Origin: Holophagae bacterium
GTDB lineage: Bacteria > Acidobacteriota > Holophagae > Acanthopleuribacterales > Acanthopleuribacteraceae
Assembly (NCBI GenBank): GCA_030429565.1
Contig: JAUIFE010000003.1
Location: forward strand, 372,001 to 436,000
Direction: 5' to 3'
Length of the DNA stretch: 64,000 bases
Positions 1-64,000 of the stretch are shown in pieces (within the stretch, counting starts at the first letter, position 1; each line of letters begins with the position of its first letter). The notes beneath the pieces were generated by a model. The model was not told the origin of the DNA. It searched no databases and was given only the letters and a program-made list of their open reading frames with translations. A program made the position numbers and the translations under genes.

Positions 1-834
1 GGCGCTGTTGTGATTGTGGCGGCTGCCGTCGTCGATGGCGTCGGAAATGAGCAGAATGGTGCGGCGCGTACTGCCTGAGAACAAACCGCTCGCCGTCGCC
101 AAACTGTCGTAAACCACCGATTTGGCCTGGCCGCGATACAACACATCCAGTGACGATAAGGCGAGCACCTCATCTAAGTTGAGCAGGCGCGGTTGGCTGT
201 CAAACGCAATCAAACGCACGGGATGGCCCTTGGCTTGTTGTCGTTGAATCAGCGTTTTTAATGGGCCGGCCACGGCGGGCAGGAGGTCGCGCATAGAGCC
301 GCTAATATCGAGCACGATCACCAAGTCGAGCGGGGTTTTTTCCGCCGCTTGCACCTTTTGCGGCTGGTAGCGTTTGCCGGCGTAGGTCACGGTTGGTTGT
401 TGGTCGCCCAAGGGTTGGCTGAGGAAGGGCCAGAGTTCGAAGGCCTTGACCTCGGTGGTTACGTCGACACGTGGCGGCTCAAAGGTCCGTTCGATTTTTT
501 CGACAGTGCCGTCTGGAAAAGTTGCCGTGATGGTCACCGTATTGGTGAACTCGGGCTGCCAGTTCAGGCTGAAATGGAAGGGCGGCTTGCGGCGGGCGCG
601 CACGAGGGCGCCGTTGAGGCGCAATTCGACACGGCGCGGTTGACTGTCGCCTAGTACGTCGAGTTCGAAGGCCTGCGGGTTGTCCAACACGCTGCGGCTG
701 GTGGGTTGGCGCAGGACGATGCGGTCGGCGGCGTGGAGCGACAGACCGAAGAGCAGGAGCGCGAGCCAGGGCAGCAGGCGGGGCCAAAGGGAACCGGGCG
801 GCAAAACAGTGCGGCGGGCTGCAGGGGCAATCAT
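1..834 (-). CDS. von Willebrand factor A domain protein, truncated by window edge
   Basis: The first 278 residues are visible; the frame is open to base 1, so the C-terminus lies outside. Residues 15-36 form a hydrophobic signal or anchor segment ending in HAA, which predicts export. An Ig-like region of about residues 40-130 precedes a VWA domain from about residue 168. The VWA domain has an intact MIDAS start, DISGSM at 176-181, and a later SDAIDDGSR segment at 264-272. VWA domains bind ligands through a metal ion, and several acidobacterial exported families have this layout. It is transcribed away from rplS and separated from it by a terminator, so it is probably its own unit. The partner or substrate is unknown. 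Confidence 0.85.
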   Translation of the reverse strand, partial: MIAPAARRTVLPPGSLWPRLLPWLALLLFGLSLHAADRIVLRQPTSRSVLDNPQAFELDVLGDSQPRRVELRLNGALVRARRKPPFHFSLNWQPEFTNTVTITATFPDGTVEKIERTFEPPRVDVTTEVKAFELWPFLSQPLGDQQPTVTYAGKRYQPQKVQAAEKTPLDLVIVLDISGSMRDLLPAVAGPLKTLIQRQQAKGHPVRLIAFDSQPRLLNLDEVLALSSLDVLYRGQAKSVVYDSLATASGLFSGSTRRTILLISDAIDDGSRHNHNSA

Positions 835-868
835 GGCGTGGCGGCGTTCTCCGTGGGGTGAGGGGCAT

Positions 869-898
869 AAAAAAAGGCTTTGCGGGTGCAAAGCCTTT
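869..898 (-). terminator. rho-independent terminator after rplS
   Basis: On the minus strand an 11-bp perfect stem (arms 888-898 and 873-883) with a four-base loop is followed by a run of seven T (plus-strand A at 869-875). It closes the ffh-rplS block. Confidence 0.85.
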
Positions 899-906
899 GG
901 AGTGGT

Positions 907-1266
907 TTACTTGTTAAAGTTACGCTTTTCTTTGATACGCGCAGCTTTACCAATTTTTTCGCGCATGTAGTAAAGTTTCGCGCGACGAACGCGACCGCGA
1001 CGGATCACTTCGATTTTGTCGATGGAAGGGGAGTAGAGGGGCAAAATACGCTCTACACCGTAACCGCCGGTAGACACTTTACGAACACGGAAAGTGGTGC
1101 GGTTTAACTTGCGGCTGATACCCAAAACGATACCTTGGAAAATCTGGATCCGCTCTTTGTTACCTTCGATAATTTTCAAGTGAACTTTGACGGTGTCGCC
1201 GGGACGCATGTCGGGGCGCTCTTTACCTTCAATTAATTTCTTCTCAAGTGATTCGATCACTTTCAT
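907..1266 (-). CDS. rplS: 50S ribosomal protein L19
   Basis: This 119-residue protein has the usual length and sequence of L19, which lies at the 30S-50S interface. It opens with [10 protein letters not shown] and carries the conserved [12 protein letters not shown] and [11 protein letters not shown] segments. The start at 1266 is chosen because AGGAG sits about seven bases upstream; a longer frame upstream has no family similarity. It starts four bases after the stop of the RNA methyltransferase gene and is the last gene of the translation operon. Confidence 0.98.
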
Positions 1267-1270
1267 GGCG

Positions 1271-1861
1271 CTATCTCCTAGATTCTGATGTGCCATGCGT
1301 AAACAGGCGGTCGACAATAATCGCTGCGGCACATCTTACCGAGAGGTGATTGTAACCATCGTAACCGTAGATGGGCGGAAGAATCCGATCACATCGGTGC
1401 AACTGCTGTTCGCTCAACCCCCAACTCGTACCGAACTGGACAACGGCCGAGCGACCAGAACTTCCCATTATAGGCAAAAGATCGCCGAAATCAAGGGTCT
1501 TGTCGCACGGCTTCGCGCTGGTGCCAATCAGCAGCGGCGCTTCGCCGTCACGTTCCGTGAGCGCCTCGATCAGTTCGTCAAAGCTGTGGTGAATGTGCAG
1601 CGATTGCAGGGCGGCGACGCGATCGGGATTGTAGCTTTTGCCAAAACCTTCGCGCCAGAAATCGAGGATTTCATTGCAGAGCCGATGCTGGGCGTCCATG
1701 GCGGTGACGGCGTGAAAACCGCCGAGTCCGTAGGTCAGGGTTAGGCGACAGAAATCGTGTAAATCGGTTTGGGTCACGCTGGAATGAATTGTTTCGCCAC
1801 GGCGGCCGAGTACATTGTCGTGTCGCAGCGCCAGGTGAATGCGGCCCGGTTGCAAGGTCAT
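1271..1861 (-). CDS. SPOUT-type RNA methyltransferase (PF09936-like), linked to trmD
   Basis: The 196-residue product resembles the SAM-dependent RNA methyltransferase family (PF09936) that often follows trmD. Visible family-like blocks are [24 protein letters not shown], and a C-terminal stretch [18 protein letters not shown] followed by [16 protein letters not shown], which resembles the knotted cofactor-binding part of SPOUT enzymes. The ATG overlaps the trmD stop as ATGA, giving translational coupling; the open frame reaches further upstream but only by shadowing trmD. The RNA target is not known. Confidence 0.85.
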
Positions 1862-2607
1862 CGCGGCGCCTCCGGGGTGTAACCCATTTTCTTGAGCATC
1901 TTGCGTGCTTCTTTGTCGAGCTCGGCCCGTTCCAGGAGGTCGGGACGCAATTGCAGGGTGCGCGCCAGTGCTTGTTGTTTTCGCCAAATGCGGATGTGTT
2001 CGTGGTGGCCGTTCAGTAGCTCGGCCGGGACCTCGTGCGCTTCAAACACGGCCGGGCGCGTGTAGTGCGGGTAGTCGAGTAGGCCGTCGTAGTAGCTGTC
2101 CTGTTCCACGCTTTCCTTTTTGCCGACCACGCCGGGGATTTGGCGAGCGACGGCGTCGATGATGACGGCACAGGCCAGTTCGCCACCGGAAATCACGAAA
2201 TCGCCGATGCTGTACTCACGGTCGACGTGGTGATCGATGACGCGTTGGTCCAAGCCCTCGTAGCGCGAGGCGACAAAAATCAACTGTTCGTAATCGGCCA
2301 GCTCGTTGACCACGGCCTGGGTGAGCGGTGGCGCGGCGGGCGAGGGGTGAATGACCAGGCAGCGGGCGCCTTCACCCATGGCCTTGACGGCGCGAATGGC
2401 GGCTACGGCGGGTTCGGGTTTAAACACCATGCCGACGCCGCCGCCGTAGGGGATGTCGTCGACCTTGTGGTGTTTGTCGGTGGCCCAGTCTCGTAGGTCG
2501 TGGTGGTGCAAGCTCAACTGATCGCCGGCCTGGGCGCGACCGGGAATGCTGTGGGCCAGGGCGTCGGCAATGATTTGCGGGAAAATGGAAAGGCAGTCGA
2601 TGCGCAT
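1858..2607 (-). CDS. trmD: tRNA (guanine-N1-)-methyltransferase TrmD
   Basis: TrmD methylates G37 of tRNAs to m1G, preventing +1 frameshifting. The 249-residue product starts MRIDCLSIFPQII and has the family signatures YGGGVGMVFKPEP, SRYEGLDQRVIDHHVD and SIGDFVISGGE, the latter two forming the trefoil-knot SAM site. The start at 2607 gives the usual length; the longer frame upstream overlaps rimM without similarity. It lies 19 bases after rimM in the classical rimM-trmD-rplS order. Confidence 0.98.
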   Translation of the reverse strand: MRIDCLSIFPQIIADALAHSIPGRAQAGDQLSLHHHDLRDWATDKHHKVDDIPYGGGVGMVFKPEPAVAAIRAVKAMGEGARCLVIHPSPAAPPLTQAVVNELADYEQLIFVASRYEGLDQRVIDHHVDREYSIGDFVISGGELACAVIIDAVARQIPGVVGKKESVEQDSYYDGLLDYPHYTRPAVFEAHEVPAELLNGHHEHIRIWRKQQALARTLQLRPDLLERAELDKEARKMLKKMGYTPEAPR

Positions 2608-2626
2608 GGTGGTCTCGTCGGCGTGT

Positions 2627-3196
2627 TTAGGATTTGGGTTCAGGGGTTGCGTCGGTGTCGTCCTCATCGGGCAACAAACCCTGCGGCAGGGTGACGCGCA
2701 TGTGGCGGGCTTCAATATCAATGGCCGGAACGAGCGCGGCGGCAAAAGGAATTAGGAACTTGCGCTGTTTGGCGTCAACCACTTCGATCAAGTTTTGGCC
2801 TGGCATTTCAATAATATCGACAACCTCACCGTAGGCGGTGTCGTCCTTGTCGTCGACGACGGTCAGCCCGATCAGGTCGTTGTTAAAGAAGAAGTCGGGG
2901 TCCTGGTTGGCGGTGCGCGCTTCTTCTTCGGTCACGTAAAGCTTGGTATCGCGGGCGGCTTCGACGGCGTTGCGATCCGGCAAGGCGTCGACGTGAAAAA
3001 CGAGCTTTTGGCCTTGAAAGCGGGCTTTTTTAACGGCCCAGCGCGCCATGGTGTCGCCGTACCAGGCGTGGATGTGCTTGCGCTTTTGCAGCCAGTCGGG
3101 GAAATCCGACTCGAGGTACACAATAAACTCACCGCGAATACCTTGCGGCTTGAGGATCTTGCCGATGCACACGAATGTTGTGCCTTGAAACTCCAC
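2627..3196 (-). CDS. rimM: Ribosome maturation factor RimM
   Basis: The 189-residue product has the RimM N-terminal domain (FVCIGKILKPQGIRGEFIVY) and a C-terminal PRC-barrel (LIGLTVVDDKDDTAYGEVVDIIEMPGQNLIEV in position terms about residues 108-140). RimM binds S19 and assists maturation of the 30S head. The end, with an acidic low-complexity tail DEDDTDATPEPKS, is unremarkable. A 187-base gap carrying a large inverted repeat separates it from khpA upstream. Confidence 0.97.
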   Translation of the reverse strand: MEFQGTTFVCIGKILKPQGIRGEFIVYLESDFPDWLQKRKHIHAWYGDTMARWAVKKARFQGQKLVFHVDALPDRNAVEAARDTKLYVTEEEARTANQDPDFFFNNDLIGLTVVDDKDDTAYGEVVDIIEMPGQNLIEVVDAKQRKFLIPFAAALVPAIDIEARHMRVTLPQGLLPDEDDTDATPEPKS

Positions 3197-3240
3197 GCCA
3201 ACCTACCTTGTGCCGCGCCAAACCGGGCGGGCGAAAAATG

Positions 3241-3353
3241 AAATAGCCAGGCTGCCGCCGGAAGGCGCACCCTGGGCTGATCGGCAGGCGACCGAAATCA
3301 CCGTGACCGACGCACGGGCGACCACCAAACAGGCGGGCGGTACCTGGCTATTT
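3241..3353 (-). other. Large inverted repeat in the khpA-rimM gap (candidate structured leader)
   Basis: Arms 3241-3251 (aaatagccagg) and 3343-3353 (cctggctattt) are perfectly complementary over 11 bp, and 3255-3259 pairs with 3336-3340 for five more inside them. The enclosed stretch of about 80 bases is GC-rich with smaller hairpins. On the minus strand, the direction of rimM transcription, the closing stem is followed by a T-rich ATTTCATTTTT-like stretch, which would suit an attenuator. The strand and function are inferred; no known RNA family was recognised. Confidence 0.5.
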
Positions 3354-3383
3354 TAATCTGAAAAGAGTCCTAGGGCTTGGGGA

Positions 3384-3614
3384 TTAATCCGCAAGGGCCA
3401 CAACGTAGCGCGTGCGTGACTGGACCCCGGCAAAGCCGGCGGCATGGTTCAACGCTCGGAGCAGGCGGTTGTTGCGCCCGGCAAATAGGCCGCGATCTTC
3501 CTCGGCTAAGGTAACCGATAGCACGACGGTGCGGGCACCTTCGCTGCGTTTGACCGCGACTTGGTCCGGCTGCGTGGTGATCTGACGGAGGTATGCTTCA
3601 ACCCAAGTTTCCAT
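3384..3614 (-). CDS. khpA: KhpA-like KH-domain RNA-binding protein with divergent GXXG loop
   Basis: The 76-residue length and the position between rpsP and rimM match KhpA (YlqC), a small KH protein that binds RNA with KhpB in other bacteria. Residues 1-30 (METWVEAYLRQITTQPDQVA) and the VVLSVTLAEEDRGLFAGRNNRLLRALN block follow the KhpA pattern. The KH GXXG loop, normally GKQG-like, reads GRNN here, so the second glycine is missing and RNA binding may be weakened or changed. The start follows CAGGAG. The call rests on context plus a weak sequence match. Confidence 0.75.
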   Translation of the reverse strand: METWVEAYLRQITTQPDQVAVKRSEGARTVVLSVTLAEEDRGLFAGRNNRLLRALNHAAGFAGVQSRTRYVVALAD

Positions 3615-3644
3615 AGTGACTCCTGAGACCTAATCTAAGCAATG

Positions 3645-3760
3645 CTTGGCGGCGAAGTCGCTAAAACGGTTGGGCGGCAACCTCTCGGAAAAAGGCTCGC
3701 CATACTTGAAAGTACGTCTGCGCTTTTACCAACATGTTTCGCATCAACATTTTACGCGGC
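3645..3760 (-). repeat. Dispersed intergenic repeat, copy A
   Basis: This is the most diverged of three related segments (others at 34.55 and 53.61 kb). Shared parts on the plus strand are cttggcggcg at 3645-3654, the palindromic core cggttgggcggcaacctc near 3667-3684, and a gcgaaaca-like block (minus strand) near 3735. On the minus strand one frame reads GEPFSERLPPNRFSDFAAKH before a stop, matching EHFHEMLQPNRSRNFAAKKH in copy C. It ends just upstream of khpA and helps split khpA from rpsP. Confidence 0.5.
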
Positions 3761-3805
3761 TTTGTTCAACCGGATAGCTCAGTTTAGGTGAAATAAATTG
3801 AACCT

Positions 3806-3835
3806 AAAAAAAGGAAAGCGACCAAGGGCCGCTTT
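3806..3835 (-). terminator. Rho-independent terminator after rpsP
   Basis: On the minus strand a nine-pair stem (arms 3827-3835 and 3815-3823, one G-U pair) with a three-base loop is followed by CC and seven T (3806-3812). Together with repeat copy A it fills the 336-base gap between rpsP and khpA, so khpA and downstream genes may depend on read-through or their own promoter. Confidence 0.8.
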
Positions 3836-3950
3836 AACAGGTCTGAAAACGAAAAAATCGTTGTCGGAGACGGCCCGAACCAGACACCGGGGTGCTGTCG
3901 AACCGTTTCGCCGCGCCGCTGGTTAAACCGACGGCGCGGAACGTAAGCTA

Positions 3951-4193
3951 TTAAGCTTTTACGCCTTGTTTGCGCAAAATGCCGGCGACGGTATCCGAAG
4001 GACGCGCGCCTTTGGAAATCCAGTACTGGGCGCGTTCGGTGTCGATTTGAACGGGTTTGCCGGGGGCAACCGGGTGGTAGTAACCCAGCTCTTCAACGGC
4101 GCGAGCGCGGGGACGCTTGTCGTTTTCGGAAACAACAATACGGTAAAAAGGGCGGTGCTTGTTGCCCATACGCTTGAGACGAATCGCTAACAT
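3951..4193 (-). CDS. rpsP: 30S ribosomal protein S16
   Basis: The 80-residue product begins MLAIRLKRMGNKHRPFYRIV and contains the conserved RPRARAVEELGYYHP and SKGARPSDTV blocks, typical of S16, an assembly protein of the 30S body. The internal ATG at 4193 is chosen over one nine codons upstream because AGGAG lies nine bases before it and it gives the family N-terminus. ffh lies upstream in the same direction. Confidence 0.98.
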   Translation of the reverse strand: MLAIRLKRMGNKHRPFYRIVVSENDKRPRARAVEELGYYHPVAPGKPVQIDTERAQYWISKGARPSDTVAGILRKQGVKA

Positions 4194-4311
4194 GAAAATG
4201 TGCTCCTGTGATGTGTGCAAGCAGTGCTTGCTTTAAAGTGTTTGGTCGGTCGCAGTCAAACGTGAGGGTAGGACTGCTGCTGGTTTGATGAACGGGTGTC
4301 GTAAGTGTTGA

Positions 4312-5889
4312 TTAACGCTTGCGGCCACGCTTGCGTTTGGCTTTTTCTTTTTTGCGGTCGCGTTTGGGGCGGGAAACGCTGCGCGCGGAACCGCTACCGG
4401 GTGCTACCGGCTTGATGCCAAGTTGTTTGAGGACTTCGACCGGCACTTTGCCGTCGTGTTCCTCAATAATCTGTTTGAGTTTTTCCTCGTCGATGTCCGC
4501 GGGGATACCGCCGCCGGCCATGCCGGGGATGACGGAACGGGCGAAATCGCCGAAACCGGCGCGGCTGAACATTTGCGTCAGTTTGCCGAGTTTGCCGGGT
4601 TTACTCATCATGCTCATCATCTTGCGCATTTGCATGAACTGGTTGAGCATGGTGTTGATTTCGTTAACCGAGGTACCGGAACCTTTGGCGATACGCGACT
4701 TGCGGCTCTGGTTAAGAATCGCGTGGTTGTTGCGTTCAGCCATGGTCATCGAGCTGATGATGGCCTGCATTTTCCGCATCTGTTTCGACTCGGCTTGGGC
4801 GTCGATTTGTTGTTTCATCTTGCCCATGCCCGGAATCAGGCCCATCAAGCTGCCCAAATCACCCATTTTGGAGATTTGGTTGAGGCTTTTGCTGAAGTCG
4901 TCCAGGGTGAACTGGTTTTTCAGCATCTTCTCTTGTAAGCGTTGTGCTTCGTCTTGGTCGACTTTTTTCTGAACCTGTTCAATCAAGCTCAGGACGTCGC
5001 CCATGCCCAAAATACGCGAAGCCATGCGGTCGGGGTGGAAGCGCTCGAAGGCGTCCAATTTCTCGCCGGTACCGATGAACTTCAAGGGGCGTTCGGTCAC
5101 TTTTTTGATGGAGAGCGCGGCACCGCCGCGCGCGTCGCCGTCCATTTTGGTGAGGATGACGCCGCTGATGTCGAGGGCGTCGTGGAAGGCTTTGGCCGAG
5201 GTGACCGCATCTTGACCGGTCATGGCGTCGGCGACGAACAGGATCTCGTCCGGTTCCAAGTAAGTTTTGAGCTCTTTCAGCTCGTCCATCAGTTCCAGGT
5301 CGATGTGCAGGCGGCCGGCGGTATCCACAATCACCACATCGCGGCCGAGGTTGCGCGCTTCTTTCATGGCGCGACGCACAATCTCCATGGGTTTTTCAAT
5401 TTCGCGAGAGTCAAAAACGGGGATGTCGACTTGGCCACCGACGGTAATCAACTGCTCTTTTGCAGCGGGACGGTAAACGTCACAAGGCACCAGGTACGGA
5501 TTGAAATTCTCTTCCGCCAGCAACCGCGACAACTTACCACTGCTGGTCGTTTTACCCGAACCCTGCAGGCCGACCATCATAATGACGTAGGGCGGCTTGC
5601 CTTTAAACTTAATTTCCGGTGAGCGACCACCCAAGATCTCAATGAGCTTCTCGTGGACGACCTTTACCAACTGTTGGCCGGGATTCAATCCTTCGACCAC
5701 TTCTTGACCGAGCGCTTCGGCTTTCACTTCGTTCACGAACTTCTTAACAACTTTAAAGTTGACGTCCGCTTCGAGTAAGGCAACGCGAATCTCTTTCAGG
5801 GCTTCCTGAATGTTCTCTTCGCTGATTTTGCCTTTGCCGGTGATATTTTTAAAAGCACGTTGGAGTTTGTCGGATAAATTTTCGAACAT
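4312..5889 (-). CDS. ffh: Signal recognition particle protein Ffh
   Basis: Ffh is the SRP54 GTPase that, with 4.5S RNA, targets nascent membrane proteins to FtsY. The N domain occupies about residues 1-90. The G domain has the P-loop GLQGSGKTTSSGKL, DTAGR and TKMDGDARGG. The methionine-rich M domain runs from about 300, including GDLGSLMGLIPGMGKMKQQ. At 525 residues it is longer than the roughly 450 usual, because of a C-terminal extension ending in a very basic tail of about 25 residues (many K and R) that could add RNA contacts. It is the first gene of the translation block. Confidence 0.98.
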   Translation of the reverse strand: MFENLSDKLQRAFKNITGKGKISEENIQEALKEIRVALLEADVNFKVVKKFVNEVKAEALGQEVVEGLNPGQQLVKVVHEKLIEILGGRSPEIKFKGKPPYVIMMVGLQGSGKTTSSGKLSRLLAEENFNPYLVPCDVYRPAAKEQLITVGGQVDIPVFDSREIEKPMEIVRRAMKEARNLGRDVVIVDTAGRLHIDLELMDELKELKTYLEPDEILFVADAMTGQDAVTSAKAFHDALDISGVILTKMDGDARGGAALSIKKVTERPLKFIGTGEKLDAFERFHPDRMASRILGMGDVLSLIEQVQKKVDQDEAQRLQEKMLKNQFTLDDFSKSLNQISKMGDLGSLMGLIPGMGKMKQQIDAQAESKQMRKMQAIISSMTMAERNNHAILNQSRKSRIAKGSGTSVNEINTMLNQFMQMRKMMSMMSKPGKLGKLTQMFSRAGFGDFARSVIPGMAGGGIPADIDEEKLKQIIEEHDGKVPVEVLKQLGIKPVAPGSGSARSVSRPKRDRKKEKAKRKRGRKR

Positions 5890-6107
5890 GGGTGAATCGT
5901 CTCTTTTATGGCTTTTCTTGTTGGGCGGCGCGGGCCGGCCGGGATCCGGTCTTGAAACGCGCGCGAAAAAAGCGTCGGCGTTTCAGGGTCGCTGTGCCGC
6001 TGCAAGCAAACGCTGCATCTGAATAAAAGGCACAGAGCGCAAGGCTAGCGTAGATCGAAAATCTTGTCAAGATAAAGGCCGGGTCTTTGCAGAAAGCTCA
6101 CCTCGCG

Positions 6108-6923
6108 TTACTGGCGCCATACCAAACCGCGTTCGCGCGTGTCGGTCGGTCGGCTGGAACGGATCGGGTTAATGTCCCAACCGCCGCGTCGCGTGTAGTG
6201 GCAAGAGACGTTTAATTCGTCTGGATTGAGCAGGTGCCACAGGTCCATAAACAGGGTTTCGCAGCAGGCTTCGTGGAAGTCTTGATGGCTGCGCATGGCG
6301 ACGATGTAGTTGAGCAAGCTTTGCGGTTCGGGGTGGCGCGCACCGCGGCCGCTGATTTGGACCGCGCCCCAGTCGGGTTGGTTGGTGACCGGGCAATGGC
6401 TGCGCAGGAGGTGGGTGTGCAGGCTAAAGGCACCGTCGGCCTGTACGGTTTGAAGCAAGTCGGGGTCGTAGCCGCCGGCGCGTTGTGTCAACGCCAAGTC
6501 GTCCAACAGTAGGCCTGTCAAGTCGCGTTGGGGTGGGCGTTGGTTGCGTTCGAAGAAGGTCAACGCAACCGGACACGCAAGTGCGTTGCGCAAATGGGCG
6601 CCGACTTCTTCGGCAAAGGCGGCGCGACTGGGGAACGCGCGGTTGTTGTAACTATTAAAAAAGAGCTTGAGGCTTTTGGACTCAACAATGCCGTCGCTGT
6701 GGGCGTCGTAGACCAACTGCAGGTGGTAGACTTGCGGCTTTCCGTCGCTATCGAGAAAACTCACCTCGTAGCCGTTCCACAAGTCGTATCCGTGGAAGGG
6801 CAGGTCGGTGCCGTGGCGCCGGCGGGCTAGGGCGCGCGGCACAATGTCGAGGCTGTTGTCGTCGGCGGCCGTGTCCTTGCCGAGTTTTAGTGTTTTTAAA
6901 AACTGCTGTCGTTCGTGATCCAT
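6108..6923 (-). CDS. queF: NADPH-dependent 7-cyano-7-deazaguanine reductase QueF (long form)
   Basis: QueF reduces preQ0 to preQ1 in queuosine synthesis. The 271-residue length matches the long, two-domain E. coli-type enzyme. The QueF motif ESKSLK is at 81-86, the nucleophilic cysteine is C177 in SHCPVTNQPDWG, and H217-E218 lie in SHQDFHEACCE. The start at 6923 follows GGGAGG; the longer upstream frame overlaps the rhomboid gene. It lies 58 bases downstream of that gene on the same strand and may be co-transcribed. Confidence 0.95.
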   Translation of the reverse strand: MDHERQQFLKTLKLGKDTAADDNSLDIVPRALARRRHGTDLPFHGYDLWNGYEVSFLDSDGKPQVYHLQLVYDAHSDGIVESKSLKLFFNSYNNRAFPSRAAFAEEVGAHLRNALACPVALTFFERNQRPPQRDLTGLLLDDLALTQRAGGYDPDLLQTVQADGAFSLHTHLLRSHCPVTNQPDWGAVQISGRGARHPEPQSLLNYIVAMRSHQDFHEACCETLFMDLWHLLNPDELNVSCHYTRRGGWDINPIRSSRPTDTRERGLVWRQ

Positions 6924-6981
6924 CCCGGTCGCCTCCCCCATGTCCGGCTCAGATCGGTTTGATCTGATCGGGCTGTCGACC

Positions 6982-7920
6982 TTAGCGCCAAACGGCGTAG
7001 TAGTCCAGACCGACTTGGAAAAAACCGTAGAGGATGAAGGCGACCAATATCCCAAGGACCGCGCGTTCGACCCAGCGGGCCGAGGCCGGTTGCACCGGCG
7101 CCGTGAACACCGCGCCGACCAAAATGCCGGCGATCATGCCGCCAATGTGGGCGGCATTGTCGATGTTCAAGAGATTGAAGACAGTGAGGCCGATACAAAT
7201 AACGTTGCCCCAAATCATAAACTTTTTGAATCGATCGGCTTCCACGCGGTAACCGTGGCGTTTGAAAAAGACCCAATTGGCACCGATCAAACCAAACAAA
7301 GCGCCGCTGAAACCGATAGAAAGGCTGTACCCGCCGGTGACCAAACTGGTGCCGGCACTGAGAAAACCGCCGCCGGTGCCGGTGATAATTGCGATCAGCC
7401 AGAAACGGCGTACTTGAAAATTGTGTTGCGACAACGGGCCCAGTTGGGCCAAAGCCATCATGTTCATGACGATGTGAAGCACGTCGCCGTGCAGGAACAT
7501 GTAGGTCAGTAGGCGCCAGTATTCTTTGCGGCCAAAGGTGGCGTCGGCGGCATTGGCGCCCATGAAAGCGAGCCCCTCGCCGCCCGGAGACCACCAGGTA
7601 TTCATGGTGAAGTTACCGGAAATGCGCGAAGAAATGAGCACGGTCAAAATGTAGAACAAGGCACACAGGCCAAAGATCATGACAACGGAACCGTTTTCGT
7701 CGTTGCTTTCGGACACATCCTCGCGTCGTTCAGGCGCCGGCTTGTCGAAGGCGGTTTCGCAATAGCCACATGAGGCGTCGTTGACCCCGACGAATTTGCC
7801 GCAATTAGGGCACATGCGAATATTGGGTCGCCCGTGTTTCTCACTGTTCCGGAACTGGGATTGTAGCCAAGTGCGGGCTTGGTTTTTCCACTGCCGCATC
7901 AATCGTTCGAAATCGTTCAC
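6982..7920 (-). CDS. Rhomboid-family intramembrane serine protease with N-terminal zinc ribbon
   Basis: Rhomboids cut membrane proteins within the bilayer. This 312-residue protein has an N-terminal cytosolic zinc-ribbon with C37, C40, C51 and C54 (CPNC and CGYC). Hydrophobic segments start at about residue 79. The catalytic serine is S205 in GFSGALFG and the paired histidine H258 in NAAHIGG; H149 and N153 in HGDVLHIVMNMM fit the oxyanion-side residues. The zinc ribbon may bind a partner or sense misfolding, as inferred for similar fusions. queF follows on the same strand. Confidence 0.93.
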   Translation of the reverse strand: MNDFERLMRQWKNQARTWLQSQFRNSEKHGRPNIRMCPNCGKFVGVNDASCGYCETAFDKPAPERREDVSESNDENGSVVMIFGLCALFYILTVLISSRISGNFTMNTWWSPGGEGLAFMGANAADATFGRKEYWRLLTYMFLHGDVLHIVMNMMALAQLGPLSQHNFQVRRFWLIAIITGTGGGFLSAGTSLVTGGYSLSIGFSGALFGLIGANWVFFKRHGYRVEADRFKKFMIWGNVICIGLTVFNLLNIDNAAHIGGMIAGILVGAVFTAPVQPASARWVERAVLGILVAFILYGFFQVGLDYYAVWR

Positions 7921-8124
7921 GAGCGGGTTTCCTTTGGGTTAAGCGATGGGTTGGCCGCGCGAGCCAAGGCGTGGCGGCGGGTTTTTCCATTTATGTTAAA
8001 AGAAAAGCCCGCTTTTGGGTGCGCCTTTTGCGCGTGTGTTGGCAATTTCTCGGCCGTCGGGTGATACCGGATCCGGCAATCTCGGTTACAATGCCGCGAG
8101 ATTGCTCACTTAAAAGGAGGCCGT

Positions 8125-8919
8125 ATGCAGGTCGAAGCGTTGTGGACATTTCCGGTGAAATCGGCGGGTGGTTTTACCTCGGATGAGATGGCGATCGAGC
8201 CACGTGGGCCACGTTACGACCGGCGTTGGATGCTTATCGACGGCGACGGTGGCTTCATCACCGCGCGCAAACACCCGCGATTAGTCCTGGTTCAAACGCG
8301 TCTCGTCGACGGGTGTCTGCATCTGTCGGCACCGGGGCAACGTGATTTGGTGGTGCCGGCGGCCACGGGTCAAGCGCGCGTGCCGGTGACCATTTGGAAA
8401 GACCGTGTCGATGCGGCCTTGGTCGATGAGAAAGTAGACGCCTGGCTGTCGGCTTTTCTCGGTGTGCCTTGCCGGTTGGTTGCCATGGACAACGCCGCCC
8501 GGCGGACGATGGCCCACGATGCCGGCTTTGAAAACGACGAGGTCTCCTTTGCCGACGGCATGCCGGTTTTGCTGTGCAACACGGCGTCCTTGGCGCAGGT
8601 CAACTCCTGGGCGGGCGAAGATTTTCCCATGTTGCGGTTTCGGCCCAACGTCGTGTTTTCGGGGGCGGCGGCCTTTGCCGAGGACGATTGGCGCGAACTG
8701 CAAATCGGTAGCATGGTGTTCCGCGCGGTCAAAGTCTGTCGCCGCTGTGTGTTTACAACCATCGATCCAGAAAGCGGTGAAAAGCACCCGCGCCAACAGC
8801 CGCTGGCGACCTTGGCAATCCATCGTAAAGTACCGGGTGGGGTGGCCTTCGGCTTGAACCTAGCACCGGTTGGATCGGGCACCATTCGCGTGGGCGATAC
8901 GGTTACGCTACTGCGCTGA
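8125..8919 (+). CDS. MOSC domain protein (YcbX-like)
   Basis: The 264-residue protein has an N-terminal MOSC beta-barrel domain (LWTFPVKSAGGF, then RYDRRWMLID) and a C-terminal MOSC domain with the cysteine pair C205/C208 in VCRRCVFTTIDPESGEK. In YcbX and mARC proteins this domain holds a sulfurated molybdenum cofactor and reduces N-hydroxylated compounds. The start follows AAAAGGAGG by six bases. Electron-transfer partners are not encoded nearby, and the C-terminal ferredoxin domain of E. coli YcbX is absent, so a separate redox partner would be needed. Confidence 0.9.
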   Translation: MQVEALWTFPVKSAGGFTSDEMAIEPRGPRYDRRWMLIDGDGGFITARKHPRLVLVQTRLVDGCLHLSAPGQRDLVVPAATGQARVPVTIWKDRVDAALVDEKVDAWLSAFLGVPCRLVAMDNAARRTMAHDAGFENDEVSFADGMPVLLCNTASLAQVNSWAGEDFPMLRFRPNVVFSGAAAFAEDDWRELQIGSMVFRAVKVCRRCVFTTIDPESGEKHPRQQPLATLAIHRKVPGGVAFGLNLAPVGSGTIRVGDTVTLLR

Positions 8920-9477
8920 GCGTCCGGTGACAATCCTACGTAAGATTTCTCGCTGTCCTGAACTCAAGCTGTGCGTCACGCGGTTCCGGCGCAAACGCTG
9001 TGGTCGCGCGACTTGTGCCGTCAATTTTAGGCGGTGGTGTCGGGAAACCTTTGCCTGAGGGTTGGTTTCCTTCATAATAGTCAGCATTCATTCTCTCCAC
9101 TTAATGGAATGTGTTTTTAACCGTAAACGAGTGCTTCGGTTGATCGCCGTTGTCGTCCTGGGTTCGGCAAACGTGCCGCGTCATGCTCGTTTCGGTTCAA
9201 CGGTCGGTGCGGCGAAAACCACGCGATTTCTAATCTGTGAAGTCAAGCGTCGTTTTCTTGGTTGAACTCTGTTTCAATGAACAGGTTCCGCCTTTCCAGT
9301 TGGTAAACCACAAGGTTTGCCGTTTTTTGTGTGACCGCCGGCCCTGTTTCGGTCACCAACCCTTGTGTGGCGGTTTCTTTTCGCCGATTTGCTTCAGAAA
9401 TCGCTGCGATCCGCACCTGCCGAGTTGCCCACCCCGAACCCGCCAACCTGATGGTTGGCGGTAGAATTTGGAGAATC
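8920..9477 (+). other. 558-base gap with no supported gene
   Basis: Short frames on both strands have no ribosome binding sites or family similarity. I see no terminator, tRNA or repeat. The last part must hold the promoter of the alpha-2-macroglobulin gene, but no clear -35/-10 pair was found. Confidence 0.6.
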
Positions 9478-12400
9478 ATGATGCCTAAATTAACGGTCTT
9501 GCGCGATATGGCGCCCGTGATGATGTGTGTTTTATGCCTTATAACGGCCTGCGGTCGAACGGGGACGCCCTCAAGCAGTGATGCCCACGATGTGATCCAA
9601 CCGCGACAAATTCTCGCGGCCTACCCAGAGAGAGAGGTTGCGCGCAAGGAACCACTGCGGTTCCAGTTTATCGAAGAAAAAGTAGCGACCGATAAAGTCG
9701 GTCGGACGCTCGAGGCCGGCGTGGTGACGCTGTCGCCGGCGGTGGCCGGCAAAGTCAGTTGGGAAGATCGCCGCACGCTTGTGTTTGAACCGAATCAGTT
9801 GTTGGCGGCGGCCACGGAGTACTTGGTCACCATTGATTTGGCCAAAGCAGATGCCGGCACCGGTCAGACCGCCTTGCAATTCAAAACGCGACCGCGGGGC
9901 ATTGATTTGGAACTGGGCGCCATGGTTTCTCGGGGTGATGGGGCGGGGCGTTGGCTCACGCTGGACGGCACGCTGCATGCCGCCGACTTTGAAGAAGCGG
10001 CCGGCATTGAAAAAATTGTCACGGTTTACCACGATCAAAGTACCTTGCCGTTGACCTGGAGCCATTCGCCCGATGGACGTTTGCACCGCTTTACGGTCGA
10101 AAACATCGAACGGAAGAAGAAACAGGGCAGCTTGAAAGTCGTTTGGGACGCATCCTTTATGGCGGTTCCGCTGCGGGGCGAAAAAATCTTTACGGTTCCG
10201 AGTGCCGATGTCTTCTCGCTGTTGACGGCGACCGCGCAAACCGATCCGCAGACCCATGTGTTGTTGACCTTCTCCGATCCGCTCGACGCGGCCCAGGATC
10301 TGACTGGGATGGTCCATGCCGAGGGTGTCAACTTCGACTTAGACATTCGTGAGAACCAAATTCTGGCGATGCCGCGCGGGGGTTTTACCGGCAGCATGAC
10401 GGTGTTGGTCGAGGCCGGCATACGCAGCCGTGCCGGCGGTGCCTTGCCCGCAAGCAGCCGTCACAAGGTGGCCTTTGACGAGCCGAAACCGGCGTTGCGT
10501 TTTGCCGACAGCGGCGTGATTGTGCCCAGCGAGGCGGCGCCGATTTTCCCCTTTGAAGCCGTCAACCTGAAAGCGGTCGATGTGCGTGTGGTGCGCATTA
10601 ATGAAAAAAATGTGCCGCAGTTCCTGCAGGTTAACCAGCTCAACCAGTTACGCGAGATTTATCGCGTCGGCAAAGAGGTGTTGCGCCAGAAAATTGATTT
10701 GACGGGTAATGAAGCGATCAACCTCAAGACCTGGAACCGTCACGGCTTGGATTTAACCGAACTGGTGAAAATGGAGCCCGGTGCACTTTATCAAATCACC
10801 TTGGGTTTCCGGCGCAGTTACAGTCTCTATACCTGCCCCGAAAGCGAAGCTGCCGACGACGAACAGCCGGCCATTGCCGCACTGGCGCCGGAAGAGGACG
10901 ACAGCTACTGGAACTACTACCAGGACTACAGCAATTACAACTACCGCGACCGTGATAACCCGTGCAAACGCAGTTATTACACCGGTGATCGATTGGTGCG
11001 CCGAAACTTTTTGGCGTCCAACCTTGGCTTGATGGTGAAACGCCAACCCAATGACGATTTACAGGTTTACGTGACCGACCTTAACACGGCCAAACCTTTG
11101 GCGAATGTGGCTTTATCGGTTTACGACTACCAGCACGAAGCGCTGGCTTCGGCCAAAACCGACGCCGACGGGCGCGCCCAACTGACTAATTTGGAAAAGC
11201 CCTTTTTGGTGATCGCCAAGCAGGGCGTCCAGCGCGGTTATCTCAACCTCAACGACGGCTATGCGCTGTCGATGAGTCGTTTCGATGTGGGCGGCGTGCG
11301 CGCCGAGAAGGGCTTGCGTGGATTCATCTACGGTGAGCGCGGTGTTTGGCGGCCTGGCGATCCCATCCATTTGACCTTTGTATTGCAGGACACTGAGCAG
11401 ACGTTGCCCAAGGATCACCCGGTGGTGGTCAAGTTCTTTGATCCGCGCAACCGTCAGGTCAGCCAACGTGTCTTGCGCGAAGGTCTCGACGGTTTTTATG
11501 GGTTTACCTTGGAAACCGAAGAGAAGGCGCAGACCGGTGTGTGGACGGCCCAGATTGAGGTTGGCGGTGCAGTGTTTCGCAAGCCGCTGCGCGTGGAAAC
11601 CATCATGCCCAACCGCCTCAAAATTCGCTTTGATTTGGACCGTGAGCAGTTGCTCATCGGACAAAAAGCGCAAGCCGCCTTGCAATCCCATTGGTTGCAT
11701 GGCGCGGTGGCCAAGGAGCTCAAAGCCGATGTGCGCGTGAAGCTGGTGACCGTGCCGACGCGTTTCGACACTTACGGTGGCTTTTCCTTCGACGATCCCA
11801 GCCGCCGCTTTCGAGGCGAGGAACGCTCGCTGGCAAAAACGCAACTAGACGCCGACGGCAAAGCTGTTGTGGCGATTCGTTTAAACGACAAGTTCCGCCC
11901 GCCCGGCATGCTGCGCGCCGATTTCACGACGCGTGTGTTTGAGCCAAGTGGTGCGTTTAGCATCGATTCATTTTCGGCGCCGGTTCACGCCTACCGCCAT
12001 TACGCGGGCATTAAACCGCCGAAGGGCGACGCCAGTCGCAATATGCTGTTAACCGACACCGACCACGAGATCAGCATTGTGACCTTGGATTACGAAGGCA
12101 AACCCGTCTCGCGTAAAAATGTGAAGGTCGAACTGTTTAAAGTGTCTTGGCGATGGTGGTGGGATCAGGAATCACAGCGCCTGACCTCGTATCAAGCGGA
12201 TCGTTTGGTCACACCTCTGGCGAGCGGCAACATTAATACCGTCGACGGCAAAGGGACCTGGACCATGAACGTCAAGTACCCGGAATGGGGGCGTTACCTG
12301 ATTCGCGTGACCGATCCCGACGGGCACCGTTCCGGCCGTCTCATTTACATCGATTGGCCTGGCTGGGCCGGTCGTCGGCAGCAAGAAGGTTCGAGCGACG

Positions 12401-14994
12401 CTGCACGGCTGACGTTCCAAGCCGACAAGGACGCCTACCGGGTTGGTGACGACATTGTTTTGTCGATCCCGAGCGCGCAGAATAGCCGCATTTTGGTGTC
12501 GTTGGAATCCGGCGAAAAGGTGGTGGATGCGACGTGGTTGACCGGTGAGGCCGGAACCATGACGCACCGCTTTAAGGCGACGGCGGCAATGGCACCCAAC
12601 GTCTACGCCCACGTCACCTTGGTTCAACCGCGCGCCGCGCAAAGCAATGATCGACCGATGCGCATGTACGGTGTGATTCCGATTATGGTCGAAGACCCCA
12701 CCACCCGTCTTAAGCCGCAAATCACCATGCCCGACGTGCTGGAGCCCGAACAAGAGGTCGTGATTGAAGTCGCTGAGCAACACGGACGTGCCATGACCTA
12801 TACGCTGGCTATGGTCGACGAAGGTCTGCTTGATTTGACACGCTTTAAGACCCCCGACCCCTGGTCGAGTTTTTACGCGCGCCAAGCCTTGCTGGTCAAA
12901 ACTTACGACCAGTTCCGTTCAGTCTTGGGGGCGACGGGGGTGCCGCTGACGCAAATCCTGGCGGTCGGCGGCGGTGCTGGTGCCGATGCCGATAAACCGC
13001 CCAAACAGAATCGCTTTAAGCCGGTGGTGTTTGCTTTGGGCCCCTTTCAGGTTGCGGACGGCCAAAAACAAACCCACCGCTTGCGGCTGCCCAATTACGT
13101 CGGTTCGGTGCGCACCATGGTGGTCGCCGGTCGTGGCCGCGCTTACGGCTCGGCTGAAAAGACCACGCCGGTGCGCAAACCGCTGATGCTGTTGGCCTCC
13201 GCGCCGCGCGTGCTCGGGCCCGGTGAACGCTTTGCCTTGCCGTTAACCGTTTTTGCCATGGAAGACGATGTGCGTGAGGTGACGGTTAACTACCAAATCG
13301 AAGGCGACGCCCAGCTTGAAGAAACGGCGGCGCAAACGCTGACGTTTACGCAGCCTGGTGATCAAACGCTGCCGCTGTTCGCCACCGTCGGCAACCAGGT
13401 TGGTGAGATTACCCTCAAGGCCGAGGCGCTTTCCGGACAACATCGAGCAAGCGCCGAGGTGACGGTGATCGTGCGCAATCCCAACCCCGAAATCGTCAAA
13501 ACCCACCAAGCCGTGGTTGAAGCGGGCGGGGCCTTGACTTATGACTTTGACGCGGTTGGCATGCGAGGTTCCAACCAAGGGGTGGTCGAGGTCTCCAGCG
13601 TACCGTCCTTGAACTTGGGTCGCCGCTTGGATTACTTGGTGCGTTACCCACACGGCTGTGTTGAGCAAACGACCTCGGCCGCGTTCCCGCAGTTGTACCT
13701 GAGCAAGTTGCTCAAGTTGGACAAAGAACGGGCCGAGGAAATTGACCAAAACATCGCGGCCGGCATCGCGCGCCTGGCCCGTTACCAACACATGGGTGGC
13801 GGGTTTGCCTACTGGCCCGGCGTGAACCAAATCCACGATTGGTCGACCAGCTACGTTGGTCACTTCTTGTTAGAAGCCAAGCGTTTGGGTTACGCGGTGC
13901 CTGAGGACATGCTCGGCAAATGGCGCACCCACCAAACCAAGCTGGCCAATGCCTGGCGACCGAAGGCGTCGGCGGAAGCGCTCGATCAAGCCTACCGTCT
14001 GTATACATTGGCGCTGGCCGATGCGCCCGCCCTGGGAGCGATGAACCGCTTCCGTGAGCAGCGGCCTAACCAAGACGTCGCCCGCCACTTGCTGGCGGCG
14101 GCCTATTACCGTGCCGGTCGGCCGGAGGGCGCCGACGTGCTGCTCAGCGTGCAAAACGTTGCCTACCGCGAATACCGCAATACCGATATCACCTTGGGTT
14201 CACTAACCCGCGATAAAGCATTGGTGGTTGACGCCCGCTTGCAGATGGGCCAACGCGCGCAGCTCGTGGACGAGATCAAGGACCTGTCGACGCGTTTGAA
14301 CGAACCCAGGTGGTTCAGCACGCAAACCACGGCTTTCGCGTTAATGGCCATGTCCCGTTTTGCAGAAAGCGGCTTGGGTTTGCGTTTTGCCTTGGGTTTG
14401 GGTGCCGAGCAAACCCAGGACTTAACCTTGGATAAACCCATTTACCAACACCTGTTTAATCCCGATCAAGCGGGCGACGGCCGCATTCGCTTTAACAATC
14501 CAATGGAAACCCCCTTGTGGGTGACAACCATCTTGCGCGGCCGGCCGCTCGCGGGCAGTGAAGTGGATTCGCAGTCGCGCTTGTCCATGACTGTGCGTTA
14601 CGAGGACTACGATGGCAATCCGGTAAATGTCGCGCGACTCGAACAGGGCGCTACTTTCTTTGCAAAGGTGAAAGTGACGCACCCCGATAAAGGCGAGCCG
14701 ATTTACCGTCACATGGCGCTGACGACCGTGTTCCCCAGCGGGTGGGAAATTAACCGTGATCCGGCGGCTTCGCTGAAAGGAAACAAAGAATCTGGTTACA
14801 CTTATCGGGATGTTCGCGATGATCGCGTGAACACTTACTTCAACCTAAAGCCTGGTGAGACAAAAGAATTTTCGGTTCTCATGACGGCTGCTTACCTGGG
14901 GCGTTTTTACTTGCCGGCTGTGACGGTCGAAGCGATGTATGAAGCCACCATCAACGCCTCGGTCCATGGTGACTGGGTCGAAGTCGTGCCCTAA
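9478..14994 (+). CDS. Alpha-2-macroglobulin family lipoprotein (YfhM/ECAM-like)
   Basis: Bacterial alpha-2-macroglobulins trap proteases in the periplasm, probably guarding the cell after envelope damage. The 1838-residue product starts with a lipoprotein signal ending LITAC, with C25 the lipidated residue. Macroglobulin-like beta domains follow, then the thioester motif CVEQ at 1394-1397 in a PHGCVEQTTSAAFPQLY context, then the alpha-helical thioester domain and a C-terminal receptor-like domain. The intact thioester marks the covalent-trapping class. The start is chosen for GGAG at about -8. A stretch near residues 480-500 is very rich in Tyr, Asp and Asn. It lacks the pbpC neighbour seen in enterobacteria; a carbonic anhydrase follows after 21 bases. 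Confidence 0.95.
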   Translation: MMPKLTVLRDMAPVMMCVLCLITACGRTGTPSSSDAHDVIQPRQILAAYPEREVARKEPLRFQFIEEKVATDKVGRTLEAGVVTLSPAVAGKVSWEDRRTLVFEPNQLLAAATEYLVTIDLAKADAGTGQTALQFKTRPRGIDLELGAMVSRGDGAGRWLTLDGTLHAADFEEAAGIEKIVTVYHDQSTLPLTWSHSPDGRLHRFTVENIERKKKQGSLKVVWDASFMAVPLRGEKIFTVPSADVFSLLTATAQTDPQTHVLLTFSDPLDAAQDLTGMVHAEGVNFDLDIRENQILAMPRGGFTGSMTVLVEAGIRSRAGGALPASSRHKVAFDEPKPALRFADSGVIVPSEAAPIFPFEAVNLKAVDVRVVRINEKNVPQFLQVNQLNQLREIYRVGKEVLRQKIDLTGNEAINLKTWNRHGLDLTELVKMEPGALYQITLGFRRSYSLYTCPESEAADDEQPAIAALAPEEDDSYWNYYQDYSNYNYRDRDNPCKRSYYTGDRLVRRNFLASNLGLMVKRQPNDDLQVYVTDLNTAKPLANVALSVYDYQHEALASAKTDADGRAQLTNLEKPFLVIAKQGVQRGYLNLNDGYALSMSRFDVGGVRAEKGLRGFIYGERGVWRPGDPIHLTFVLQDTEQTLPKDHPVVVKFFDPRNRQVSQRVLREGLDGFYGFTLETEEKAQTGVWTAQIEVGGAVFRKPLRVETIMPNRLKIRFDLDREQLLIGQKAQAALQSHWLHGAVAKELKADVRVKLVTVPTRFDTYGGFSFDDPSRRFRGEERSLAKTQLDADGKAVVAIRLNDKFRPPGMLRADFTTRVFEPSGAFSIDSFSAPVHAYRHYAGIKPPKGDASRNMLLTDTDHEISIVTLDYEGKPVSRKNVKVELFKVSWRWWWDQESQRLTSYQADRLVTPLASGNINTVDGKGTWTMNVKYPEWGRYLIRVTDPDGHRSGRLIYIDWPGWAGRRQQEGSSDAARLTFQADKDAYRVGDDIVLSIPSAQNSRILVSLESGEKVVDATWLTGEAGTMTHRFKATAAMAPNVYAHVTLVQPRAAQSNDRPMRMYGVIPIMVEDPTTRLKPQITMPDVLEPEQEVVIEVAEQHGRAMTYTLAMVDEGLLDLTRFKTPDPWSSFYARQALLVKTYDQFRSVLGATGVPLTQILAVGGGAGADADKPPKQNRFKPVVFALGPFQVADGQKQTHRLRLPNYVGSVRTMVVAGRGRAYGSAEKTTPVRKPLMLLASAPRVLGPGERFALPLTVFAMEDDVREVTVNYQIEGDAQLEETAAQTLTFTQPGDQTLPLFATVGNQVGEITLKAEALSGQHRASAEVTVIVRNPNPEIVKTHQAVVEAGGALTYDFDAVGMRGSNQGVVEVSSVPSLNLGRRLDYLVRYPHGCVEQTTSAAFPQLYLSKLLKLDKERAEEIDQNIAAGIARLARYQHMGGGFAYWPGVNQIHDWSTSYVGHFLLEAKRLGYAVPEDMLGKWRTHQTKLANAWRPKASAEALDQAYRLYTLALADAPALGAMNRFREQRPNQDVARHLLAAAYYRAGRPEGADVLLSVQNVAYREYRNTDITLGSLTRDKALVVDARLQMGQRAQLVDEIKDLSTRLNEPRWFSTQTTAFALMAMSRFAESGLGLRFALGLGAEQTQDLTLDKPIYQHLFNPDQAGDGRIRFNNPMETPLWVTTILRGRPLAGSEVDSQSRLSMTVRYEDYDGNPVNVARLEQGATFFAKVKVTHPDKGEPIYRHMALTTVFPSGWEINRDPAASLKGNKESGYTYRDVRDDRVNTYFNLKPGETKEFSVLMTAAYLGRFYLPAVTVEAMYEATINASVHGDWVEVVP

Positions 14995-15015
14995 TCGGAT
15001 AGGAATGGAGGATAC

Positions 15016-15636
15016 ATGATTTCAGCTTCTGAGGCGCTGGCGCGCTTGAAAGAAGGGAACCAACGCTTTGTTTCAGGTGTGCGCAGTTTGGAGACGATGG
15101 CATCACAAACCCGAATCAGCGAGCACGCCGCCGGCCAGGCACCCTTTGCCGTGATCTTGGGCTGCTCCGATTCGCGGGTTCCCGTCGAGCTTGTTTTCGA
15201 CCAAGGTTTGGGTGATCTCTTCGTGATTCGGGTTGCCGGTAACGTGGTGGCGCCGTCGCAGGTCGGCAGTGTTGAATTTGCCGCGCTGAGTTTTGGCACT
15301 CGTTTGGTCGTTGTGTTGGGCCACACCCGTTGTGGCGCAATTGGGGCCACGATTCGTGAACTGCAGCAACCCAACGCCAACCAATCGCGCAACCTGTTGT
15401 CGATTGTCGATCGCGTGCGGCCGGCTGTTGAAACCCTGATGGCAACCGAGGTCGCCAAGGATCCGGCCCGTCTCAATCACGAGGCGGTTCGGGCCAACGT
15501 GCGCATGTCGGCCGACCATCTGCGCCACGGATCGGCCGAGCTCGAAAAGTTGATTGCCACCGAGGGCCTGATGGTTGTCGGTGCCGAATATTCGTTAGAA
15601 ACCGGCGAAGTCGATTTTTTTGACGGTGTTAGCTAA
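15016..15636 (+). CDS. Beta-class carbonic anhydrase
   Basis: The enzyme interconverts CO2 and bicarbonate. All zinc and catalytic residues are present: C50, D52 and R54 in CSDSR, and H103 and C106 in GHTRCGA. The 206-residue length is usual. No signal peptide is seen, so it is cytoplasmic. A GGAGG site lies just upstream, and the gene begins 21 bases after the alpha-2-macroglobulin stop, so the two form one transcript closed by a strong terminator. No functional link between them is known. Confidence 0.95.
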   Translation: MISASEALARLKEGNQRFVSGVRSLETMASQTRISEHAAGQAPFAVILGCSDSRVPVELVFDQGLGDLFVIRVAGNVVAPSQVGSVEFAALSFGTRLVVVLGHTRCGAIGATIRELQQPNANQSRNLLSIVDRVRPAVETLMATEVAKDPARLNHEAVRANVRMSADHLRHGSAELEKLIATEGLMVVGAEYSLETGEVDFFDGVS

Positions 15637-15645
15637 GTCACCGAA

Positions 15646-15676
15646 AAAGGGCTCGTTCCTGTGAACGAGCCCTTTT
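15646..15676 (+). terminator. Rho-independent terminator after carbonic anhydrase
   Basis: Perfect 13-bp stem (15646-15658 with 15663-15675), loop of four bases, then T residues. A-rich left flank means it may also work on the minus strand. Confidence 0.85.
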
Positions 15677-15831
15677 GATCGCCGGCGATCTGTCCCGGCC
15701 CGCGTTTTTTGGTGAGGTATTTGTGCGTTTCTCCACCTGGTTGGGGATTGAATTCGCCTGACCGGGCACTTTCGGTTATGATTTTGGTCTGCATCTTCCT
15801 AAAAAGTAACGCCACGTGAACGGACCTCGGT

Positions 15832-16440
15832 ATGCCCCAAAGCCCCGGTGATCTGACCGAACTCTTTCAGAAATGGATTAAAGACAGCGATGAACTCGCG
15901 TTCGATCAGGCCGTGGATTTGGTCTACAAGGATCTGAAACGCGCCGCCCACAACCATCGTTCCCGCTATCCGCACAGTCGCTTTCAAACCACCGAACTGG
16001 TGAGCGAATCAATTGCGAAGCTGATTCCGGTTCGCGAAAAGTTGCAACTGTTAAGTCGAACCCACTTCGTCAATTTAGTGGCTCTGGCTTGCCGCCGCTT
16101 TTTGCAGGAAGAGATTCGCACCAGAGGGCTGAAGAAACACGGCGGCAAAGATTTGGTGCTTGAGCCTTTGGGTGAGCAGGAAGTTTCCGAAAAGAACACT
16201 ATTGAAGAGGCGCTGTTAATTACACAAGCGCTGGAAAAGATCCGTGACGAGGACGAACAGCTTTACCAAGTTGTTTACCTGCGTCACTTTGTCGGCCTGA
16301 CCATCGACGAGGTGGCCAAAACACTCGAGTGTTCGGTGGCGCATGTTAACCGCAAGTGGCAGTTTGCGCAGGCCTGGCTCTACGATTTGCTGACCCATGG
16401 CGATGAATCGGGCGACGAGGACGAACCTCGCCACCCTTGA
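15832..16440 (+). CDS. ECF-like RNA polymerase sigma factor (PF07638 type)
   Basis: The 202-residue protein has sigma region 2 (LVYKDLKRAAHNHRSRYP, TTELVSESIAKL, THFVNLVALACRRFLQEEIR) and region 4 with a helix-turn-helix at about 150-180 (GLTIDEVAKTLECSVAHVNR). It matches the PF07638/TIGR02999 group, which is expanded in Planctomycetes and Acidobacteriota and is typically encoded near Hanks kinases. No anti-sigma factor is adjacent. It converges with the PP2C phosphatase gene with only nine bases between stops, so regulation by phosphorylation is a reasonable but untested idea. Confidence 0.9.
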   Translation: MPQSPGDLTELFQKWIKDSDELAFDQAVDLVYKDLKRAAHNHRSRYPHSRFQTTELVSESIAKLIPVREKLQLLSRTHFVNLVALACRRFLQEEIRTRGLKKHGGKDLVLEPLGEQEVSEKNTIEEALLITQALEKIRDEDEQLYQVVYLRHFVGLTIDEVAKTLECSVAHVNRKWQFAQAWLYDLLTHGDESGDEDEPRHP

Positions 16441-16449
16441 TGATGGCGT

Positions 16450-17331
16450 TTAAGCCGGTACGAGTTCGCGTGTTTCTTGGTGAACCGGCGGCCTTTCGTT
16501 TTGGTCTTGTTCGACGTGGGCGAAACGGCCGACCACGGCGGTTATGTCGTCGGTTCCACCGGCGGCGACGGCTTGGTTAATGAGTGCGGCACATGCCGTT
16601 TCACAGGTATCGGCGGCGCCCAAGATGCCCGCAATCTCGGCCTGATCGAGTTGCTCGTACAAACCGTTGGTGCACAGGAGCACTTGGTCGCCTGCCTGTA
16701 GGTCAAAGCGGCACGCTTGGGGCGTGACACCTTGGCTATCGCCGCCGAGCGCGTTCCAAAGCACATGGCGCCAGCGTGAATGCTCAAGCTGATCCGGCGG
16801 TATGACGCCCTCTTCAACCAACTGACGGGCGATGGTGTGATCGGTGGTTAGCTGAATTAATTCTTTGTCGCGTTTGACGTAACAACGTGAATCGCCGACG
16901 TGGACCACCGTTAAACGCGGCCAGGTGATTAGCGCCAGCGTCAGCGTTGTGGCCATGTGTGGCTCGCCTTGATGGAACTGAAGCTGGGCTTCCACGTTTT
17001 GGAGGACGTCTCGCAGCATTTGCCGCGAGGGACCTGTTTGGTCCTCGGGGTAGCCGGGTAAATCGACTGCTTCCAACAGTTGACGGGCCGCAGTATAAAC
17101 GGCCAGCCCGCCGGCGAGGTGACCGTCGGGGTGACCGCCGACGCCGTCGGCAACCATCAGCAGTTTGCCGCTTTGCGTGCCCTGTCGGGTCGACCAATCT
17201 TCGATGGGTAAACTGCTTTGTTCAATCAGCATGGAGCGGTTGATTGAGGAAATAAAAAAGTGATCCTCGTTTTGACTTTTTTGCCGGCCGGGATGACTAA
17301 GTCCATGAAAATCAGATGTTAAATGATGCAA
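16450..17331 (-). CDS. PP2C-family Ser/Thr protein phosphatase
   Basis: The 293-residue protein has the metal-binding PP2C motifs: NEDHF (D23), ADGVGGH (D62, G63), HVGDSRCYV and near the end GGTDDITAVV. It is cytoplasmic, with no membrane segment. It would reverse phosphorylation by Hanks kinases, of which two are encoded in this window. Upstream on the same strand, 81 bases away, is the GCS2-CBS gene, so both may share a transcript. Confidence 0.93.
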   Translation of the reverse strand: MHHLTSDFHGLSHPGRQKSQNEDHFFISSINRSMLIEQSSLPIEDWSTRQGTQSGKLLMVADGVGGHPDGHLAGGLAVYTAARQLLEAVDLPGYPEDQTGPSRQMLRDVLQNVEAQLQFHQGEPHMATTLTLALITWPRLTVVHVGDSRCYVKRDKELIQLTTDHTIARQLVEEGVIPPDQLEHSRWRHVLWNALGGDSQGVTPQACRFDLQAGDQVLLCTNGLYEQLDQAEIAGILGAADTCETACAALINQAVAAGGTDDITAVVGRFAHVEQDQNERPPVHQETRELVPA

Positions 17332-17412
17332 TGATGTCCTCCTATTCGTTGTGTCGGCGCGGGTTTCCGCATGTGCGCCACCCGCTTCGTCCTTACGCGC
17401 TGAGGGTTTGGG

Positions 17413-19410
17413 TTACACCACCACCGCGTGGCGTGGTGGTATGGGGAGAAGGGTTGCCGCCGGTACCGGCAGTGGGTGTGGTTTGGGTTGCGGCTCGGCA
17501 TACAGCGGCGCGCGTTCCGGGATTTCCAGGGTTAAGCGCACTTTTTCCGCCAAAATGAAGAGCTCGGGTTCGACAATTTGGGGAAAGCAGTCGATGCTGA
17601 ACAGGCCGACCAGTTTGCCTTCGTTGACCACCGGCAAAGCCCGTAATTGGGCACCGGCCATTTTGATGAGCGCTTCGCTCAGGCGGGTATGCGGGTAAAC
17701 GTGGGGGGGATCGCTGTCCATGAGTTGCGCGATGGTGGCCCCCTCGGGGAACGCATCCGTGAGTTGATTCTGTGGCGGCAGCGCCTCGCAGTCGATCAGC
17801 CCAATCAAGCGGCAGTCACTGGTTTCTACCGGAATAAAATGCAAATCCCGGCGGCGGCGCAGGTGATAGGCCAAGTCGGCGAGGTCGCTTTCGTCGAGGG
17901 TGATGAGATTCGTTTCCATGACTTGGTCGACCGTTTTCTGCGGCAGGCTGACTTGAATTAACGGCGACGTGCCCACGTCGGACCATTCGCAGACTGGATC
18001 GCCGCTTTGGCGACGCTGCGCCATGGCGGCGGTGAGGTTGTGTAGCGCTTCCACCGGGGTGTTTTTCTCAAGCAAATTGCTAAACCCGCGTCGCAGCCAG
18101 GCTGCGCCTGTTTGACGCGTTTCACAGCGGTGTTGCAGGACGGCAAGGTAGGGATCGCTTTCGCTTGGATGGATGCCGAAGCGACGGAGGCCGCGGCGGG
18201 CCAGCGGTAGCAGTTCGCGTAAAACCAGCGTTCGTGCCGGGTAGGTGCGGCCGTCGTGCCACTTCAATTGGGCGTCGATGCCCATTTTGGCGGCCGTGAA
18301 GAAATTGGCCCGAACATCGTCGAAATCGATTTTGACGGGCAGGTTACGGCCGTCCTCGTCAAGCGCCGCCATCAGACCCCACCAAAAACACGCATTGGCC
18401 ATTTGGTCCAGCAGGGTCGGTCCCGCCGAGAGCATGCGGTTCTCGATGCGCAGGTGTGGTTTGCCGGCGGTGACGCCGTAACACACGCGATTCCAGCGGT
18501 ACACGGTCCCGTTAAACAGTTGGAAGGCGCGCAGCGCGGGCGCGCCGTCGATGGTGTCGGGTTGGTCCTCTTCCATTTCGGTTGCGATAAAACGGTGGGC
18601 TGCTAAGTCGTCCCAAAACAGGTCGAGTGGCGAGTCGCTCGCCCAATCCTGACCAAATTTGACGCGTGCCATGCGTTCGCGCAACGGACCGACGTTCTGT
18701 CGGGTGTCGATTGACCAACGGAACAAGCCGATACGGGTTTCACGCCACAGTCGTGCGCCAAATAACAGCGGGCTATTGGTGCTAACCGCTAACAGCGGAC
18801 CGGCAATTAACTGCGCCCAGTTGTATTGGTCGGCAAAATCGCCGGGATCGATTTGGTAGTGAATCTGGAAGCTGGTCGTGGCTGCTTCAAGCAGCGAGCA
18901 GCCGTGGCGGATGTTTAGCTCGTCTTCGCCGCACAGACTCACTTGAAAATCGCGGTCACCGCGCAGTTCGCGCAAGTTGCGATCAATCTCTCGGTAGCGG
19001 GGTAGTGGGGTCATGTTGCCGTAGTGCAAATCCCGTTTATGCAGTGTCGGCAAAATGCCGGTCAACACCACCTGGGCGTCGCGGGGGGCAACTGCTTGAT
19101 CGAGGCGCAATAGGGCCGACTTTAGGTCTTGTTGCATGCGGTCGAGGCATCCATCTTTAAAGACTTGCGGTGGTGCATTGTATTCGAGGTCAAACAAGCC
19201 GTATTCGTGGACGAACCTTGGGTCGTCCAGCTCTGATAAGACTTGGCGCGCAATTGGTGCGGCCTGGTAGTCGGCGTCGGTCAGGGTGACTTCCTGTTCG
19301 GCGCCGATATGAACCTGATTGCGTTCAAAGGATTGGTCGTCAAACATTCGCTGCAAAACAGCCAAATCTTTGAGTAGGTTACGTGTAAAAGTCAGCCGTT
19401 GGTGATTCAT
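17413..19410 (-). CDS. GCS2-type glutamate-cysteine ligase-like protein fused to two CBS domains
   Basis: The 665-residue protein begins with a carboxylate-amine ligase domain like GCS2 (pfam04107): GAEQEVTLTD near residue 34, the YGLFDLEYNAPPQ segment, and a central RIENRMLSAGPTLLDQM. Such enzymes join glutamate and cysteine or similar pairs. From about residue 500 there are two CBS domains (QVMETNLITLDES and QLMDSDPPHVYPHTRLSEAL), which bind adenine nucleotides in other proteins, suggesting energy-controlled activity. A strong AGGAGG fixes the start. The actual amino-acid substrates cannot be read from sequence. Confidence 0.85.
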   Translation of the reverse strand: MNHQRLTFTRNLLKDLAVLQRMFDDQSFERNQVHIGAEQEVTLTDADYQAAPIARQVLSELDDPRFVHEYGLFDLEYNAPPQVFKDGCLDRMQQDLKSALLRLDQAVAPRDAQVVLTGILPTLHKRDLHYGNMTPLPRYREIDRNLRELRGDRDFQVSLCGEDELNIRHGCSLLEAATTSFQIHYQIDPGDFADQYNWAQLIAGPLLAVSTNSPLLFGARLWRETRIGLFRWSIDTRQNVGPLRERMARVKFGQDWASDSPLDLFWDDLAAHRFIATEMEEDQPDTIDGAPALRAFQLFNGTVYRWNRVCYGVTAGKPHLRIENRMLSAGPTLLDQMANACFWWGLMAALDEDGRNLPVKIDFDDVRANFFTAAKMGIDAQLKWHDGRTYPARTLVLRELLPLARRGLRRFGIHPSESDPYLAVLQHRCETRQTGAAWLRRGFSNLLEKNTPVEALHNLTAAMAQRRQSGDPVCEWSDVGTSPLIQVSLPQKTVDQVMETNLITLDESDLADLAYHLRRRRDLHFIPVETSDCRLIGLIDCEALPPQNQLTDAFPEGATIAQLMDSDPPHVYPHTRLSEALIKMAGAQLRALPVVNEGKLVGLFSIDCFPQIVEPELFILAEKVRLTLEIPERAPLYAEPQPKPHPLPVPAATLLPIPPRHAVVV

Positions 19411-20056
19411 CAAAAGGTACCTCCTTGGAAAACGAGTCGTTTTCAAGCGACACGGCAACGTGAGTGTGTCGCGTGCGACGGCATCGGCGGCCCTATGGGC
19501 CGGGCACCGCGTGTCGTTTGAAACCGAAATGAATGAATAAGGTCGAAGGTGGTTTGTATCGGAAAAGTGCGATTGTTAGCGGTCGCGTTGGCCGAGAGAG
19601 TGGGCCGGTACAGGTCCTAAAAAGACGTGACATACCTGGCGGCGGCGCTCTAGTGCTTCTACGCCGCGTCTATGGCCAAAATTTCCCACCGCTAACGTGC
19701 TCTGGAAGTGGGGCTCTGAGTTCCATGCGCCGGTCGGCTCGGGCATGAACGGAATGGGTGGCAGCCGGGGAAAGGGCACATAGGCTGCGAAAAGTTTTTG
19801 ATTTGATAGTGTGATCTATTAAACATGTATTTAAAAATAGCAAAAACGAGATTGAAAGTCAAGAATGAGTATTTTGTAACATTTTAAAATGAGACGTATG
19901 TTACCTAGATTGGTATTTAGTGTAAGACGGCGATGAGGCTGGGGCCGGCGGTCCTGGTTGTCGAAAGATGGTGCGCCGACAACGCTCGAAAGTTCTGCAA
20001 AACCACGACTCAGATAAAGTTGAGCGCTCGATGTGCAAATTTTTTGAGGCACGGGC
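19411..20056 (+). other. Intergenic stretch upstream of htpG
   Basis: About 650 bases between two divergent genes. The first part is GC-rich with unsupported frames; 19800-19915 is markedly AT-rich. No gene or RNA is supported apart from the promoter just downstream. Confidence 0.55.
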
Positions 20057-20085
20057 TTAACAGATTTGCCTTTCGGTGTTAGAAT
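20057..20085 (+). promoter_or_regulatory. Predicted housekeeping promoter of htpG
   Basis: TTAACA at 20057-20062 and TAGAAT at 20080-20085, 17 bases apart, each match the sigma-70 consensus at five of six positions. The leader would be about 60 bases. No CIRCE repeat or sigma-32-type element was seen. Confidence 0.55.
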
Positions 20086-20151
20086 CCGTTTGACTTTTTT
20101 TACAAGGGCCGCGGCGCAGCCGCGGTTTGGATTTAGAACCAGGAGGACGCC

Positions 20152-22002
20152 GTGAGCACCACTGAATCGGCCAACACCCACGAGTTTAAGACCGAGATCA
20201 AAGAACTTTTGCACCTCATTGTGCATACCCTTTACTCCCACAAGGAGATTTTCCTGCGGGAGCTGCTCTCTAACGCATCCGACGCCTTGAGCAAGGTCCA
20301 GTTCGAAGCCCTGACCAACGACAACCTCTACGACAAAGATCAGCCTCTGGAAGTTAAGGTTACGCTCGATAAAGACAACAAATTGCTGACGGTTGAAGAC
20401 ACCGGGATCGGCATGACCGAGGCTCAGCTTATCAGCCAAATCGGCACCATCGCCCACTCCGGCACCAAGAAGTTCATTAACGAACTCAAAGAAAACCAAG
20501 AAAAAGCCAAAAACCCCGAGCTCATCGGCCAGTTCGGGGTTGGTTTCTACTCCGTATTCATGGTTGCCGATAAAGTTACCATCGAAACGAAATCGATGGA
20601 CGCCGACGCCCCCGCCGTGCGTTGGGAATCCGATGGGTTGGGCACCTACGCTCTGGGCGAAAGCGAGCGCCGCAAGCGCGGTACCTCAATCACCTTGCAT
20701 CTTAAAGAAGACGAGGGCGAGTTCGTCGAGAAGCATCGCATTGAGAATCTGATCAAGCAGTACTCCAACTTCCTGCCGTTCCCGGTTGTTATGGAAGAAG
20801 AGCGCGTCAACACTCCCGAAGCGCTGTGGCGCCGCAACAAGTCCGACATCAAAGATGAAGACTACAAAGAGTTTTACAAGCAAGTCGGCAACGCTTGGGA
20901 CGAACCGCTGCATTGGGAACACTTTGCCGCCGACGCACCGGTTCAATTCACGTCCGTTTTGTACGTGCCTAAAACCGCCCCTCACGAGTACTACGGCCAA
21001 GATCTTGAGCACGGTCTCAAGTTGTACGTCAAACGCGTGTTCATTCAAGATGACTGCAAAGAATTGGTGCCGAAGTTCATGCGCTTCCTGAAGGGCGTTG
21101 TCGAATCAGAAGATCTGCCGCTGAACGTCAGCCGTGAGTCGATTCAAAACGACCGCGTTATCACCAAAATCAACAAGGTTCTGACCAAAAAGTTCATCGA
21201 CGGCCTCAAGAAAATGGCCGAGACCGATGAAGAGAAGTACCTCGAATTTTGGCAACAGTTCGGTCGCTACATTAAAGAAGGCATCCACGGCGAGTACAGC
21301 CTGCGCGAGAAGTTATTGCCGTTGCTGCGCTTCTACTCAACCAAGCAGGTCGAGAGCCCGTCCGTTACCCTGAAGCGTTATGCCGAAAACAAAACCCAGG
21401 ATCAAAAAGCCATCTATTACGCGGTTGGTGAAAGCATCGACCAACTGCGTCGCAGCCCTCACCTGGAATTCTTCGTGCGCAACGAAATCGAAGTTTTGTT
21501 GGTGACCGAGCCGATGGACGATCTGATTCTGAACGGCATGGAGCCTTTCGAGGAAATGAAATTCATTAACGTCGAAAGCGGCGACCTCGAACTGCCCGAA
21601 GAATTGAAAAAAGAAATCGAAGAGCCCGAGGTTTCCGAAGAACTGACGCAACTGAAAGACAAAGTTGCCGAAGTGCTGAGCGAAAAAGTGACCAAGGTTC
21701 GTTTCTCGAAAGCGCTTTCCGATTCACCGTGTCGTTTCTACAACGAAGCGGGCGGCATGTCGCACAATGTGCGCAAGATGATGTTCGGCAGCGCCGGTAT
21801 GCCGGGTATGCCCGCCATGCCGTTGAAGCGTGATTTGGAACTGAACCCCGAGCACCGTTTTGTTAAAGCGCTTTCGACCCGTTTGGAAAACGAAAGCATT
21901 GCCGATCAAATTAAGCTGCTGTACCACATGGCTAACTTGCTGGAAGGCAATGTGGACGATGCCCAAGAATTGGCCGGCCTCGTGTTGCCGCTGCTGCGCT
22001 AA
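20152..22002 (+). CDS. htpG: Molecular chaperone HtpG (Hsp90)
   Basis: HtpG is the bacterial Hsp90, an ATP-driven cytosolic chaperone. The 616-residue length is normal. The N-terminal GHKL ATPase has EIFLRELLSNASDAL, DTGIGMTE and GQFGVGFYSVF. The middle domain has the catalytic-loop arginine in NVSRESIQND, and the C-terminal dimerisation domain ends near LVLPLLR. Translation starts at GTG, 20152, after AGGAGG. It stands alone with its own promoter and terminator. Confidence 0.98.
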   Translation: MSTTESANTHEFKTEIKELLHLIVHTLYSHKEIFLRELLSNASDALSKVQFEALTNDNLYDKDQPLEVKVTLDKDNKLLTVEDTGIGMTEAQLISQIGTIAHSGTKKFINELKENQEKAKNPELIGQFGVGFYSVFMVADKVTIETKSMDADAPAVRWESDGLGTYALGESERRKRGTSITLHLKEDEGEFVEKHRIENLIKQYSNFLPFPVVMEEERVNTPEALWRRNKSDIKDEDYKEFYKQVGNAWDEPLHWEHFAADAPVQFTSVLYVPKTAPHEYYGQDLEHGLKLYVKRVFIQDDCKELVPKFMRFLKGVVESEDLPLNVSRESIQNDRVITKINKVLTKKFIDGLKKMAETDEEKYLEFWQQFGRYIKEGIHGEYSLREKLLPLLRFYSTKQVESPSVTLKRYAENKTQDQKAIYYAVGESIDQLRRSPHLEFFVRNEIEVLLVTEPMDDLILNGMEPFEEMKFINVESGDLELPEELKKEIEEPEVSEELTQLKDKVAEVLSEKVTKVRFSKALSDSPCRFYNEAGGMSHNVRKMMFGSAGMPGMPAMPLKRDLELNPEHRFVKALSTRLENESIADQIKLLYHMANLLEGNVDDAQELAGLVLPLLR

Positions 22003-22023
22003 ACCAACCTTTCTCTTTACTAT

Positions 22024-22061
22024 AAAAAAGGCGAACCCATTGGTGTGGGTTCGCCTTTTTT
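22024..22061 (+). terminator. Bidirectional terminator between htpG and VOC gene
   Basis: A perfect 16-bp inverted repeat (22024-22039 with 22046-22061), loop of six, with A tract on the left and T tract on the right, suited to both converging genes. Its GGCGAACCC/GGGTTCGCC stem recurs at 26557-26578. Confidence 0.9.
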
Positions 22062-22078
22062 CGTTGGGAGCGCTTGTT

Positions 22079-22474
22079 TTAGCCCTTTTGGTAAAGCGCG
22101 CACATGGCGCCGCTGGGATCGGCAATCACACAAAACTGGTCGTTGCCCGCGTTGCGCACGGTGGTCACTTGGCGGCCGCCACGTGCGGTGACTTCGGCCA
22201 GCGAGGCCTTTAGATCGGCGACGGTGAAGTAAGGCATCCAGCCGCCTGGCTGGTCCTTGTTGCCGCCGCGTTTGTGGCAAACACCGGCTACCGGAGTGTC
22301 GTCGTTGGGCGGATGCAGACAAAAGTCTTGCCAGTCGCCCATGTCGACGGTTGATGTTTCAAAGCCGACCACGCTCGCGTAAAAATCGCGCACGGAAACA
22401 GCGTCGTCGACGGTTAAATCCAGCCATGCCGCTTGGCCGACCGGCTGTTCGGTCGATGAATCTTGCTCGGTCAT
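22079..22474 (-). CDS. VOC (glyoxalase/bleomycin-resistance fold) protein
   Basis: The 131-residue protein opens with AAWLDLTVDDAVSVRDFYASVVGF, the typical first beta-alpha-beta unit of VOC proteins, and has YFTVADLKASLAEVTARGGR then ADPSGAMCALYQ in the second half. VOC proteins are small metal-dependent enzymes or binding proteins acting on many substrates, so no reaction can be assigned. AGGAGG lies upstream of the ATG. Confidence 0.88.
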   Translation of the reverse strand: MTEQDSSTEQPVGQAAWLDLTVDDAVSVRDFYASVVGFETSTVDMGDWQDFCLHPPNDDTPVAGVCHKRGGNKDQPGGWMPYFTVADLKASLAEVTARGGRQVTTVRNAGNDQFCVIADPSGAMCALYQKG

Positions 22475-23698
22475 TCAGAAACCTCCTCAATAACGGGAAA
22501 TACGCGAGGACGGGCTCGCGAAGGAATTTGATCAAAAAGAGCGATAAGCCAAAAGAAATCAATAGTGATTCGTTTTCCAGATGCGCCTAATCTATCACAA
22601 GTAATGGTATTTAATTGAAAAAGACGATCTGCCGTCGCAGGACGATCACCGTGCGCTTCGGCCGGCGCACCCGTCGCCGCAGCCAAGGCGTCGCCGCCTG
22701 GGTGTGTTGATGGTGCTTAGGGCGCGGTTGCGAGGATAGAATAAGTGGCTTTTTTGTAGTGCTTTGTGTTTTTTTCGAAGTGTCGCACAAGGTCTGGTTT
22801 TGGGCTCGCCACCGAGGTTCCTGTGCGGGTTTTATATGTGTGGTTTGCGGTCTTTGGTATTGTCGTTGGTATGGCCGGTGACGGCGATGCCGGCGACACT
22901 ATCGTCATGTTTTAAAAAATGTTATTTAAATAAAAATAAAAAAAACACAACGAGATGATAGATTTAAGAACCCTTTTCCGCATTAAGAATGAGGTCCTAT
23001 CCAACCTGGCGGCTTGTTATTGCCGATGCCATGGTGGGTTGCAACCTAATGCGTCCGTTTCGGGTGTTTGTCACCGCGCACCACATGACCGCGTGGGGGC
23101 CACCGCGAAGCGCTCGAATTAGAAGAAGCGATGGCGCCTCGATTCGGTTTGCCATGGTACCGTGAAACAGCACGCAAACCTTTTCGTCCCGTGTTGGCGG
23201 GCGGGGGCGCGGTTGTTTCGTCAGTGTTTCTGCCGTCGGCAAGAAGCGCGATAAGTGTAGGAGATTTTGGGCAAAGGTATGGTGCGAAGCAGCTTTGTGA
23301 ATGTCCAGGTGCACCCGCAAAGGGTGCGGTACTTTTTGACAAGCTGCTGCCGTCCGCAATCTTGGCCAAAATATCCGCCGTGTTTCGTTCTTTATAGGTG
23401 CTCTTTCACTTTCTGGACCGACCTTGTACCTTGCATCGCGCGGCGGCCGTTCCGCCGTCTCCTGCTCCGGCCCTCGCCCTTATCGCCGCAGGCAATGCCG
23501 GAGCCCCATTCGTTTCTCTTCCCGGCACCCCGACCTTCTTTTCATGGGTGCCGCCAACCCGCTATTCTTTGTCTTCCACTTCTCAGTCGCGGCCGTCCCT
23601 GTCGGCGCCGCTTATGAAAGCCTTTGCGGTCGCTTTGGCGCGGCCACATTGCTGTCCCGGGTTGTCGCCCGTGGCTACCAACCATCAGCGAGAGACGC
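22475..23698 (+). other. 1.2-kb gap with no supported gene
   Basis: Frames on both strands lack ribosome sites and recognisable motifs. 22905-22965 is very AT-rich, with the palindrome TTATTTAAATAA at 22922-22933. The stretch before the kinase is GC-rich and may contain its promoter. Confidence 0.5.
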
Positions 23699-26524
23699 AT
23701 GCAAGGTATCCAAGAACTTCAACAACAGTTTAATCTTCTCCTGGAGATGTCGCCGCAAGAGCAGCGCGTTTTTCTCGACGAGCTCGGTCACCGTCATCCC
23801 CAACGTGCGGCGCGGCTGCTGCGCATGATCGGTTGTCACACGGACGCCGTTTTGTATTTCGATCAGCGCTATCGCCAACGCGCCGATCCCAGTCAACGGT
23901 TTGTCGACCACCTGCTGTACAAGTTGCAGGAACTCAAACAACCGGAAAGCATTGGCCCCTACCGCATTCTCGATCGGCTCGGCACGGGTGGTATGGGCAT
24001 CGTTTATAAAGCGGCCCAGGACGCCCCCTTGACGCGTACCGTGGCGATTAAGTTATTACGAGCCGGGGCACAGGGTGAGGACGCCCTGCGCCATTTGGAG
24101 CGGGAAACGGCGACCCTGGCCCAACTTAAACACGGCGGCATTCCCCCGGTGTTTGAGGTGGGTGTTGAAAACGGCCAACCCTATTTGGTGATGGAGCACG
24201 TCGAGGGTTTGCCGATTAACACTTATTGCCGCGAAAAGCGCGTCTCGTTACGTGGCCGACTTGCCTTAATCAGTCAGATTTGTGAGGTGCTGCTGTATTG
24301 CCACGGTCGCGGCTTGATCCACGGCGATTTAAAGCCCGCCAATGTCTTGGTGGTTGAGAGCGAAAACGGCGCCGGTCGGCCTCAGGTCAAAGTCATTGAT
24401 TTCGGCATCGCTCGTGCCCTCGCCGATCATGAAGGCATGACCCACCTTGAATTGGGTTTCCAGCAACCCCGTGGTTCAGTGGCTTATATGGCGCCGGAGC
24501 AGTCGCAGCCCAACAGCCCCGCCGATGTTCGCAACGATGTGTACAGCCTAGGCGCCATGCTTTACGAATTGCTGACCGGCCTTGCACCGGACCGACCCTG
24601 TGCGCCGACGACCTACCCGTTCCCCTCGCTGGAAGCGTTGCAGCAGTGGTTAAAGCAGCCGATCGTGCCCGCCGGCCAGGCCGTGTTAACCGCTGAAAGC
24701 GATCCGGTTGCCGCCGGTTTAGGTTTGTCACGCAAGGCCTTAGCGCGTTTGTTGCGACCCGAGTTGGATGCTTTGCTGGCGCGTGCCACGGAACCCGATC
24801 CCGAGCGTCGACTCGCCAACGTGGTCGTGTTTTATGACGAGTTACAACGCTTCGAGCAGCATCAGTTGCTGGAAACCGCGAAACCTTATCCCTGGTGGTT
24901 AAAAATCAAAAAAATGTGGCATCGCAACCCTTTCCGACTAATGACCTATGCCTTAAATGTTCTTTTGCTGGTGTCAATTACCCACGGTTGGTGGGGCACC
25001 GCTGTTGCCAAAAACCGCGAAGAGCAGGTCAAAAACTTTTTTGACGGCTTCTTGACCTCGGTGCATCCCGCCAAAAGCGGGCCCGACGTTTTGTTGCTCG
25101 AGGTGCTGCGATCCAGCGCCGAGGAGCTGGATCGTGCCGGGAATCTCGACCCTGAAACCGATTTCGAGTTGCGCCGCACTCTTGGCATCTCCTTTTTTAC
25201 CAACGGTTACTTCGCCGATGCGCGTCGCGAGTTCGGTAAGATGGCCGATGCCGCCGCCAAAACCAAGGGCAAGCGCAGTGCGTTTTATGCAGAAGCGATG
25301 ATGTACCTGGGCAAAACCGAGGAGGAGCGGCAAAATCTCGAAGCCGCCTTCGAGTGGCTGACCCGCGCGGTTGACTTGGCGGAAGGGACAATGGTCGCCG
25401 ATGATCGCCGATTGTTGGAGATGTACGCCAGTTTGGCGTCGGTTGAGTTGGCGCGCAAGAACTTTGACCGCGCCGCCGGCTTGGCGCATAAAGCCGTTTT
25501 GCAGTACGAAGGCAGTGACGACAAGGACCGAATTTTGTGTTTTTCCCTGCTTAAGTACGGCGCTGCCAAATCCGAGTTAGGTGAAGACCAGGTCGGCATT
25601 GAAGCCGTTCGCGAGGGCTTGCGTTGTTATCGACAACTCAACAGCAGCGAAATGTACGTAGCGACGGCGCTGCACCACCTGACCAATGTTTTGATTCGCA
25701 CCAATCATCCTCAAGAGGCGGTGGAGGTCGGCCGCGAAGCCCTGGCGGTACGCGAGCGCGTGACGCCCAAAAACAGCAAAACGGCACGGGTCAAATATGA
25801 TTTGGCACGCGCACTGGATTTGGCCGGGGAGACTGATGAGGCGATCAAGATTGCCCGCGAAGCGCTGGCCTTTTTGGAAAAAGAAGCGCCCGAGGCGGTG
25901 GGCGATCAAAATCGGATCAGGGAATTTTTGATTCAAGCCGAAGCCCCTGTGAGCCTCCAAGCCACCGTTAAACGCTACCGCAACTTGGTGGCCACCTACC
26001 GTAAAAACCGCGACATCCAAAGCGTGAGTGGCGCGATTGCGCTCAATAATTTGGGCCATTATTTGATCCGTGAGGGCAAAGCCAAGGCGGCGCTGGCTCA
26101 CTTGGATGAGGCGCTGGCGATTCGTCGCAGTTTGCCTGGCGACCAGGCTCGGGCGCTGTTGGTCGTTCAAACGACCCGTGCCTTTGCACACAACCGTCTC
26201 GGTGAATTTGAAACCGCTCTCGGCATGATGGACAGGGTGAACCTTCAAGCCAAGAAGTTACCCAAGGTGACGCCCTCGTTTCTGGCCCAGCTTGATGTGG
26301 AGAAAGGTACGGCCCTGTTTGGTTTGCAACGGTATGACGAAGCCTGCGCGGTGCTGGAACCGGCTCTTTCCCACCTGCCCAACGGGTTCTATCGGCGTGC
26401 TGAGATATTGGGGTATTTGGCGGCGGGTTACCGCCACTTGGGGCGCGACGACCTCAGTGAAACTTACCGGCGTTTGCGTGATCAGACGGTGAAAGAAACC
26501 GAAGAGGAGGCGCAAGCGCCGTAA
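23699..26524 (+). CDS. Hanks-type Ser/Thr kinase with transmembrane segment and TPR region
   Basis: The 941-residue protein has a helical N-terminal region of about 85 residues, then a kinase domain: glycine loop LGTGGMG (94-100), K118 in VAIK, HGDLKPANVL (208-217), DFG (234-236) and APEQ. The catalytic motif is HGD rather than HRD, a non-RD form that usually does not need activation-loop phosphorylation. A membrane segment lies at about 413-433. The C-terminal half is rich in helical TPR-like repeats (for example AIALNNLGHYLIREGKAKAA) and would lie outside the membrane. The start at 23699 is chosen because similarity begins soon after it; the ribosome site is weak. Confidence 0.9.
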   Translation: MQGIQELQQQFNLLLEMSPQEQRVFLDELGHRHPQRAARLLRMIGCHTDAVLYFDQRYRQRADPSQRFVDHLLYKLQELKQPESIGPYRILDRLGTGGMGIVYKAAQDAPLTRTVAIKLLRAGAQGEDALRHLERETATLAQLKHGGIPPVFEVGVENGQPYLVMEHVEGLPINTYCREKRVSLRGRLALISQICEVLLYCHGRGLIHGDLKPANVLVVESENGAGRPQVKVIDFGIARALADHEGMTHLELGFQQPRGSVAYMAPEQSQPNSPADVRNDVYSLGAMLYELLTGLAPDRPCAPTTYPFPSLEALQQWLKQPIVPAGQAVLTAESDPVAAGLGLSRKALARLLRPELDALLARATEPDPERRLANVVVFYDELQRFEQHQLLETAKPYPWWLKIKKMWHRNPFRLMTYALNVLLLVSITHGWWGTAVAKNREEQVKNFFDGFLTSVHPAKSGPDVLLLEVLRSSAEELDRAGNLDPETDFELRRTLGISFFTNGYFADARREFGKMADAAAKTKGKRSAFYAEAMMYLGKTEEERQNLEAAFEWLTRAVDLAEGTMVADDRRLLEMYASLASVELARKNFDRAAGLAHKAVLQYEGSDDKDRILCFSLLKYGAAKSELGEDQVGIEAVREGLRCYRQLNSSEMYVATALHHLTNVLIRTNHPQEAVEVGREALAVRERVTPKNSKTARVKYDLARALDLAGETDEAIKIAREALAFLEKEAPEAVGDQNRIREFLIQAEAPVSLQATVKRYRNLVATYRKNRDIQSVSGAIALNNLGHYLIREGKAKAALAHLDEALAIRRSLPGDQARALLVVQTTRAFAHNRLGEFETALGMMDRVNLQAKKLPKVTPSFLAQLDVEKGTALFGLQRYDEACAVLEPALSHLPNGFYRRAEILGYLAAGYRHLGRDDLSETYRRLRDQTVKETEEEAQAP

Positions 26525-26550
26525 CCGTGACAATGTGATTGTTTTTGCGA

Positions 26551-26578
26551 AAAAAAGGCGAACCCTTGCGGGTTCGCC
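26551..26578 (-). terminator. Terminator after secreted hypothetical gene
   Basis: Perfect nine-bp stem GGCGAACCC/GGGTTCGCC (26557-26565 with 26570-26578). On the minus strand it is followed by at least six T, so it best serves the 26661-27173 gene; it also lies 27 bases after the kinase stop. Confidence 0.75.
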
Positions 26579-26660
26579 GATTTAACCCGGAGTGGGTTTG
26601 GTGAATGGTTTGTGCGCGCCACGTCGTGTCGTTACCACGGCGTGGCGTTGCCAAACGTCG

Positions 26661-27173
26661 TTAGGGATCGAGTGGGTCGTTCTCGCCAGGCTCGCCCGTA
26701 ACAGGCTCGCCTTGAGGGGGTTCTTGGCTTTGTGGGTTGGCCGCATTTGGATTCGGATCACCGCCACCGCCTTGGGGATCGCTGCCGGGATTACCCGGCT
26801 CTGGATCTTCAACCATCATGCGGAAATCGCCGTGGAGTGGTGACACTTGGGGTCGATTAACCAGTGTCGCCAAGGCGGCGGCATCCCAGCGTTGGTGACG
26901 GTAGTGATTCCACAACACGATTTCTTGAGGCGTTTTGAAGTTGAAGTCCTCAGCATTGAGAGGGAAGGTATACAACTCGAATTGTTGGGTTTCTGGGTTG
27001 AAGCGCTGAACGTTTAACCAAACCACGGTGGTTTGGGCGTCGCCTTCAAAATCGACGATGGGTACGGGCGCCGTTTGGGGATTACTTGCATTAGGCGGTA
27101 CCGCACCCAGCGGCATCGCGAGCAACAGGACGAGAATCACAAACGATAAACGAGAAAATACGGCATTCATCAT
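26661..27173 (-). CDS. Secreted protein of unknown function with Pro/Gly/Asn-rich tail
   Basis: The 170-residue product has a clear signal peptide (SRLSFVILVLLLAMPLGAVP) and a short folded region of about 100 residues with WLNVQRFNPETQQFELYTFP. It ends in a low-complexity tail rich in P, G, N, Q and acidic residues (from about residue 122). AAGGA lies five bases before the first ATG. It converges with the kinase gene and shares its terminator region. No family recognised. Confidence 0.7.
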   Translation of the reverse strand: MMNAVFSRLSFVILVLLLAMPLGAVPPNASNPQTAPVPIVDFEGDAQTTVVWLNVQRFNPETQQFELYTFPLNAEDFNFKTPQEIVLWNHYRHQRWDAAALATLVNRPQVSPLHGDFRMMVEDPEPGNPGSDPQGGGGDPNPNAANPQSQEPPQGEPVTGEPGENDPLDP

Positions 27174-27927
27174 GAATCCTTGCTCATGTTGAACCCGATT
27201 ACGTTAAGCGGGAGCGCGTCGCTTCGTTTGAGGCATAGCGCGGCCAGGCCGACCTGATGTCGGCTTGAGCGGATGAGTTCGTGCCCGAGGTGCCAACCAG
27301 ACTGGATGGGTGGCCTCGGGCCGAATCATATGCAAAACGTTCTCGGGCACGCCAAAATCGAGCGGAATTCCTCGGCCCGTTCGGACCAACGCAGGGTTGG
27401 TCGGTGCGGACGACTGCAGGACGATTCTTGACGGCAAGAGCGCGGCGCATCGGCCAAGATGCGTCACGCGATAGCGGGGAGCCGTGGTTCAGGCCGTAAA
27501 CCACGGTGAAGAAAGCCCGATATGGTTGGCGGTGCAGACGCACGGCTGCCGGCCCGCGCACCCCAGCCAAAGGTCGTCGTTCCGCCACGGCGGCACGGAG
27601 TCGTCTGTGCCGTTCGAAAGCGGAAAAACGAAAGGTGATGGTGGGATTTGCGAGCGAGAGCAAGCGGGGAGGAAGCCGAGGCATTAAGCTCAGCGGGTCC
27701 GCGGTCGACACACAAAGCGCCGTGCCCTACCACGTTCCATGTCGGTCACTTTCTAAACCGCAAAAACAAGCGTATTTTCGTGAATTTTTTTTAATTTATT
27801 TTTACGTTTTTTAGATGGTTTCTTTTCAATAACTTAAGAGCATGATTTTCCGGGAAGAATGGTGGGCGAAGAAAGGCTGTGGCTCGCAGCAAGGCACTGA
27901 GCGACAGACACGTTGCCCGGGTCAGGC
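27174..27927 (-). other. 750-base gap, no convincing gene
   Basis: Overlapping frames on three phases lack ribosome sites and look like random GC-rich coding shadows. A 10-bp inverted repeat cgtgcccgag/ctcgggcacg occurs near 27284 and 27345. 27770-27830 is strongly AT-rich. Confidence 0.5.
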
Positions 27928-28905
27928 TTACTTAATGTGTCGGAAACTCTCGTCCCAGCGGGTGCGTTTGTGGCCTTCCCAGAACACGCGCACGTAGCTG
28001 AGAATTAAATCCATGCCTTCTTTGGTGTGACTGTTCTCATCTTCCCCGTAACTCCACCAAACGAAATAGCCACGCCCCTGGATCAGCTCAATCGGAACCA
28101 AACCCCATTCACGCGAGTCATAACTGCGGTTGCGATTGTCACCCATCATGGCGTAAAAGCCCTCGGGAATCACGTCGACGGGCGCGTCCTTAAGGCGGTT
28201 CACCAAGCGCTGGTGGGTTTCGGGATCGAGCGGCCGATAGCGTTCGAGAATATTGAGGGTGGCGTTTTTCATTTCCACCAGGCTGTACGAGGTTTCGTGT
28301 GGGTCGTAGTGCTTGCCGTTGCCATAACCGGGTTTGAGCTCGAAATAACCCTTGGGGCGGTAGCCGATGGAAGGGTCGCGGTCGGGGCCCATGTTTTGTC
28401 GTTCTTTGAAGAAGGTATACTTTTCGTCCAAATAGAATCCGTCGATATACACGCGGTCGGACTTCACTTCAAACCTGTCGCCAGGAAGCCCGATACAACG
28501 TTTGATGTAGTCTTGACGGGGATCGCCGGGCCACTTGAACACCACCACGTCGCCACGACGAATATCGCGGTAAGGCAAGAGGCTGCGCTCGATGGGACCC
28601 GCGTTCTTAAACAGAAAGGTGTTGGCGGTCAGGTGGTCGCCGATGAGCAGCGAGTTTTCCATGGAAGGCGTGGGGATTTGGAAATTTTGCCAGACAAAAC
28701 TCTTGAAAAACAACAGGACGCACAATGCAAATAGCAGGATTTCCACCACTTCGCGTGGCACACTCTTTTGGGGAGATACCGGAATCTTGCGTCGCTGGAC
28801 CCGTTGTGCCGGCGCTTGCTCTTGTTCGGGTTGCGCTGTTTCTTGCCGGTTGTCCGGTTGGTTGTCTGCGTAAATTTCCGTCTTTTCCAATCGTTCCCAC
28901 TTCAT
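27928..28905 (-). CDS. lepB: Signal peptidase I
   Basis: LepB removes signal peptides from exported proteins. The 325-residue protein has a Gln/Glu-rich cytoplasmic tail of about 50 residues, one membrane segment (about 53-70), then the catalytic serine S81 in PTPSMENSLLIGD and the general-base lysine K135 in DYIKRCIGLPGD. The C-terminal box GDNRNRSYDSREWG is intact. A long insert between the Lys and the last box is common in large type I enzymes. The ribosome site is weak. Confidence 0.96.
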   Translation of the reverse strand: MKWERLEKTEIYADNQPDNRQETAQPEQEQAPAQRVQRRKIPVSPQKSVPREVVEILLFALCVLLFFKSFVWQNFQIPTPSMENSLLIGDHLTANTFLFKNAGPIERSLLPYRDIRRGDVVVFKWPGDPRQDYIKRCIGLPGDRFEVKSDRVYIDGFYLDEKYTFFKERQNMGPDRDPSIGYRPKGYFELKPGYGNGKHYDPHETSYSLVEMKNATLNILERYRPLDPETHQRLVNRLKDAPVDVIPEGFYAMMGDNRNRSYDSREWGLVPIELIQGRGYFVWWSYGEDENSHTKEGMDLILSYVRVFWEGHKRTRWDESFRHIK

Positions 28906-29105
28906 TCAAAGGTTGTTCGTGAAAAATTGCATTATACCTAAAGTGTGTGAGCGGGGTGGATGCAATCGTCCAAGATGTTGGTACCGACAGGCGCGGGCTA
29001 GGGGCCCTGGCGCCGAGACCGGCGTTTTATCGCCGCTAGGTGTCGTCCTTCAGGTGCTAGTCTGGGTCGTACGCCTTTTCTTACGCCATGCCGGTAAATT
29101 TTCGA

Positions 29106-32100
29106 TCAAGCCGCCGGGGGAAAGTCCACGATGAAGCGCGCGCCTTTCCCTGAGCCGTCGCTTTGGACCTCGATGTGACCGTTCATTTCTTGAATGGCCG
29201 TCGCGCAGTAATGGAGGCCGTACCCGGAGTTTCCGGTTTTGGTGCTGAAGCCCTGGGTAAAGATGCGGGCGACCAGTTCCTTGGGAATACCGGTGCCTTT
29301 GTCGATCACCTCTAAGCGCACGGTTTGGTCGTCCATCACTCGGGTGCGCAGGATGAGGATACGATCTTCGGCTTGTGCGACGGCCGCTTCGACCGCGTTG
29401 TCGATGAGGTGCACCAAAACCTTGGCGAGTTTGCCTTTTTGTAAGGGAATTTTGGGGAGGGTTGCCAAATCGCGAACCACGTTGAATTCGGCGGCATCGA
29501 GGTTGCGCTTCTGAAACTGTAAAACGTTTTCAACCACGGCGTTGAGGTCGAGCATTTGCGCCTCTTCGCTCTGGTCGGCGTAGCGGCGTTGCGATTCAAC
29601 AATGTTGTCGATGCTGGCGAGGTTGCGTTTGAGGCGCGCCATTTCATCTTCCATATGATGCGCCTGTTTTTGCCAGGTCTCTTCGATGCGGTCCCAAGCT
29701 TGCGAGACCATGGTTGCCCGTTCGGACTCAAAGAAGGCGACGAGCGTGCCTTGTTGTTCTTGTTCGCGCAATAGGTTAACCATGCGCCGGTAAAAGTTAA
29801 GTGCCTGGTTCTTGCCGACCAAGGTGCTCATCACTTCGACCGACGTTTTGACGCTGGCCATGGCATTGCCCACGTTGTGCAGCAGGTTTGAGGCGATTTC
29901 GGCCATCCCCGCGCCGTGTGCCGCCTCAAGCAAGCGTTCCTGAGCGTCGAGAATTTGCTGGTTTTTGTGTTGCAGCTCTTCCAGGAAACGGGCCTTGGTC
30001 ACGGCGGAAATGGCGTGCTCGCGCAGGTGGTGCAACTTGAGGTAATCCTTGTGGTCAAAGGCGTCGCTGGTTTCAATGTTCTCCAGCATGAGGAAGCCTT
30101 CGACCACATCCTGAATGCGCACATCCATCACCATGCGCGAGGCCGGGTCATTGCGTTCGGCTCGCGGTTCGATTTTGTACACGCCCAGCAACACCTCTTT
30201 GGTTTGTTCGGTGAATTCGTGCCGAAGCTGATCCTCTTCGAGTTGCGTGCGTCGCAGCGGAATGACGTAGCCCACGTCGGCGACCATTGAAAACACTTTT
30301 TTCTGCTTGCCCTCATCGTATTCTCCGAGGAAAAAGGCGCCACACTGGGCATTGGGCAAAAGGAGCATGGCTTTGTCGAGCAGGGTCGCCAACAGGGCCT
30401 TGAGCGAGACTTCACGGTTAATTTCGCGCACGATTTGTTCGAGGATTTTGAGTTCCTGGTGCTTGTTGCTAAGGTCGGCGGTCCGTTGTTGCACCTTGCG
30501 TTCCAAATCGAGGTTGGTCGCCTGCAATGCCCGGGTTTTGCCGAGCAGTTCCAGGTGAACGCGAATCCTCGCCAGCAATTCCTCGCCTGTGACTGGTTTA
30601 TAGAGGTAGTCGCTGGCGCCGGCGGCGAAACCGCTCATGAGGTCGGGAATCTGGTTTTTGGCGGTCAGCAGAATGATTGGCAGTTGGTTGGCGTCAAACT
30701 TCTTGCGCAGGCGGCGACACACCTCGTAGCCCGACATTTTCGGCATCATCACGTCCAGCAACACCAAGTCGACGTGGCGGCCTTGCTCGAAGCAGGCCAT
30801 CGCCTCCTCGCCGTTGCGGGCCAAGTGAATTTGGTAATGCTGTAGCGAAAGGTGGTTGACCAAAACCTGCAGGTTGATCGGATCGTCGTCGACCAGCAGC
30901 AGGTGATAACCCTGACCGTCGCTGGGATTGACTGGTGGTTCAAACAATTTGGCCAAATGGGGGCGGTCGGCGAGGGCGCCCGACCACTCGTCGCCCAGCA
31001 CGCGCGAACGCTTTTCCCGGTGCAATGGTGTTTCGCTAATCGGCAAGGTGAAGGTGAAGGTGGCGCCGTTTCCTGGCTCGGAGACGAGGGTGAGACGGCC
31101 TTTATGGAGTTTGATTAAGCTGGTGGCAATGGTGAGGCCTAGGCCGGTGCCGCCGTATTCGCGTGAAATGGACCCGTCGGCTTGCGAAAAAGATTCGAAA
31201 ATTCGTTCCTGCTGTTCCGGCGCGATACCGATACCGCTGTCGGCCACGTCGATGACAAGTCGGTCGTCCTCTCGGTGCGCGCTGACACGGACGAAGCCCT
31301 GGTCGGTGAATTTGACGGCGTTACCGACCAGGTTATAGAGAATTTGTAGGATGCGGTTTTCGTCGCCGTGGACCGCGGGCAAGTCGGGAGGCACGGCGTT
31401 AATGAGCTGTAGGTCTTTGGTGCCGACCAGGCTTTTGGTCACGCCTAAAACCACTTCGACGCAGCCGCTTAAATCGACCGGCTGCAAGCTGAGCGGCAGC
31501 TCGCTCGAACGCAGTTTGGAGAAGTCGAGGATGTCGTTGACCAGGTTGGCCAAGCGCCGCCCGCTGGCGGAGACCATTTCCAAGTTCTTGCGCGTGGTGG
31601 CGGTTAAATCGCCGCCCGCCCCGGCGATCAGCGATTCGACAATGCCGATGATGCCGTTTAGCGGCGTGCGCAACTCGTGCGAGGTGTTGGCCAAAAATTC
31701 GTCTTTAAGGCGATCATGGCGTTGCAAGCTTTCGACAACCATGCGTTCCAGGGCCAGTTTGCGGTTTTGGTGGCGTTGGTAGGCCCAGACCACCGAAACC
31801 AAAATCGCCAAGTAAATGCAGTAAGCCCACCATTTTGCCCAAGGTGGCGGAATCACGGTGAGCGCCAAACCCGTGCCTGCCTCATTCCACACGCCGTCGT
31901 TGTTGGCACCCCGCACCATGAAGCGGTAGGCGCCGGGATCGAGGTTGGTGTAGGTGGCCTCGAGCTGGTTCGACACTTCGACCCAGTCGCGGTCAAAACC
32001 CTCGAGTTTGTAGGCGTAGCGGTTTTTTTCGGGCGCGTTGAAATCGAGCGCGGCGAAGCGGAAACTAATCACCGAATCGTCGTGCTGAATGGTGATCGCT

Positions 32101-34271
32101 TCGGTGATGTGAATGGGCTGTGGTAACGGCATACTTTCGTTGAATACGCGGAAATCGGTGATGACCAGGCTGGGTCGATTGGGGTTGTCGACGACTTGTG
32201 CCGATAAAAAGGCGTTAAAGCCGTTGTTGCCGCCGAAAAAGACGCGCCCGAAACTGTCGCGGGCGGCGGTTTGCGCGGTGAAACCCGAATCGAGCAAGCC
32301 GTCGTATCGGTCGTAATTGCGCACCGCACCCGTGCGGGGGTCTAGGCGCGTGACCGACTGTTCCGTGCTCAGCCAAATATAATGATCTTCCTCAATAATG
32401 GCGTAGATGTTGTCATTGGGTAAGCCGTCGCGCGTGCGGTACTTGGTAAATACCGCTTGGCTGGGATCGCTGTCGAGATTGTCGAGCCGGTTGAGGCCGC
32501 CGCCGTACGTTCCGACCCACAGTCGTTGCTGCGAATCGATAAACAGCGGCCGCACAAAGTCTTGGCTAATGCTTTCCGGTCGCGCGTCGCTGTGGCGAAA
32601 GTGGGTAAAACGCTGCGTGTAGGGATTAAGCCGGTTGAGACCGCCGCCGACCGTGCTGATCCACAGTTGGCCGTCCTCGTCTTCGACGATGTCGTTGCAG
32701 CCGGTGCCGCCCAAGGCGTCGGGTCGTTTGTCCTGTGGTGGAAAGTACTTGAGTTTATCGGTTTTGGGCAGGTAACGCACCAACCCGCCCGACGATGCGA
32801 TCCAGATTATTTTTTGGCGATCCTCGAGGATGGCGCGCACCGTTCCGGCCGGCAAGCGGTCGCGCCCCAGTTGCAACACCATCTTGCCGCTGTCCGGGTT
32901 CAACACCGAAATGCCGCGTTCAAAGGTCCCGATCCAAATGAAACCGCGGTGGTCCGGCGTTAGCGTGTAAATGCGGTCGTCACACAAACTGGTGGGATCG
33001 TCGGGGCGGTGGCGGTAAAACTGGTGGCGGCCCTCGTCGAAATCCCATTTAATCAATCCACCGACACTGCCAATCCAGACTTGGTTCTTTGCGTCGACCG
33101 TGAGGGCGTTGACGCGGTTGTGGACGAGGTCGGTCGGCGCGTAACCGGCAATGCGGTGGTGGCTGAACTTGGTCGGTCGCAATTTATTGAGCCCACCCGT
33201 GCGCGTGCCCACCCAATAAACGCCGGACGCGTCGTTGAGAATGGCGCGGATATCGTTTTGACTGAGGCTTTTGAGATCAAACGGGCTGTGCGCAAATTGT
33301 TCGAAATAGGCTGCTTTGCCGCTGCGCGCCGGATGGTAGCGAAACAAGCCGTGCATAATGGTTCCGACCCAAATTTGCCGCTGAAAATCCTCGTAGATGC
33401 AGGTAATCACCTCGCGTTGCAGCGGGTGCAGGGCGGCCGGATCGGCCGTGCTTGCGGGCAAATAGGGAATGGTGCGGCCGTTTTCGGGGTCAAACAAATC
33501 GAGGCCGACCTCGGTACCGAGCCACATCAAGCCGTCGCTGTCGCTGAGCAATTGGCGCACTTTGTTGTCGCGAATGGTGGTTGGATCCTTTGGGTCGTGA
33601 AAAAAGCGGGTAAAGCCGTCGTCCTCGTCGAGGCGGTTGAGGCCCGCCGTCGTCGCCACCCAAATACGGCCGTTTTGATCTTCGGCAATACTCCACACGC
33701 GGTTGTGGCTCAGCGAGCGTGGTCTGGCGGGGTCGTGCAAGTATCGGGTGAAGCGGCCGCTTTCGGGATGAAAGCGGTTGAGGCCGCCTTTGTTGGTGCC
33801 CACCCAAATGCGGTCACGGCTGTCGCGAAAAACCGTTTGCACCAAATCGCTGCTAAGGCTGTGCGGATCGTCGGCATGGTGCACGAAGTGTTCGAAGGTC
33901 TCCTGACGCGGGTCGAAGCGGTTGAGCCCGCCGCCCCAGGTGCCGACCCAGAGGATGCCGTGGCTGTCGAATTCCATGCTGGACACACTGTTGGTGCGCA
34001 AGCTATTGGGATTTTCCGGTGAGTGCTGGTAGACCAGCGTTTGGTGTCCGTCGTAGCGGTTGAGGCCGTTTTGGGTCCCGAACCACAAAAAACCCATAGG
34101 CCCCTGGCGAATCGTGTAAATCGTGGAGTGCGACAAACCCATTTCGTGCTGGATGCGCGTGATATCGAAACGGCGACCCGCCGCCGCATTGTCCTGGGCG
34201 AACAACGCCGTGGCCAAAAGCGTCCACAGCACCACGAGGGCTGTTTTGTTTACGATGTGCCGAGATACCAT
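29106..34271 (-). CDS. Giant hybrid sensor: beta-propeller, histidine kinase, receiver, GAF-like region, second histidine kinase
   Basis: The 1721-residue protein starts with a signal or anchor (LVVLWTLLATALFA). Residues of about 30-725 are two-component regulator propeller repeats of the G-x-L-W-V-G-T type, likely two propellers. A Y_Y_Y domain (to about 800) and a membrane helix near 810-830 follow. The first kinase has phospho-acceptor H865 (NTSHELRTPLNG), an N box ILYNLVGNAVKFT and GTGLGL. A receiver domain has D1173 (LLDVMMPKMSG). After a coiled coil and GAF-like region comes a second dimerisation motif with H1465 (SNLLHNVGNAMASV) and a second ATPase (LVHLIDNAVEAA, GYGLHYC). The sensed ligand is unknown. 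It stands alone, so the output is probably through a distant regulator. Confidence 0.93.
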   Translation of the reverse strand: MVSRHIVNKTALVVLWTLLATALFAQDNAAAGRRFDITRIQHEMGLSHSTIYTIRQGPMGFLWFGTQNGLNRYDGHQTLVYQHSPENPNSLRTNSVSSMEFDSHGILWVGTWGGGLNRFDPRQETFEHFVHHADDPHSLSSDLVQTVFRDSRDRIWVGTNKGGLNRFHPESGRFTRYLHDPARPRSLSHNRVWSIAEDQNGRIWVATTAGLNRLDEDDGFTRFFHDPKDPTTIRDNKVRQLLSDSDGLMWLGTEVGLDLFDPENGRTIPYLPASTADPAALHPLQREVITCIYEDFQRQIWVGTIMHGLFRYHPARSGKAAYFEQFAHSPFDLKSLSQNDIRAILNDASGVYWVGTRTGGLNKLRPTKFSHHRIAGYAPTDLVHNRVNALTVDAKNQVWIGSVGGLIKWDFDEGRHQFYRHRPDDPTSLCDDRIYTLTPDHRGFIWIGTFERGISVLNPDSGKMVLQLGRDRLPAGTVRAILEDRQKIIWIASSGGLVRYLPKTDKLKYFPPQDKRPDALGGTGCNDIVEDEDGQLWISTVGGGLNRLNPYTQRFTHFRHSDARPESISQDFVRPLFIDSQQRLWVGTYGGGLNRLDNLDSDPSQAVFTKYRTRDGLPNDNIYAIIEEDHYIWLSTEQSVTRLDPRTGAVRNYDRYDGLLDSGFTAQTAARDSFGRVFFGGNNGFNAFLSAQVVDNPNRPSLVITDFRVFNESMPLPQPIHITEAITIQHDDSVISFRFAALDFNAPEKNRYAYKLEGFDRDWVEVSNQLEATYTNLDPGAYRFMVRGANNDGVWNEAGTGLALTVIPPPWAKWWAYCIYLAILVSVVWAYQRHQNRKLALERMVVESLQRHDRLKDEFLANTSHELRTPLNGIIGIVESLIAGAGGDLTATTRKNLEMVSASGRRLANLVNDILDFSKLRSSELPLSLQPVDLSGCVEVVLGVTKSLVGTKDLQLINAVPPDLPAVHGDENRILQILYNLVGNAVKFTDQGFVRVSAHREDDRLVIDVADSGIGIAPEQQERIFESFSQADGSISREYGGTGLGLTIATSLIKLHKGRLTLVSEPGNGATFTFTLPISETPLHREKRSRVLGDEWSGALADRPHLAKLFEPPVNPSDGQGYHLLLVDDDPINLQVLVNHLSLQHYQIHLARNGEEAMACFEQGRHVDLVLLDVMMPKMSGYEVCRRLRKKFDANQLPIILLTAKNQIPDLMSGFAAGASDYLYKPVTGEELLARIRVHLELLGKTRALQATNLDLERKVQQRTADLSNKHQELKILEQIVREINREVSLKALLATLLDKAMLLLPNAQCGAFFLGEYDEGKQKKVFSMVADVGYVIPLRRTQLEEDQLRHEFTEQTKEVLLGVYKIEPRAERNDPASRMVMDVRIQDVVEGFLMLENIETSDAFDHKDYLKLHHLREHAISAVTKARFLEELQHKNQQILDAQERLLEAAHGAGMAEIASNLLHNVGNAMASVKTSVEVMSTLVGKNQALNFYRRMVNLLREQEQQGTLVAFFESERATMVSQAWDRIEETWQKQAHHMEDEMARLKRNLASIDNIVESQRRYADQSEEAQMLDLNAVVENVLQFQKRNLDAAEFNVVRDLATLPKIPLQKGKLAKVLVHLIDNAVEAAVAQAEDRILILRTRVMDDQTVRLEVIDKGTGIPKELVARIFTQGFSTKTGNSGYGLHYCATAIQEMNGHIEVQSDGSGKGARFIVDFPPAA

Positions 34272-34908
34272 GCAGCTTTCCCGGTAACCGCCGGCGCAGT
34301 CGCCGTCAGCGGTTACCCGATTGAGTTCGAGGATGAGGCCGAGGCGCGCGCGGCGCCGGCGCTCGGGAGCGACCTTTCACCACCAGCCGGCGCAAGCGGG
34401 CACAAGCGTGAAGGAAAAGGTGTCGTGGGTATACTTTGCATTCTACCTGAATCGACCACCGGACGTCTGTGGCGAATCCCGAGGATTTGCCGGATAATCG
34501 CCATACGTCGTCGATTTGCGGGCATCTTTGCCTGAGACTCACACGAGGTAAGGCTTGGCGGCGTAGACGAACGGTCTGTTGCGCTGCAACATCTCGTAAA
34601 GATGCCCGTCCTTTATGGCAGGACACGACGGGCGCGGTGCCGGTGTCCTTTTTAACGGGTTGCACAGCAACTTTTCGAACCATGGTACCCACCCGAATCG
34701 CTCCGTTTCGCTGAGAACCTTCCGTCGCCATTCCTCGTTGAATGCAATCAACCGGACCGATGCGCGCTGTTTTCGGCGTTTGGGTGCGCGAGATGGTTGC
34801 GGGCCTTGGCGTTTTGCATTAATGTCAACCTGTTTTGCCCGCACGACGCCAAACTCACGCGCCGCCGCGTGCGATCTCCGGTACATCGAGCTTTTTTGGA
34901 GGCATTTT
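34272..34908 (+). other. Gap between divergent sensor and cyclophilin genes
   Basis: Besides repeat copy B no gene is supported. Long frames on the minus strand here continue as shadows of the cyclophilin gene. Promoters of both flanking genes must lie here. Confidence 0.5.
34551..34715 (-). repeat. Dispersed intergenic repeat, copy B
   Basis: Copy B shares with copy C the blocks cttggcggcg (34554), tctgttg and tgcaacatctcgtaaagatg (34585-34604, two differences from C), and a distal cgaatcgctccgttt block near 34696-34710. Minus-strand translation gives GHLYEMLQRNRPFVYAAKPY, matching EHFHEMLQPNRSRNFAAKKH of copy C. The core TGTTG-CAACA palindrome is kept. Confidence 0.6.
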
Positions 34909-35649
34909 ATGTTGCATTTACCCCACACCACGACTCGGGTCGGCCTGCGTTTGGTTTCGGCCGTTTTATTCCTGGGCCTTTTGGCTGTTGCGCCTACGCT
35001 CAGCGCCGCCGATGACAAAGCGCCCGCCGAAAGCGCCGATGCTTTGGCGGCCCTGTCGCCCGCCAAAGCCGTCGCTCAAGCGCCGGAAACCTTTCGTGTC
35101 CGCTTTGAAACCACCGCGGGCAACTTCGAGGTCGATATCACCCGTGCTTGGGCGCCCCTGGGGGCCGACCGTTTTTATAACTTAGTGAAAATCGGCTATT
35201 TTACGGATGTTGCTTTTTACCGCGTCATCGAAGGTTTTATGGTTCAGTTTGGCTTCCATGGCGATCCCAAGGTCAACGAAATGTGGTTCGTCGCCGGCAT
35301 GCGCGACGATCCCGTCACGCAGAGCAACCAACCCGGTATGTTGACCTTTGCCAATCGCGGTCGCAACACCCGCACCACCCAGCTTTTCATTAACACCGCT
35401 GACAACAGTTATCTCGACGGCATGGGTTTCGCGCCTTTTGGCAAAATCGTCGGTGACGGCATGACCGTTGTCAGCAAGCTTTATGGTGGTTATGGCGAAG
35501 GTGCACCGATGGGTTCCGGCCCCAACCAAATGTTGCTGCAGAAACAAGGCAATACGTACCTGCGCGAAAAATTCCCCGAACTCTCCTACATTAAAAAGGC
35601 GGTTCTGGTTACGGCGTCCGGCGACAAAGCCGCCGCGGCCGGCAAATAA
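34909..35649 (+). CDS. Periplasmic cyclophilin-type peptidyl-prolyl isomerase
   Basis: The 246-residue protein has a signal peptide (LRLVSAVLFLGLLAVAPTLSAA) and a cyclophilin domain from about residue 60. The domain includes FYRVIEGFMVQFGFHGDP, GMLTFANRGRNTRTTQLFIN and FAPFGKIVGDGM, holding the usual active-site Arg and Phe. It speeds proline isomerisation during folding in the periplasm. The start follows GGAGG by seven bases, much later than the first in-frame ATG. EF-P follows after 36 bases, perhaps on one transcript. Confidence 0.93.
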   Translation: MLHLPHTTTRVGLRLVSAVLFLGLLAVAPTLSAADDKAPAESADALAALSPAKAVAQAPETFRVRFETTAGNFEVDITRAWAPLGADRFYNLVKIGYFTDVAFYRVIEGFMVQFGFHGDPKVNEMWFVAGMRDDPVTQSNQPGMLTFANRGRNTRTTQLFINTADNSYLDGMGFAPFGKIVGDGMTVVSKLYGGYGEGAPMGSGPNQMLLQKQGNTYLREKFPELSYIKKAVLVTASGDKAAAAGK

Positions 35650-35685
35650 CAATCCGGGCCGCGAGCCCAACCCGTGAGGTGTTTT

Positions 35686-36255
35686 TTGATTTCTACCAAC
35701 GACTTTAAAAAAGGTTTGCGTTTCGAGCATGAAGGCGCCCCGTGGCAGATTATGGAACACACCGTTCATAATCCCAGTGCGCGCGGTGCCGCCACCCTGG
35801 TCAAAGTCAAAGCCCGTAACTTGGTCACCAACCAGGTGTTACAGAAGTCTTTTAAATCGGGCGACATGTTTGAAGAACCCGACTTGAACAAGTTAGAGGT
35901 GCAGTTCCTTTACGAGGAAGGCGATGATCTCGTATTTATGGATCGCGAGACCTACGAACAGCACAATGTTCCCAAGGAGCGTTTTGGCGACAGTTTGCCT
36001 TGGATGACCGACGGCTTCGAATTGGACCTGTTGCAATACAACGGCGAAATTATCAGCATCGACTTGCCCAAGTCGGTCTTGATCACGATCACTTCCGTCG
36101 AGCAAGGCGCCAAAGGCGACACCGCTTCCGGGAAGGTTATGTCACGCGGCGTGCTCGAAAACGGGGTAGAGCTGCAGGTGCCCACTTTTATCAAAGAAGG
36201 CAGCACGGTAAAGGTCGACCCTTCCACCAACACTTACCTGGGTCGCGAAAGCTAA
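35686..36255 (+). CDS. efp: Elongation factor P
   Basis: EF-P relieves ribosome stalling at polyproline. The 189-residue length fits a TTG start at 35686 (product begins MISTNDFKKGL), with GAGGTG five bases upstream; a GTG four codons earlier is less likely. Three beta domains are recognisable, ending KVDPSTNTYLGRES. The tip loop reads NPSARGAATLVKVK: no lysine stands at the EpmA-modified position, and an Arg sits near the site that EarP modifies in other species, though with one residue of offset. No modification enzyme gene is nearby. Confidence 0.95.
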   Translation: MISTNDFKKGLRFEHEGAPWQIMEHTVHNPSARGAATLVKVKARNLVTNQVLQKSFKSGDMFEEPDLNKLEVQFLYEEGDDLVFMDRETYEQHNVPKERFGDSLPWMTDGFELDLLQYNGEIISIDLPKSVLITITSVEQGAKGDTASGKVMSRGVLENGVELQVPTFIKEGSTVKVDPSTNTYLGRES

Positions 36256-36275
36256 ACAACCCCATTTGAACACAC

Positions 36276-36317
36276 AAAGGATCCTCGCGACGCTGTCGCC
36301 GGGATCCTTTTGTTTTT
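36276..36317 (+). terminator. Rho-independent terminator after efp
   Basis: Outer stem AAAGGATCC (36276-36284) pairs with GGATCCTTT (36302-36310), with an inner GC-rich hairpin, followed by TGTTTTT. Confidence 0.8.
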
Positions 36318-36360
36318 GGGGCACGCCTGCACGGTGTGACCCGGGTGTTCTTCGCTTTGC

Positions 36361-38139
36361 TTAGATACTGATGCTGTTCGTGACGCGTGACGGCAGTTGC
36401 AATTCGTACGGTCGGAAGCGATGCGTGTCGTTGGCGTGATCGATTTGTCCTTCGATCTCAGCCAATTTGGCTTGGAAGGCCTTGAGCAAAGGGTCGACCC
36501 GTTCGTCGACAAAGTCGTCATCGGGGTAGTGGCCGAGGCGGTCGTAGTAACGCGAGCTCAGCAAGTAGGTGAATTCGTTCTGGTACAGCGCGATGGTGAT
36601 TGGCGGCATGCGTGCCAAAAACGACGCTTCGTCTTCGCTTGAAGCGGCGGTCGGCGGCGGACCGTACAGCGCCAGTGGGCAGTAGGGCGGGTAGCTCATG
36701 TAGGGGAACTGGGCGTAGTTTACCGAGCTGTGCTGCGGCCCCGCGATGTAAATGATGTGGGTCAGGATCAGTTTTAGGTCGTCGCGGTTGGTGATAAAGC
36801 CGTCGTCGTCGACCGGTAAGCCTTTGACTCGGGCGCCGTCCTGCGCCGACATTTCCAGCGCCCAGGCGCGCAATTCGCTGTCGGCGAGAACGTCGGCGTC
36901 GGACCTGTAGTAAAGGTCGATATAGTCGCCGACAAAGCCGTGGATCGCTTGCCACAAGGCGGTTGTGTCGTCGCGGAACGGGTAATCGGGTAACAGCTCG
37001 CGGTCGGCCATATGGCGCGCCGTAAAACGCCGCTCGGGGATTTGGTCGACCAGTCGCCAATCCTGATAGGAACGCCGCATCAGTTCAAAAGAACCCTGCA
37101 AGGTCCCGCCCAACAAGGTATCGACCACGCCGTCTTTGACAATTAAGTCGCCACGCGCATGTTCATTAATTGCAATGTTAAAGCGGAAATGGGGTTTGAG
37201 CAAAACCAGGATCGGGTGGTCACAGCTCAAGGTGCGGTGGCTGGCGATCACCATCGGCTCCACCGTCATGTGGCAGTCGGCGAAGTGAGCGATGGTTTCG
37301 TGGTGGTTGCCGTCCGCGCTGCTCACGTACAGTTTGGCGAGCTGCCATTTCATGCCGTCCTTGGGTGTGAAGATCGGGTTTTTCTCGGCATCCGGCGTTT
37401 GGCCCAGTTGAATCGCTACCGGCATTAACGGGCACTGCCCGGGGGCCGTGTCGGCACGGTAAAACAAAGCCAGCGGCGCCGTGAGGTATTTTTGCAGTCC
37501 AGAGGCGGTGCCCAGATCGATGCCGTCCAGAATCGCGTAATCGCACAGGTAAAGCCGGCCTTCGGCGCCCGCTTCCTGCAGCGTTTTTCCGCTGCCGGTG
37601 ATTGCTTGGAACATGGCGTCGTCAACCGGGAATCGATCAGGCACCTTGCTAATTCCTTGGATGATATTGGGGTTGTAGCCCGCCAAGCGCTGGTAGGCAA
37701 AAAAATCGTCGCTCTGCCAATCAGGCAACATGTCCGGTTTGGGCAACTTTTTGTAGAGGTCGGCAAAGTCCTTCAAGCTGTCGGCGCGGATCGGTTTGCG
37801 GCCGACCAAATCGGCAATGATCGTGCGTTGCAGCATGGCGCCGCTTTCGTTGAGCGTTTTCTGCAGGACGACCGGCAACGACAACAGGTCAAGGTTGAGC
37901 ACCCCTTCGTCAAAGTATTGGCGGATGACCCGTAAGTGATTAATTAAGAGGTTTTTGCCGATTTCGAGAAACCCCAGTTGGAAACGAAAGGAAAACGCCT
38001 CTTTTTCCGGCATCTTTTTGGTCATCGGCACCGGCGGCAAGGTGTCGTATTCGTACTGGTAAAGCGTGTGAGCAGCCTGAATTTCGGCTCGGCGCCGGCG
38101 TGGGTTACTTGCATCTTGAGGAAGGCAGGGTCGGGTCAT
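36361..38139 (-). CDS. Lipoxygenase
   Basis: Lipoxygenases add O2 to polyunsaturated fatty acids through a non-haem iron. This 592-residue protein has the full ligand set: H285 and H290 in HFADCHMTVEPMVIASHRTL, H470 and N474 in GPQHSSVNYAQFPYMSY, and a C-terminal isoleucine, I592. There is no N-terminal PLAT domain and no signal peptide, unlike the secreted Pseudomonas enzyme, so a cytoplasmic location is likely. The start at 38139 follows AGGAG by six bases. The upstream divergent gene is an outer-membrane protein. Such genes are scattered among bacteria and often thought to be transferred. Confidence 0.93.
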   Translation of the reverse strand: MTRPCLPQDASNPRRRRAEIQAAHTLYQYEYDTLPPVPMTKKMPEKEAFSFRFQLGFLEIGKNLLINHLRVIRQYFDEGVLNLDLLSLPVVLQKTLNESGAMLQRTIIADLVGRKPIRADSLKDFADLYKKLPKPDMLPDWQSDDFFAYQRLAGYNPNIIQGISKVPDRFPVDDAMFQAITGSGKTLQEAGAEGRLYLCDYAILDGIDLGTASGLQKYLTAPLALFYRADTAPGQCPLMPVAIQLGQTPDAEKNPIFTPKDGMKWQLAKLYVSSADGNHHETIAHFADCHMTVEPMVIASHRTLSCDHPILVLLKPHFRFNIAINEHARGDLIVKDGVVDTLLGGTLQGSFELMRRSYQDWRLVDQIPERRFTARHMADRELLPDYPFRDDTTALWQAIHGFVGDYIDLYYRSDADVLADSELRAWALEMSAQDGARVKGLPVDDDGFITNRDDLKLILTHIIYIAGPQHSSVNYAQFPYMSYPPYCPLALYGPPPTAASSEDEASFLARMPPITIALYQNEFTYLLSSRYYDRLGHYPDDDFVDERVDPLLKAFQAKLAEIEGQIDHANDTHRFRPYELQLPSRVTNSISI

Positions 38140-38709
38140 GGGGGGCTCCTCGCGAGGAACTCGACACCATGGCGGGTGACGACACAACCGGCTCAGGGCG
38201 CAAGCGCGCCGAGGAACCGAGCTGATGACGCGGGTTTTTGCCACGGCCGAGTCGATTGGTTGCCGAGAACGGCGGGTCCAAGGTGAGCAGGTGATTGTGG
38301 ATTTTGGGGGTTCGCGAAAGTTTACCATGAAAATGAATTGTCGGGCTTGTTGGCTTTGACGACATTTTCACCCTTTGTCGGGATGACGCCGCCACAGGCT
38401 GAAAAGCGCACCGTCACCGGCTTTAAAAACGGTCACCGAAAACAACGTAAGCGTTTTGAAAATAGTGCTTTAAATTGTCGAAAAGGCGCTAGGCGTCACG
38501 CTTTGGGGATTCGGCGCCGCCGCGCCGGCCCGTTTTTAGCTGATTTGCGCTTTTATGGGCGACGTTGCTGTGCCGCGTCTTTTTGCGGCACGGCGCGCTG
38601 AATCTTGCCTATGCCCTGTGTCGGTTTCAACGGCGCCGGGCGGCGGCAACGACGCGCGGGTTGACACGCTTTCGCGGCCCGCGCCACTACGAATCGTAAC
38701 GAGGATTTT
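38140..38709 (+). other. 570-base gap, no supported gene
   Basis: Divergent promoter region of the lipoxygenase and outer-membrane genes. An 87-codon plus-strand frame (38338-38601) lacks a ribosome site and similarity, so I do not call it. Confidence 0.5.
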
Positions 38710-39465
38710 ATGAATTTGTTGATGCTATGTCTGATTGCATTTCAAGCACCCGCCACGGGTGCCGCCCCTGCCTTTAGCAGTGATCGTCCCGATCAAACCG
38801 ATGCACCCAACACCGTTGGGACCGGTTATTATCAGCTCGAAATGGGATACCAACGCACCGAGTTCGACCTGATCGGCGGCGATGTCGCCATCGACCAAGT
38901 ACCCACCGCTTTGTTGCGCATTGGATTGCTTGACGATTTCGAGTTGCGCTTGAGTTACGACGGTTACATTGACATCGACCCGCCCTACGGTGACGGTGAA
39001 AGCGGTTCCGGCGACGCTCACGTGGGTTTTAAATGGCGCTTTCACAACGACGGCGACACGCAATGGGCCCTCATGTTTGACAGCAACACCATGCTTGGCG
39101 ACGATGAACTGGTTTCCGATGAATGGGAGCCCAGTGCCAAACTGGCCTTTGGCACTGCTTTAACTGAAACCCTTAGCTTGGGCGCCAACGCCGGCATCGC
39201 AACCCAAGATCAAGGCGGCGATTTGGAAACCGTCGGCATCTACAGTCTCGTTTTCGGATTTGGTCTCACCGAGCGGGTGGGCTTCTTTGCCGAAGCGTTT
39301 GGCGAGGTGCCCGCCTCAGCCGAGGGCCGTCCGCGTAACAGCGCCGACATCGGCTTGACCTATGCGATCAGCGATCACTTCCAGTGCGACCTGGCCTACA
39401 CGCGCGGCATTTCCGATTCCGCCCCCGATTGGTCGGCCACCACCGGCTTTACCTATCGCTTCTAA
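38710..39465 (+). CDS. Outer-membrane transporter-like protein (PF13557 type)
   Basis: The 251-residue protein has a short signal peptide ending near ATGAAPA and then alternating amphipathic beta strands, ending TTGFTYRF with the terminal Phe typical of outer-membrane barrels. The opening FSSDRPDQTDAPNTVGTGYYQLEMGYQ is characteristic of the PF13557 family, first linked to phenol degradation and now broadly annotated as transporters. Its role is not known; the lipoxygenase is divergent from it. Confidence 0.8.
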   Translation: MNLLMLCLIAFQAPATGAAPAFSSDRPDQTDAPNTVGTGYYQLEMGYQRTEFDLIGGDVAIDQVPTALLRIGLLDDFELRLSYDGYIDIDPPYGDGESGSGDAHVGFKWRFHNDGDTQWALMFDSNTMLGDDELVSDEWEPSAKLAFGTALTETLSLGANAGIATQDQGGDLETVGIYSLVFGFGLTERVGFFAEAFGEVPASAEGRPRNSADIGLTYAISDHFQCDLAYTRGISDSAPDWSATTGFTYRF

Positions 39466-39634
39466 TCCTCAAACCGAATTTACGAGAAAAATCACGCATT
39501 CCGCGTTAAGGTAAAGCGAATCGCTCAATCGTGCTAAAGGTTAGTCGTGCAGTTACCCGGGACAAAAGGGTATCAGTTTTGCTTGAGAACTAACGTTATT
39601 AACGGGAAGCCGCCTTCCCGATAAAAAAGGTGAA

Positions 39635-40084
39635 ATGATGAAGCATATGTTCCGTTTAGGTTTACTCGGCCTGTTATTTACCGGCATGGTGTTCGCCAAA
39701 GAAACACCCAACCGCATTGACCTGTGTAAAATCGACGCCCAAGATTTAGAGCGCGGTCGCATTATGGAAATCGCGACCTACATGCTGAAAAAAGGCTACA
39801 AAAACGGCGTCTACCAGCCCGTCATTAAAGTATCCCTGCGCATTGGGAAAAACCTCGACATGCCTGGCTCATTCTTTAAAAACGAAGCGGAAAAGAAAAT
39901 CTATGACGCAAAAAAAGAAGGCAAAAACGAGGTGCTGATCTGGGAAGCCGGCCATCAGCACAATTACAAAGCCAAAGCAGTGGTGACCCTAACCGACGGT
40001 AAACCGGACAAAATCAAAGTCATGCTGCACGCGCCCGGCCAGGAAAAGGCGAAGACGGCTGAATGCGCTTATCCGTGGAACTAA
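39635..40084 (+). CDS. Small secreted protein of unknown function
   Basis: The 149-residue product has a signal peptide (LGLLGLLFTGMVFA) and a mature Lys-rich part with two cysteines (C33 region DLCKID and the C-terminal AECAYPWN) that could form one disulfide. The first ATG of two is used; AAGGTG lies seven bases upstream. It has its own downstream terminator. No family recognised. Confidence 0.72.
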   Translation: MMKHMFRLGLLGLLFTGMVFAKETPNRIDLCKIDAQDLERGRIMEIATYMLKKGYKNGVYQPVIKVSLRIGKNLDMPGSFFKNEAEKKIYDAKKEGKNEVLIWEAGHQHNYKAKAVVTLTDGKPDKIKVMLHAPGQEKAKTAECAYPWN

Positions 40085-40191
40085 ACTAGTTACGCTAGGA
40101 TGCGCGCTTGGTGACGACCGTTGCCGAGCGCACGTCCGCGCGTGTGCCCGTGCCTAGGTGCGTGCTCGCACGAACCAAGACAGCGCACGCC

Positions 40192-40219
40192 GCCGCCGCT
40201 TCGGCGGCAATTTTTTTTT
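40192..40219 (+). terminator. Rho-independent terminator after small secreted protein gene
   Basis: Perfect seven-bp GC stem (40192-40198 with 40202-40208), three-base loop, then AA and nine T. The rest of the 355-base gap before parE shows no gene. Confidence 0.85.
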
Positions 40220-40439
40220 ATGGGGTTAAAGTGCTTGTCCGCTTTCCCTTCCGACAAATACCGAGCCCCTTCTCCGCAAGCGGCGTCCTTGACCCTGGGT
40301 CATCGGTTGGGATAAGGTTGTTCCGTTTCAAAACAGCCCTATCGGGTGTGTACCCGCGAAGTGACGATGTCGCCCCGCGCGCCATCGCAAGCCCCTGCGG
40401 CGCCGCGTGGATTTTGTCAACTAAGGTGAACCTGTTTTC

Positions 40440-42242
40440 ATGGCCTCTTCTGAACCGATTTACGACGAAAGTAAGATTAAAAGCTTAAGCTCCTTAGAGC
40501 ACATTCGCCTGCGTCCCGGTATGTATATCGGCCGCCTCGGCGACGGCAGCCATCCCGAAGACGGCGTTTACGTCCTCATCAAAGAAGTCGTCGACAACGC
40601 CATCGACGAATTCATCATGGGCCACGGCCAGCGTATCGAAATTGAGACGAATGAGACCGGTGAGGTCCAAATTCGCGATTTTGGACGCGGTATCCCGCTG
40701 GGGAAAGTGGTTGATTGTGTGTCGCGTATCAATACCGGCGCTAAATACAACGATGAGGTTTTCCAGTTTTCGGTTGGTTTGAACGGGGTCGGTACCAAGG
40801 CGGTTAACGCCCTGTCGCAATCCTTCACCGTGCGTTCTACCCGTGACGGCGCCTTTAAAGAAGCTCACTTCCTCAAAGGCAAACTGGAAAGCGAGCAGGA
40901 CGGTACCAGCGACGATCCCAACGGCACCCTGGTTCGCTTTCAAGCCGATACCGAAATATTTCCCGATACCGTGCGCATTCGCGAGGAATACCTGCGTAAA
41001 CGCGTGCAGTATTACAGCTTTCTCAACAAGGGGCTGACGCTCAAACTCAACGGCGAAACCTTTTTCTCGCGACGTGGCCTCAAGGACTTGTTGGTGGCCG
41101 AGGTCGGTGAAGACACGCTGTACGAGCCCATTTACTACCGCGACAAATCAATTGAGTTCGCCATTACCCATACCAACAACTACGGCGAAAACCACTACAG
41201 CTTCGTTAACGGACAGTACACCAACGACGGCGGCACCCACCTTTCCGCCTTTCGGGAAGGCATCCTTAAAGCCGTGAACGAGTACTCGAAAAAAAGTTTT
41301 CAAGGGCAAGACGTCCGCGACGGTATTGCCGGTTGCGTTGCTGTCAAGGTCAAGGAACCCGTGTTTGAGTCGCAAACCAAAAATAAATTGGGCAACACCG
41401 ATGTGCGCCAGCCGATCATCAATACCGTCAAGACGGCGATCGTCGACGTCCTCCACAAAAACGAGGAACTGGCCAAGAAAATCATCGAGAAAGTGACCTT
41501 TAACGAAAAGATCCGCAAGGAACTGCACGCCGTCAAAAAAGAAGCGCGTGACAAGGCGCGCAAGGTCGCCATTAAAATTCCCGGCTTACGCGATTGCAAG
41601 TACCACCACGGCGACAAAAGCGGCCGCGGCAGCGAAAGCATGATCTTCCTGACCGAGGGTCAGTCGGCCTTGGGTAGTATGGTCAGTTGCCGCAACGCCG
41701 AGTTGCAAGCCTTATTTGCCTTGCGCGGTAAGCCGCTCAACGTATTCGGTCTCAAAAAAGACTCGCTGTACAAAAATGCCGAACTGTACAACATCATGAA
41801 GGCTTTAGATATCGAAGAGACCGTGGATAACCTGCGTTACAACCGGGTGATTCTTGCCACCGACGCCGACGTCGACGGCCTCCACATTCGCAATTTGTTG
41901 ATCACCTTTTTCCTGCATTATTTCGAGGAATTGGTGTTGCGCGGGCATCTCTACGTTTTAGAAACACCGCTGTACCGCGTGCGCAACAAAAAGCACACCC
42001 ACTATTGCTATACCGACAAAGAGCGTGACGCCGCCCTTAAGAAACTCAAAGATCCCGAGCTGACCCGCTTTAAAGGTTTGGGCGAAATCTCGCCCAAGGA
42101 ATTTGGTCAGTTTATCGGCGACGAAATGCGGATTGTCTCGGTGAGTGTCGATCGCGCCAGTGAAATCAAAAACATCCTGCGCTTTTATATGGGGAGCAAC
42201 ACCCCTGAACGCAAGAGTTACATTATGGAGAAATTGGTTTAG
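40440..42242 (+). CDS. parE: Type IIA topoisomerase subunit B (ParE-like)
   Basis: This is the ATPase subunit of a topoisomerase IV or gyrase. The 600-residue protein has the GHKL ATPase (EVVDNAIDEF, RDFGRGIPLG, GLNGVGTKAVNAL), a transducer domain, and the TOPRIM region with LTEGQSALGS and the metal-binding DADVDG. It ends in RFKGLGEISPKEFG followed by a normal ParE tail. The length and lack of the gyrase insert favour ParE. AAGGTG lies upstream of the ATG. parC follows after 90 bases. Confidence 0.93.
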   Translation: MASSEPIYDESKIKSLSSLEHIRLRPGMYIGRLGDGSHPEDGVYVLIKEVVDNAIDEFIMGHGQRIEIETNETGEVQIRDFGRGIPLGKVVDCVSRINTGAKYNDEVFQFSVGLNGVGTKAVNALSQSFTVRSTRDGAFKEAHFLKGKLESEQDGTSDDPNGTLVRFQADTEIFPDTVRIREEYLRKRVQYYSFLNKGLTLKLNGETFFSRRGLKDLLVAEVGEDTLYEPIYYRDKSIEFAITHTNNYGENHYSFVNGQYTNDGGTHLSAFREGILKAVNEYSKKSFQGQDVRDGIAGCVAVKVKEPVFESQTKNKLGNTDVRQPIINTVKTAIVDVLHKNEELAKKIIEKVTFNEKIRKELHAVKKEARDKARKVAIKIPGLRDCKYHHGDKSGRGSESMIFLTEGQSALGSMVSCRNAELQALFALRGKPLNVFGLKKDSLYKNAELYNIMKALDIEETVDNLRYNRVILATDADVDGLHIRNLLITFFLHYFEELVLRGHLYVLETPLYRVRNKKHTHYCYTDKERDAALKKLKDPELTRFKGLGEISPKEFGQFIGDEMRIVSVSVDRASEIKNILRFYMGSNTPERKSYIMEKLV

Positions 42243-42332
42243 GCGCGTGCCGCGCGCCAACGTTCGCCCTCTTTTTGGGCGGCTGAATTCAGCGGGCCGG
42301 GCCCGCACAGTGACAGTGCATAAGGATGAATC

Positions 42333-44285
42333 ATGGCGGATCAACTTCGCGAACTCATAGACGTCAACTTCTTGGAATACGCCAGCTACGTCATCAAAGA
42401 ACGGGCGATTCCCCACATTAACGACGGCTTCAAGCCGGTCCAGCGCCGTATTTTGCACACCATGTCCGAGGTTGAAGACGGCAAGTTCAACAAGGTTGCC
42501 AACGTCGTCGGTCGCTCGATGCAGTACCACCCACACGGCGATGCCTCGATTTTTGCCGCGCTGGTCGTCCTGGCCAACAAAGAGTTTTTTATCGATAAAC
42601 AGGGGAACTTCGGCAACATTTACACCGGTGATTCCGCTTCTGCCGCGCGTTATATCGAATGTCGTTTGACCCCGCTTGCCAAAGAGGTGTTGTTTAATCG
42701 CGAAATTACCGATTACGAACCGTCCTACGACGGCCGTAACCAAGAGCCGGTTACCCTGCCCGCCAAAATTCCCGTGTTGCTGCTGCAAGGTGCGGAAGGC
42801 ATTGCTGTTGGTATGTCGACCTCGATTCTGCCGCACAACTTCAATGAGGTTCTTGACGCTCAAGTTAAGTACCTGCGCGATCAGCCGTTTCGGCTGATTC
42901 CCGACTTTCCCACCGGCGGTACCATTGACGCGCGCGATTACGATCAAGGCAACGGCAAGGTTAAGGTGCGTGCCCACATCGAAGCACGCGACGAGAAACA
43001 CCTGGTCATCCGCGAGATTCCCTACGGCACCAACACCGAAAAACTGATTAATTCAATTGAAAACGCCATCAAAAAAGGCCGTATCAAGGTTAGCGCCATT
43101 CAGGATTACACCGCCGAAAACGTGGAAATTGAGCTGAGTTTGCCGCGTGGTGTGTATGCCGACCAAGTTTTGGAAGCGCTGTACGCCTTCACCGATTGCG
43201 AAATTAGCCACTCGGTACAGATGGTTTTGATTCACGAGGACAACAAACCGCATGTCCTGACCGTGAATGAAGTGCTTAAGTACAATACTGATAAGTTGTT
43301 AGATGATTTGCGTCTCGAGCTGGAAATTGAACGTGGCAAACTGCGTGACAATCTCCATTTCAAGACTCTGGAACAGATCTTCATTGAAAATCGCATTTAC
43401 AAGAACATTGAAGAGCAGACCACCTACGAGAAGGTCATTCAGGCCGTTTACGACGGCTTCGTGCCCTTCGAAGATCAGTTAATTCGGGCGATTGTCGATG
43501 AAGATGTCGAGCGTTTGCTGCAAATCCGCATTAAACGGATCTCGCGTTTTGATATCAACAAAAGCCGCAAAGAGATCGAGGCCATCCTCGCACGTATCGA
43601 TGAAGTGAACGCCTTGTTGGCCGATATGGTCACGACCACGATTAATTACATCACCGCCCTGAAGAAAAAGTTTGGCAAGGATTACCCGCGCCGTACCAAG
43701 ATCACCGAATTGGAAACGGTTGACCGCACCGAGGTGGCCATCCAGGATCTCAAGCTGGGCTACGACCGCAAAACCGGCTACCTTGGTACCGAAATCAAAA
43801 CCAAAAACTATGTTGCCTGCTCGCAGTTCCACAAGATTTTGGTGGTGACCGACAAGTACTTCAAAGTCATTCCCGTCGCCGAAAAGCTCTACATTAAAGA
43901 GAAGATTCTGTACGTCGACAAAGTCGATCAAGATGTGACCTTCAACTGCGTTTACCGCGAGCAAACTTCGGGCATTGCTTATATGAAGCGCTTTAAAGTT
44001 GAAAAGTTCATTATGGAAAAAGAGTACGCATATTTGCCGGAAGAATCCGTCAAAATTTTGCTCTTCCAGCCCGATCCGGCGCCGACCTTCAAAGTCTTTT
44101 TCCCGCTCAAAGCGCGTGCTCGAGTGACTGAAGAAGTGATTGATTTGTCGACGATGAGCATTAAAGGTTTTGCCGCGCGTGGCAACCGCGTTTCGCCGAA
44201 ACCTGTTGTTGATCTGGAAATTATTAAGAACAACAAACGTGCCGAAGCGGTTGATGATGAAACTCAGGACGACGAAACCACGTAG
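42333..44285 (+). CDS. parC: Type IIA topoisomerase subunit A (ParC-like)
   Basis: This is the DNA-cleaving partner of ParE. The 650-residue protein has the winged-helix domain (INDGFKPVQRRIL, MQYHPHGDASIF) and the catalytic tyrosine in SAARYIECRLTPLA. A tower and coiled coil follow. The C-terminal DNA-wrapping domain is short (about 180 residues) with no GyrA box, which fits ParC. An acidic tail (DDETQDDETT) ends the protein. With parE it forms a two-gene operon for decatenation. Confidence 0.93.
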   Translation: MADQLRELIDVNFLEYASYVIKERAIPHINDGFKPVQRRILHTMSEVEDGKFNKVANVVGRSMQYHPHGDASIFAALVVLANKEFFIDKQGNFGNIYTGDSASAARYIECRLTPLAKEVLFNREITDYEPSYDGRNQEPVTLPAKIPVLLLQGAEGIAVGMSTSILPHNFNEVLDAQVKYLRDQPFRLIPDFPTGGTIDARDYDQGNGKVKVRAHIEARDEKHLVIREIPYGTNTEKLINSIENAIKKGRIKVSAIQDYTAENVEIELSLPRGVYADQVLEALYAFTDCEISHSVQMVLIHEDNKPHVLTVNEVLKYNTDKLLDDLRLELEIERGKLRDNLHFKTLEQIFIENRIYKNIEEQTTYEKVIQAVYDGFVPFEDQLIRAIVDEDVERLLQIRIKRISRFDINKSRKEIEAILARIDEVNALLADMVTTTINYITALKKKFGKDYPRRTKITELETVDRTEVAIQDLKLGYDRKTGYLGTEIKTKNYVACSQFHKILVVTDKYFKVIPVAEKLYIKEKILYVDKVDQDVTFNCVYREQTSGIAYMKRFKVEKFIMEKEYAYLPEESVKILLFQPDPAPTFKVFFPLKARARVTEEVIDLSTMSIKGFAARGNRVSPKPVVDLEIIKNNKRAEAVDDETQDDETT

Positions 44286-44358
44286 GCCGTTGTGCGTCGC
44301 ATTGCTAGGCAAGACGACGCACCGCCCGTGTTCAACCGGGGCCGTGTGTTAAGCGCAC

Positions 44359-44374
44359 GTGGTTTTGGCTAAAA
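44359..44374 (+). repeat. Motif gtggttttggctaaaa, copy 1
   Basis: The first of three occurrences in the parC-kinase gap. Here it extends to GGTTTT-ggct-AAAACC, a perfect six-bp dyad. Confidence 0.55.
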
Positions 44375-44551
44375 CCAGTGCGACGCATCGATCTTTACCG
44401 GTTAAACCCGAACCGGGCGATACTTGGTAGGGGACGAAAGTGACCACCAAACGTGACCTCGGTTGTACCCAAAGTGGGCGACTCGCGGCTAGGCAATGGC
44501 GCAAGATGTTGGCGTGAAATGTGTTGAGTAGAGCGTGGGCCTGTGAGAAAC

Positions 44552-44578
44552 AAAGGGCCCGTTTTTTACGGTCCCTTT
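44552..44578 (+). terminator. Hairpin in the parC-kinase gap
   Basis: An 11-pair stem with one mismatch (44552-44562 with 44568-44578) and a five-T loop, about 270 bases after parC. No clear T run follows, so it may be only a stable hairpin. Confidence 0.35.
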
Positions 44579-44885
44579 CCGTCCAACAGATTGCCAGGTT
44601 GTGTCGCCAAAAATCGCCTCGTTTCGGTTTTGACCGAACAGGCGCGTTCTCGGTGTGATTACAGGCTAGTCAACCGCTCGCCGGCTTGATAGGCTGGTGC
44701 ATGGATTACGGTTAACCCTTGGGGGAGGCTTGTTGTCGACCCGTGGGCTTGTGTTTTGGTGGCAAAGATTCTGGTTCGGCCTGCCGACGAAAGGGCGGTC
44801 TGTAACCAGGACGGCGACGCATGAAACGGGTGCTCGGGTGTTGAGAACGGCTTTCTATTTAACCGAAGAGTGTTGATGAGCGTGA

Positions 44886-44901
44886 GTGGTTTTGGCTAAA
44901 A
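44886..44901 (+). repeat. Motif gtggttttggctaaaa, copy 2
   Basis: Identical 16 bases to copy 1, same orientation, 527 bases away. Confidence 0.55.
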
Positions 44902-44984
44902 ATCTGGTCTGAAAGGGTTTGTTTGGGGTGAGAGTGTGTCCGTCGGGTGTCATTCGCCTTGCTGCCGACCCTTGCAGCGCAGAG

Positions 44985-45000
44985 GTTTAGCCAAAACCAC
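44985..45000 (-). repeat. Motif gtggttttggctaaac, copy 3 (inverted)
   Basis: On the minus strand 15 of 16 bases match copies 1 and 2. The surrounding 44286-45282 gap (1 kb) has no supported gene. Confidence 0.55.
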
Positions 45001-45282
45001 CGCGAGTTATCGCGTTTCTAGGGTTTAATTGTTCCGTCTTATGAGGGCTTTCTGCGCCATTGTGGTTTAAACTAAAGCCTGCGTCTTTTTGGGTTACGCG
45101 GGGTTTGGTGAGTTACATGTGGCTGGCTTAGTTTCTCCGCGGGAATGGTTTTTCGATTAATGGCATTTTTCGTGATCCAATTCGCGCTTGTTCTCTTTCC
45201 ATACAATCTGTTGCTAATGCTTCGGGACGGCTTGATATAATGCCGGCAAAATTGGGTCCCGCTGCGATCGGCTAGGCTTTTG

Positions 45283-47727
45283 ATGTCGAAACAACACACG
45301 AACTCATCTACAACTGACAAGCACCCGGTGATCTCCGATTCCGCCAAAACCCAGGAATTTATCGGTCGTTATCTCGTCCGCGACTTTATCGGCCAGGGTA
45401 GCATGGGCGCCGTGTTGCTCGGCTTCGATCCGCACCTGCGCCGTGATGTTGCCATCAAGACCATCAACACGCGGCTGACCAAGTACTCGCAGGATCCCAA
45501 CAACTTCCGCCAGCGTTTTGATGTTGAATCTCAGGTTAACAGTCGTTTGAACCACCCCAACATCGTTGGCATCTACGATTTTGGGACCCACAACAGCGAC
45601 CCTTTTCTGGTGATGGAATACATCCCGGGTCGTCCACTTGAGGCGCTTTTCCCTGTTGTCCCCAAAATACCGTTGCGTTCGCGTCTCTTTCTGCTCGAGC
45701 AAATCGCCGCCGGTCTCGATCACGCCCACAGTCAAGGCGTGATTCACCGCGATATTAAGCCCGCCAATATTTTGGTGACTGATCAGTACGAAGCCAAAAT
45801 TGTGGATTTCGGTTTGGCACGCCTCAAAGATTCCAATATCACCACCACCGGCGTCTTTTTAGGCACGCCCAGTTACGCCAGCCCCGAACAAATCACCGGT
45901 ACCAGTGTCTCGGCTGCGTCGGATCTCTTTTCATTTGGCATCATCGCCTACCAATTGCTGTTTGGGAAACGCCCGTTCCCCGGCGACACCTTGAACTCGA
46001 TTTTGTATCACTTGGTTCACAGCCAGCCCGATCTGCTCATTCCGCGTCTCACCCGCGATACCGAGCCGGACGTCATGCAAGCCGCCTTCGACAAAATGCT
46101 TGCCAAAAAGCCCGAGGAACGTTTTTCTTCCGCTGAGTCCTTTGTGGCCGAACTGGTGCGGGGTTTCGGGCACGGCCTCAAAACTTTGCCGATGGCGGAA
46201 GGTCCACTAAGCGGCTACCTGCCCAGCGAGCCTTCGCAAGGTCGGCGTACGCCGCCGCAGACCGTGGAATACGGCGACGGCAGTCACTCTACCGTCACCA
46301 AAACCATTTACCTCAACCCCTACTACGACGAGCCGGGTTGGTTGCTCAAAAACTGGCGTCGGCTTGCAGCCGGTGGCAGTGTGCTGCTGCTGTTGGTGAC
46401 GATTTTGGTCTTGCTGATGAGCGACAATGCCAAGCCCGAGCCCGAAACATCGCCGCCGGTCCAAGTTCTCCAAGAGGAACCGGCTCAGCCCGAACCGCGT
46501 CGCCAAGAACCCGAACCGGTCGACGCGGCTGTGGCCGACACCGATCCCGCCGCCGAGCTCGAACAACAGCAAAACCTCTTTCAAAAGAACTTTTTGACCC
46601 ACATCGATCAAGGCAACTTGGTTCAGGCCGAAATCGCCGCGCTTAAACTTAAAACCCTTGGCGCCGATACCACCACTCATTTTGTGTTGCTCGACGCCCT
46701 GCGTGATTTGGATGCCTCCAAAAAGAAGTCCAACGAGGACTTGGCCCGTAAGCTGACCTTGCAGGTGACCTTCTCCGACGCCCAAAAACGCGGCGACTAC
46801 CGCTTGCTTAAAAAATTGCTCGACGATTACAGTGCCGGCTGGCCCAACGATAAAGTGGTCATTGACGCCTGGTCCGGCGCCGTGGAAACCGCTCGTAAGG
46901 AATACAGCGAGCGCGTTGAAACCATTCACGATAATCTCAAATACGCCGTCGCCAAACACCGGCGCGAAGAAGCGCAGCGTCTGCTTGACGAACTTGCCGA
47001 AACCGACGTTTATTCGCCGCTTGAGATTCAGGTTTACCAGCAAAAAATCAACCGCATTTACATTAACCCCTACGGCATGGTGTTCCTGCGGGTTGAGGGC
47101 GGCACTTTCCGCATGGGCAGTGAGCGCGACCCGCGTCAGGCCGCCAAACATACCGTGACACTCAGTAAACCGTTTATGATGAGTGCCTATGAAATTACCC
47201 AGGCGCAGTACCGCAAGGTGATGGGCCGATCGGCCAATGTTCGGTTCGTCGGTGATCAGCGTCCGGTAGAAAACCTCAGTTACGAGGAAGTGCTCAGCTT
47301 CTTGGACACCCTCAACCAAAAAGAAGAGGGCTACGTTTACCGCCTGCCCACCGAAGCAGAGTGGGAATTTGTGTGTCGGGCCGGCACCGATAGCGAAATT
47401 TACCTGGACGGCGGTGTCACCCTGGCGAGCGCCAACATCAAAGAAGCCGATCTTAAGGAAACCACACCCGTTGGTACTTATGCGCCAAACCCCTGGGGTT
47501 TCTACGATATGTACGGGAATGTTGCCGAATGGTGCCTCGACATTTTCCAGCCTTATCAAGCTGACAAACGCGTCGACCCCATGGTTGCCGGCGAAGGCGC
47601 ACGGGTCATTCGCGGTGGTTCTTTTGATAACAGTGCCGAAGAAATATCGTCGGGCACGCGGGCGCAACGCACGCGTCGGGTTCGCCTGCGCACGGTCGGG
47701 TTCCGCTTGGTGCGCGACCCGCTTTAA
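45283..47727 (+). CDS. Hanks-type Ser/Thr kinase fused to a SUMF1-like (formylglycine-generating enzyme fold) domain
   Basis: The 814-residue protein has a kinase domain (IGQGSMGAVLLG, VAIK, HRDIKPANIL, DFGLAR, GTPSYASPEQ), a membrane helix near 367-385 (AAGGSVLLLLVTILVLLM), a Pro/Glu-rich linker, a helical region and a C-terminal SUMF1-like domain (GGTFRMGSE, LPTEAEWEFVCRAG, YDMYGNVAEWC, VIRGGSF). The cysteine pair used for catalysis by true formylglycine enzymes near the end is absent, so this domain is probably a binding or sensor module outside the membrane. The ATG at 45283 is preferred over the TTG directly before it. Confidence 0.9.
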   Translation: MSKQHTNSSTTDKHPVISDSAKTQEFIGRYLVRDFIGQGSMGAVLLGFDPHLRRDVAIKTINTRLTKYSQDPNNFRQRFDVESQVNSRLNHPNIVGIYDFGTHNSDPFLVMEYIPGRPLEALFPVVPKIPLRSRLFLLEQIAAGLDHAHSQGVIHRDIKPANILVTDQYEAKIVDFGLARLKDSNITTTGVFLGTPSYASPEQITGTSVSAASDLFSFGIIAYQLLFGKRPFPGDTLNSILYHLVHSQPDLLIPRLTRDTEPDVMQAAFDKMLAKKPEERFSSAESFVAELVRGFGHGLKTLPMAEGPLSGYLPSEPSQGRRTPPQTVEYGDGSHSTVTKTIYLNPYYDEPGWLLKNWRRLAAGGSVLLLLVTILVLLMSDNAKPEPETSPPVQVLQEEPAQPEPRRQEPEPVDAAVADTDPAAELEQQQNLFQKNFLTHIDQGNLVQAEIAALKLKTLGADTTTHFVLLDALRDLDASKKKSNEDLARKLTLQVTFSDAQKRGDYRLLKKLLDDYSAGWPNDKVVIDAWSGAVETARKEYSERVETIHDNLKYAVAKHRREEAQRLLDELAETDVYSPLEIQVYQQKINRIYINPYGMVFLRVEGGTFRMGSERDPRQAAKHTVTLSKPFMMSAYEITQAQYRKVMGRSANVRFVGDQRPVENLSYEEVLSFLDTLNQKEEGYVYRLPTEAEWEFVCRAGTDSEIYLDGGVTLASANIKEADLKETTPVGTYAPNPWGFYDMYGNVAEWCLDIFQPYQADKRVDPMVAGEGARVIRGGSFDNSAEEISSGTRAQRTRRVRLRTVGFRLVRDPL

Positions 47728-48542
47728 GACAGCCCCATTTCCAGATCGTCGTAGTGGTCCTGACCGACCTTGCTGAGGGTGATAGTGGCGTTGCCGCGAT
47801 CCCAAGCCGTGATCTGCCAATCCAGAAGCTGATCGTCACCGCGTGGGAAGGGGACCGCGCTGCCGCGGGCTGTCGCCTGCGGTTGCCGATTCAGCCAGTG
47901 GGCGAGCTGCGCGACTTGGGTCTCGCTGAGGTGCGGTGCCGCCAGATTGAGGTGCAAGGCCGCGTAGGGAAAGCTTTGGATCGTAACCTGGCGCCAATAG
48001 GTGCGGTAGCCAGGTGGCGTGTGGGGAAAACGGGCCAGGCGTTCGGCTGCCGTGTCCAGGTGTTCCATGATCGTTTCGCGGCGGCAGTGCAGTTGATGTT
48101 TGACTTGGCGCCAAGCAGCGAAGACCGGTTTAACGGCGAGGTCCCAGGCTGCGAGAGTGACCGCGTTGTTTTGCATGAGAATGTCGTAACGCACGCTCGC
48201 TAATTGGGCGAACCAGTGGCGTACATACCAGGCGCCGTTGAAGTTGGCGACGAATTCATGAAAATTCTGCGAAGGGTCGCGTTCACTGTCACGGAAGTGG
48301 GTGACGTGTTGCATTAGCAGCACGAAAAACGAGGTGGGTCCTTGCCGGCGCGTTGATGCTTCCCAGGGCGGTAAGAAGTGGACCGGATAAACCAAGTCGC
48401 TGTCCGGCAGCATGTCGTGGTAGTGGAGGAAGAGGTCGCGTAGCGGGATGTGCGGGCGTGGTTGAGCCAAATGCCGCCCCAACTGCTCGGGGTTCTGAGC
48501 CAAAAAGGTCGAAAACAAACAAGAACGGGGTTCGTGCCACAT
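47724..48542 (-). CDS. Uncharacterised 272-residue protein
   Basis: The predicted soluble protein starts MWHEPRSCLFSTFLAQNPEQ and is rich in Trp, His and Gln, with no signal peptide or recognised motif. The start at 48542 is preferred because GAGG lies just upstream and the upstream frame becomes low-quality. Its stop overlaps the kinase stop by four bases in convergent orientation. The 675-base region upstream holds no other supported gene. A role cannot be assigned. Confidence 0.65.
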   Translation of the reverse strand: MWHEPRSCLFSTFLAQNPEQLGRHLAQPRPHIPLRDLFLHYHDMLPDSDLVYPVHFLPPWEASTRRQGPTSFFVLLMQHVTHFRDSERDPSQNFHEFVANFNGAWYVRHWFAQLASVRYDILMQNNAVTLAAWDLAVKPVFAAWRQVKHQLHCRRETIMEHLDTAAERLARFPHTPPGYRTYWRQVTIQSFPYAALHLNLAAPHLSETQVAQLAHWLNRQPQATARGSAVPFPRGDDQLLDWQITAWDRGNATITLSKVGQDHYDDLEMGLS

Positions 48543-48983
48543 AGAAGAGCCTCGATTGGGAATGGGAAGCCAAAAAGGCGAGAACCAGGTTGGAGAATCG
48601 ACGCGGGAGACGTGTCGAACCTGATCCTTGCCCGTTGCGGGCCGAAGCCCTGGCGCAAGAACCAACGCGGGAACGCGGTCCTTGCCGATGTGTCGGCTTT
48701 TCCGAAAATAGGAGAATGGTCTTGTGGTGGAAAAGCAATGGGAGACGATGATGAACAAAACATCGATTAAAAATGGGCGATCTATGAAACGCTGATCGCG
48801 TGGCGTCCCGTCACGAAGTGAGTATGCAGGTAATATGCCAGGTAAAAAAGACGACTTGGTGGCGGCAAAAGGTGCGTTTTTCGCTTGCGTTTGCGCATTG
48901 TGCCGCAGGCTGCTTGGGCAATCGACCTTCATTTCGGCCGCGGTTTTTCGATTGGGTGCTTGCCGGCGGAAGTGTCACTCATT

Positions 48984-49020
48984 GAGTTACACCCTGTAAC
49001 TCGCTCAGTTACACCCTGGC
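48984..49020 (+). promoter_or_regulatory. Palindrome with repeated half-site upstream of 49219 gene
   Basis: GAGTTAC-accct-GTAACTC (48984-49002) is a perfect seven-bp dyad, and cagttacaccctg recurs from 49006. This looks like a regulator binding site with a third half-site. The bound protein is unknown. Confidence 0.4.
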
Positions 49021-49218
49021 TCAATCGCCGTGTTTGGCTCGGGGTTTGCTTCTCTGAGTGATACCCGTCCTGTTCTGTTTCGATGTTGCCGGATTGGTCG
49101 CTTGCCCGTTTGATGCGATTTTGCCCGGCTTTGTCCTGTTTCCTTATCTGAGTAATAAAAGACCTTACTTTTTAGGTTTATGAGGTTTTGCTTCGTACAG
49201 GCCGCTGGAGGTGTGTTT

Positions 49219-51276
49219 GTGGATCGATGGGTTTTTGGTTTTGCGTTTGGGTTGGCGTGGGTGACCGCCGTGTTTGGCGCCGACATTGATACCAGTGTTT
49301 TGGATGTGGCCGTTAACGGTCGTTGCGAACGCGCGGGTTTGGTTCAGCTACGGCTGACCGGTGATGATTTTGCCGGAGCCGCACCCGACGCGCCGATTTA
49401 TTTGCGGGTCGCCTTTGATCACGGTGCCCGCTTACGTGAAAGTTTGGTTGATCCGTTGCGTGGTGACGCACCGATTGAGGTGCCGGTTAACCTGGTGCGC
49501 AGCGGCGATTTTGAAGGTTCGCTTAATCTGGCGCCCGATGCGATCGAGGTCGTACGCTGGCGTGCTGGTGAACCCCAGCTTTGGTTGGCGATCCGACAAG
49601 CGACATCGACCTGGCTGACGACGCCTTCTGGTTTCAGCGCGCCGACGCCCGATTTGGCCGTTATTCTGGCTGTCGGTCGCAGCCACCAAGATATTGCCGC
49701 CGCGGCCGCCGGCGTCGACACGCGACATTGGCCGCAGCAAAAAGGTCGGGCCGTGGCGCTCGATTTGAAATTGGATCTATCGACGAGTTCGTTGGTGGCC
49801 GCGCCTGCGCCGCCGGAACTGTCATTGCTCAATGCCGACGTGCAGTGGTTTGACGCCACCACTCGAGGTGTGGAAAGTGCCGCTGAGGTAGCCGATATTC
49901 AATTGGGCGAACCCTTGGCCGTGTTGTTTGCGGTCGACCATCCCGTCGCCCGTGCCGTGGAAGCGCCTGCCGCCGATCTGGTTGTTTGGGGTGCGGTTCC
50001 CAAGTGGGACTGTGACCAAGGGCGACGGCCGCTGACCGCGCTGAGCGTGGCCGTGCAAAGTAACCTTTTCGCCGGGGCGAGTGGGCAGGCGCCACTCTAT
50101 TTACGGCTTCAGTTACCGGCGGGAACCAGCTTGGCCCATACGCGTGTCGCCGCCGGCGAGGGAAACATGCCGGTCTTACTGCCCTTGTGGACGCCGCGCG
50201 ACGCGGCGGATACGCCCGTGATGAACGCCGCCGCTGATGCACTGCAAATAGTGCGTTATCAAGCCGGCGAAGATGCGATTTGGTTGCGCATCAATCAGAG
50301 CAGTGACCAATGGTTGCGTGATGAAACCAATACCTTTGGCCCATCACCCTCGCAGCCGGTTTATTTTCAGTTGGGTGGCGCGGTTGCCCAGGCGCGTGCA
50401 TTCCTTCAACCGCTTTACGCCGCGTCACGCGCCAATTTGCCCGCGCCTTGCCGGGCTCATGATGCCGGTGACGCGGATGCGGCCGTCTCCACGCGGTTGG
50501 TGGTCGACCTGGCGCCGGTTCCCGAAGCGCACGATGCGTTGTTCGGTTGGACGCTGTTTGATGCAAGCACCGGTGACGTCGCCCTGGCTGAATCCGCCGA
50601 TGGGATTCAGTTCGGTCAAAGTCAAAGGGTAACCCTTTCCGGAGACACACGCGCCGCCTTTTTGACACCGGCCGCGGGGGCGGTCGGACCGCAATTGGTC
50701 GGCGAGGTTGCTGCGGTGGCAGTCCAAGAGGTTGAGGCCGATTTGGGGCGTTTGGGTTTGCGTTTCGAAGGCGATTGGTTCGATGGTGGAACAACGCGTT
50801 GGACGATTCGGCTCCCGCAAGGCGCGGTTTTAAGCGAGACCTGGGTTGCGCCAGGTGCACCCCCTCTCGTGGTCACACCCGCCTTGGCCGCCGATGCCGA
50901 TTGTGACCTGCAGGTGGTGGCCGGGCCCATGGCGGCAAGCATCACCCGCTGGGTGGCCGGCGAGGACCACATCGTGTTAACCCTCGCTGAGCCGACGGCT
51001 GAATGGCTGCTGGAAGACGGTCGCCTGCGCGCCCCCGACCGCGCCGATCCGGTCACCCTGTGGTTGGGCGAAAGTGAAGCGGCCGCACGTGCGCGCCGTG
51101 ACGCGCGCTGGGTTTATTGTCGCCGGACGACCGCCGCCAAACGGGCATTGGCCGTGCCCTTTCGCGTGACACTCGACGACGCCCTGCTGGGGCTCGATAC
51201 CTACTTGGCGGTCGAGCTACTCGACGCGGACGGCATTTCACGGGCGCGCATCGATCTCGGTTACCGCGATGAATAA
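49219..51276 (+). CDS. Secreted protein with three internal repeats, function unknown
   Basis: The product of about 685 residues has a signal peptide (WVFGFAFGLAWVTAVFGA). GTG at 49219 is chosen because GGAGG lies seven bases before it; an ATG at 49180 is possible. Three domains of about 150-220 residues share one pattern: a G-D-F/W-F-like strand with YLRV or TIRLP, a DAIEVVRW/DALQIVRY/AASITRW segment, a G-E-D/P-x-I/L-W-L strand and ST/DQ/AE-WL. Each ends in a PVYFQLG/PVTLWLG-like strand. This suggests three copies of a beta-rich binding domain. It converges with the HD-GYP gene, stops three bases apart. Confidence 0.75.
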   Translation: MDRWVFGFAFGLAWVTAVFGADIDTSVLDVAVNGRCERAGLVQLRLTGDDFAGAAPDAPIYLRVAFDHGARLRESLVDPLRGDAPIEVPVNLVRSGDFEGSLNLAPDAIEVVRWRAGEPQLWLAIRQATSTWLTTPSGFSAPTPDLAVILAVGRSHQDIAAAAAGVDTRHWPQQKGRAVALDLKLDLSTSSLVAAPAPPELSLLNADVQWFDATTRGVESAAEVADIQLGEPLAVLFAVDHPVARAVEAPAADLVVWGAVPKWDCDQGRRPLTALSVAVQSNLFAGASGQAPLYLRLQLPAGTSLAHTRVAAGEGNMPVLLPLWTPRDAADTPVMNAAADALQIVRYQAGEDAIWLRINQSSDQWLRDETNTFGPSPSQPVYFQLGGAVAQARAFLQPLYAASRANLPAPCRAHDAGDADAAVSTRLVVDLAPVPEAHDALFGWTLFDASTGDVALAESADGIQFGQSQRVTLSGDTRAAFLTPAAGAVGPQLVGEVAAVAVQEVEADLGRLGLRFEGDWFDGGTTRWTIRLPQGAVLSETWVAPGAPPLVVTPALAADADCDLQVVAGPMAASITRWVAGEDHIVLTLAEPTAEWLLEDGRLRAPDRADPVTLWLGESEAAARARRDARWVYCRRTTAAKRALAVPFRVTLDDALLGLDTYLAVELLDADGISRARIDLGYRDE

Positions 51277-51279
51277 CGT

Positions 51280-53244
51280 CTAGCCACGTGGGATCAGGTG
51301 TTCCAGGCGCGGGATTGCCGCTGTTTTAAAAATTTCGACCAAGTCCCTGTCCAGTTCGCCGCGATCCGCTTGCGCCAGCAGCAGGCGGGTCGTGTCCTCA
51401 ATCGCGAGCGGGTCGCAATAGGGGCGGTCCCAGGCGGTGGCCGCGTCGAAAATATCGGCAATTGTCAGGATACGCACGCGTACCGGGATTTCGTCCGATT
51501 CGAGCCCGCGCGGGTAGCCGCTGCCGTCGAGTTTTTCGTGGTGGGCGCCCGCGATTTCAGGTACTTTGCGCAAGTCACAGTTCCAGGGGATGCGCAGGAG
51601 AATTTCCTCGCTGCGTGAGACGTGCGAACGCATGTCTTCCCATTCACGGGCGGTGAGCGTGCCGTTGGGTGTGGTTAGGTGGTCGACTTCCTCGGCCGTG
51701 AGGAAATCCATGGTTTTACCGTTGGCGAGGGCGATGCGTTGCCCGCCGATGCGGCGCACCGTCGCCATGTCCTCAAGTGTGAGTTTCCACTTGCCGCTGA
51801 TTTCGCGCAGGAAGGCCAAATCGGTTTCGAGTTGTTTGGTAAAAGCGCGCACACGCATGTCGATTTGGGTGTAGATCTCGGGATCGGGCGGCATTGATTG
51901 GGCCAGTGAGTCGCGCACGAGGTCTTCGAGCAAGTTTTGTCGGTAAATACTGCGAATGTAGTCGAAGCGTTGTGCCACCAGTGCCATGTGATCTTCGACG
52001 AGGCGTTCACTTTTGCTGAGCACGCCTTCGCGCACGCCGACTTTACCGAAATCGTGCAGCAGCGCGGCATAACGCAGTTCGGTAAGTTCACCGGATGTAA
52101 AGCGCAGCTTGGCATAGGGTCCGGTGCGAATTTGGTCGACCGCTTCGGCCAAAGCGAGGCTGTACTTGGCGACGCGTTCGGAGTGCCCGGCCGTGACTGG
52201 GTCGCGCGCTTCGATGGCAAACACCGAAGCTTCGACAAACCCTTCGAACATGCGGTAGATGTCCTCGGTCAGTTTGGCGCGTTCGATGGCAAAGGCAACG
52301 TTGCTGGCGAGAATGCACAAAAGGTTTAAATCGTTGCGGTTAAAGCGCGAGTTACTTTGGCGCGTGTCGAGCATTATGACGCCGAGCATATCGCTCTGAC
52401 CGATTAGCGGCGCGCACATGCAGGACGAAATATCGGCTTGAACGATGGACTCGGAGAGTTCGTCTTCGCCCATGCCTTCTTCGCCTCGGAAAAACAGCAC
52501 TGTTTCGCCGGTTTGCACGACGCGTTCCAGCATGCTGCGGCTCATTTTTACTTCACGGCGGCTGCTGGGATCGAGGTCGCGCGTACGCACGAGGATTGGT
52601 TGCAGACCGCGCTGTTCGTGGCGCAGACTAATCGAAAACAAGTTGGCTTCAGCAAAGGATTTAAAGGCGGCTTCGCAGACCAATTCGAGAATTTTGTCGA
52701 GGTGGCTGAGGCCGTTGAGGCGATTGGCCAGGTTGAAGAGGATCTTGAGACGCCCGTCCTTGGCGCTGAACTCTTGCGAAAGCGCTTCGCGCGGCTTGGC
52801 CGACGCCATGAATTGGTCGGCCGAGGCTTGGGTCAGGGTGAACCCGCTGGCGCCCGCTTCTTGTTCACTGTGAAACACGCGCTGAACTTCGAAATGGATC
52901 GAGCTGGCGCCGAGCCGAATCGTGCCGCTGTCGCTGAGCAGCAACGACAGTTTTTTACCGTCGCGGTGCAGTTGCGCTTGGTGCCCGCCGGTATCGACCA
53001 AGGTGCCGTGACTGCTGTTGAGGTCCTTAAACCAAAAGCCGTCTTCACTGCGCAGAAACACGCCGTGGTTGCCGGAGACGTAGAGATCGCGAATGGTGAA
53101 ATCATTGTGTGCGGCGCGACCGAGCGTGATGCGCGGTTGGTCGAAGCGGGTCGACTTACCGTAGTCGGGCCCACTTTCCACCGTCAGCACAAGCACCGGC
53201 CGATTCATCAGCGTGGCCGTGGATGGAAGGGATTGTTGCGTCAC
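51280..53244 (-). CDS. FHA-GAF-HD-GYP protein (candidate cyclic-di-GMP phosphodiesterase)
   Basis: The 654-residue protein has an FHA domain (ITLGRAAHND, VSGNHGVF, SSHGTLVD) for phosphothreonine binding, a GAF domain at about 160-325, and an HD-GYP domain with GHSERV, HDFGKVG and HHEKLDGSGYP. HD-GYP enzymes break down c-di-GMP, and these motifs are intact. The FHA domain may couple it to Hanks kinases. GTG at 53244 has GGTGGAG six bases upstream and is preferred over a GTG at 53256. An insert of about 100 residues lies between the HD and GYP parts. Confidence 0.9.
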   Translation of the reverse strand: MTQQSLPSTATLMNRPVLVLTVESGPDYGKSTRFDQPRITLGRAAHNDFTIRDLYVSGNHGVFLRSEDGFWFKDLNSSHGTLVDTGGHQAQLHRDGKKLSLLLSDSGTIRLGASSIHFEVQRVFHSEQEAGASGFTLTQASADQFMASAKPREALSQEFSAKDGRLKILFNLANRLNGLSHLDKILELVCEAAFKSFAEANLFSISLRHEQRGLQPILVRTRDLDPSSRREVKMSRSMLERVVQTGETVLFFRGEEGMGEDELSESIVQADISSCMCAPLIGQSDMLGVIMLDTRQSNSRFNRNDLNLLCILASNVAFAIERAKLTEDIYRMFEGFVEASVFAIEARDPVTAGHSERVAKYSLALAEAVDQIRTGPYAKLRFTSGELTELRYAALLHDFGKVGVREGVLSKSERLVEDHMALVAQRFDYIRSIYRQNLLEDLVRDSLAQSMPPDPEIYTQIDMRVRAFTKQLETDLAFLREISGKWKLTLEDMATVRRIGGQRIALANGKTMDFLTAEEVDHLTTPNGTLTAREWEDMRSHVSRSEEILLRIPWNCDLRKVPEIAGAHHEKLDGSGYPRGLESDEIPVRVRILTIADIFDAATAWDRPYCDPLAIEDTTRLLLAQADRGELDRDLVEIFKTAAIPRLEHLIPRG

Positions 53245-53309
53245 AGAGGACTCCACCGCGTCTTGGATCCAGAGAACTCCTTCATTGTACCTAAAATAAA
53301 TGTAAGAAA

Positions 53310-53389
53310 GTCAAATTTGGGCGGCGGCTTGGGGTGGATCACCGTTGTGGTCAAATTTGGGCGGCGGCTTGGGGTGGATCACCGTTGTG
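53310..53389. repeat. Perfect 40-bp tandem duplication
   Basis: Bases 53310-53349 and 53350-53389 are identical, and the next four bases begin a third copy (gtca). It lies 66 bases upstream of the HD-GYP start. Confidence 0.95.
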
Positions 53390-53584
53390 GTCATGTTTGA
53401 GCAGAGTCGGTTGCCTGCTCTTCCGTTCTTTGGCGATTTTTAGATAGCCCTTTCCCGTTCTGGCAATCCAGCTCTTGCCGGTTGGAAGCCAGTCGACATC
53501 AAATGGCTTTCTGATCTTTGGGATGGGTGTGCCCGTCTTGTCGTAGCGAAAAGAAAAGGGGGGCTTCGACCGAAACAAAACCAT
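53351..53584 (-). CDS. Possible small protein, 77 residues
   Basis: The frame starts MVLFRSKPPFSFRYDKTG and is basic, with a plausible KPFDVDWLPTGKSWIARTGK core, ending inside the 40-bp duplication. No clear ribosome site or similarity. It lies just downstream of repeat copy C and could be part of the same decayed segment. Confidence 0.3.
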   Translation of the reverse strand: MVLFRSKPPFSFRYDKTGTPIPKIRKPFDVDWLPTGKSWIARTGKGYLKIAKERKSRQPTLLKHDHNGDPPQAAAQI

Positions 53585-53610
53585 CGAGGTCCTTACCTAA
53601 ACCAAGTGTT

Positions 53611-53777
53611 TCTTGGCGGCGAAATTGCGCGATCTGTTGGGCTGCAACATCTCGTGAAAATGCTCGCCGTGTTTGCCGGTGCGCGACCCGATCCGCTTTT
53701 TTCAAAACGTTTCGCACTAAATGTGATGCGTCCTGCGTCAAAATTTGGCGAATTCATCCACTCGAACCGCTCCGTTT
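53611..53777 (-). repeat. Dispersed intergenic repeat, copy C
   Basis: The clearest copy: cttggcggcg (53612), tctgttggg and tgcaacatctcgtgaaaatg (53643-53662), and cgaaccgctccgttt (53763-53777). Minus-strand frame EHFHEMLQPNRSRNFAAKKH ends at a stop, while the upstream match to copy B (TERFEW versus TERFGW) is in another frame. A shift therefore separates the two parts, as in a pseudogene. Confidence 0.65.
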
Positions 53778-53994
53778 AGGCGTTAACCCCGCTTGGCAAA
53801 GAAAAAGATCCTGCGCCCCGATTGCCGAAGGGGCGCAACAGCCCAATTTGATCCGAGTCGTGATGCAATAGGTGTTCATTAAATAGGTGTTCATTAAAAT
53901 CGAGCTCGTAAAAGTACCCTTTGTCGCCTTTAGCAAAGTATCTTGGGGAAAGCGGTTCGTAAAGGTCAATCGAGCCTATTTTAGGGTTGGCCAA
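53776..53994 (-). pseudogene. Possible decayed coding remnant with 15-bp tandem duplication
   Basis: A 72-codon frame reads IGSIDLYEPLSPRYFAKGDK and on, then stops directly upstream of copy C in the same frame as TERFEW. 53867-53881 and 53882-53896 are identical 15-base units, giving an in-frame NEHLF/NEHLL repeat. Codons use more A/T at third positions than neighbouring genes. Coding status is doubtful. Confidence 0.3.
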
Positions 53995-54601
53995 AAAGCC
54001 GAGGATAATTAATCATGAGCGGATGGCTTTCCTTTAAGACCAACAGTGTTCGGCCGCTCAATTTGTACCTGTTTTTTTGAGCGCATTCTGGGTTGGTCGC
54101 CGTCGCTTTTTTAGTGATTTAGGCGCCCAAGACGGTTGCACCATTTTATTTGATGACAGTTTTCCCAAAATGCGATGGTCTGAGCGGTTAAGTTGAGATG
54201 AATTTCAACGATTAGGCGGGCAACGGTTTGGCGGTGGTGGCTTAGTGTTGGCTGCTGGACACCCCTGCCACCAAATCTTGGCGTGTGGCGAGGTTGGTTC
54301 TCCAAGCTTTATCCATCTCGAGGGGACACCGAGAAAGGGGTAGCTCCTGTATATGATTGTCTCATTCAAGAGAATCTTTGATTTTGATGAGATTTGAATT
54401 TTCTTGTTTTTGAAGAGTTTCGTGTTGATGGGTGGCTTATAATTCCGGTTATCTGGTAAACAATTGGTGTTTTTAGTTTTGTAGGGATCGGGATTTGCTT
54501 TTTGGTTTTTGTTCTTTCAGAATTGCCTTTGTTTTCGCTTGGATTGTGTGTATCGTTTTTTGTGTTCGTTGAATGAAATATCTAAAGCTAGGAGAAAAAT
54601 A
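53995..54601 (+). other. AT-rich, gene-poor stretch
   Basis: Composition falls well below the surrounding GC content from about 54340. A TATAAT at 54438-54443 has no good -35 partner. A 64-codon minus-strand frame at 54111-54305 has no support. Confidence 0.5.
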
Positions 54602-54799
54602 ATGGTTAAGAAAATTATTGCTGTTGCGTTGATTTTGTCTGCTTCCGCTGCCGCGCTGGCCGCTTTGTCTGATCGTGAAACGCCTGCCTCCGTCCAGATT
54701 AGTTGTCATGAGTATGCTGATCAGCGCGCCAGACGTGGCACACCTGAGTGGCTTGACGCTTATGAAGAATGCGTGTGCATTGTTCAAGAGTGTATGTAA
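54602..54799 (+). CDS. Small secreted peptide with four cysteines
   Basis: The 65-residue product has a signal peptide (KKIIAVALILSASAAALA) and a mature part of about 45 residues with four cysteines (QISCHEY, YEECVCIVQECM), enough for two disulfides. TAGGAG lies seven bases before the ATG. It is alone in an AT-rich stretch. It could be a toxin, bacteriocin-like or envelope peptide; there is no similarity or neighbour to decide. Confidence 0.6.
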   Translation: MVKKIIAVALILSASAAALAALSDRETPASVQISCHEYADQRARRGTPEWLDAYEECVCIVQECM

Positions 54800-55150
54800 C
54801 TCCAAGGTGCGAAAGGTGACGTCGGTTATGGCCAAAGACTCAGTAAAAGAATTCGGCACATGCGTCTCCTTCCCAACTGGGTCGGGGGCACTATTGCGAG
54901 CGTTTATTGTTTGAGTCCTAGCCAAAGTGGCTGATAAGTCTCGCGTTTGTCTGAGGCTTGTTCTGTCGCGGGCTTGTAGGACAGTCATCACCACCGGCTC
55001 TGACGAGCTTGGTCCGTGCCTATCGCTTGGCGCTGTGGTTAACTTATGTTGATCACAGCGTCTTTTAATCGATCCATTTTGAATAGCTGTCTATTTACGC
55101 TTAATGTTGTTTGGTTACTTTCGTTTTTTCGGCGTCAGGCGGGGCTTGTG
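54800..55150 (+). other. 350-base gap, nothing recognised
   Basis: No frame with a ribosome site, no hairpin with T run and no repeat was seen. Confidence 0.5.
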
Positions 55151-55834
55151 TTACCTTTTTTTGCGGCTTGTGAACTTCTCGAGTTCGGCCAGGCCGATAC
55201 TGATTTCGTGGTCGGTGACGCCCGCCGCACGCAGGTTCCATGCAATCAGAAAGCGGCAGATTTGGTGGGCGTCGCGTTGGACTTCACCGGTGACCGCCGC
55301 TTCCAGCGCCGCTGCGCAACCGCCCATCCAGGTTTCAATCATGAGCTCGGTGTCGATGCTTTCCAAGCCGTGGCGGTCACTGAGTAGGTTGGGGTGTTCT
55401 TCGAGAAAGCGTTTTAGCGCGGCGGTGTAGTAATTAAAAGTCGATTCGCGCAGGGCCGGTTGCGCCAAACCGAGCAAAATGATGCGCGAGATTTCGGAGT
55501 TCTCTAAGATCTTTGAGATGAGGATGTAAACCGAAATGGTTAGACGGGTGACGGCGTCTTCCGGCAAGGTGGCAACGGCGGCTTCGGCCTCGTCCTTAAT
55601 TTCCAAGGTAATGTCTTCCACCAAGGCCTGCAGCAAGCTGCCCTTGTTGCTGAAATAAAAGTAGCAGTTGCCAATGCTGGTGCCGGCTTCTTTAACGACT
55701 TGCTGCATGGTGGTTTTTTCGTAGCCCTGGCGGCTGAACAACTTGCGCGCCGCTGCTAAAATTTCCTGACGCCGCAGGGCCGTCCCTCGTTGTTTCTCGT
55801 TGTCACTCAAGCGCGGCTCCTTTTTGCGGCCCAT
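55151..55834 (-). CDS. TetR-family transcriptional regulator
   Basis: The 227-residue protein has the TetR helix-turn-helix at about 22-68 (ILAAARKLFSRQGYEKTTMQQVVKEAGTS in two blocks, then GNCYFYFSNKGSLL) and an all-helical ligand domain. It is divergent from the beta-oxidation operon 405 bases away, which is the usual place for FadR/PsrA-like acyl-CoA-sensing repressors, so control of that operon is inferred. No operator palindrome was identified with confidence. Confidence 0.9.
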   Translation of the reverse strand: MGRKKEPRLSDNEKQRGTALRRQEILAAARKLFSRQGYEKTTMQQVVKEAGTSIGNCYFYFSNKGSLLQALVEDITLEIKDEAEAAVATLPEDAVTRLTISVYILISKILENSEISRIILLGLAQPALRESTFNYYTAALKRFLEEHPNLLSDRHGLESIDTELMIETWMGGCAAALEAAVTGEVQRDAHQICRFLIAWNLRAAGVTDHEISIGLAELEKFTSRKKR

Positions 55835-56076
55835 GCAACAGCTTGATTTTGGTACCCTTCGCCGGCCGGCGACCCATTGCGTTCGTTGCTGTTGGCTTTT
55901 GTAACGCCTAGCCTAACCGTTCGCTCATCGCGACTCAAGTGCTTTAGGCGCCGCTCGCGTCACAAATGGTCGACTGGTGCCGCTTCGCGCCGGTTGGTTG
56001 CTCACTGGCGCCGCATCGGTTCCGGTTTTTCTTTGCTGTGGTTTGTGCCAAATTCCCCCTGCGCTCGGGGAATCCC

Positions 56077-56105
56077 TTGACCCACTTCGAACAGCATTCT
56101 ATAAC
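56077..56105 (+). promoter_or_regulatory. Predicted promoter of the beta-oxidation operon
   Basis: TTGACC at 56077-56082 and TATAAC at 56100-56105 with a 17-base spacer fit sigma-70 well. It would give a leader of about 128 bases before the thiolase ATG. The rest of the 55835-56239 gap holds no gene. Confidence 0.55.
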
Positions 56106-56239
56106 CAAGACATCATTTCATGTTCTCGTGGCCGCTTTGATTCGTGGTTTTGCCGGGTGAGGGTTCTTGGGGTCCTGACGTTTTGTGTCGCCTCACACCG
56201 CGCAACGAACAGGGTTCGGCGCGAAAGGGAGTTTTTCTC

Positions 56240-57448
56240 ATGTACGATGCTTTTGTGTACGACGCCGTGCGTACGCCGCGCGGTAAAGGTAAACCGGACG
56301 GCTCATTGCACGAAGTCAAACCCATCGACCTGTTGGTGCCCTTATTTCATGCCCTGCGCGAACGGCAGTCGCTCGATCCGGCCGCCGTCGAAGACGTGGT
56401 GCTCGGTTGTGTCACACCGGTCGGCGAACAAGGCGGCAATATTGCCCGCATTGCCTCGCTGTACGCCGGTTGGGGCGACTCGGTGCCAGGACAGACCTTA
56501 AACCGTTTTTGTGCCTCTGGCTTGGAGGCGATTAACCTGGCCGCCGCCAAGGTCGCTTCCGGGATCGAGGATTTGGTGATTGCCGGCGGGGTCGAATCGA
56601 TGTCGCGCATTAAAATGTCCTCCGACGGCGGCGCTTGGTTTCTCGATCCGCTGATTAACGCGGCCACGGCCTTCATTCCGCAAGGCGTTTCCGCCGATTT
56701 GATTGCCACATTAGAAGGCTACGACCGTGCGCGACTCGATGCCTTTGCTGCATCCTCCCACCAAAAAGCGGCGGCGGCGCAACAGGCAGGCCATTTTGAT
56801 AAAAGCCTGGTGCCGGTCGTGGATGTCAACGGTTTGACGATCCTCGACCGCGATGAAACGATTCGGCCCGGCACCACGCCGGAAAAAATCGCCGGCCTCA
56901 AACCCTCGTTTGCGATGCCGGGTGAAATGGGTTTCGACGTGCAGGCGCAACGCAAGTACCCACAGGTGGAAACGATTAATCACGTCCATCACGCCGGCAA
57001 CTCGTCCGGCATTGTCGACGGTGCCGCCTTGGTTTTGATTGGCAACCACCACATTGGCGAACAGCTCGGTTTGAAACCGCGTGCCCGCATTCGCGGCATT
57101 GGTTCGGTGGCGACGGAGCCTACGATTATGTTGACCGGCCCGGCGCCGGCTTCGCGTAAAGCACTGGCTAAGGCCGGCGTGAGCGCCGGTGATATCGACC
57201 TGTGGGAAATAAACGAAGCCTTTGCGGCGGTTGTGCTCAAAGCGGTCGACGACCTTGCCATCGACATCGACAAGGTGAATGTCAACGGCGGCGCGATTGC
57301 GCTGGGCCACCCACTGGGCGCTACCGGCGCCATGATTCTGGGTACGGTGCTCGACGAATTGGAACGCCGTGACCAAAGCCTGGGTCTGGCGACGCTGTGT
57401 GTCGGTGCCGGTATGGGCGTGGCCACGGTGATTGAGCGCTTGAATTAA
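56240..57448 (+). CDS. Thiolase (acetyl-CoA acyltransferase)
   Basis: The enzyme cleaves 3-ketoacyl-CoA with CoA in the last step of beta-oxidation. The 402-residue protein has the acyl-accepting cysteine C91 ([10 protein letters not shown]), the NEAFA motif, H357 in GHPLGATG and the second cysteine C387 in CVGAGMG. The start at 56240 gives the family N-terminus [16 protein letters not shown]. It is the first gene of an operon with the FadJ-like gene 59 bases downstream. Confidence 0.95.
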
Positions 57449-57507
57449 TCGCGGCGCCGACGCCGGCGCATCCGCAAGCTGCAATGCTCGAGGAGCATGG
57501 GGGAAAT

Positions 57508-59640
57508 ATGTCGATTCGATACGAAAAAGATGAAAGCGGTGTGGTCACGATCACCTTAGACCTGGTGGATCGCGGCGCCAATGTGTTGGGCCCGGATTTG
57601 TTGGCGCCCTTCACCAAAATAGTGGGCGACCTGGAAGAAGAGAAAGAGCTGAGCGGGGTCATTTTGGCCTCGGGTAAAAAAGATTGGGTAACCGGTGCCG
57701 ACCTGGACTTCCTGTTCGCCAATCGCAACGCGGCGGCGATTATGGAACTGGCCGAAACCTTTAAAGGTCTGTCGCGCCGATTGGAGAAGCTGGGAAAACC
57801 GGTGGTTGCGGCGCTAAACGGCTCGGCGTTGGGCGGCGGTTTAGAGTTGGCCTTGGCCTGTCATTACCGCGTCGCGTTGCGCAATCCCAAAGCCAAGTTC
57901 GGGTTTCCCGAGGCGAAATTGGGTTTGTTGCCAGGCGGCGGTGGCACGCAGCGTTTGCCGCGCATGCTTGGCATTCAGGCCGCTTTGCCGCATTTGATTG
58001 AAGGGAAAGACCTCAAGTTGGACGCCGCGCTTAAGGCCGGTTTCATCGATGCGATTGCCGAAACGCCGGAACAGTTCGACGGTTTGGCGCGTACCTTTAT
58101 CGCCGAAAACAAGCGGGTGATGAAGCCCTGGGATAAAAAGGGTTTTCGTTGGCCGGGCGGCGACAGCAAACGGCCCGACAACGCACAAATGTGGGCGATT
58201 GCGCCGTCGATGATGCACGAAAAAACGCGTGGCAACTACCCGGCGATTAAAAATATTTTGGCCTGCGTTTACGAAGGTAGCTGGGTCGATTTCGATACGG
58301 CGAGCCGCATTGAGTCGCGTTACTTTGCCGAGCTGGCCTGTAGTCAAACGGCGGCCAATATGATCGGCGCGTTCTGGTTCCAGCTCAACAGCATCAACAA
58401 AGGCGCCTGTCGGCCGGCCGATTTCGAGCGTCGTTTGGTGCAAAAAGTGGGCATCCTCGGCGCGGGCATGATGGGCGCGGGCATCGCCTATGTGGCGGCG
58501 CTTTCCGGGATCGACGTGGTGCTGAAAGACGTGGCCAAGAGCGCGGCTGAGAAGGGTAAAGACTACAGCCGTAAGCTGTTAAAGAAACGCCTGGATCGCG
58601 GCCGGATGGATCAGGAAAAGCACGATCGCACCTTGGATCGTATTCTCACCACCGACCACGCCGCCGATCTGCAGGGCTGCGATTTGGTGATCGAAGCGGT
58701 GTTTGAGGATCGCGACCTCAAAGCGAAGGTGACGGCCGAGGCTGAGGCGCGTCTCGAAGCCGACGCCGTGTTTGCGTCCAACACCTCGACTTTGCCGATT
58801 TCCGGTTTGGCCGAAGCCTCGCAGCGACCCGAGAACTTTATTGGGCTGCACTTCTTCTCGCCGGTCGACAAGATGCCGTTGGTGGAGATCATCGTTGGCA
58901 AACGCACTTCACCGAAAACCTTGGCGCGCGCTTTTGATTTCGTTCAGCAAATCAAGAAAACGCCGATTGTGGTTAACGACAGTCGCGGTTTCTATACCTC
59001 GCGCGTGTTTTCGACTTACGTGCAAGAGGGGATGGCGCTGATTCAAGAAGGCCAACACCCGCGCGCGATTGAACACGCCGGGCTCGAAGCGGGCATGCCG
59101 GTCGGGCCCTTGGCGCTGGTCGACGAAGTGAGTCTGACCCTGATTCACCGCATCCTCGACCAAACGCGGCGCGACTTTGAAGCGGAAGGCAAACCTTATG
59201 TGGCGCATCCCGGTGATCCCGTTGTAATGAAGATGGTGACCGAGCTGGAGCGGCCCGGGAAAAAAGGGCGTGCCGGCTTCTACGAGTATCCTGACTCGGG
59301 CAAGAAACACCTGTGGCCGCGTTTGGGTGAGTTCTTTCCGCTTGCCGATGAGCAAATGAGTCAAGCCGAAATGCAGGAACGTTTGATGTTCATTCAGGCG
59401 ATTGAAACGGTGCGCTGCGTTGAGGAAGGTGTCTTGACGAGTGTCGCCGACGCCAATATCGGCAGCATTTTCGGTTGGGGTTTTGCCCCGTTCAAGGGTG
59501 GAACGCTGCAGTACATTAATGATTACGGCTTGGCTGCATTCGTCGCGCGCGCCGACGCCTTGGCTGCGCGTTGGGGCGTGCGTTTCAGCGTGCCGCAAAA
59601 GTTGCGCGATATGGCCGCCGCCGGTGAAACCTTCGTGTAG
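57508..59640 (+). CDS. fadJ: Bifunctional enoyl-CoA hydratase/3-hydroxyacyl-CoA dehydrogenase
   Basis: This carries out the hydration and oxidation steps of beta-oxidation. The 710-residue protein has an N-terminal crotonase domain (NGSALGGGLELALACH and FGFPEAKLGLLPGGGGTQR with both catalytic glutamates). The NAD-binding dehydrogenase starts near residue 312 (VGILGAGMMGAGIA), with the catalytic histidine in FIGLHFFSPVDKMPLVEI. The C-terminal dehydrogenase half is duplicated as in FadB/FadJ. It pairs with the thiolase as an alpha-beta complex. GGGGGAA precedes the ATG. Confidence 0.93.
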   Translation: MSIRYEKDESGVVTITLDLVDRGANVLGPDLLAPFTKIVGDLEEEKELSGVILASGKKDWVTGADLDFLFANRNAAAIMELAETFKGLSRRLEKLGKPVVAALNGSALGGGLELALACHYRVALRNPKAKFGFPEAKLGLLPGGGGTQRLPRMLGIQAALPHLIEGKDLKLDAALKAGFIDAIAETPEQFDGLARTFIAENKRVMKPWDKKGFRWPGGDSKRPDNAQMWAIAPSMMHEKTRGNYPAIKNILACVYEGSWVDFDTASRIESRYFAELACSQTAANMIGAFWFQLNSINKGACRPADFERRLVQKVGILGAGMMGAGIAYVAALSGIDVVLKDVAKSAAEKGKDYSRKLLKKRLDRGRMDQEKHDRTLDRILTTDHAADLQGCDLVIEAVFEDRDLKAKVTAEAEARLEADAVFASNTSTLPISGLAEASQRPENFIGLHFFSPVDKMPLVEIIVGKRTSPKTLARAFDFVQQIKKTPIVVNDSRGFYTSRVFSTYVQEGMALIQEGQHPRAIEHAGLEAGMPVGPLALVDEVSLTLIHRILDQTRRDFEAEGKPYVAHPGDPVVMKMVTELERPGKKGRAGFYEYPDSGKKHLWPRLGEFFPLADEQMSQAEMQERLMFIQAIETVRCVEEGVLTSVADANIGSIFGWGFAPFKGGTLQYINDYGLAAFVARADALAARWGVRFSVPQKLRDMAAAGETFV

Positions 59641-59703
59641 ACGAGACCGGCTGATCCGCGCCGGCCACCGCGCCGGCGCGATGACTAGGGAAGGAGCATA
59701 AGC

Positions 59704-61299
59704 ATGAAATCGCCGTATTTTACCGTGGAGCACGAGGTCTTCCGCGAGGGCGTCCGCAAGTTTGTCACGGAGGAAGTGGCGCCCAACGCCGATCTTTGGG
59801 AGCGCCACCACATGATCCCGCGTGAGATCTGGCAACGCATGGGCGAATTGGGTTATTTGGGCATTAATCACAGCGAGGATTACGGCGGTTCCGAGGCCGA
59901 TTTTTTCTTCGCGGTTGTCTTCTTGGAAGAACTGGCCCGTGGCAATATGGGCGGCTTTACCGCCTCCGTTTCCGTGCAGCAATGGATGGCGACGGCACAC
60001 TTGGCCAAGGTCGGTAGTCCCGATTTGAAGGCCCGTTTTCTGGCACCGTCGATTGAGGGCCGTGCCATTGGCGCGTTGGCAATTTCGGAGCCCGACGCGG
60101 GCTCGGATGTGGCCAACGTACGCACGCGTGCCCGCCGCGAGGGCGACGAGTACGTTATTGACGGCGCCAAGATGTTTATTACCAATGGTTACTATGCCGA
60201 TTTTGTCGTCGTCGCCTGTCGCACCGGTGAGGAGGGCGCCGCCGGCATTAGCCTCATCGTGGTGGAAACCACGCGGCCGGGTTTTAAAGCGCGCAAGCTC
60301 GACAAAATCGGCTGGCACTGTTCGGATACCGCCGAAATGTCATTTGACGGCGTGCGCGTGCCCGTGAGCAACTGCATTGGCCAGGAGAATCACGGTTTCT
60401 ATTACCTGATGGAAAGCTTCCAACTCGAGCGGTTGGTCGGCGCGATTAGTGCCATCGGCGCCGCTGATTACTGCCTGGAATTCACCAACAAGTACATTCG
60501 CGAACGCCAGGCTTTTGGTCGGCCGGTGGCGCGCTTCCAGACGATTCGCCACGAAATCGCCGATATGGCGACAGAGCTGGCGGCGGCGCGGCAACTGGTG
60601 TACCACACCGCTTGGCTTTACGAGCAAGGCGAGGTGCCGGTGCTGGAGTGTTCGATGGTGAAGCTCAAGGCGGCCGAACTCTGCAACGACATTATCGACC
60701 GTTGTTTGCAGTGCCACGGCGGTTACGGTTACATGGAAGAGTATCCGATTGCGCGCGCCTACCGCGATACGCGGGTCGGCACCATTGCGGGCGGGACCTC
60801 GGCCATCATGCGTGAGATTATTGCCAAAATGTTGCTGGACGACACCCAATACGGCTCAGTTTATCGCGGTGGTAACGGCAATGGTGCGGCCAAAGCAGCG
60901 CCGAAAGACCTCGGCACCAAAAAGGCGGACCCAGCCAAAGCTACGAAGCCGGTTGAACGCGAGCGGGAGGCGGCCGAGACGCGCTCGATTGCCGGCCTGT
61001 TCGCGCGTTTGCCGGAACGTTTCTCGCGCGAGCTGTGGTCAGGCGAAGACCTGGTGTTCCACTTTAATATAGAAGGGGACGGCGGTGGTGCTTTCACCGT
61101 GCGGGTTGTCGACGGTGAGGTTTCCAGCGATAGCGGTTTGAGCGGTGCACCTGATTGTGTCGTCGATACCGGCGCCACGCTGTTCCTCGACATTGAGGCG
61201 GGTCGCTCAAATCCGCAGACGGCGTTTATGAGCGGCGGTCTGCGCGTGAGCAGCATTCCTCACGTTTTAACCTTTATGCGCATTTTCCAGTTGGGTTAA
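59704..61299 (+). CDS. Acyl-CoA dehydrogenase fused to a C-terminal SCP2 domain
   Basis: The 531-residue protein begins with a full FAD-dependent acyl-CoA dehydrogenase of about 390 residues (ALAISEPDAGSDVAN, MFITNGYYADF, RERQAFGRPVARFQ, QCHGGYGYMEEYPIAR). The place of the catalytic Glu of medium-chain enzymes reads IAGGTS, so the base may come from another helix, as in long-chain and isovaleryl enzymes. A charged Ala/Lys linker leads to an SCP2 sterol-carrier domain (GLSGAPDCVVDTGATL, AFMSGGLRV) at about 430-531, which may deliver lipid substrate. GGAAGGAG lies upstream. Last gene of the operon. Confidence 0.92.
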   Translation: MKSPYFTVEHEVFREGVRKFVTEEVAPNADLWERHHMIPREIWQRMGELGYLGINHSEDYGGSEADFFFAVVFLEELARGNMGGFTASVSVQQWMATAHLAKVGSPDLKARFLAPSIEGRAIGALAISEPDAGSDVANVRTRARREGDEYVIDGAKMFITNGYYADFVVVACRTGEEGAAGISLIVVETTRPGFKARKLDKIGWHCSDTAEMSFDGVRVPVSNCIGQENHGFYYLMESFQLERLVGAISAIGAADYCLEFTNKYIRERQAFGRPVARFQTIRHEIADMATELAAARQLVYHTAWLYEQGEVPVLECSMVKLKAAELCNDIIDRCLQCHGGYGYMEEYPIARAYRDTRVGTIAGGTSAIMREIIAKMLLDDTQYGSVYRGGNGNGAAKAAPKDLGTKKADPAKATKPVEREREAAETRSIAGLFARLPERFSRELWSGEDLVFHFNIEGDGGGAFTVRVVDGEVSSDSGLSGAPDCVVDTGATLFLDIEAGRSNPQTAFMSGGLRVSSIPHVLTFMRIFQLG

Positions 61300-61312
61300 G
61301 CGCGACAGACAC

Positions 61313-61356
61313 AAAAAACGGCAAGCAAGGATTGCTATTCCTGCTTGCCGTTTTTT
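61313..61356 (+). terminator. Bidirectional terminator between the beta-oxidation operon and the TonB receptor gene
   Basis: A 15-bp perfect stem (61313-61327 with 61342-61356) with A tract left and nine or more T right, serving both convergent units. Confidence 0.9.
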
Positions 61357-61367
61357 TTTAGGTGAAC

Positions 61368-63584
61368 TTACCAGCGGTAGTGGAGTTGTACCCGTGTGTT
61401 GCGACCCGGTTCGCTGAAGCGATCTAGGGTGGCGTCGTCGGCGTTGCGCCCGCGCACCACTTGCCATTGCCAGTAGTGTTCGTCGCCGATGTTGAACAGG
61501 CCTAGGTTGAGGCGCCAGCCGCTTTGGAACGACCAAGCGAAGGTGGCGTCGACGGTGGTGACCGCTTCGGGAATGAAGGGATTGGGGTTGCCGTCATTGG
61601 CGACCAAGCCGCTTTTCTCGGCTGTGTGGGTCAAGCTCAGGCCGGCTTGAATGCCGTGGGCGGCGGCGCGGTAATTCACACCCAGTACCGCTTGGCTGGG
61701 ATCAATACTCGCCAGCGGTGCGCCGGTAGCGCGGTCCTCGCTGTCGAGATCCGTGTAGGCCGCGCGCAAACGCCAGGCTGAACCAATGCGGGTATCCAGT
61801 GCCGCTTCCCAACCTTCGATGGCGACGTTATCGAGATTTTGTGGTTGGAACAACATAATGCCTGTCTGGCTAAAGCCGACGAAGGCCGTGTCTTGAATGA
61901 AATCGTCATAGCGATTTTCGAAACGCGTGAGGCGGGCGGAAAAGTTGTGCCACAGGGCGCGCAGCCCGAGTTCGAGATTGCGGCTGCTTTCGGCGTCGAG
62001 GTCGGCGTTGGGCAGGGTTTGATAGCCACCCGCCAGGTTGGTGAACCCCGAGTTCACCGACGAGTGGGGTGGTGCGCGAAAACCTTCCGCGTAGAGCGCG
62101 TTGGCGCTCAACCAGCTATTGATATCAAGCGTGACGCCCAGTTTGGGCGTTAGGGCACCGTCGTCAAGTGTTTGCGGGGTGCTGCTGTTGCCCGTGCCCG
62201 CCAGATAAACCGCATCGTCTTGTTTGGGGTCAATGCGGTAGTGGTCGTAACGCAATCCCGGCGTCAGTGCCAAACGCTCCGACCAGAAACGGCCGTGCCA
62301 CTGCACGTAGGCGCCCAGTTCCCGCACATCGCTGATCGGGAAATAGCGGCTGGGGAACACCAGCGTGCCTTGGTAGGCGTCGGGGTTGCCGCTGTCCAGG
62401 TCGAACTCGGTGCGGTCGCGGACCTGTTCAAAGCGGGTTTGGTTGGCGGTGATACCGTAGGTCCAATCGCCCGCGTGACTTTTGGTGAACATTAGGTCGA
62501 ACCCGTAACCCCTTTGTTCCATATCGAAACTGCCGTTGCGGCGGATGTTGGTCGCCATCGGGCCGCGTCGCGTGTTGCGGGTTTCCACCGTGTCTTGCGT
62601 TGTTTCGTCCTGGGTTAGGTACAGCCGCGCCTGAAACGTGTCGGCGAGCAGGGCGTCACACTCGCGTTGGTGGTTCATGCTTAAACGCAGGCGTTGCTGT
62701 TCGTCTTGTGCTTCAAAGTCGCTGATGGTGACCAAGGCGCCGAACTGTTCGGATACGCCTTCGCTGCTGTAAACGCGCGTGTCGGTATCGCTGTTGTAAA
62801 TCTCGGCCGCCCATTCCCAACGAGCGCTGTCATTGGCTTGGAACACACTCTTGAGCAGCAATTGTCGTGTTTTACCGTCGCTGTCGTTGGGCAAAGTGCG
62901 CGTGCCGTCGCGGCTGTCGATCGTGCCTTGGTTGTCACGTGCTTCCTGGTCGCGCAGGGTGGCCGCCGCCATCAGAGACCATCGCCCTTGGCGCCAGGCC
63001 GTTGCCGCGCTTAAACTGCGGCCCGCCGTGGTGGAATCGTAACCGGTTTTGAGGCGGCCCCCGTGGTTTTGGCTTGCGCCCAGCAAGTCGTCGGGACCAA
63101 TCGTCTGCAGCGCAACCACGCCGCCCAGTGCGTCGCTGCCGTACAATGAGGAGCTTGCACTTTTGACGACCTCGGCTGATTGCAGGAAGTCGACGTCAAT
63201 TTGGTACTGGTGAATCGCCAGCGGGCCGAAGGCAAAGGATTCGGCTGTGCGCACGCCGTCGATTTGCGTATGGACGCGGTTGGCACCCACACCGCGAATG
63301 CGGAAGCCGTTGAGGCCGAGGCGTTCTGGGTCGAGAGCAACCGTCACGCCTGGTTCGTATCGCACTAAGTCACTGCTGTCGACCATGACTTCGCGTTCGA
63401 TTTGGCGTTGGTCGATCACGCTTACGCTGCCCGCTGTTTCGGCCAGCGCGGTCGGCGTTCGTTCAGCCACCACCGTCATTTGTTCCAGTAAGGTCGGGCT
63501 TTCTTCTTCGGGGGCGGGCGGTTCGGCGGCCCACAGACCGAAGGGGAGGCACAGGCTCAAGGCCCAGCGGGATAAGGTTCTCAT
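61368..63584 (-). CDS. TonB-dependent outer-membrane receptor (haem/haemoglobin-type)
   Basis: The 738-residue protein has a signal peptide, a TonB box-like ECG LLEQMTVVAERTPTAL region, a plug domain (SVSVIDQRQIEREVMVDSSD, GFRIRGVGANRVHTQIDGVR) and a 22-strand barrel ending in YRW. The plug and the FRAPPHSSVNSGF and AEGFR blocks match the haemoglobin/transferrin receptor subgroup, so uptake of haem or iron is likely. The start is nine bases after the preceding gene's stop, with AGGAG overlapping that stop, so translation is coupled. Confidence 0.92.
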   Translation of the reverse strand: MRTLSRWALSLCLPFGLWAAEPPAPEEESPTLLEQMTVVAERTPTALAETAGSVSVIDQRQIEREVMVDSSDLVRYEPGVTVALDPERLGLNGFRIRGVGANRVHTQIDGVRTAESFAFGPLAIHQYQIDVDFLQSAEVVKSASSSLYGSDALGGVVALQTIGPDDLLGASQNHGGRLKTGYDSTTAGRSLSAATAWRQGRWSLMAAATLRDQEARDNQGTIDSRDGTRTLPNDSDGKTRQLLLKSVFQANDSARWEWAAEIYNSDTDTRVYSSEGVSEQFGALVTISDFEAQDEQQRLRLSMNHQRECDALLADTFQARLYLTQDETTQDTVETRNTRRGPMATNIRRNGSFDMEQRGYGFDLMFTKSHAGDWTYGITANQTRFEQVRDRTEFDLDSGNPDAYQGTLVFPSRYFPISDVRELGAYVQWHGRFWSERLALTPGLRYDHYRIDPKQDDAVYLAGTGNSSTPQTLDDGALTPKLGVTLDINSWLSANALYAEGFRAPPHSSVNSGFTNLAGGYQTLPNADLDAESSRNLELGLRALWHNFSARLTRFENRYDDFIQDTAFVGFSQTGIMLFQPQNLDNVAIEGWEAALDTRIGSAWRLRAAYTDLDSEDRATGAPLASIDPSQAVLGVNYRAAAHGIQAGLSLTHTAEKSGLVANDGNPNPFIPEAVTTVDATFAWSFQSGWRLNLGLFNIGDEHYWQWQVVRGRNADDATLDRFSEPGRNTRVQLHYRW

Positions 63585-63593
63585 GCTAGGCTC

Positions 63594-64000
63594 CTAGTAC
63601 GATGCCGTGGTTTCTTCGGCGGGTGGGTTGAGGAACTGATCGATCAGTGCGCGCACTTGTTTGCGTGTTTCGGCTGAACGATAGCCGCGTTTGCCGGCCA
63701 GTTCGCGATCTAACTTAAACAGGTGGCGATACAGGGCTTTGTCGTCGATTTGCTTGGCAAAAGTCAGGTGGTCGTGTTTTTGGTAGACCTCGGCCCAAAC
63801 CGCGCGTACGTCGGCCCAGTACGTTTTGTGCTCTTCCCACCATGCGGTGGCCTCGGCACAGCGGGTGGGCAAGGTTCGTTCGTAGCTATTGAGGCCGAGT
63901 TCGCGCGCGATGACTTGGTTTTCCTCGGTGCTTTCACCCAGCTTCAGCTTGTAGTTGTCTTGTTCGTGGACCCAGCCGGTTTGTGTCAAAGTCTGGCGGT
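63594..64000 (-). CDS. Unknown protein upstream of the TonB receptor, truncated by window edge
   Basis: About 135 C-terminal residues are visible and the frame is open at base 64000, so its start lies outside. The visible part is helical and charged, rich in Trp and Tyr (WWEEHKTYWADVRAVWAEVY), ending NPPAEETTASY. No family was recognised. The tight coupling to the receptor gene suggests a related role in iron or haem uptake. Confidence 0.7.
   Translation of the reverse strand, partial: RQTLTQTGWVHEQDNYKLKLGESTEENQVIARELGLNSYERTLPTRCAEATAWWEEHKTYWADVRAVWAEVYQKHDHLTFAKQIDDKALYRHLFKLDRELAGKRGYRSAETRKQVRALIDQFLNPPAEETTASY

Follow-up and report, generated by a model that had tools for sequence, protein, structure and literature searches.

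This stretch of an Acanthopleuribacteraceae genome carries a lipoxygenase (LOX) gene whose product is apparently intact and looks like an ordinary bacterial lipoxygenase of a known kind, and the outer-membrane barrel gene that diverges from it is judged to be a chance neighbour, functionally independent of the enzyme. Both genes lie in what we call the window, the whole stretch of 64000 nucleotides analysed here (G000:C15:372001-436000, in a genome of 10.38 Mb). Our preferred reading, which we hold to be probable though well short of assured, is that LOX is a competent, CspLOX2-like enzyme lacking a PLAT domain, that EPA or a host polyunsaturated fatty acid (PUFA) would be its substrate, that its gene would be transcribed separately and that the barrel works independently of it. 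The features concerned are as follows, with all LOX residue numbers counted from M64, the preferred start.

35674-36255, forward strand: elongation factor P (EF-P), identified by Pfam; flank of the LOX-bearing interval, collinear in the same-genus genome G001
36276-36310, strand not applicable: inverted repeat (16-nt arms, 88% complementary) with a T-rich tract after it, in the gap that separates the stop codons of EF-P and LOX
36361-38139, reverse strand: lipoxygenase gene, 592 amino acids from M64, catalytic domain alone
36364-36366, reverse strand: I592, the C-terminal isoleucine and, by alignment, the fifth iron ligand (carboxylate)
36718-36732, reverse strand: HSSVN, with iron ligands H470 (36730-36732) and N474 (36718-36720), both invariant in 86 of 86 aligned lipoxygenases
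37285-37302, reverse strand: HETIAH, with iron ligands H280 (37300-37302) and H285 (37285-37287), likewise invariant in 86 of 86
38140-38328, reverse strand: in-frame upstream extension of the LOX open reading frame, probably untranslated, without similarity to relatives, which start at PxLPQ
38146-38151, reverse strand: GAGGAG, likely ribosome binding site from the sequence, 6 nt before the ATG at 38139
38140-38709, strand not applicable: region of 570 bp between the LOX and barrel starts
38710-39465, forward strand: outer-membrane barrel of the PF13557/COG4313 type (PF13557, 1.4e-16), with 12 strands, a signal peptide and a DRPDxTD motif
39635-40084, forward strand: small exported protein of no Pfam family, which G001 and G003 also carry beside their topoisomerase IV genes (78 and 49% identity respectively)
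40440-44285, forward strand: topoisomerase IV ParE/ParC-like genes by Pfam, a flank conserved in G001, G003 and G004

As annotated, the LOX open reading frame runs from 36361 to 38328 on the reverse strand and is 63 codons longer than the gene counted from M64. That M64 (38139) is the likely start, and that the annotated one lies too far upstream, is well supported by the local sequence: the gene most likely spans 36361-38139 because GAGGAG stands 6 bases before M64 and because M64 opens the N-terminal PxLPQ motif, which in our alignment is common to CspLOX2 and many relatives. With this start, the gap between LOX and the barrel gene is therefore 570 bp and not 381 bp. Within these 570 bp we found no Rfam match or RNA element, and no promoter signal rose above chance. 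On the other side of the gene, the inverted repeat at 36276-36310 might conceivably be a terminator for EF-P, and it is absent from the terminator-prediction list.

Pfam places both LOX and the divergent PF13557 barrel where the preliminary description of this DNA had put them. LOX matches PF00305 over the full length of the catalytic domain (3.8e-64, 217.8 bits against a cut-off of 23.6), and PF00305 was the only family returned, so that no PLAT domain was detected by this search. The N-terminus (MTRPCLPQD...) is hydrophilic, and a crude hydrophobicity scan, which served as the signal-peptide check, revealed no hydrophobic stretch there and thus no signal peptide. These results uphold the earlier description of the enzyme as a cytoplasmic type without PLAT domain or signal peptide. 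A clear signal stretch at the N-terminus is likewise missing from nearly all of the aligned bacterial relatives, and as judged from the sequences the cytoplasmic, PLAT-less form is the norm among them. The five iron ligands H280, H285, H470, N474 and I592 align with those of CspLOX2, in agreement with the claim that all of them, including the terminal isoleucine, are intact. The further claim that this is uncommon in bacteria was right for the possession of any lipoxygenase, found in 2 of 297 sampled Acidobacteriota genomes and present in fewer than 0.5% of bacterial species (PMC6612559), but not for the intact ligands, since four are invariant in all 86 aligned sequences and the C-terminal residue is isoleucine in 79 of the 86 (valine in 6 and leucine in 1).

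The AlphaFold model of LOX (pLDDT 93, pTM 0.93; input of 43 window and locus sequences) was matched by Foldseek to CspLOX2 with TM scores of 0.89 by query and 0.92 by target length (ranges 0.86-0.89 and 0.90-0.93). Together, family, ligands and fold support the assignment of LOX as an intact, cytoplasmic-type, PLAT-less iron lipoxygenase. A protein of this fold whose main reaction differs (of the hydroperoxide isomerase/epoxyalcohol type, or of the bis-allylic 11R type), or a low-activity relic, might be read from the long lone branch that LOX forms in our tree (0.97-1.06 changes per column) and from the serine S357, which by our reading of the alignment occupies the apparent Coffa stereocontrol column (glycine in 40, alanine in 32 and serine in 13 of 86 sequences). 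However, the ligands and core motifs are all intact, the fold is confidently modelled, and codon usage and GC3 match those of the neighbouring genes; we regard this explanation as improbable. The GC3 value of 0.73 is at the top of the neighbours' range and the codon distance of 0.087 is well inside it, so the idea of LOX as recent foreign DNA finds no support in its composition. No traces of insertion elements were seen around LOX beyond short repeats at chance level.

A search of GTDB-wide contigs found 412 LOX relatives, of which 80 were kept; the tree was built from bacterial sequences, and eukaryotic lipoxygenases were compared by score alone. In this tree the window LOX is sister to a proteobacterial clade (UFBoot/SH-aLRT 100/99), and the other lipoxygenases of the family fall elsewhere: the C9 protein of the window's own genome (G000) pairs with G004 C133, G004 C221 stands beside another Acidobacteriota sequence, and G001 C9 groups with Nostoc. 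A single clade for all Acanthopleuribacteraceae lipoxygenases was rejected, with p-AU values of 4.5e-20 with G001 C9 and 4.8e-7 without it, although the long branches call for caution in reading these values. That the family enzymes do not form one clade (AU p<1e-6) fits repeated acquisition by transfer as well as ancient paralogy with later losses. The family also holds a very divergent, long LOX-like protein (L006:1-2520 / L009, G001:C103), whose open frame of 967 amino acids ends in isoleucine and includes a long N-terminal part.

The preliminary description had suggested that the divergent barrel may import or export the lipid substrate or product of LOX, possibly a signalling oxylipin. 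Such a transport-oxygenation pair, moving PUFA in or oxylipin out and co-regulated from the 570-bp region, would suit the divergent arrangement of the two genes and the COG4313 channels, structural relatives of the barrel that have been implicated in the uptake of hydrophobic molecules (PMC4493636). In a check set beforehand, however, the divergent pair proved not to be conserved. The same-genus genome G001 has the order PPIase, EF-P, barrel, small exported protein, ParE and ParC as in the window, with a barrel orthologue 65-66% identical to that of the window, but this block contains no LOX, and its gap between EF-P and the barrel measures 334 bp as against 2454 bp with LOX in the window. The edges of the extra 2.1 kb in the window are not definable against G001, as the intergenic DNA does not align. 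G001 has its own LOX at another locus, non-orthologous to the window LOX. In G003, of the same family, other genes occupy the approx. 7.6 kb that separate EF-P from ParE, and a barrel homologue lies approx. 1 Mb away.

Nor do other lipoxygenase genes keep such a barrel close by. The fetched DNA flanking LOX, up to 8 kb on each side, held none by barrel HMM or DRPDxT motif at 80 LOX loci of other genomes and at four alignable LOX loci of the family. A PF13557 protein is encoded in 11 of 22 genomes with LOX, and by coordinates none of these proteins falls inside the fetched LOX regions (two ambiguous loci, L064 and L068, were settled by the HMM and motif searches). The barrel itself was modelled by AlphaFold with 12 strands (pLDDT 75, pTM 0.72; four sequences), and its best PDB matches were the FapF amyloid-secretion barrel and then, lower, the COG4313/Pput2725 channel 4rl8; both have 12 strands as well, with TM scores of approx. 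0.69 by query length and 10-15% identity. An identity as FadL, with its 14 strands and N-terminal hatch, was rejected, as the window barrel has 12 strands and no hatch and FadL scores far lower (TM approx. 0.3 by target length). Passage of lipid through the barrel would be compatible with its COG4313-like fold, and we found no evidence that ties the barrel to LOX. The idea of the barrel as a fatty-acid transporter partner was therefore rejected on synteny, absence near other lipoxygenases and fold; with no shared promoter signal found in the 570-bp region either, we consider a co-regulated pair very improbable. The barrel would instead belong to an older PPIase-EFP-barrel-UNK-ParE-ParC block and work independently of LOX, a result that cautions against inferring function from a divergent gene pair in one genome.

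Several observations concern the wider neighbourhood. A BBP7-type porin gene, of a barrel family other than the window's, lies 17-51 bp from LOX on the opposite strand at four Schlesneria-like loci of one clade only (L044, L051, L056 and L057; e.g. L056:9778-11355). In the window itself, translation of 29106-34271 (reverse strand) gives a hybrid sensor kinase of 1721 amino acids in which propeller-type motifs recur at the N-terminus, kinase as well as receiver regions are present, and the C-terminal part again resembles a histidine kinase. At 45280-47727 (forward strand) one gene joins a Ser/Thr protein kinase to a domain of the FGE-sulfatase kind (formylglycine-generating-enzyme-like). The open reading frames at 49180-51276 (forward strand, 698 amino acids) and 47724-48932 (reverse strand, 402 amino acids) have no Pfam match. 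Genes of beta-oxidation, for FadB/FadJ-like proteins and for an acyl-CoA dehydrogenase with SCP2, occupy 57484-61299 on the forward strand, approx. 20 kb from LOX, with no evident link to it.

As to the substrate, the window's own genome, that of a marine, probably animal-associated acidobacterium, has three consecutive genes, pfaD, pfaA and one that is pfaB/C-like, and thus encodes an EPA-type PUFA synthase; pfaA scores 1790 bits against a curated cut-off of 1010, with pfaD upstream and the KS/FabA-domain pfaB/C downstream. The pfaDAB/C layout has been published for members of the Acanthopleuribacteraceae, and EPA makes up 12.2% of the fatty acids in A. pedis and 6.2% in S. corallicola, although not necessarily in the window strain (PMC8841776). 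Myxobacterial lipoxygenases of the same general type, from Sorangium and Archangium, oxidize EPA efficiently (PMC12152508). EPA is thus plausible as the natural substrate, given the organism's own pfa genes, the published EPA of the family and the use of EPA by the myxobacterial enzymes. The statistical association of LOX with pfa is weak. Among 41 relatives LOX occurs in three of the four pfaA-positive genomes and in none of the other 37; inside the family the counts are 3/4 and 0/3 (a hand-calculated Fisher value of approx. 0.11), and all three members that lack pfa have genomes of small size. The comparison is uninformative in Shewanella, where pfaA is present in 110 of 118 genomes, every one of the 14 with LOX included; at this base rate (93%) the test is without power. 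Across 50 LOX-bearing genomes pfaA exceeds the cut-off in 14, leaving many carriers without it, and the 14 include heterocystous cyanobacteria, in which the match is presumably to heterocyst-glycolipid synthase. We found no literature directly joining lipoxygenase and PUFA synthase in bacteria.

Host or prey PUFA might be the substrate in place of endogenous EPA, whether for nutrition, for detoxification or as a means to manipulate the lipid mediators of the host. Animal association is on record for both of the family's described isolates, one of which came from coral (PMC8841776), and the family LOX genes are patchy and of several origins, as niche genes would be. However, lack of a signal peptide implies no Sec export, whereas the P. 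aeruginosa enzyme is secreted (PMC5764228), and the cell carries EPA genes of its own; we hold action on foreign PUFA in place of EPA to be unlikely. Under our preferred reading, LOX would be a catalytically competent, cytoplasmic, non-haem iron enzyme of the bacterial CspLOX2-like kind, encoded by a gene that would form a single, separately transcribed unit restricted to the window lineage. By the standard mechanism, its Fe(III)-OH would remove hydrogen at a bis-allylic position of the polyunsaturated fatty acid, and addition of O2 would give the hydroperoxide. The most likely substrate would be EPA (20:5) made by the cell's pfa-type synthase and freed from phospholipid, or else PUFA of an animal host, so that LOX probably works as a cytoplasmic oxygenase of self-made EPA or of host PUFA. 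Our data show the family, the fold, the ligands, the genes of the PUFA synthase and the failure of the pair to be conserved; the activity, the separate transcription, EPA as the substrate and the role of the product are what we infer here.

The window's own genome has a second lipoxygenase (L007:7443-9356, G000:C9), 37% identical to the window LOX. We advance only tentatively, as a doubtful extension, that EPA of the cell's own making and two cytoplasmic lipoxygenases might constitute a self-contained bacterial eicosanoid pathway in this member of the Acidobacteriota, yielding EPA hydroperoxides for signalling within the population or to an animal host. If a bacterium encodes an EPA synthase and two lipoxygenases, it becomes possible to ask directly whether bacterial oxylipins derive from the cell's own PUFA. 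In a relative of the same family, at L010:9971-14818 (G004:C221), a paralogous LOX heads a nearly gapless series of genes on one strand, continued by those for a chemoreceptor-like protein of the MCP/HAMP kind and for a cytochrome P450; the set is possibly an oxylipin operon with a sensor. A P450 also lies near LOX in several relatives (L104:9822-11288, L110:9746-11341, L099:10022-11488 and L067:146-1420), and one downstream P450-like open reading frame is common to 17 cyanobacterial (Nostocales-type) LOX loci, with single cases in planctomycete-like and Gloeocapsa loci.

Compared with known systems, the 64-kb window has no P450 gene by heme motif, whereas in some relatives a P450 gene does lie beside LOX, as in a LOX-P450 oxylipin cluster. 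The Pseudomonas aeruginosa enzyme LoxA/PA-LOX (4g32, 5ir4) has the PF00305 fold and ligands in common with the window LOX, but membership of its secreted type was rejected in view of the missing N-terminal signal peptide. The proteobacterial cytoplasmic lipoxygenases (Shewanella, Colwellia, Enterovibrio norvegicus EnLOX and Roseateles) form the sister clade and mostly lack a signal peptide; they are approx. 120-130 residues longer (approx. 710-740 amino acids against 592) and at most 43% identical, and the enzyme of E. norvegicus DSM 15893, the strain of L081, is active (PMC9498203). By sequence score against solved structures, CspLOX2 of Cyanothece sp. (PDB 5med; 373 bits, 2e-110) ranks above the Enhygromyxa salina enzyme 8x8f (287 bits), PA-LOX (264 bits) and human ALOX15B and ALOX5 (246 and 228 bits respectively). 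CspLOX2 has alanine where the window LOX has serine in the Coffa-like column, is only approx. 36% identical by structural alignment, and belongs to a clade that leaves out the window LOX, a placement to be read with caution given the long branch; it nevertheless has the same PLAT-less build of a catalytic domain alone, the PxLPQ motif and the five ligands.
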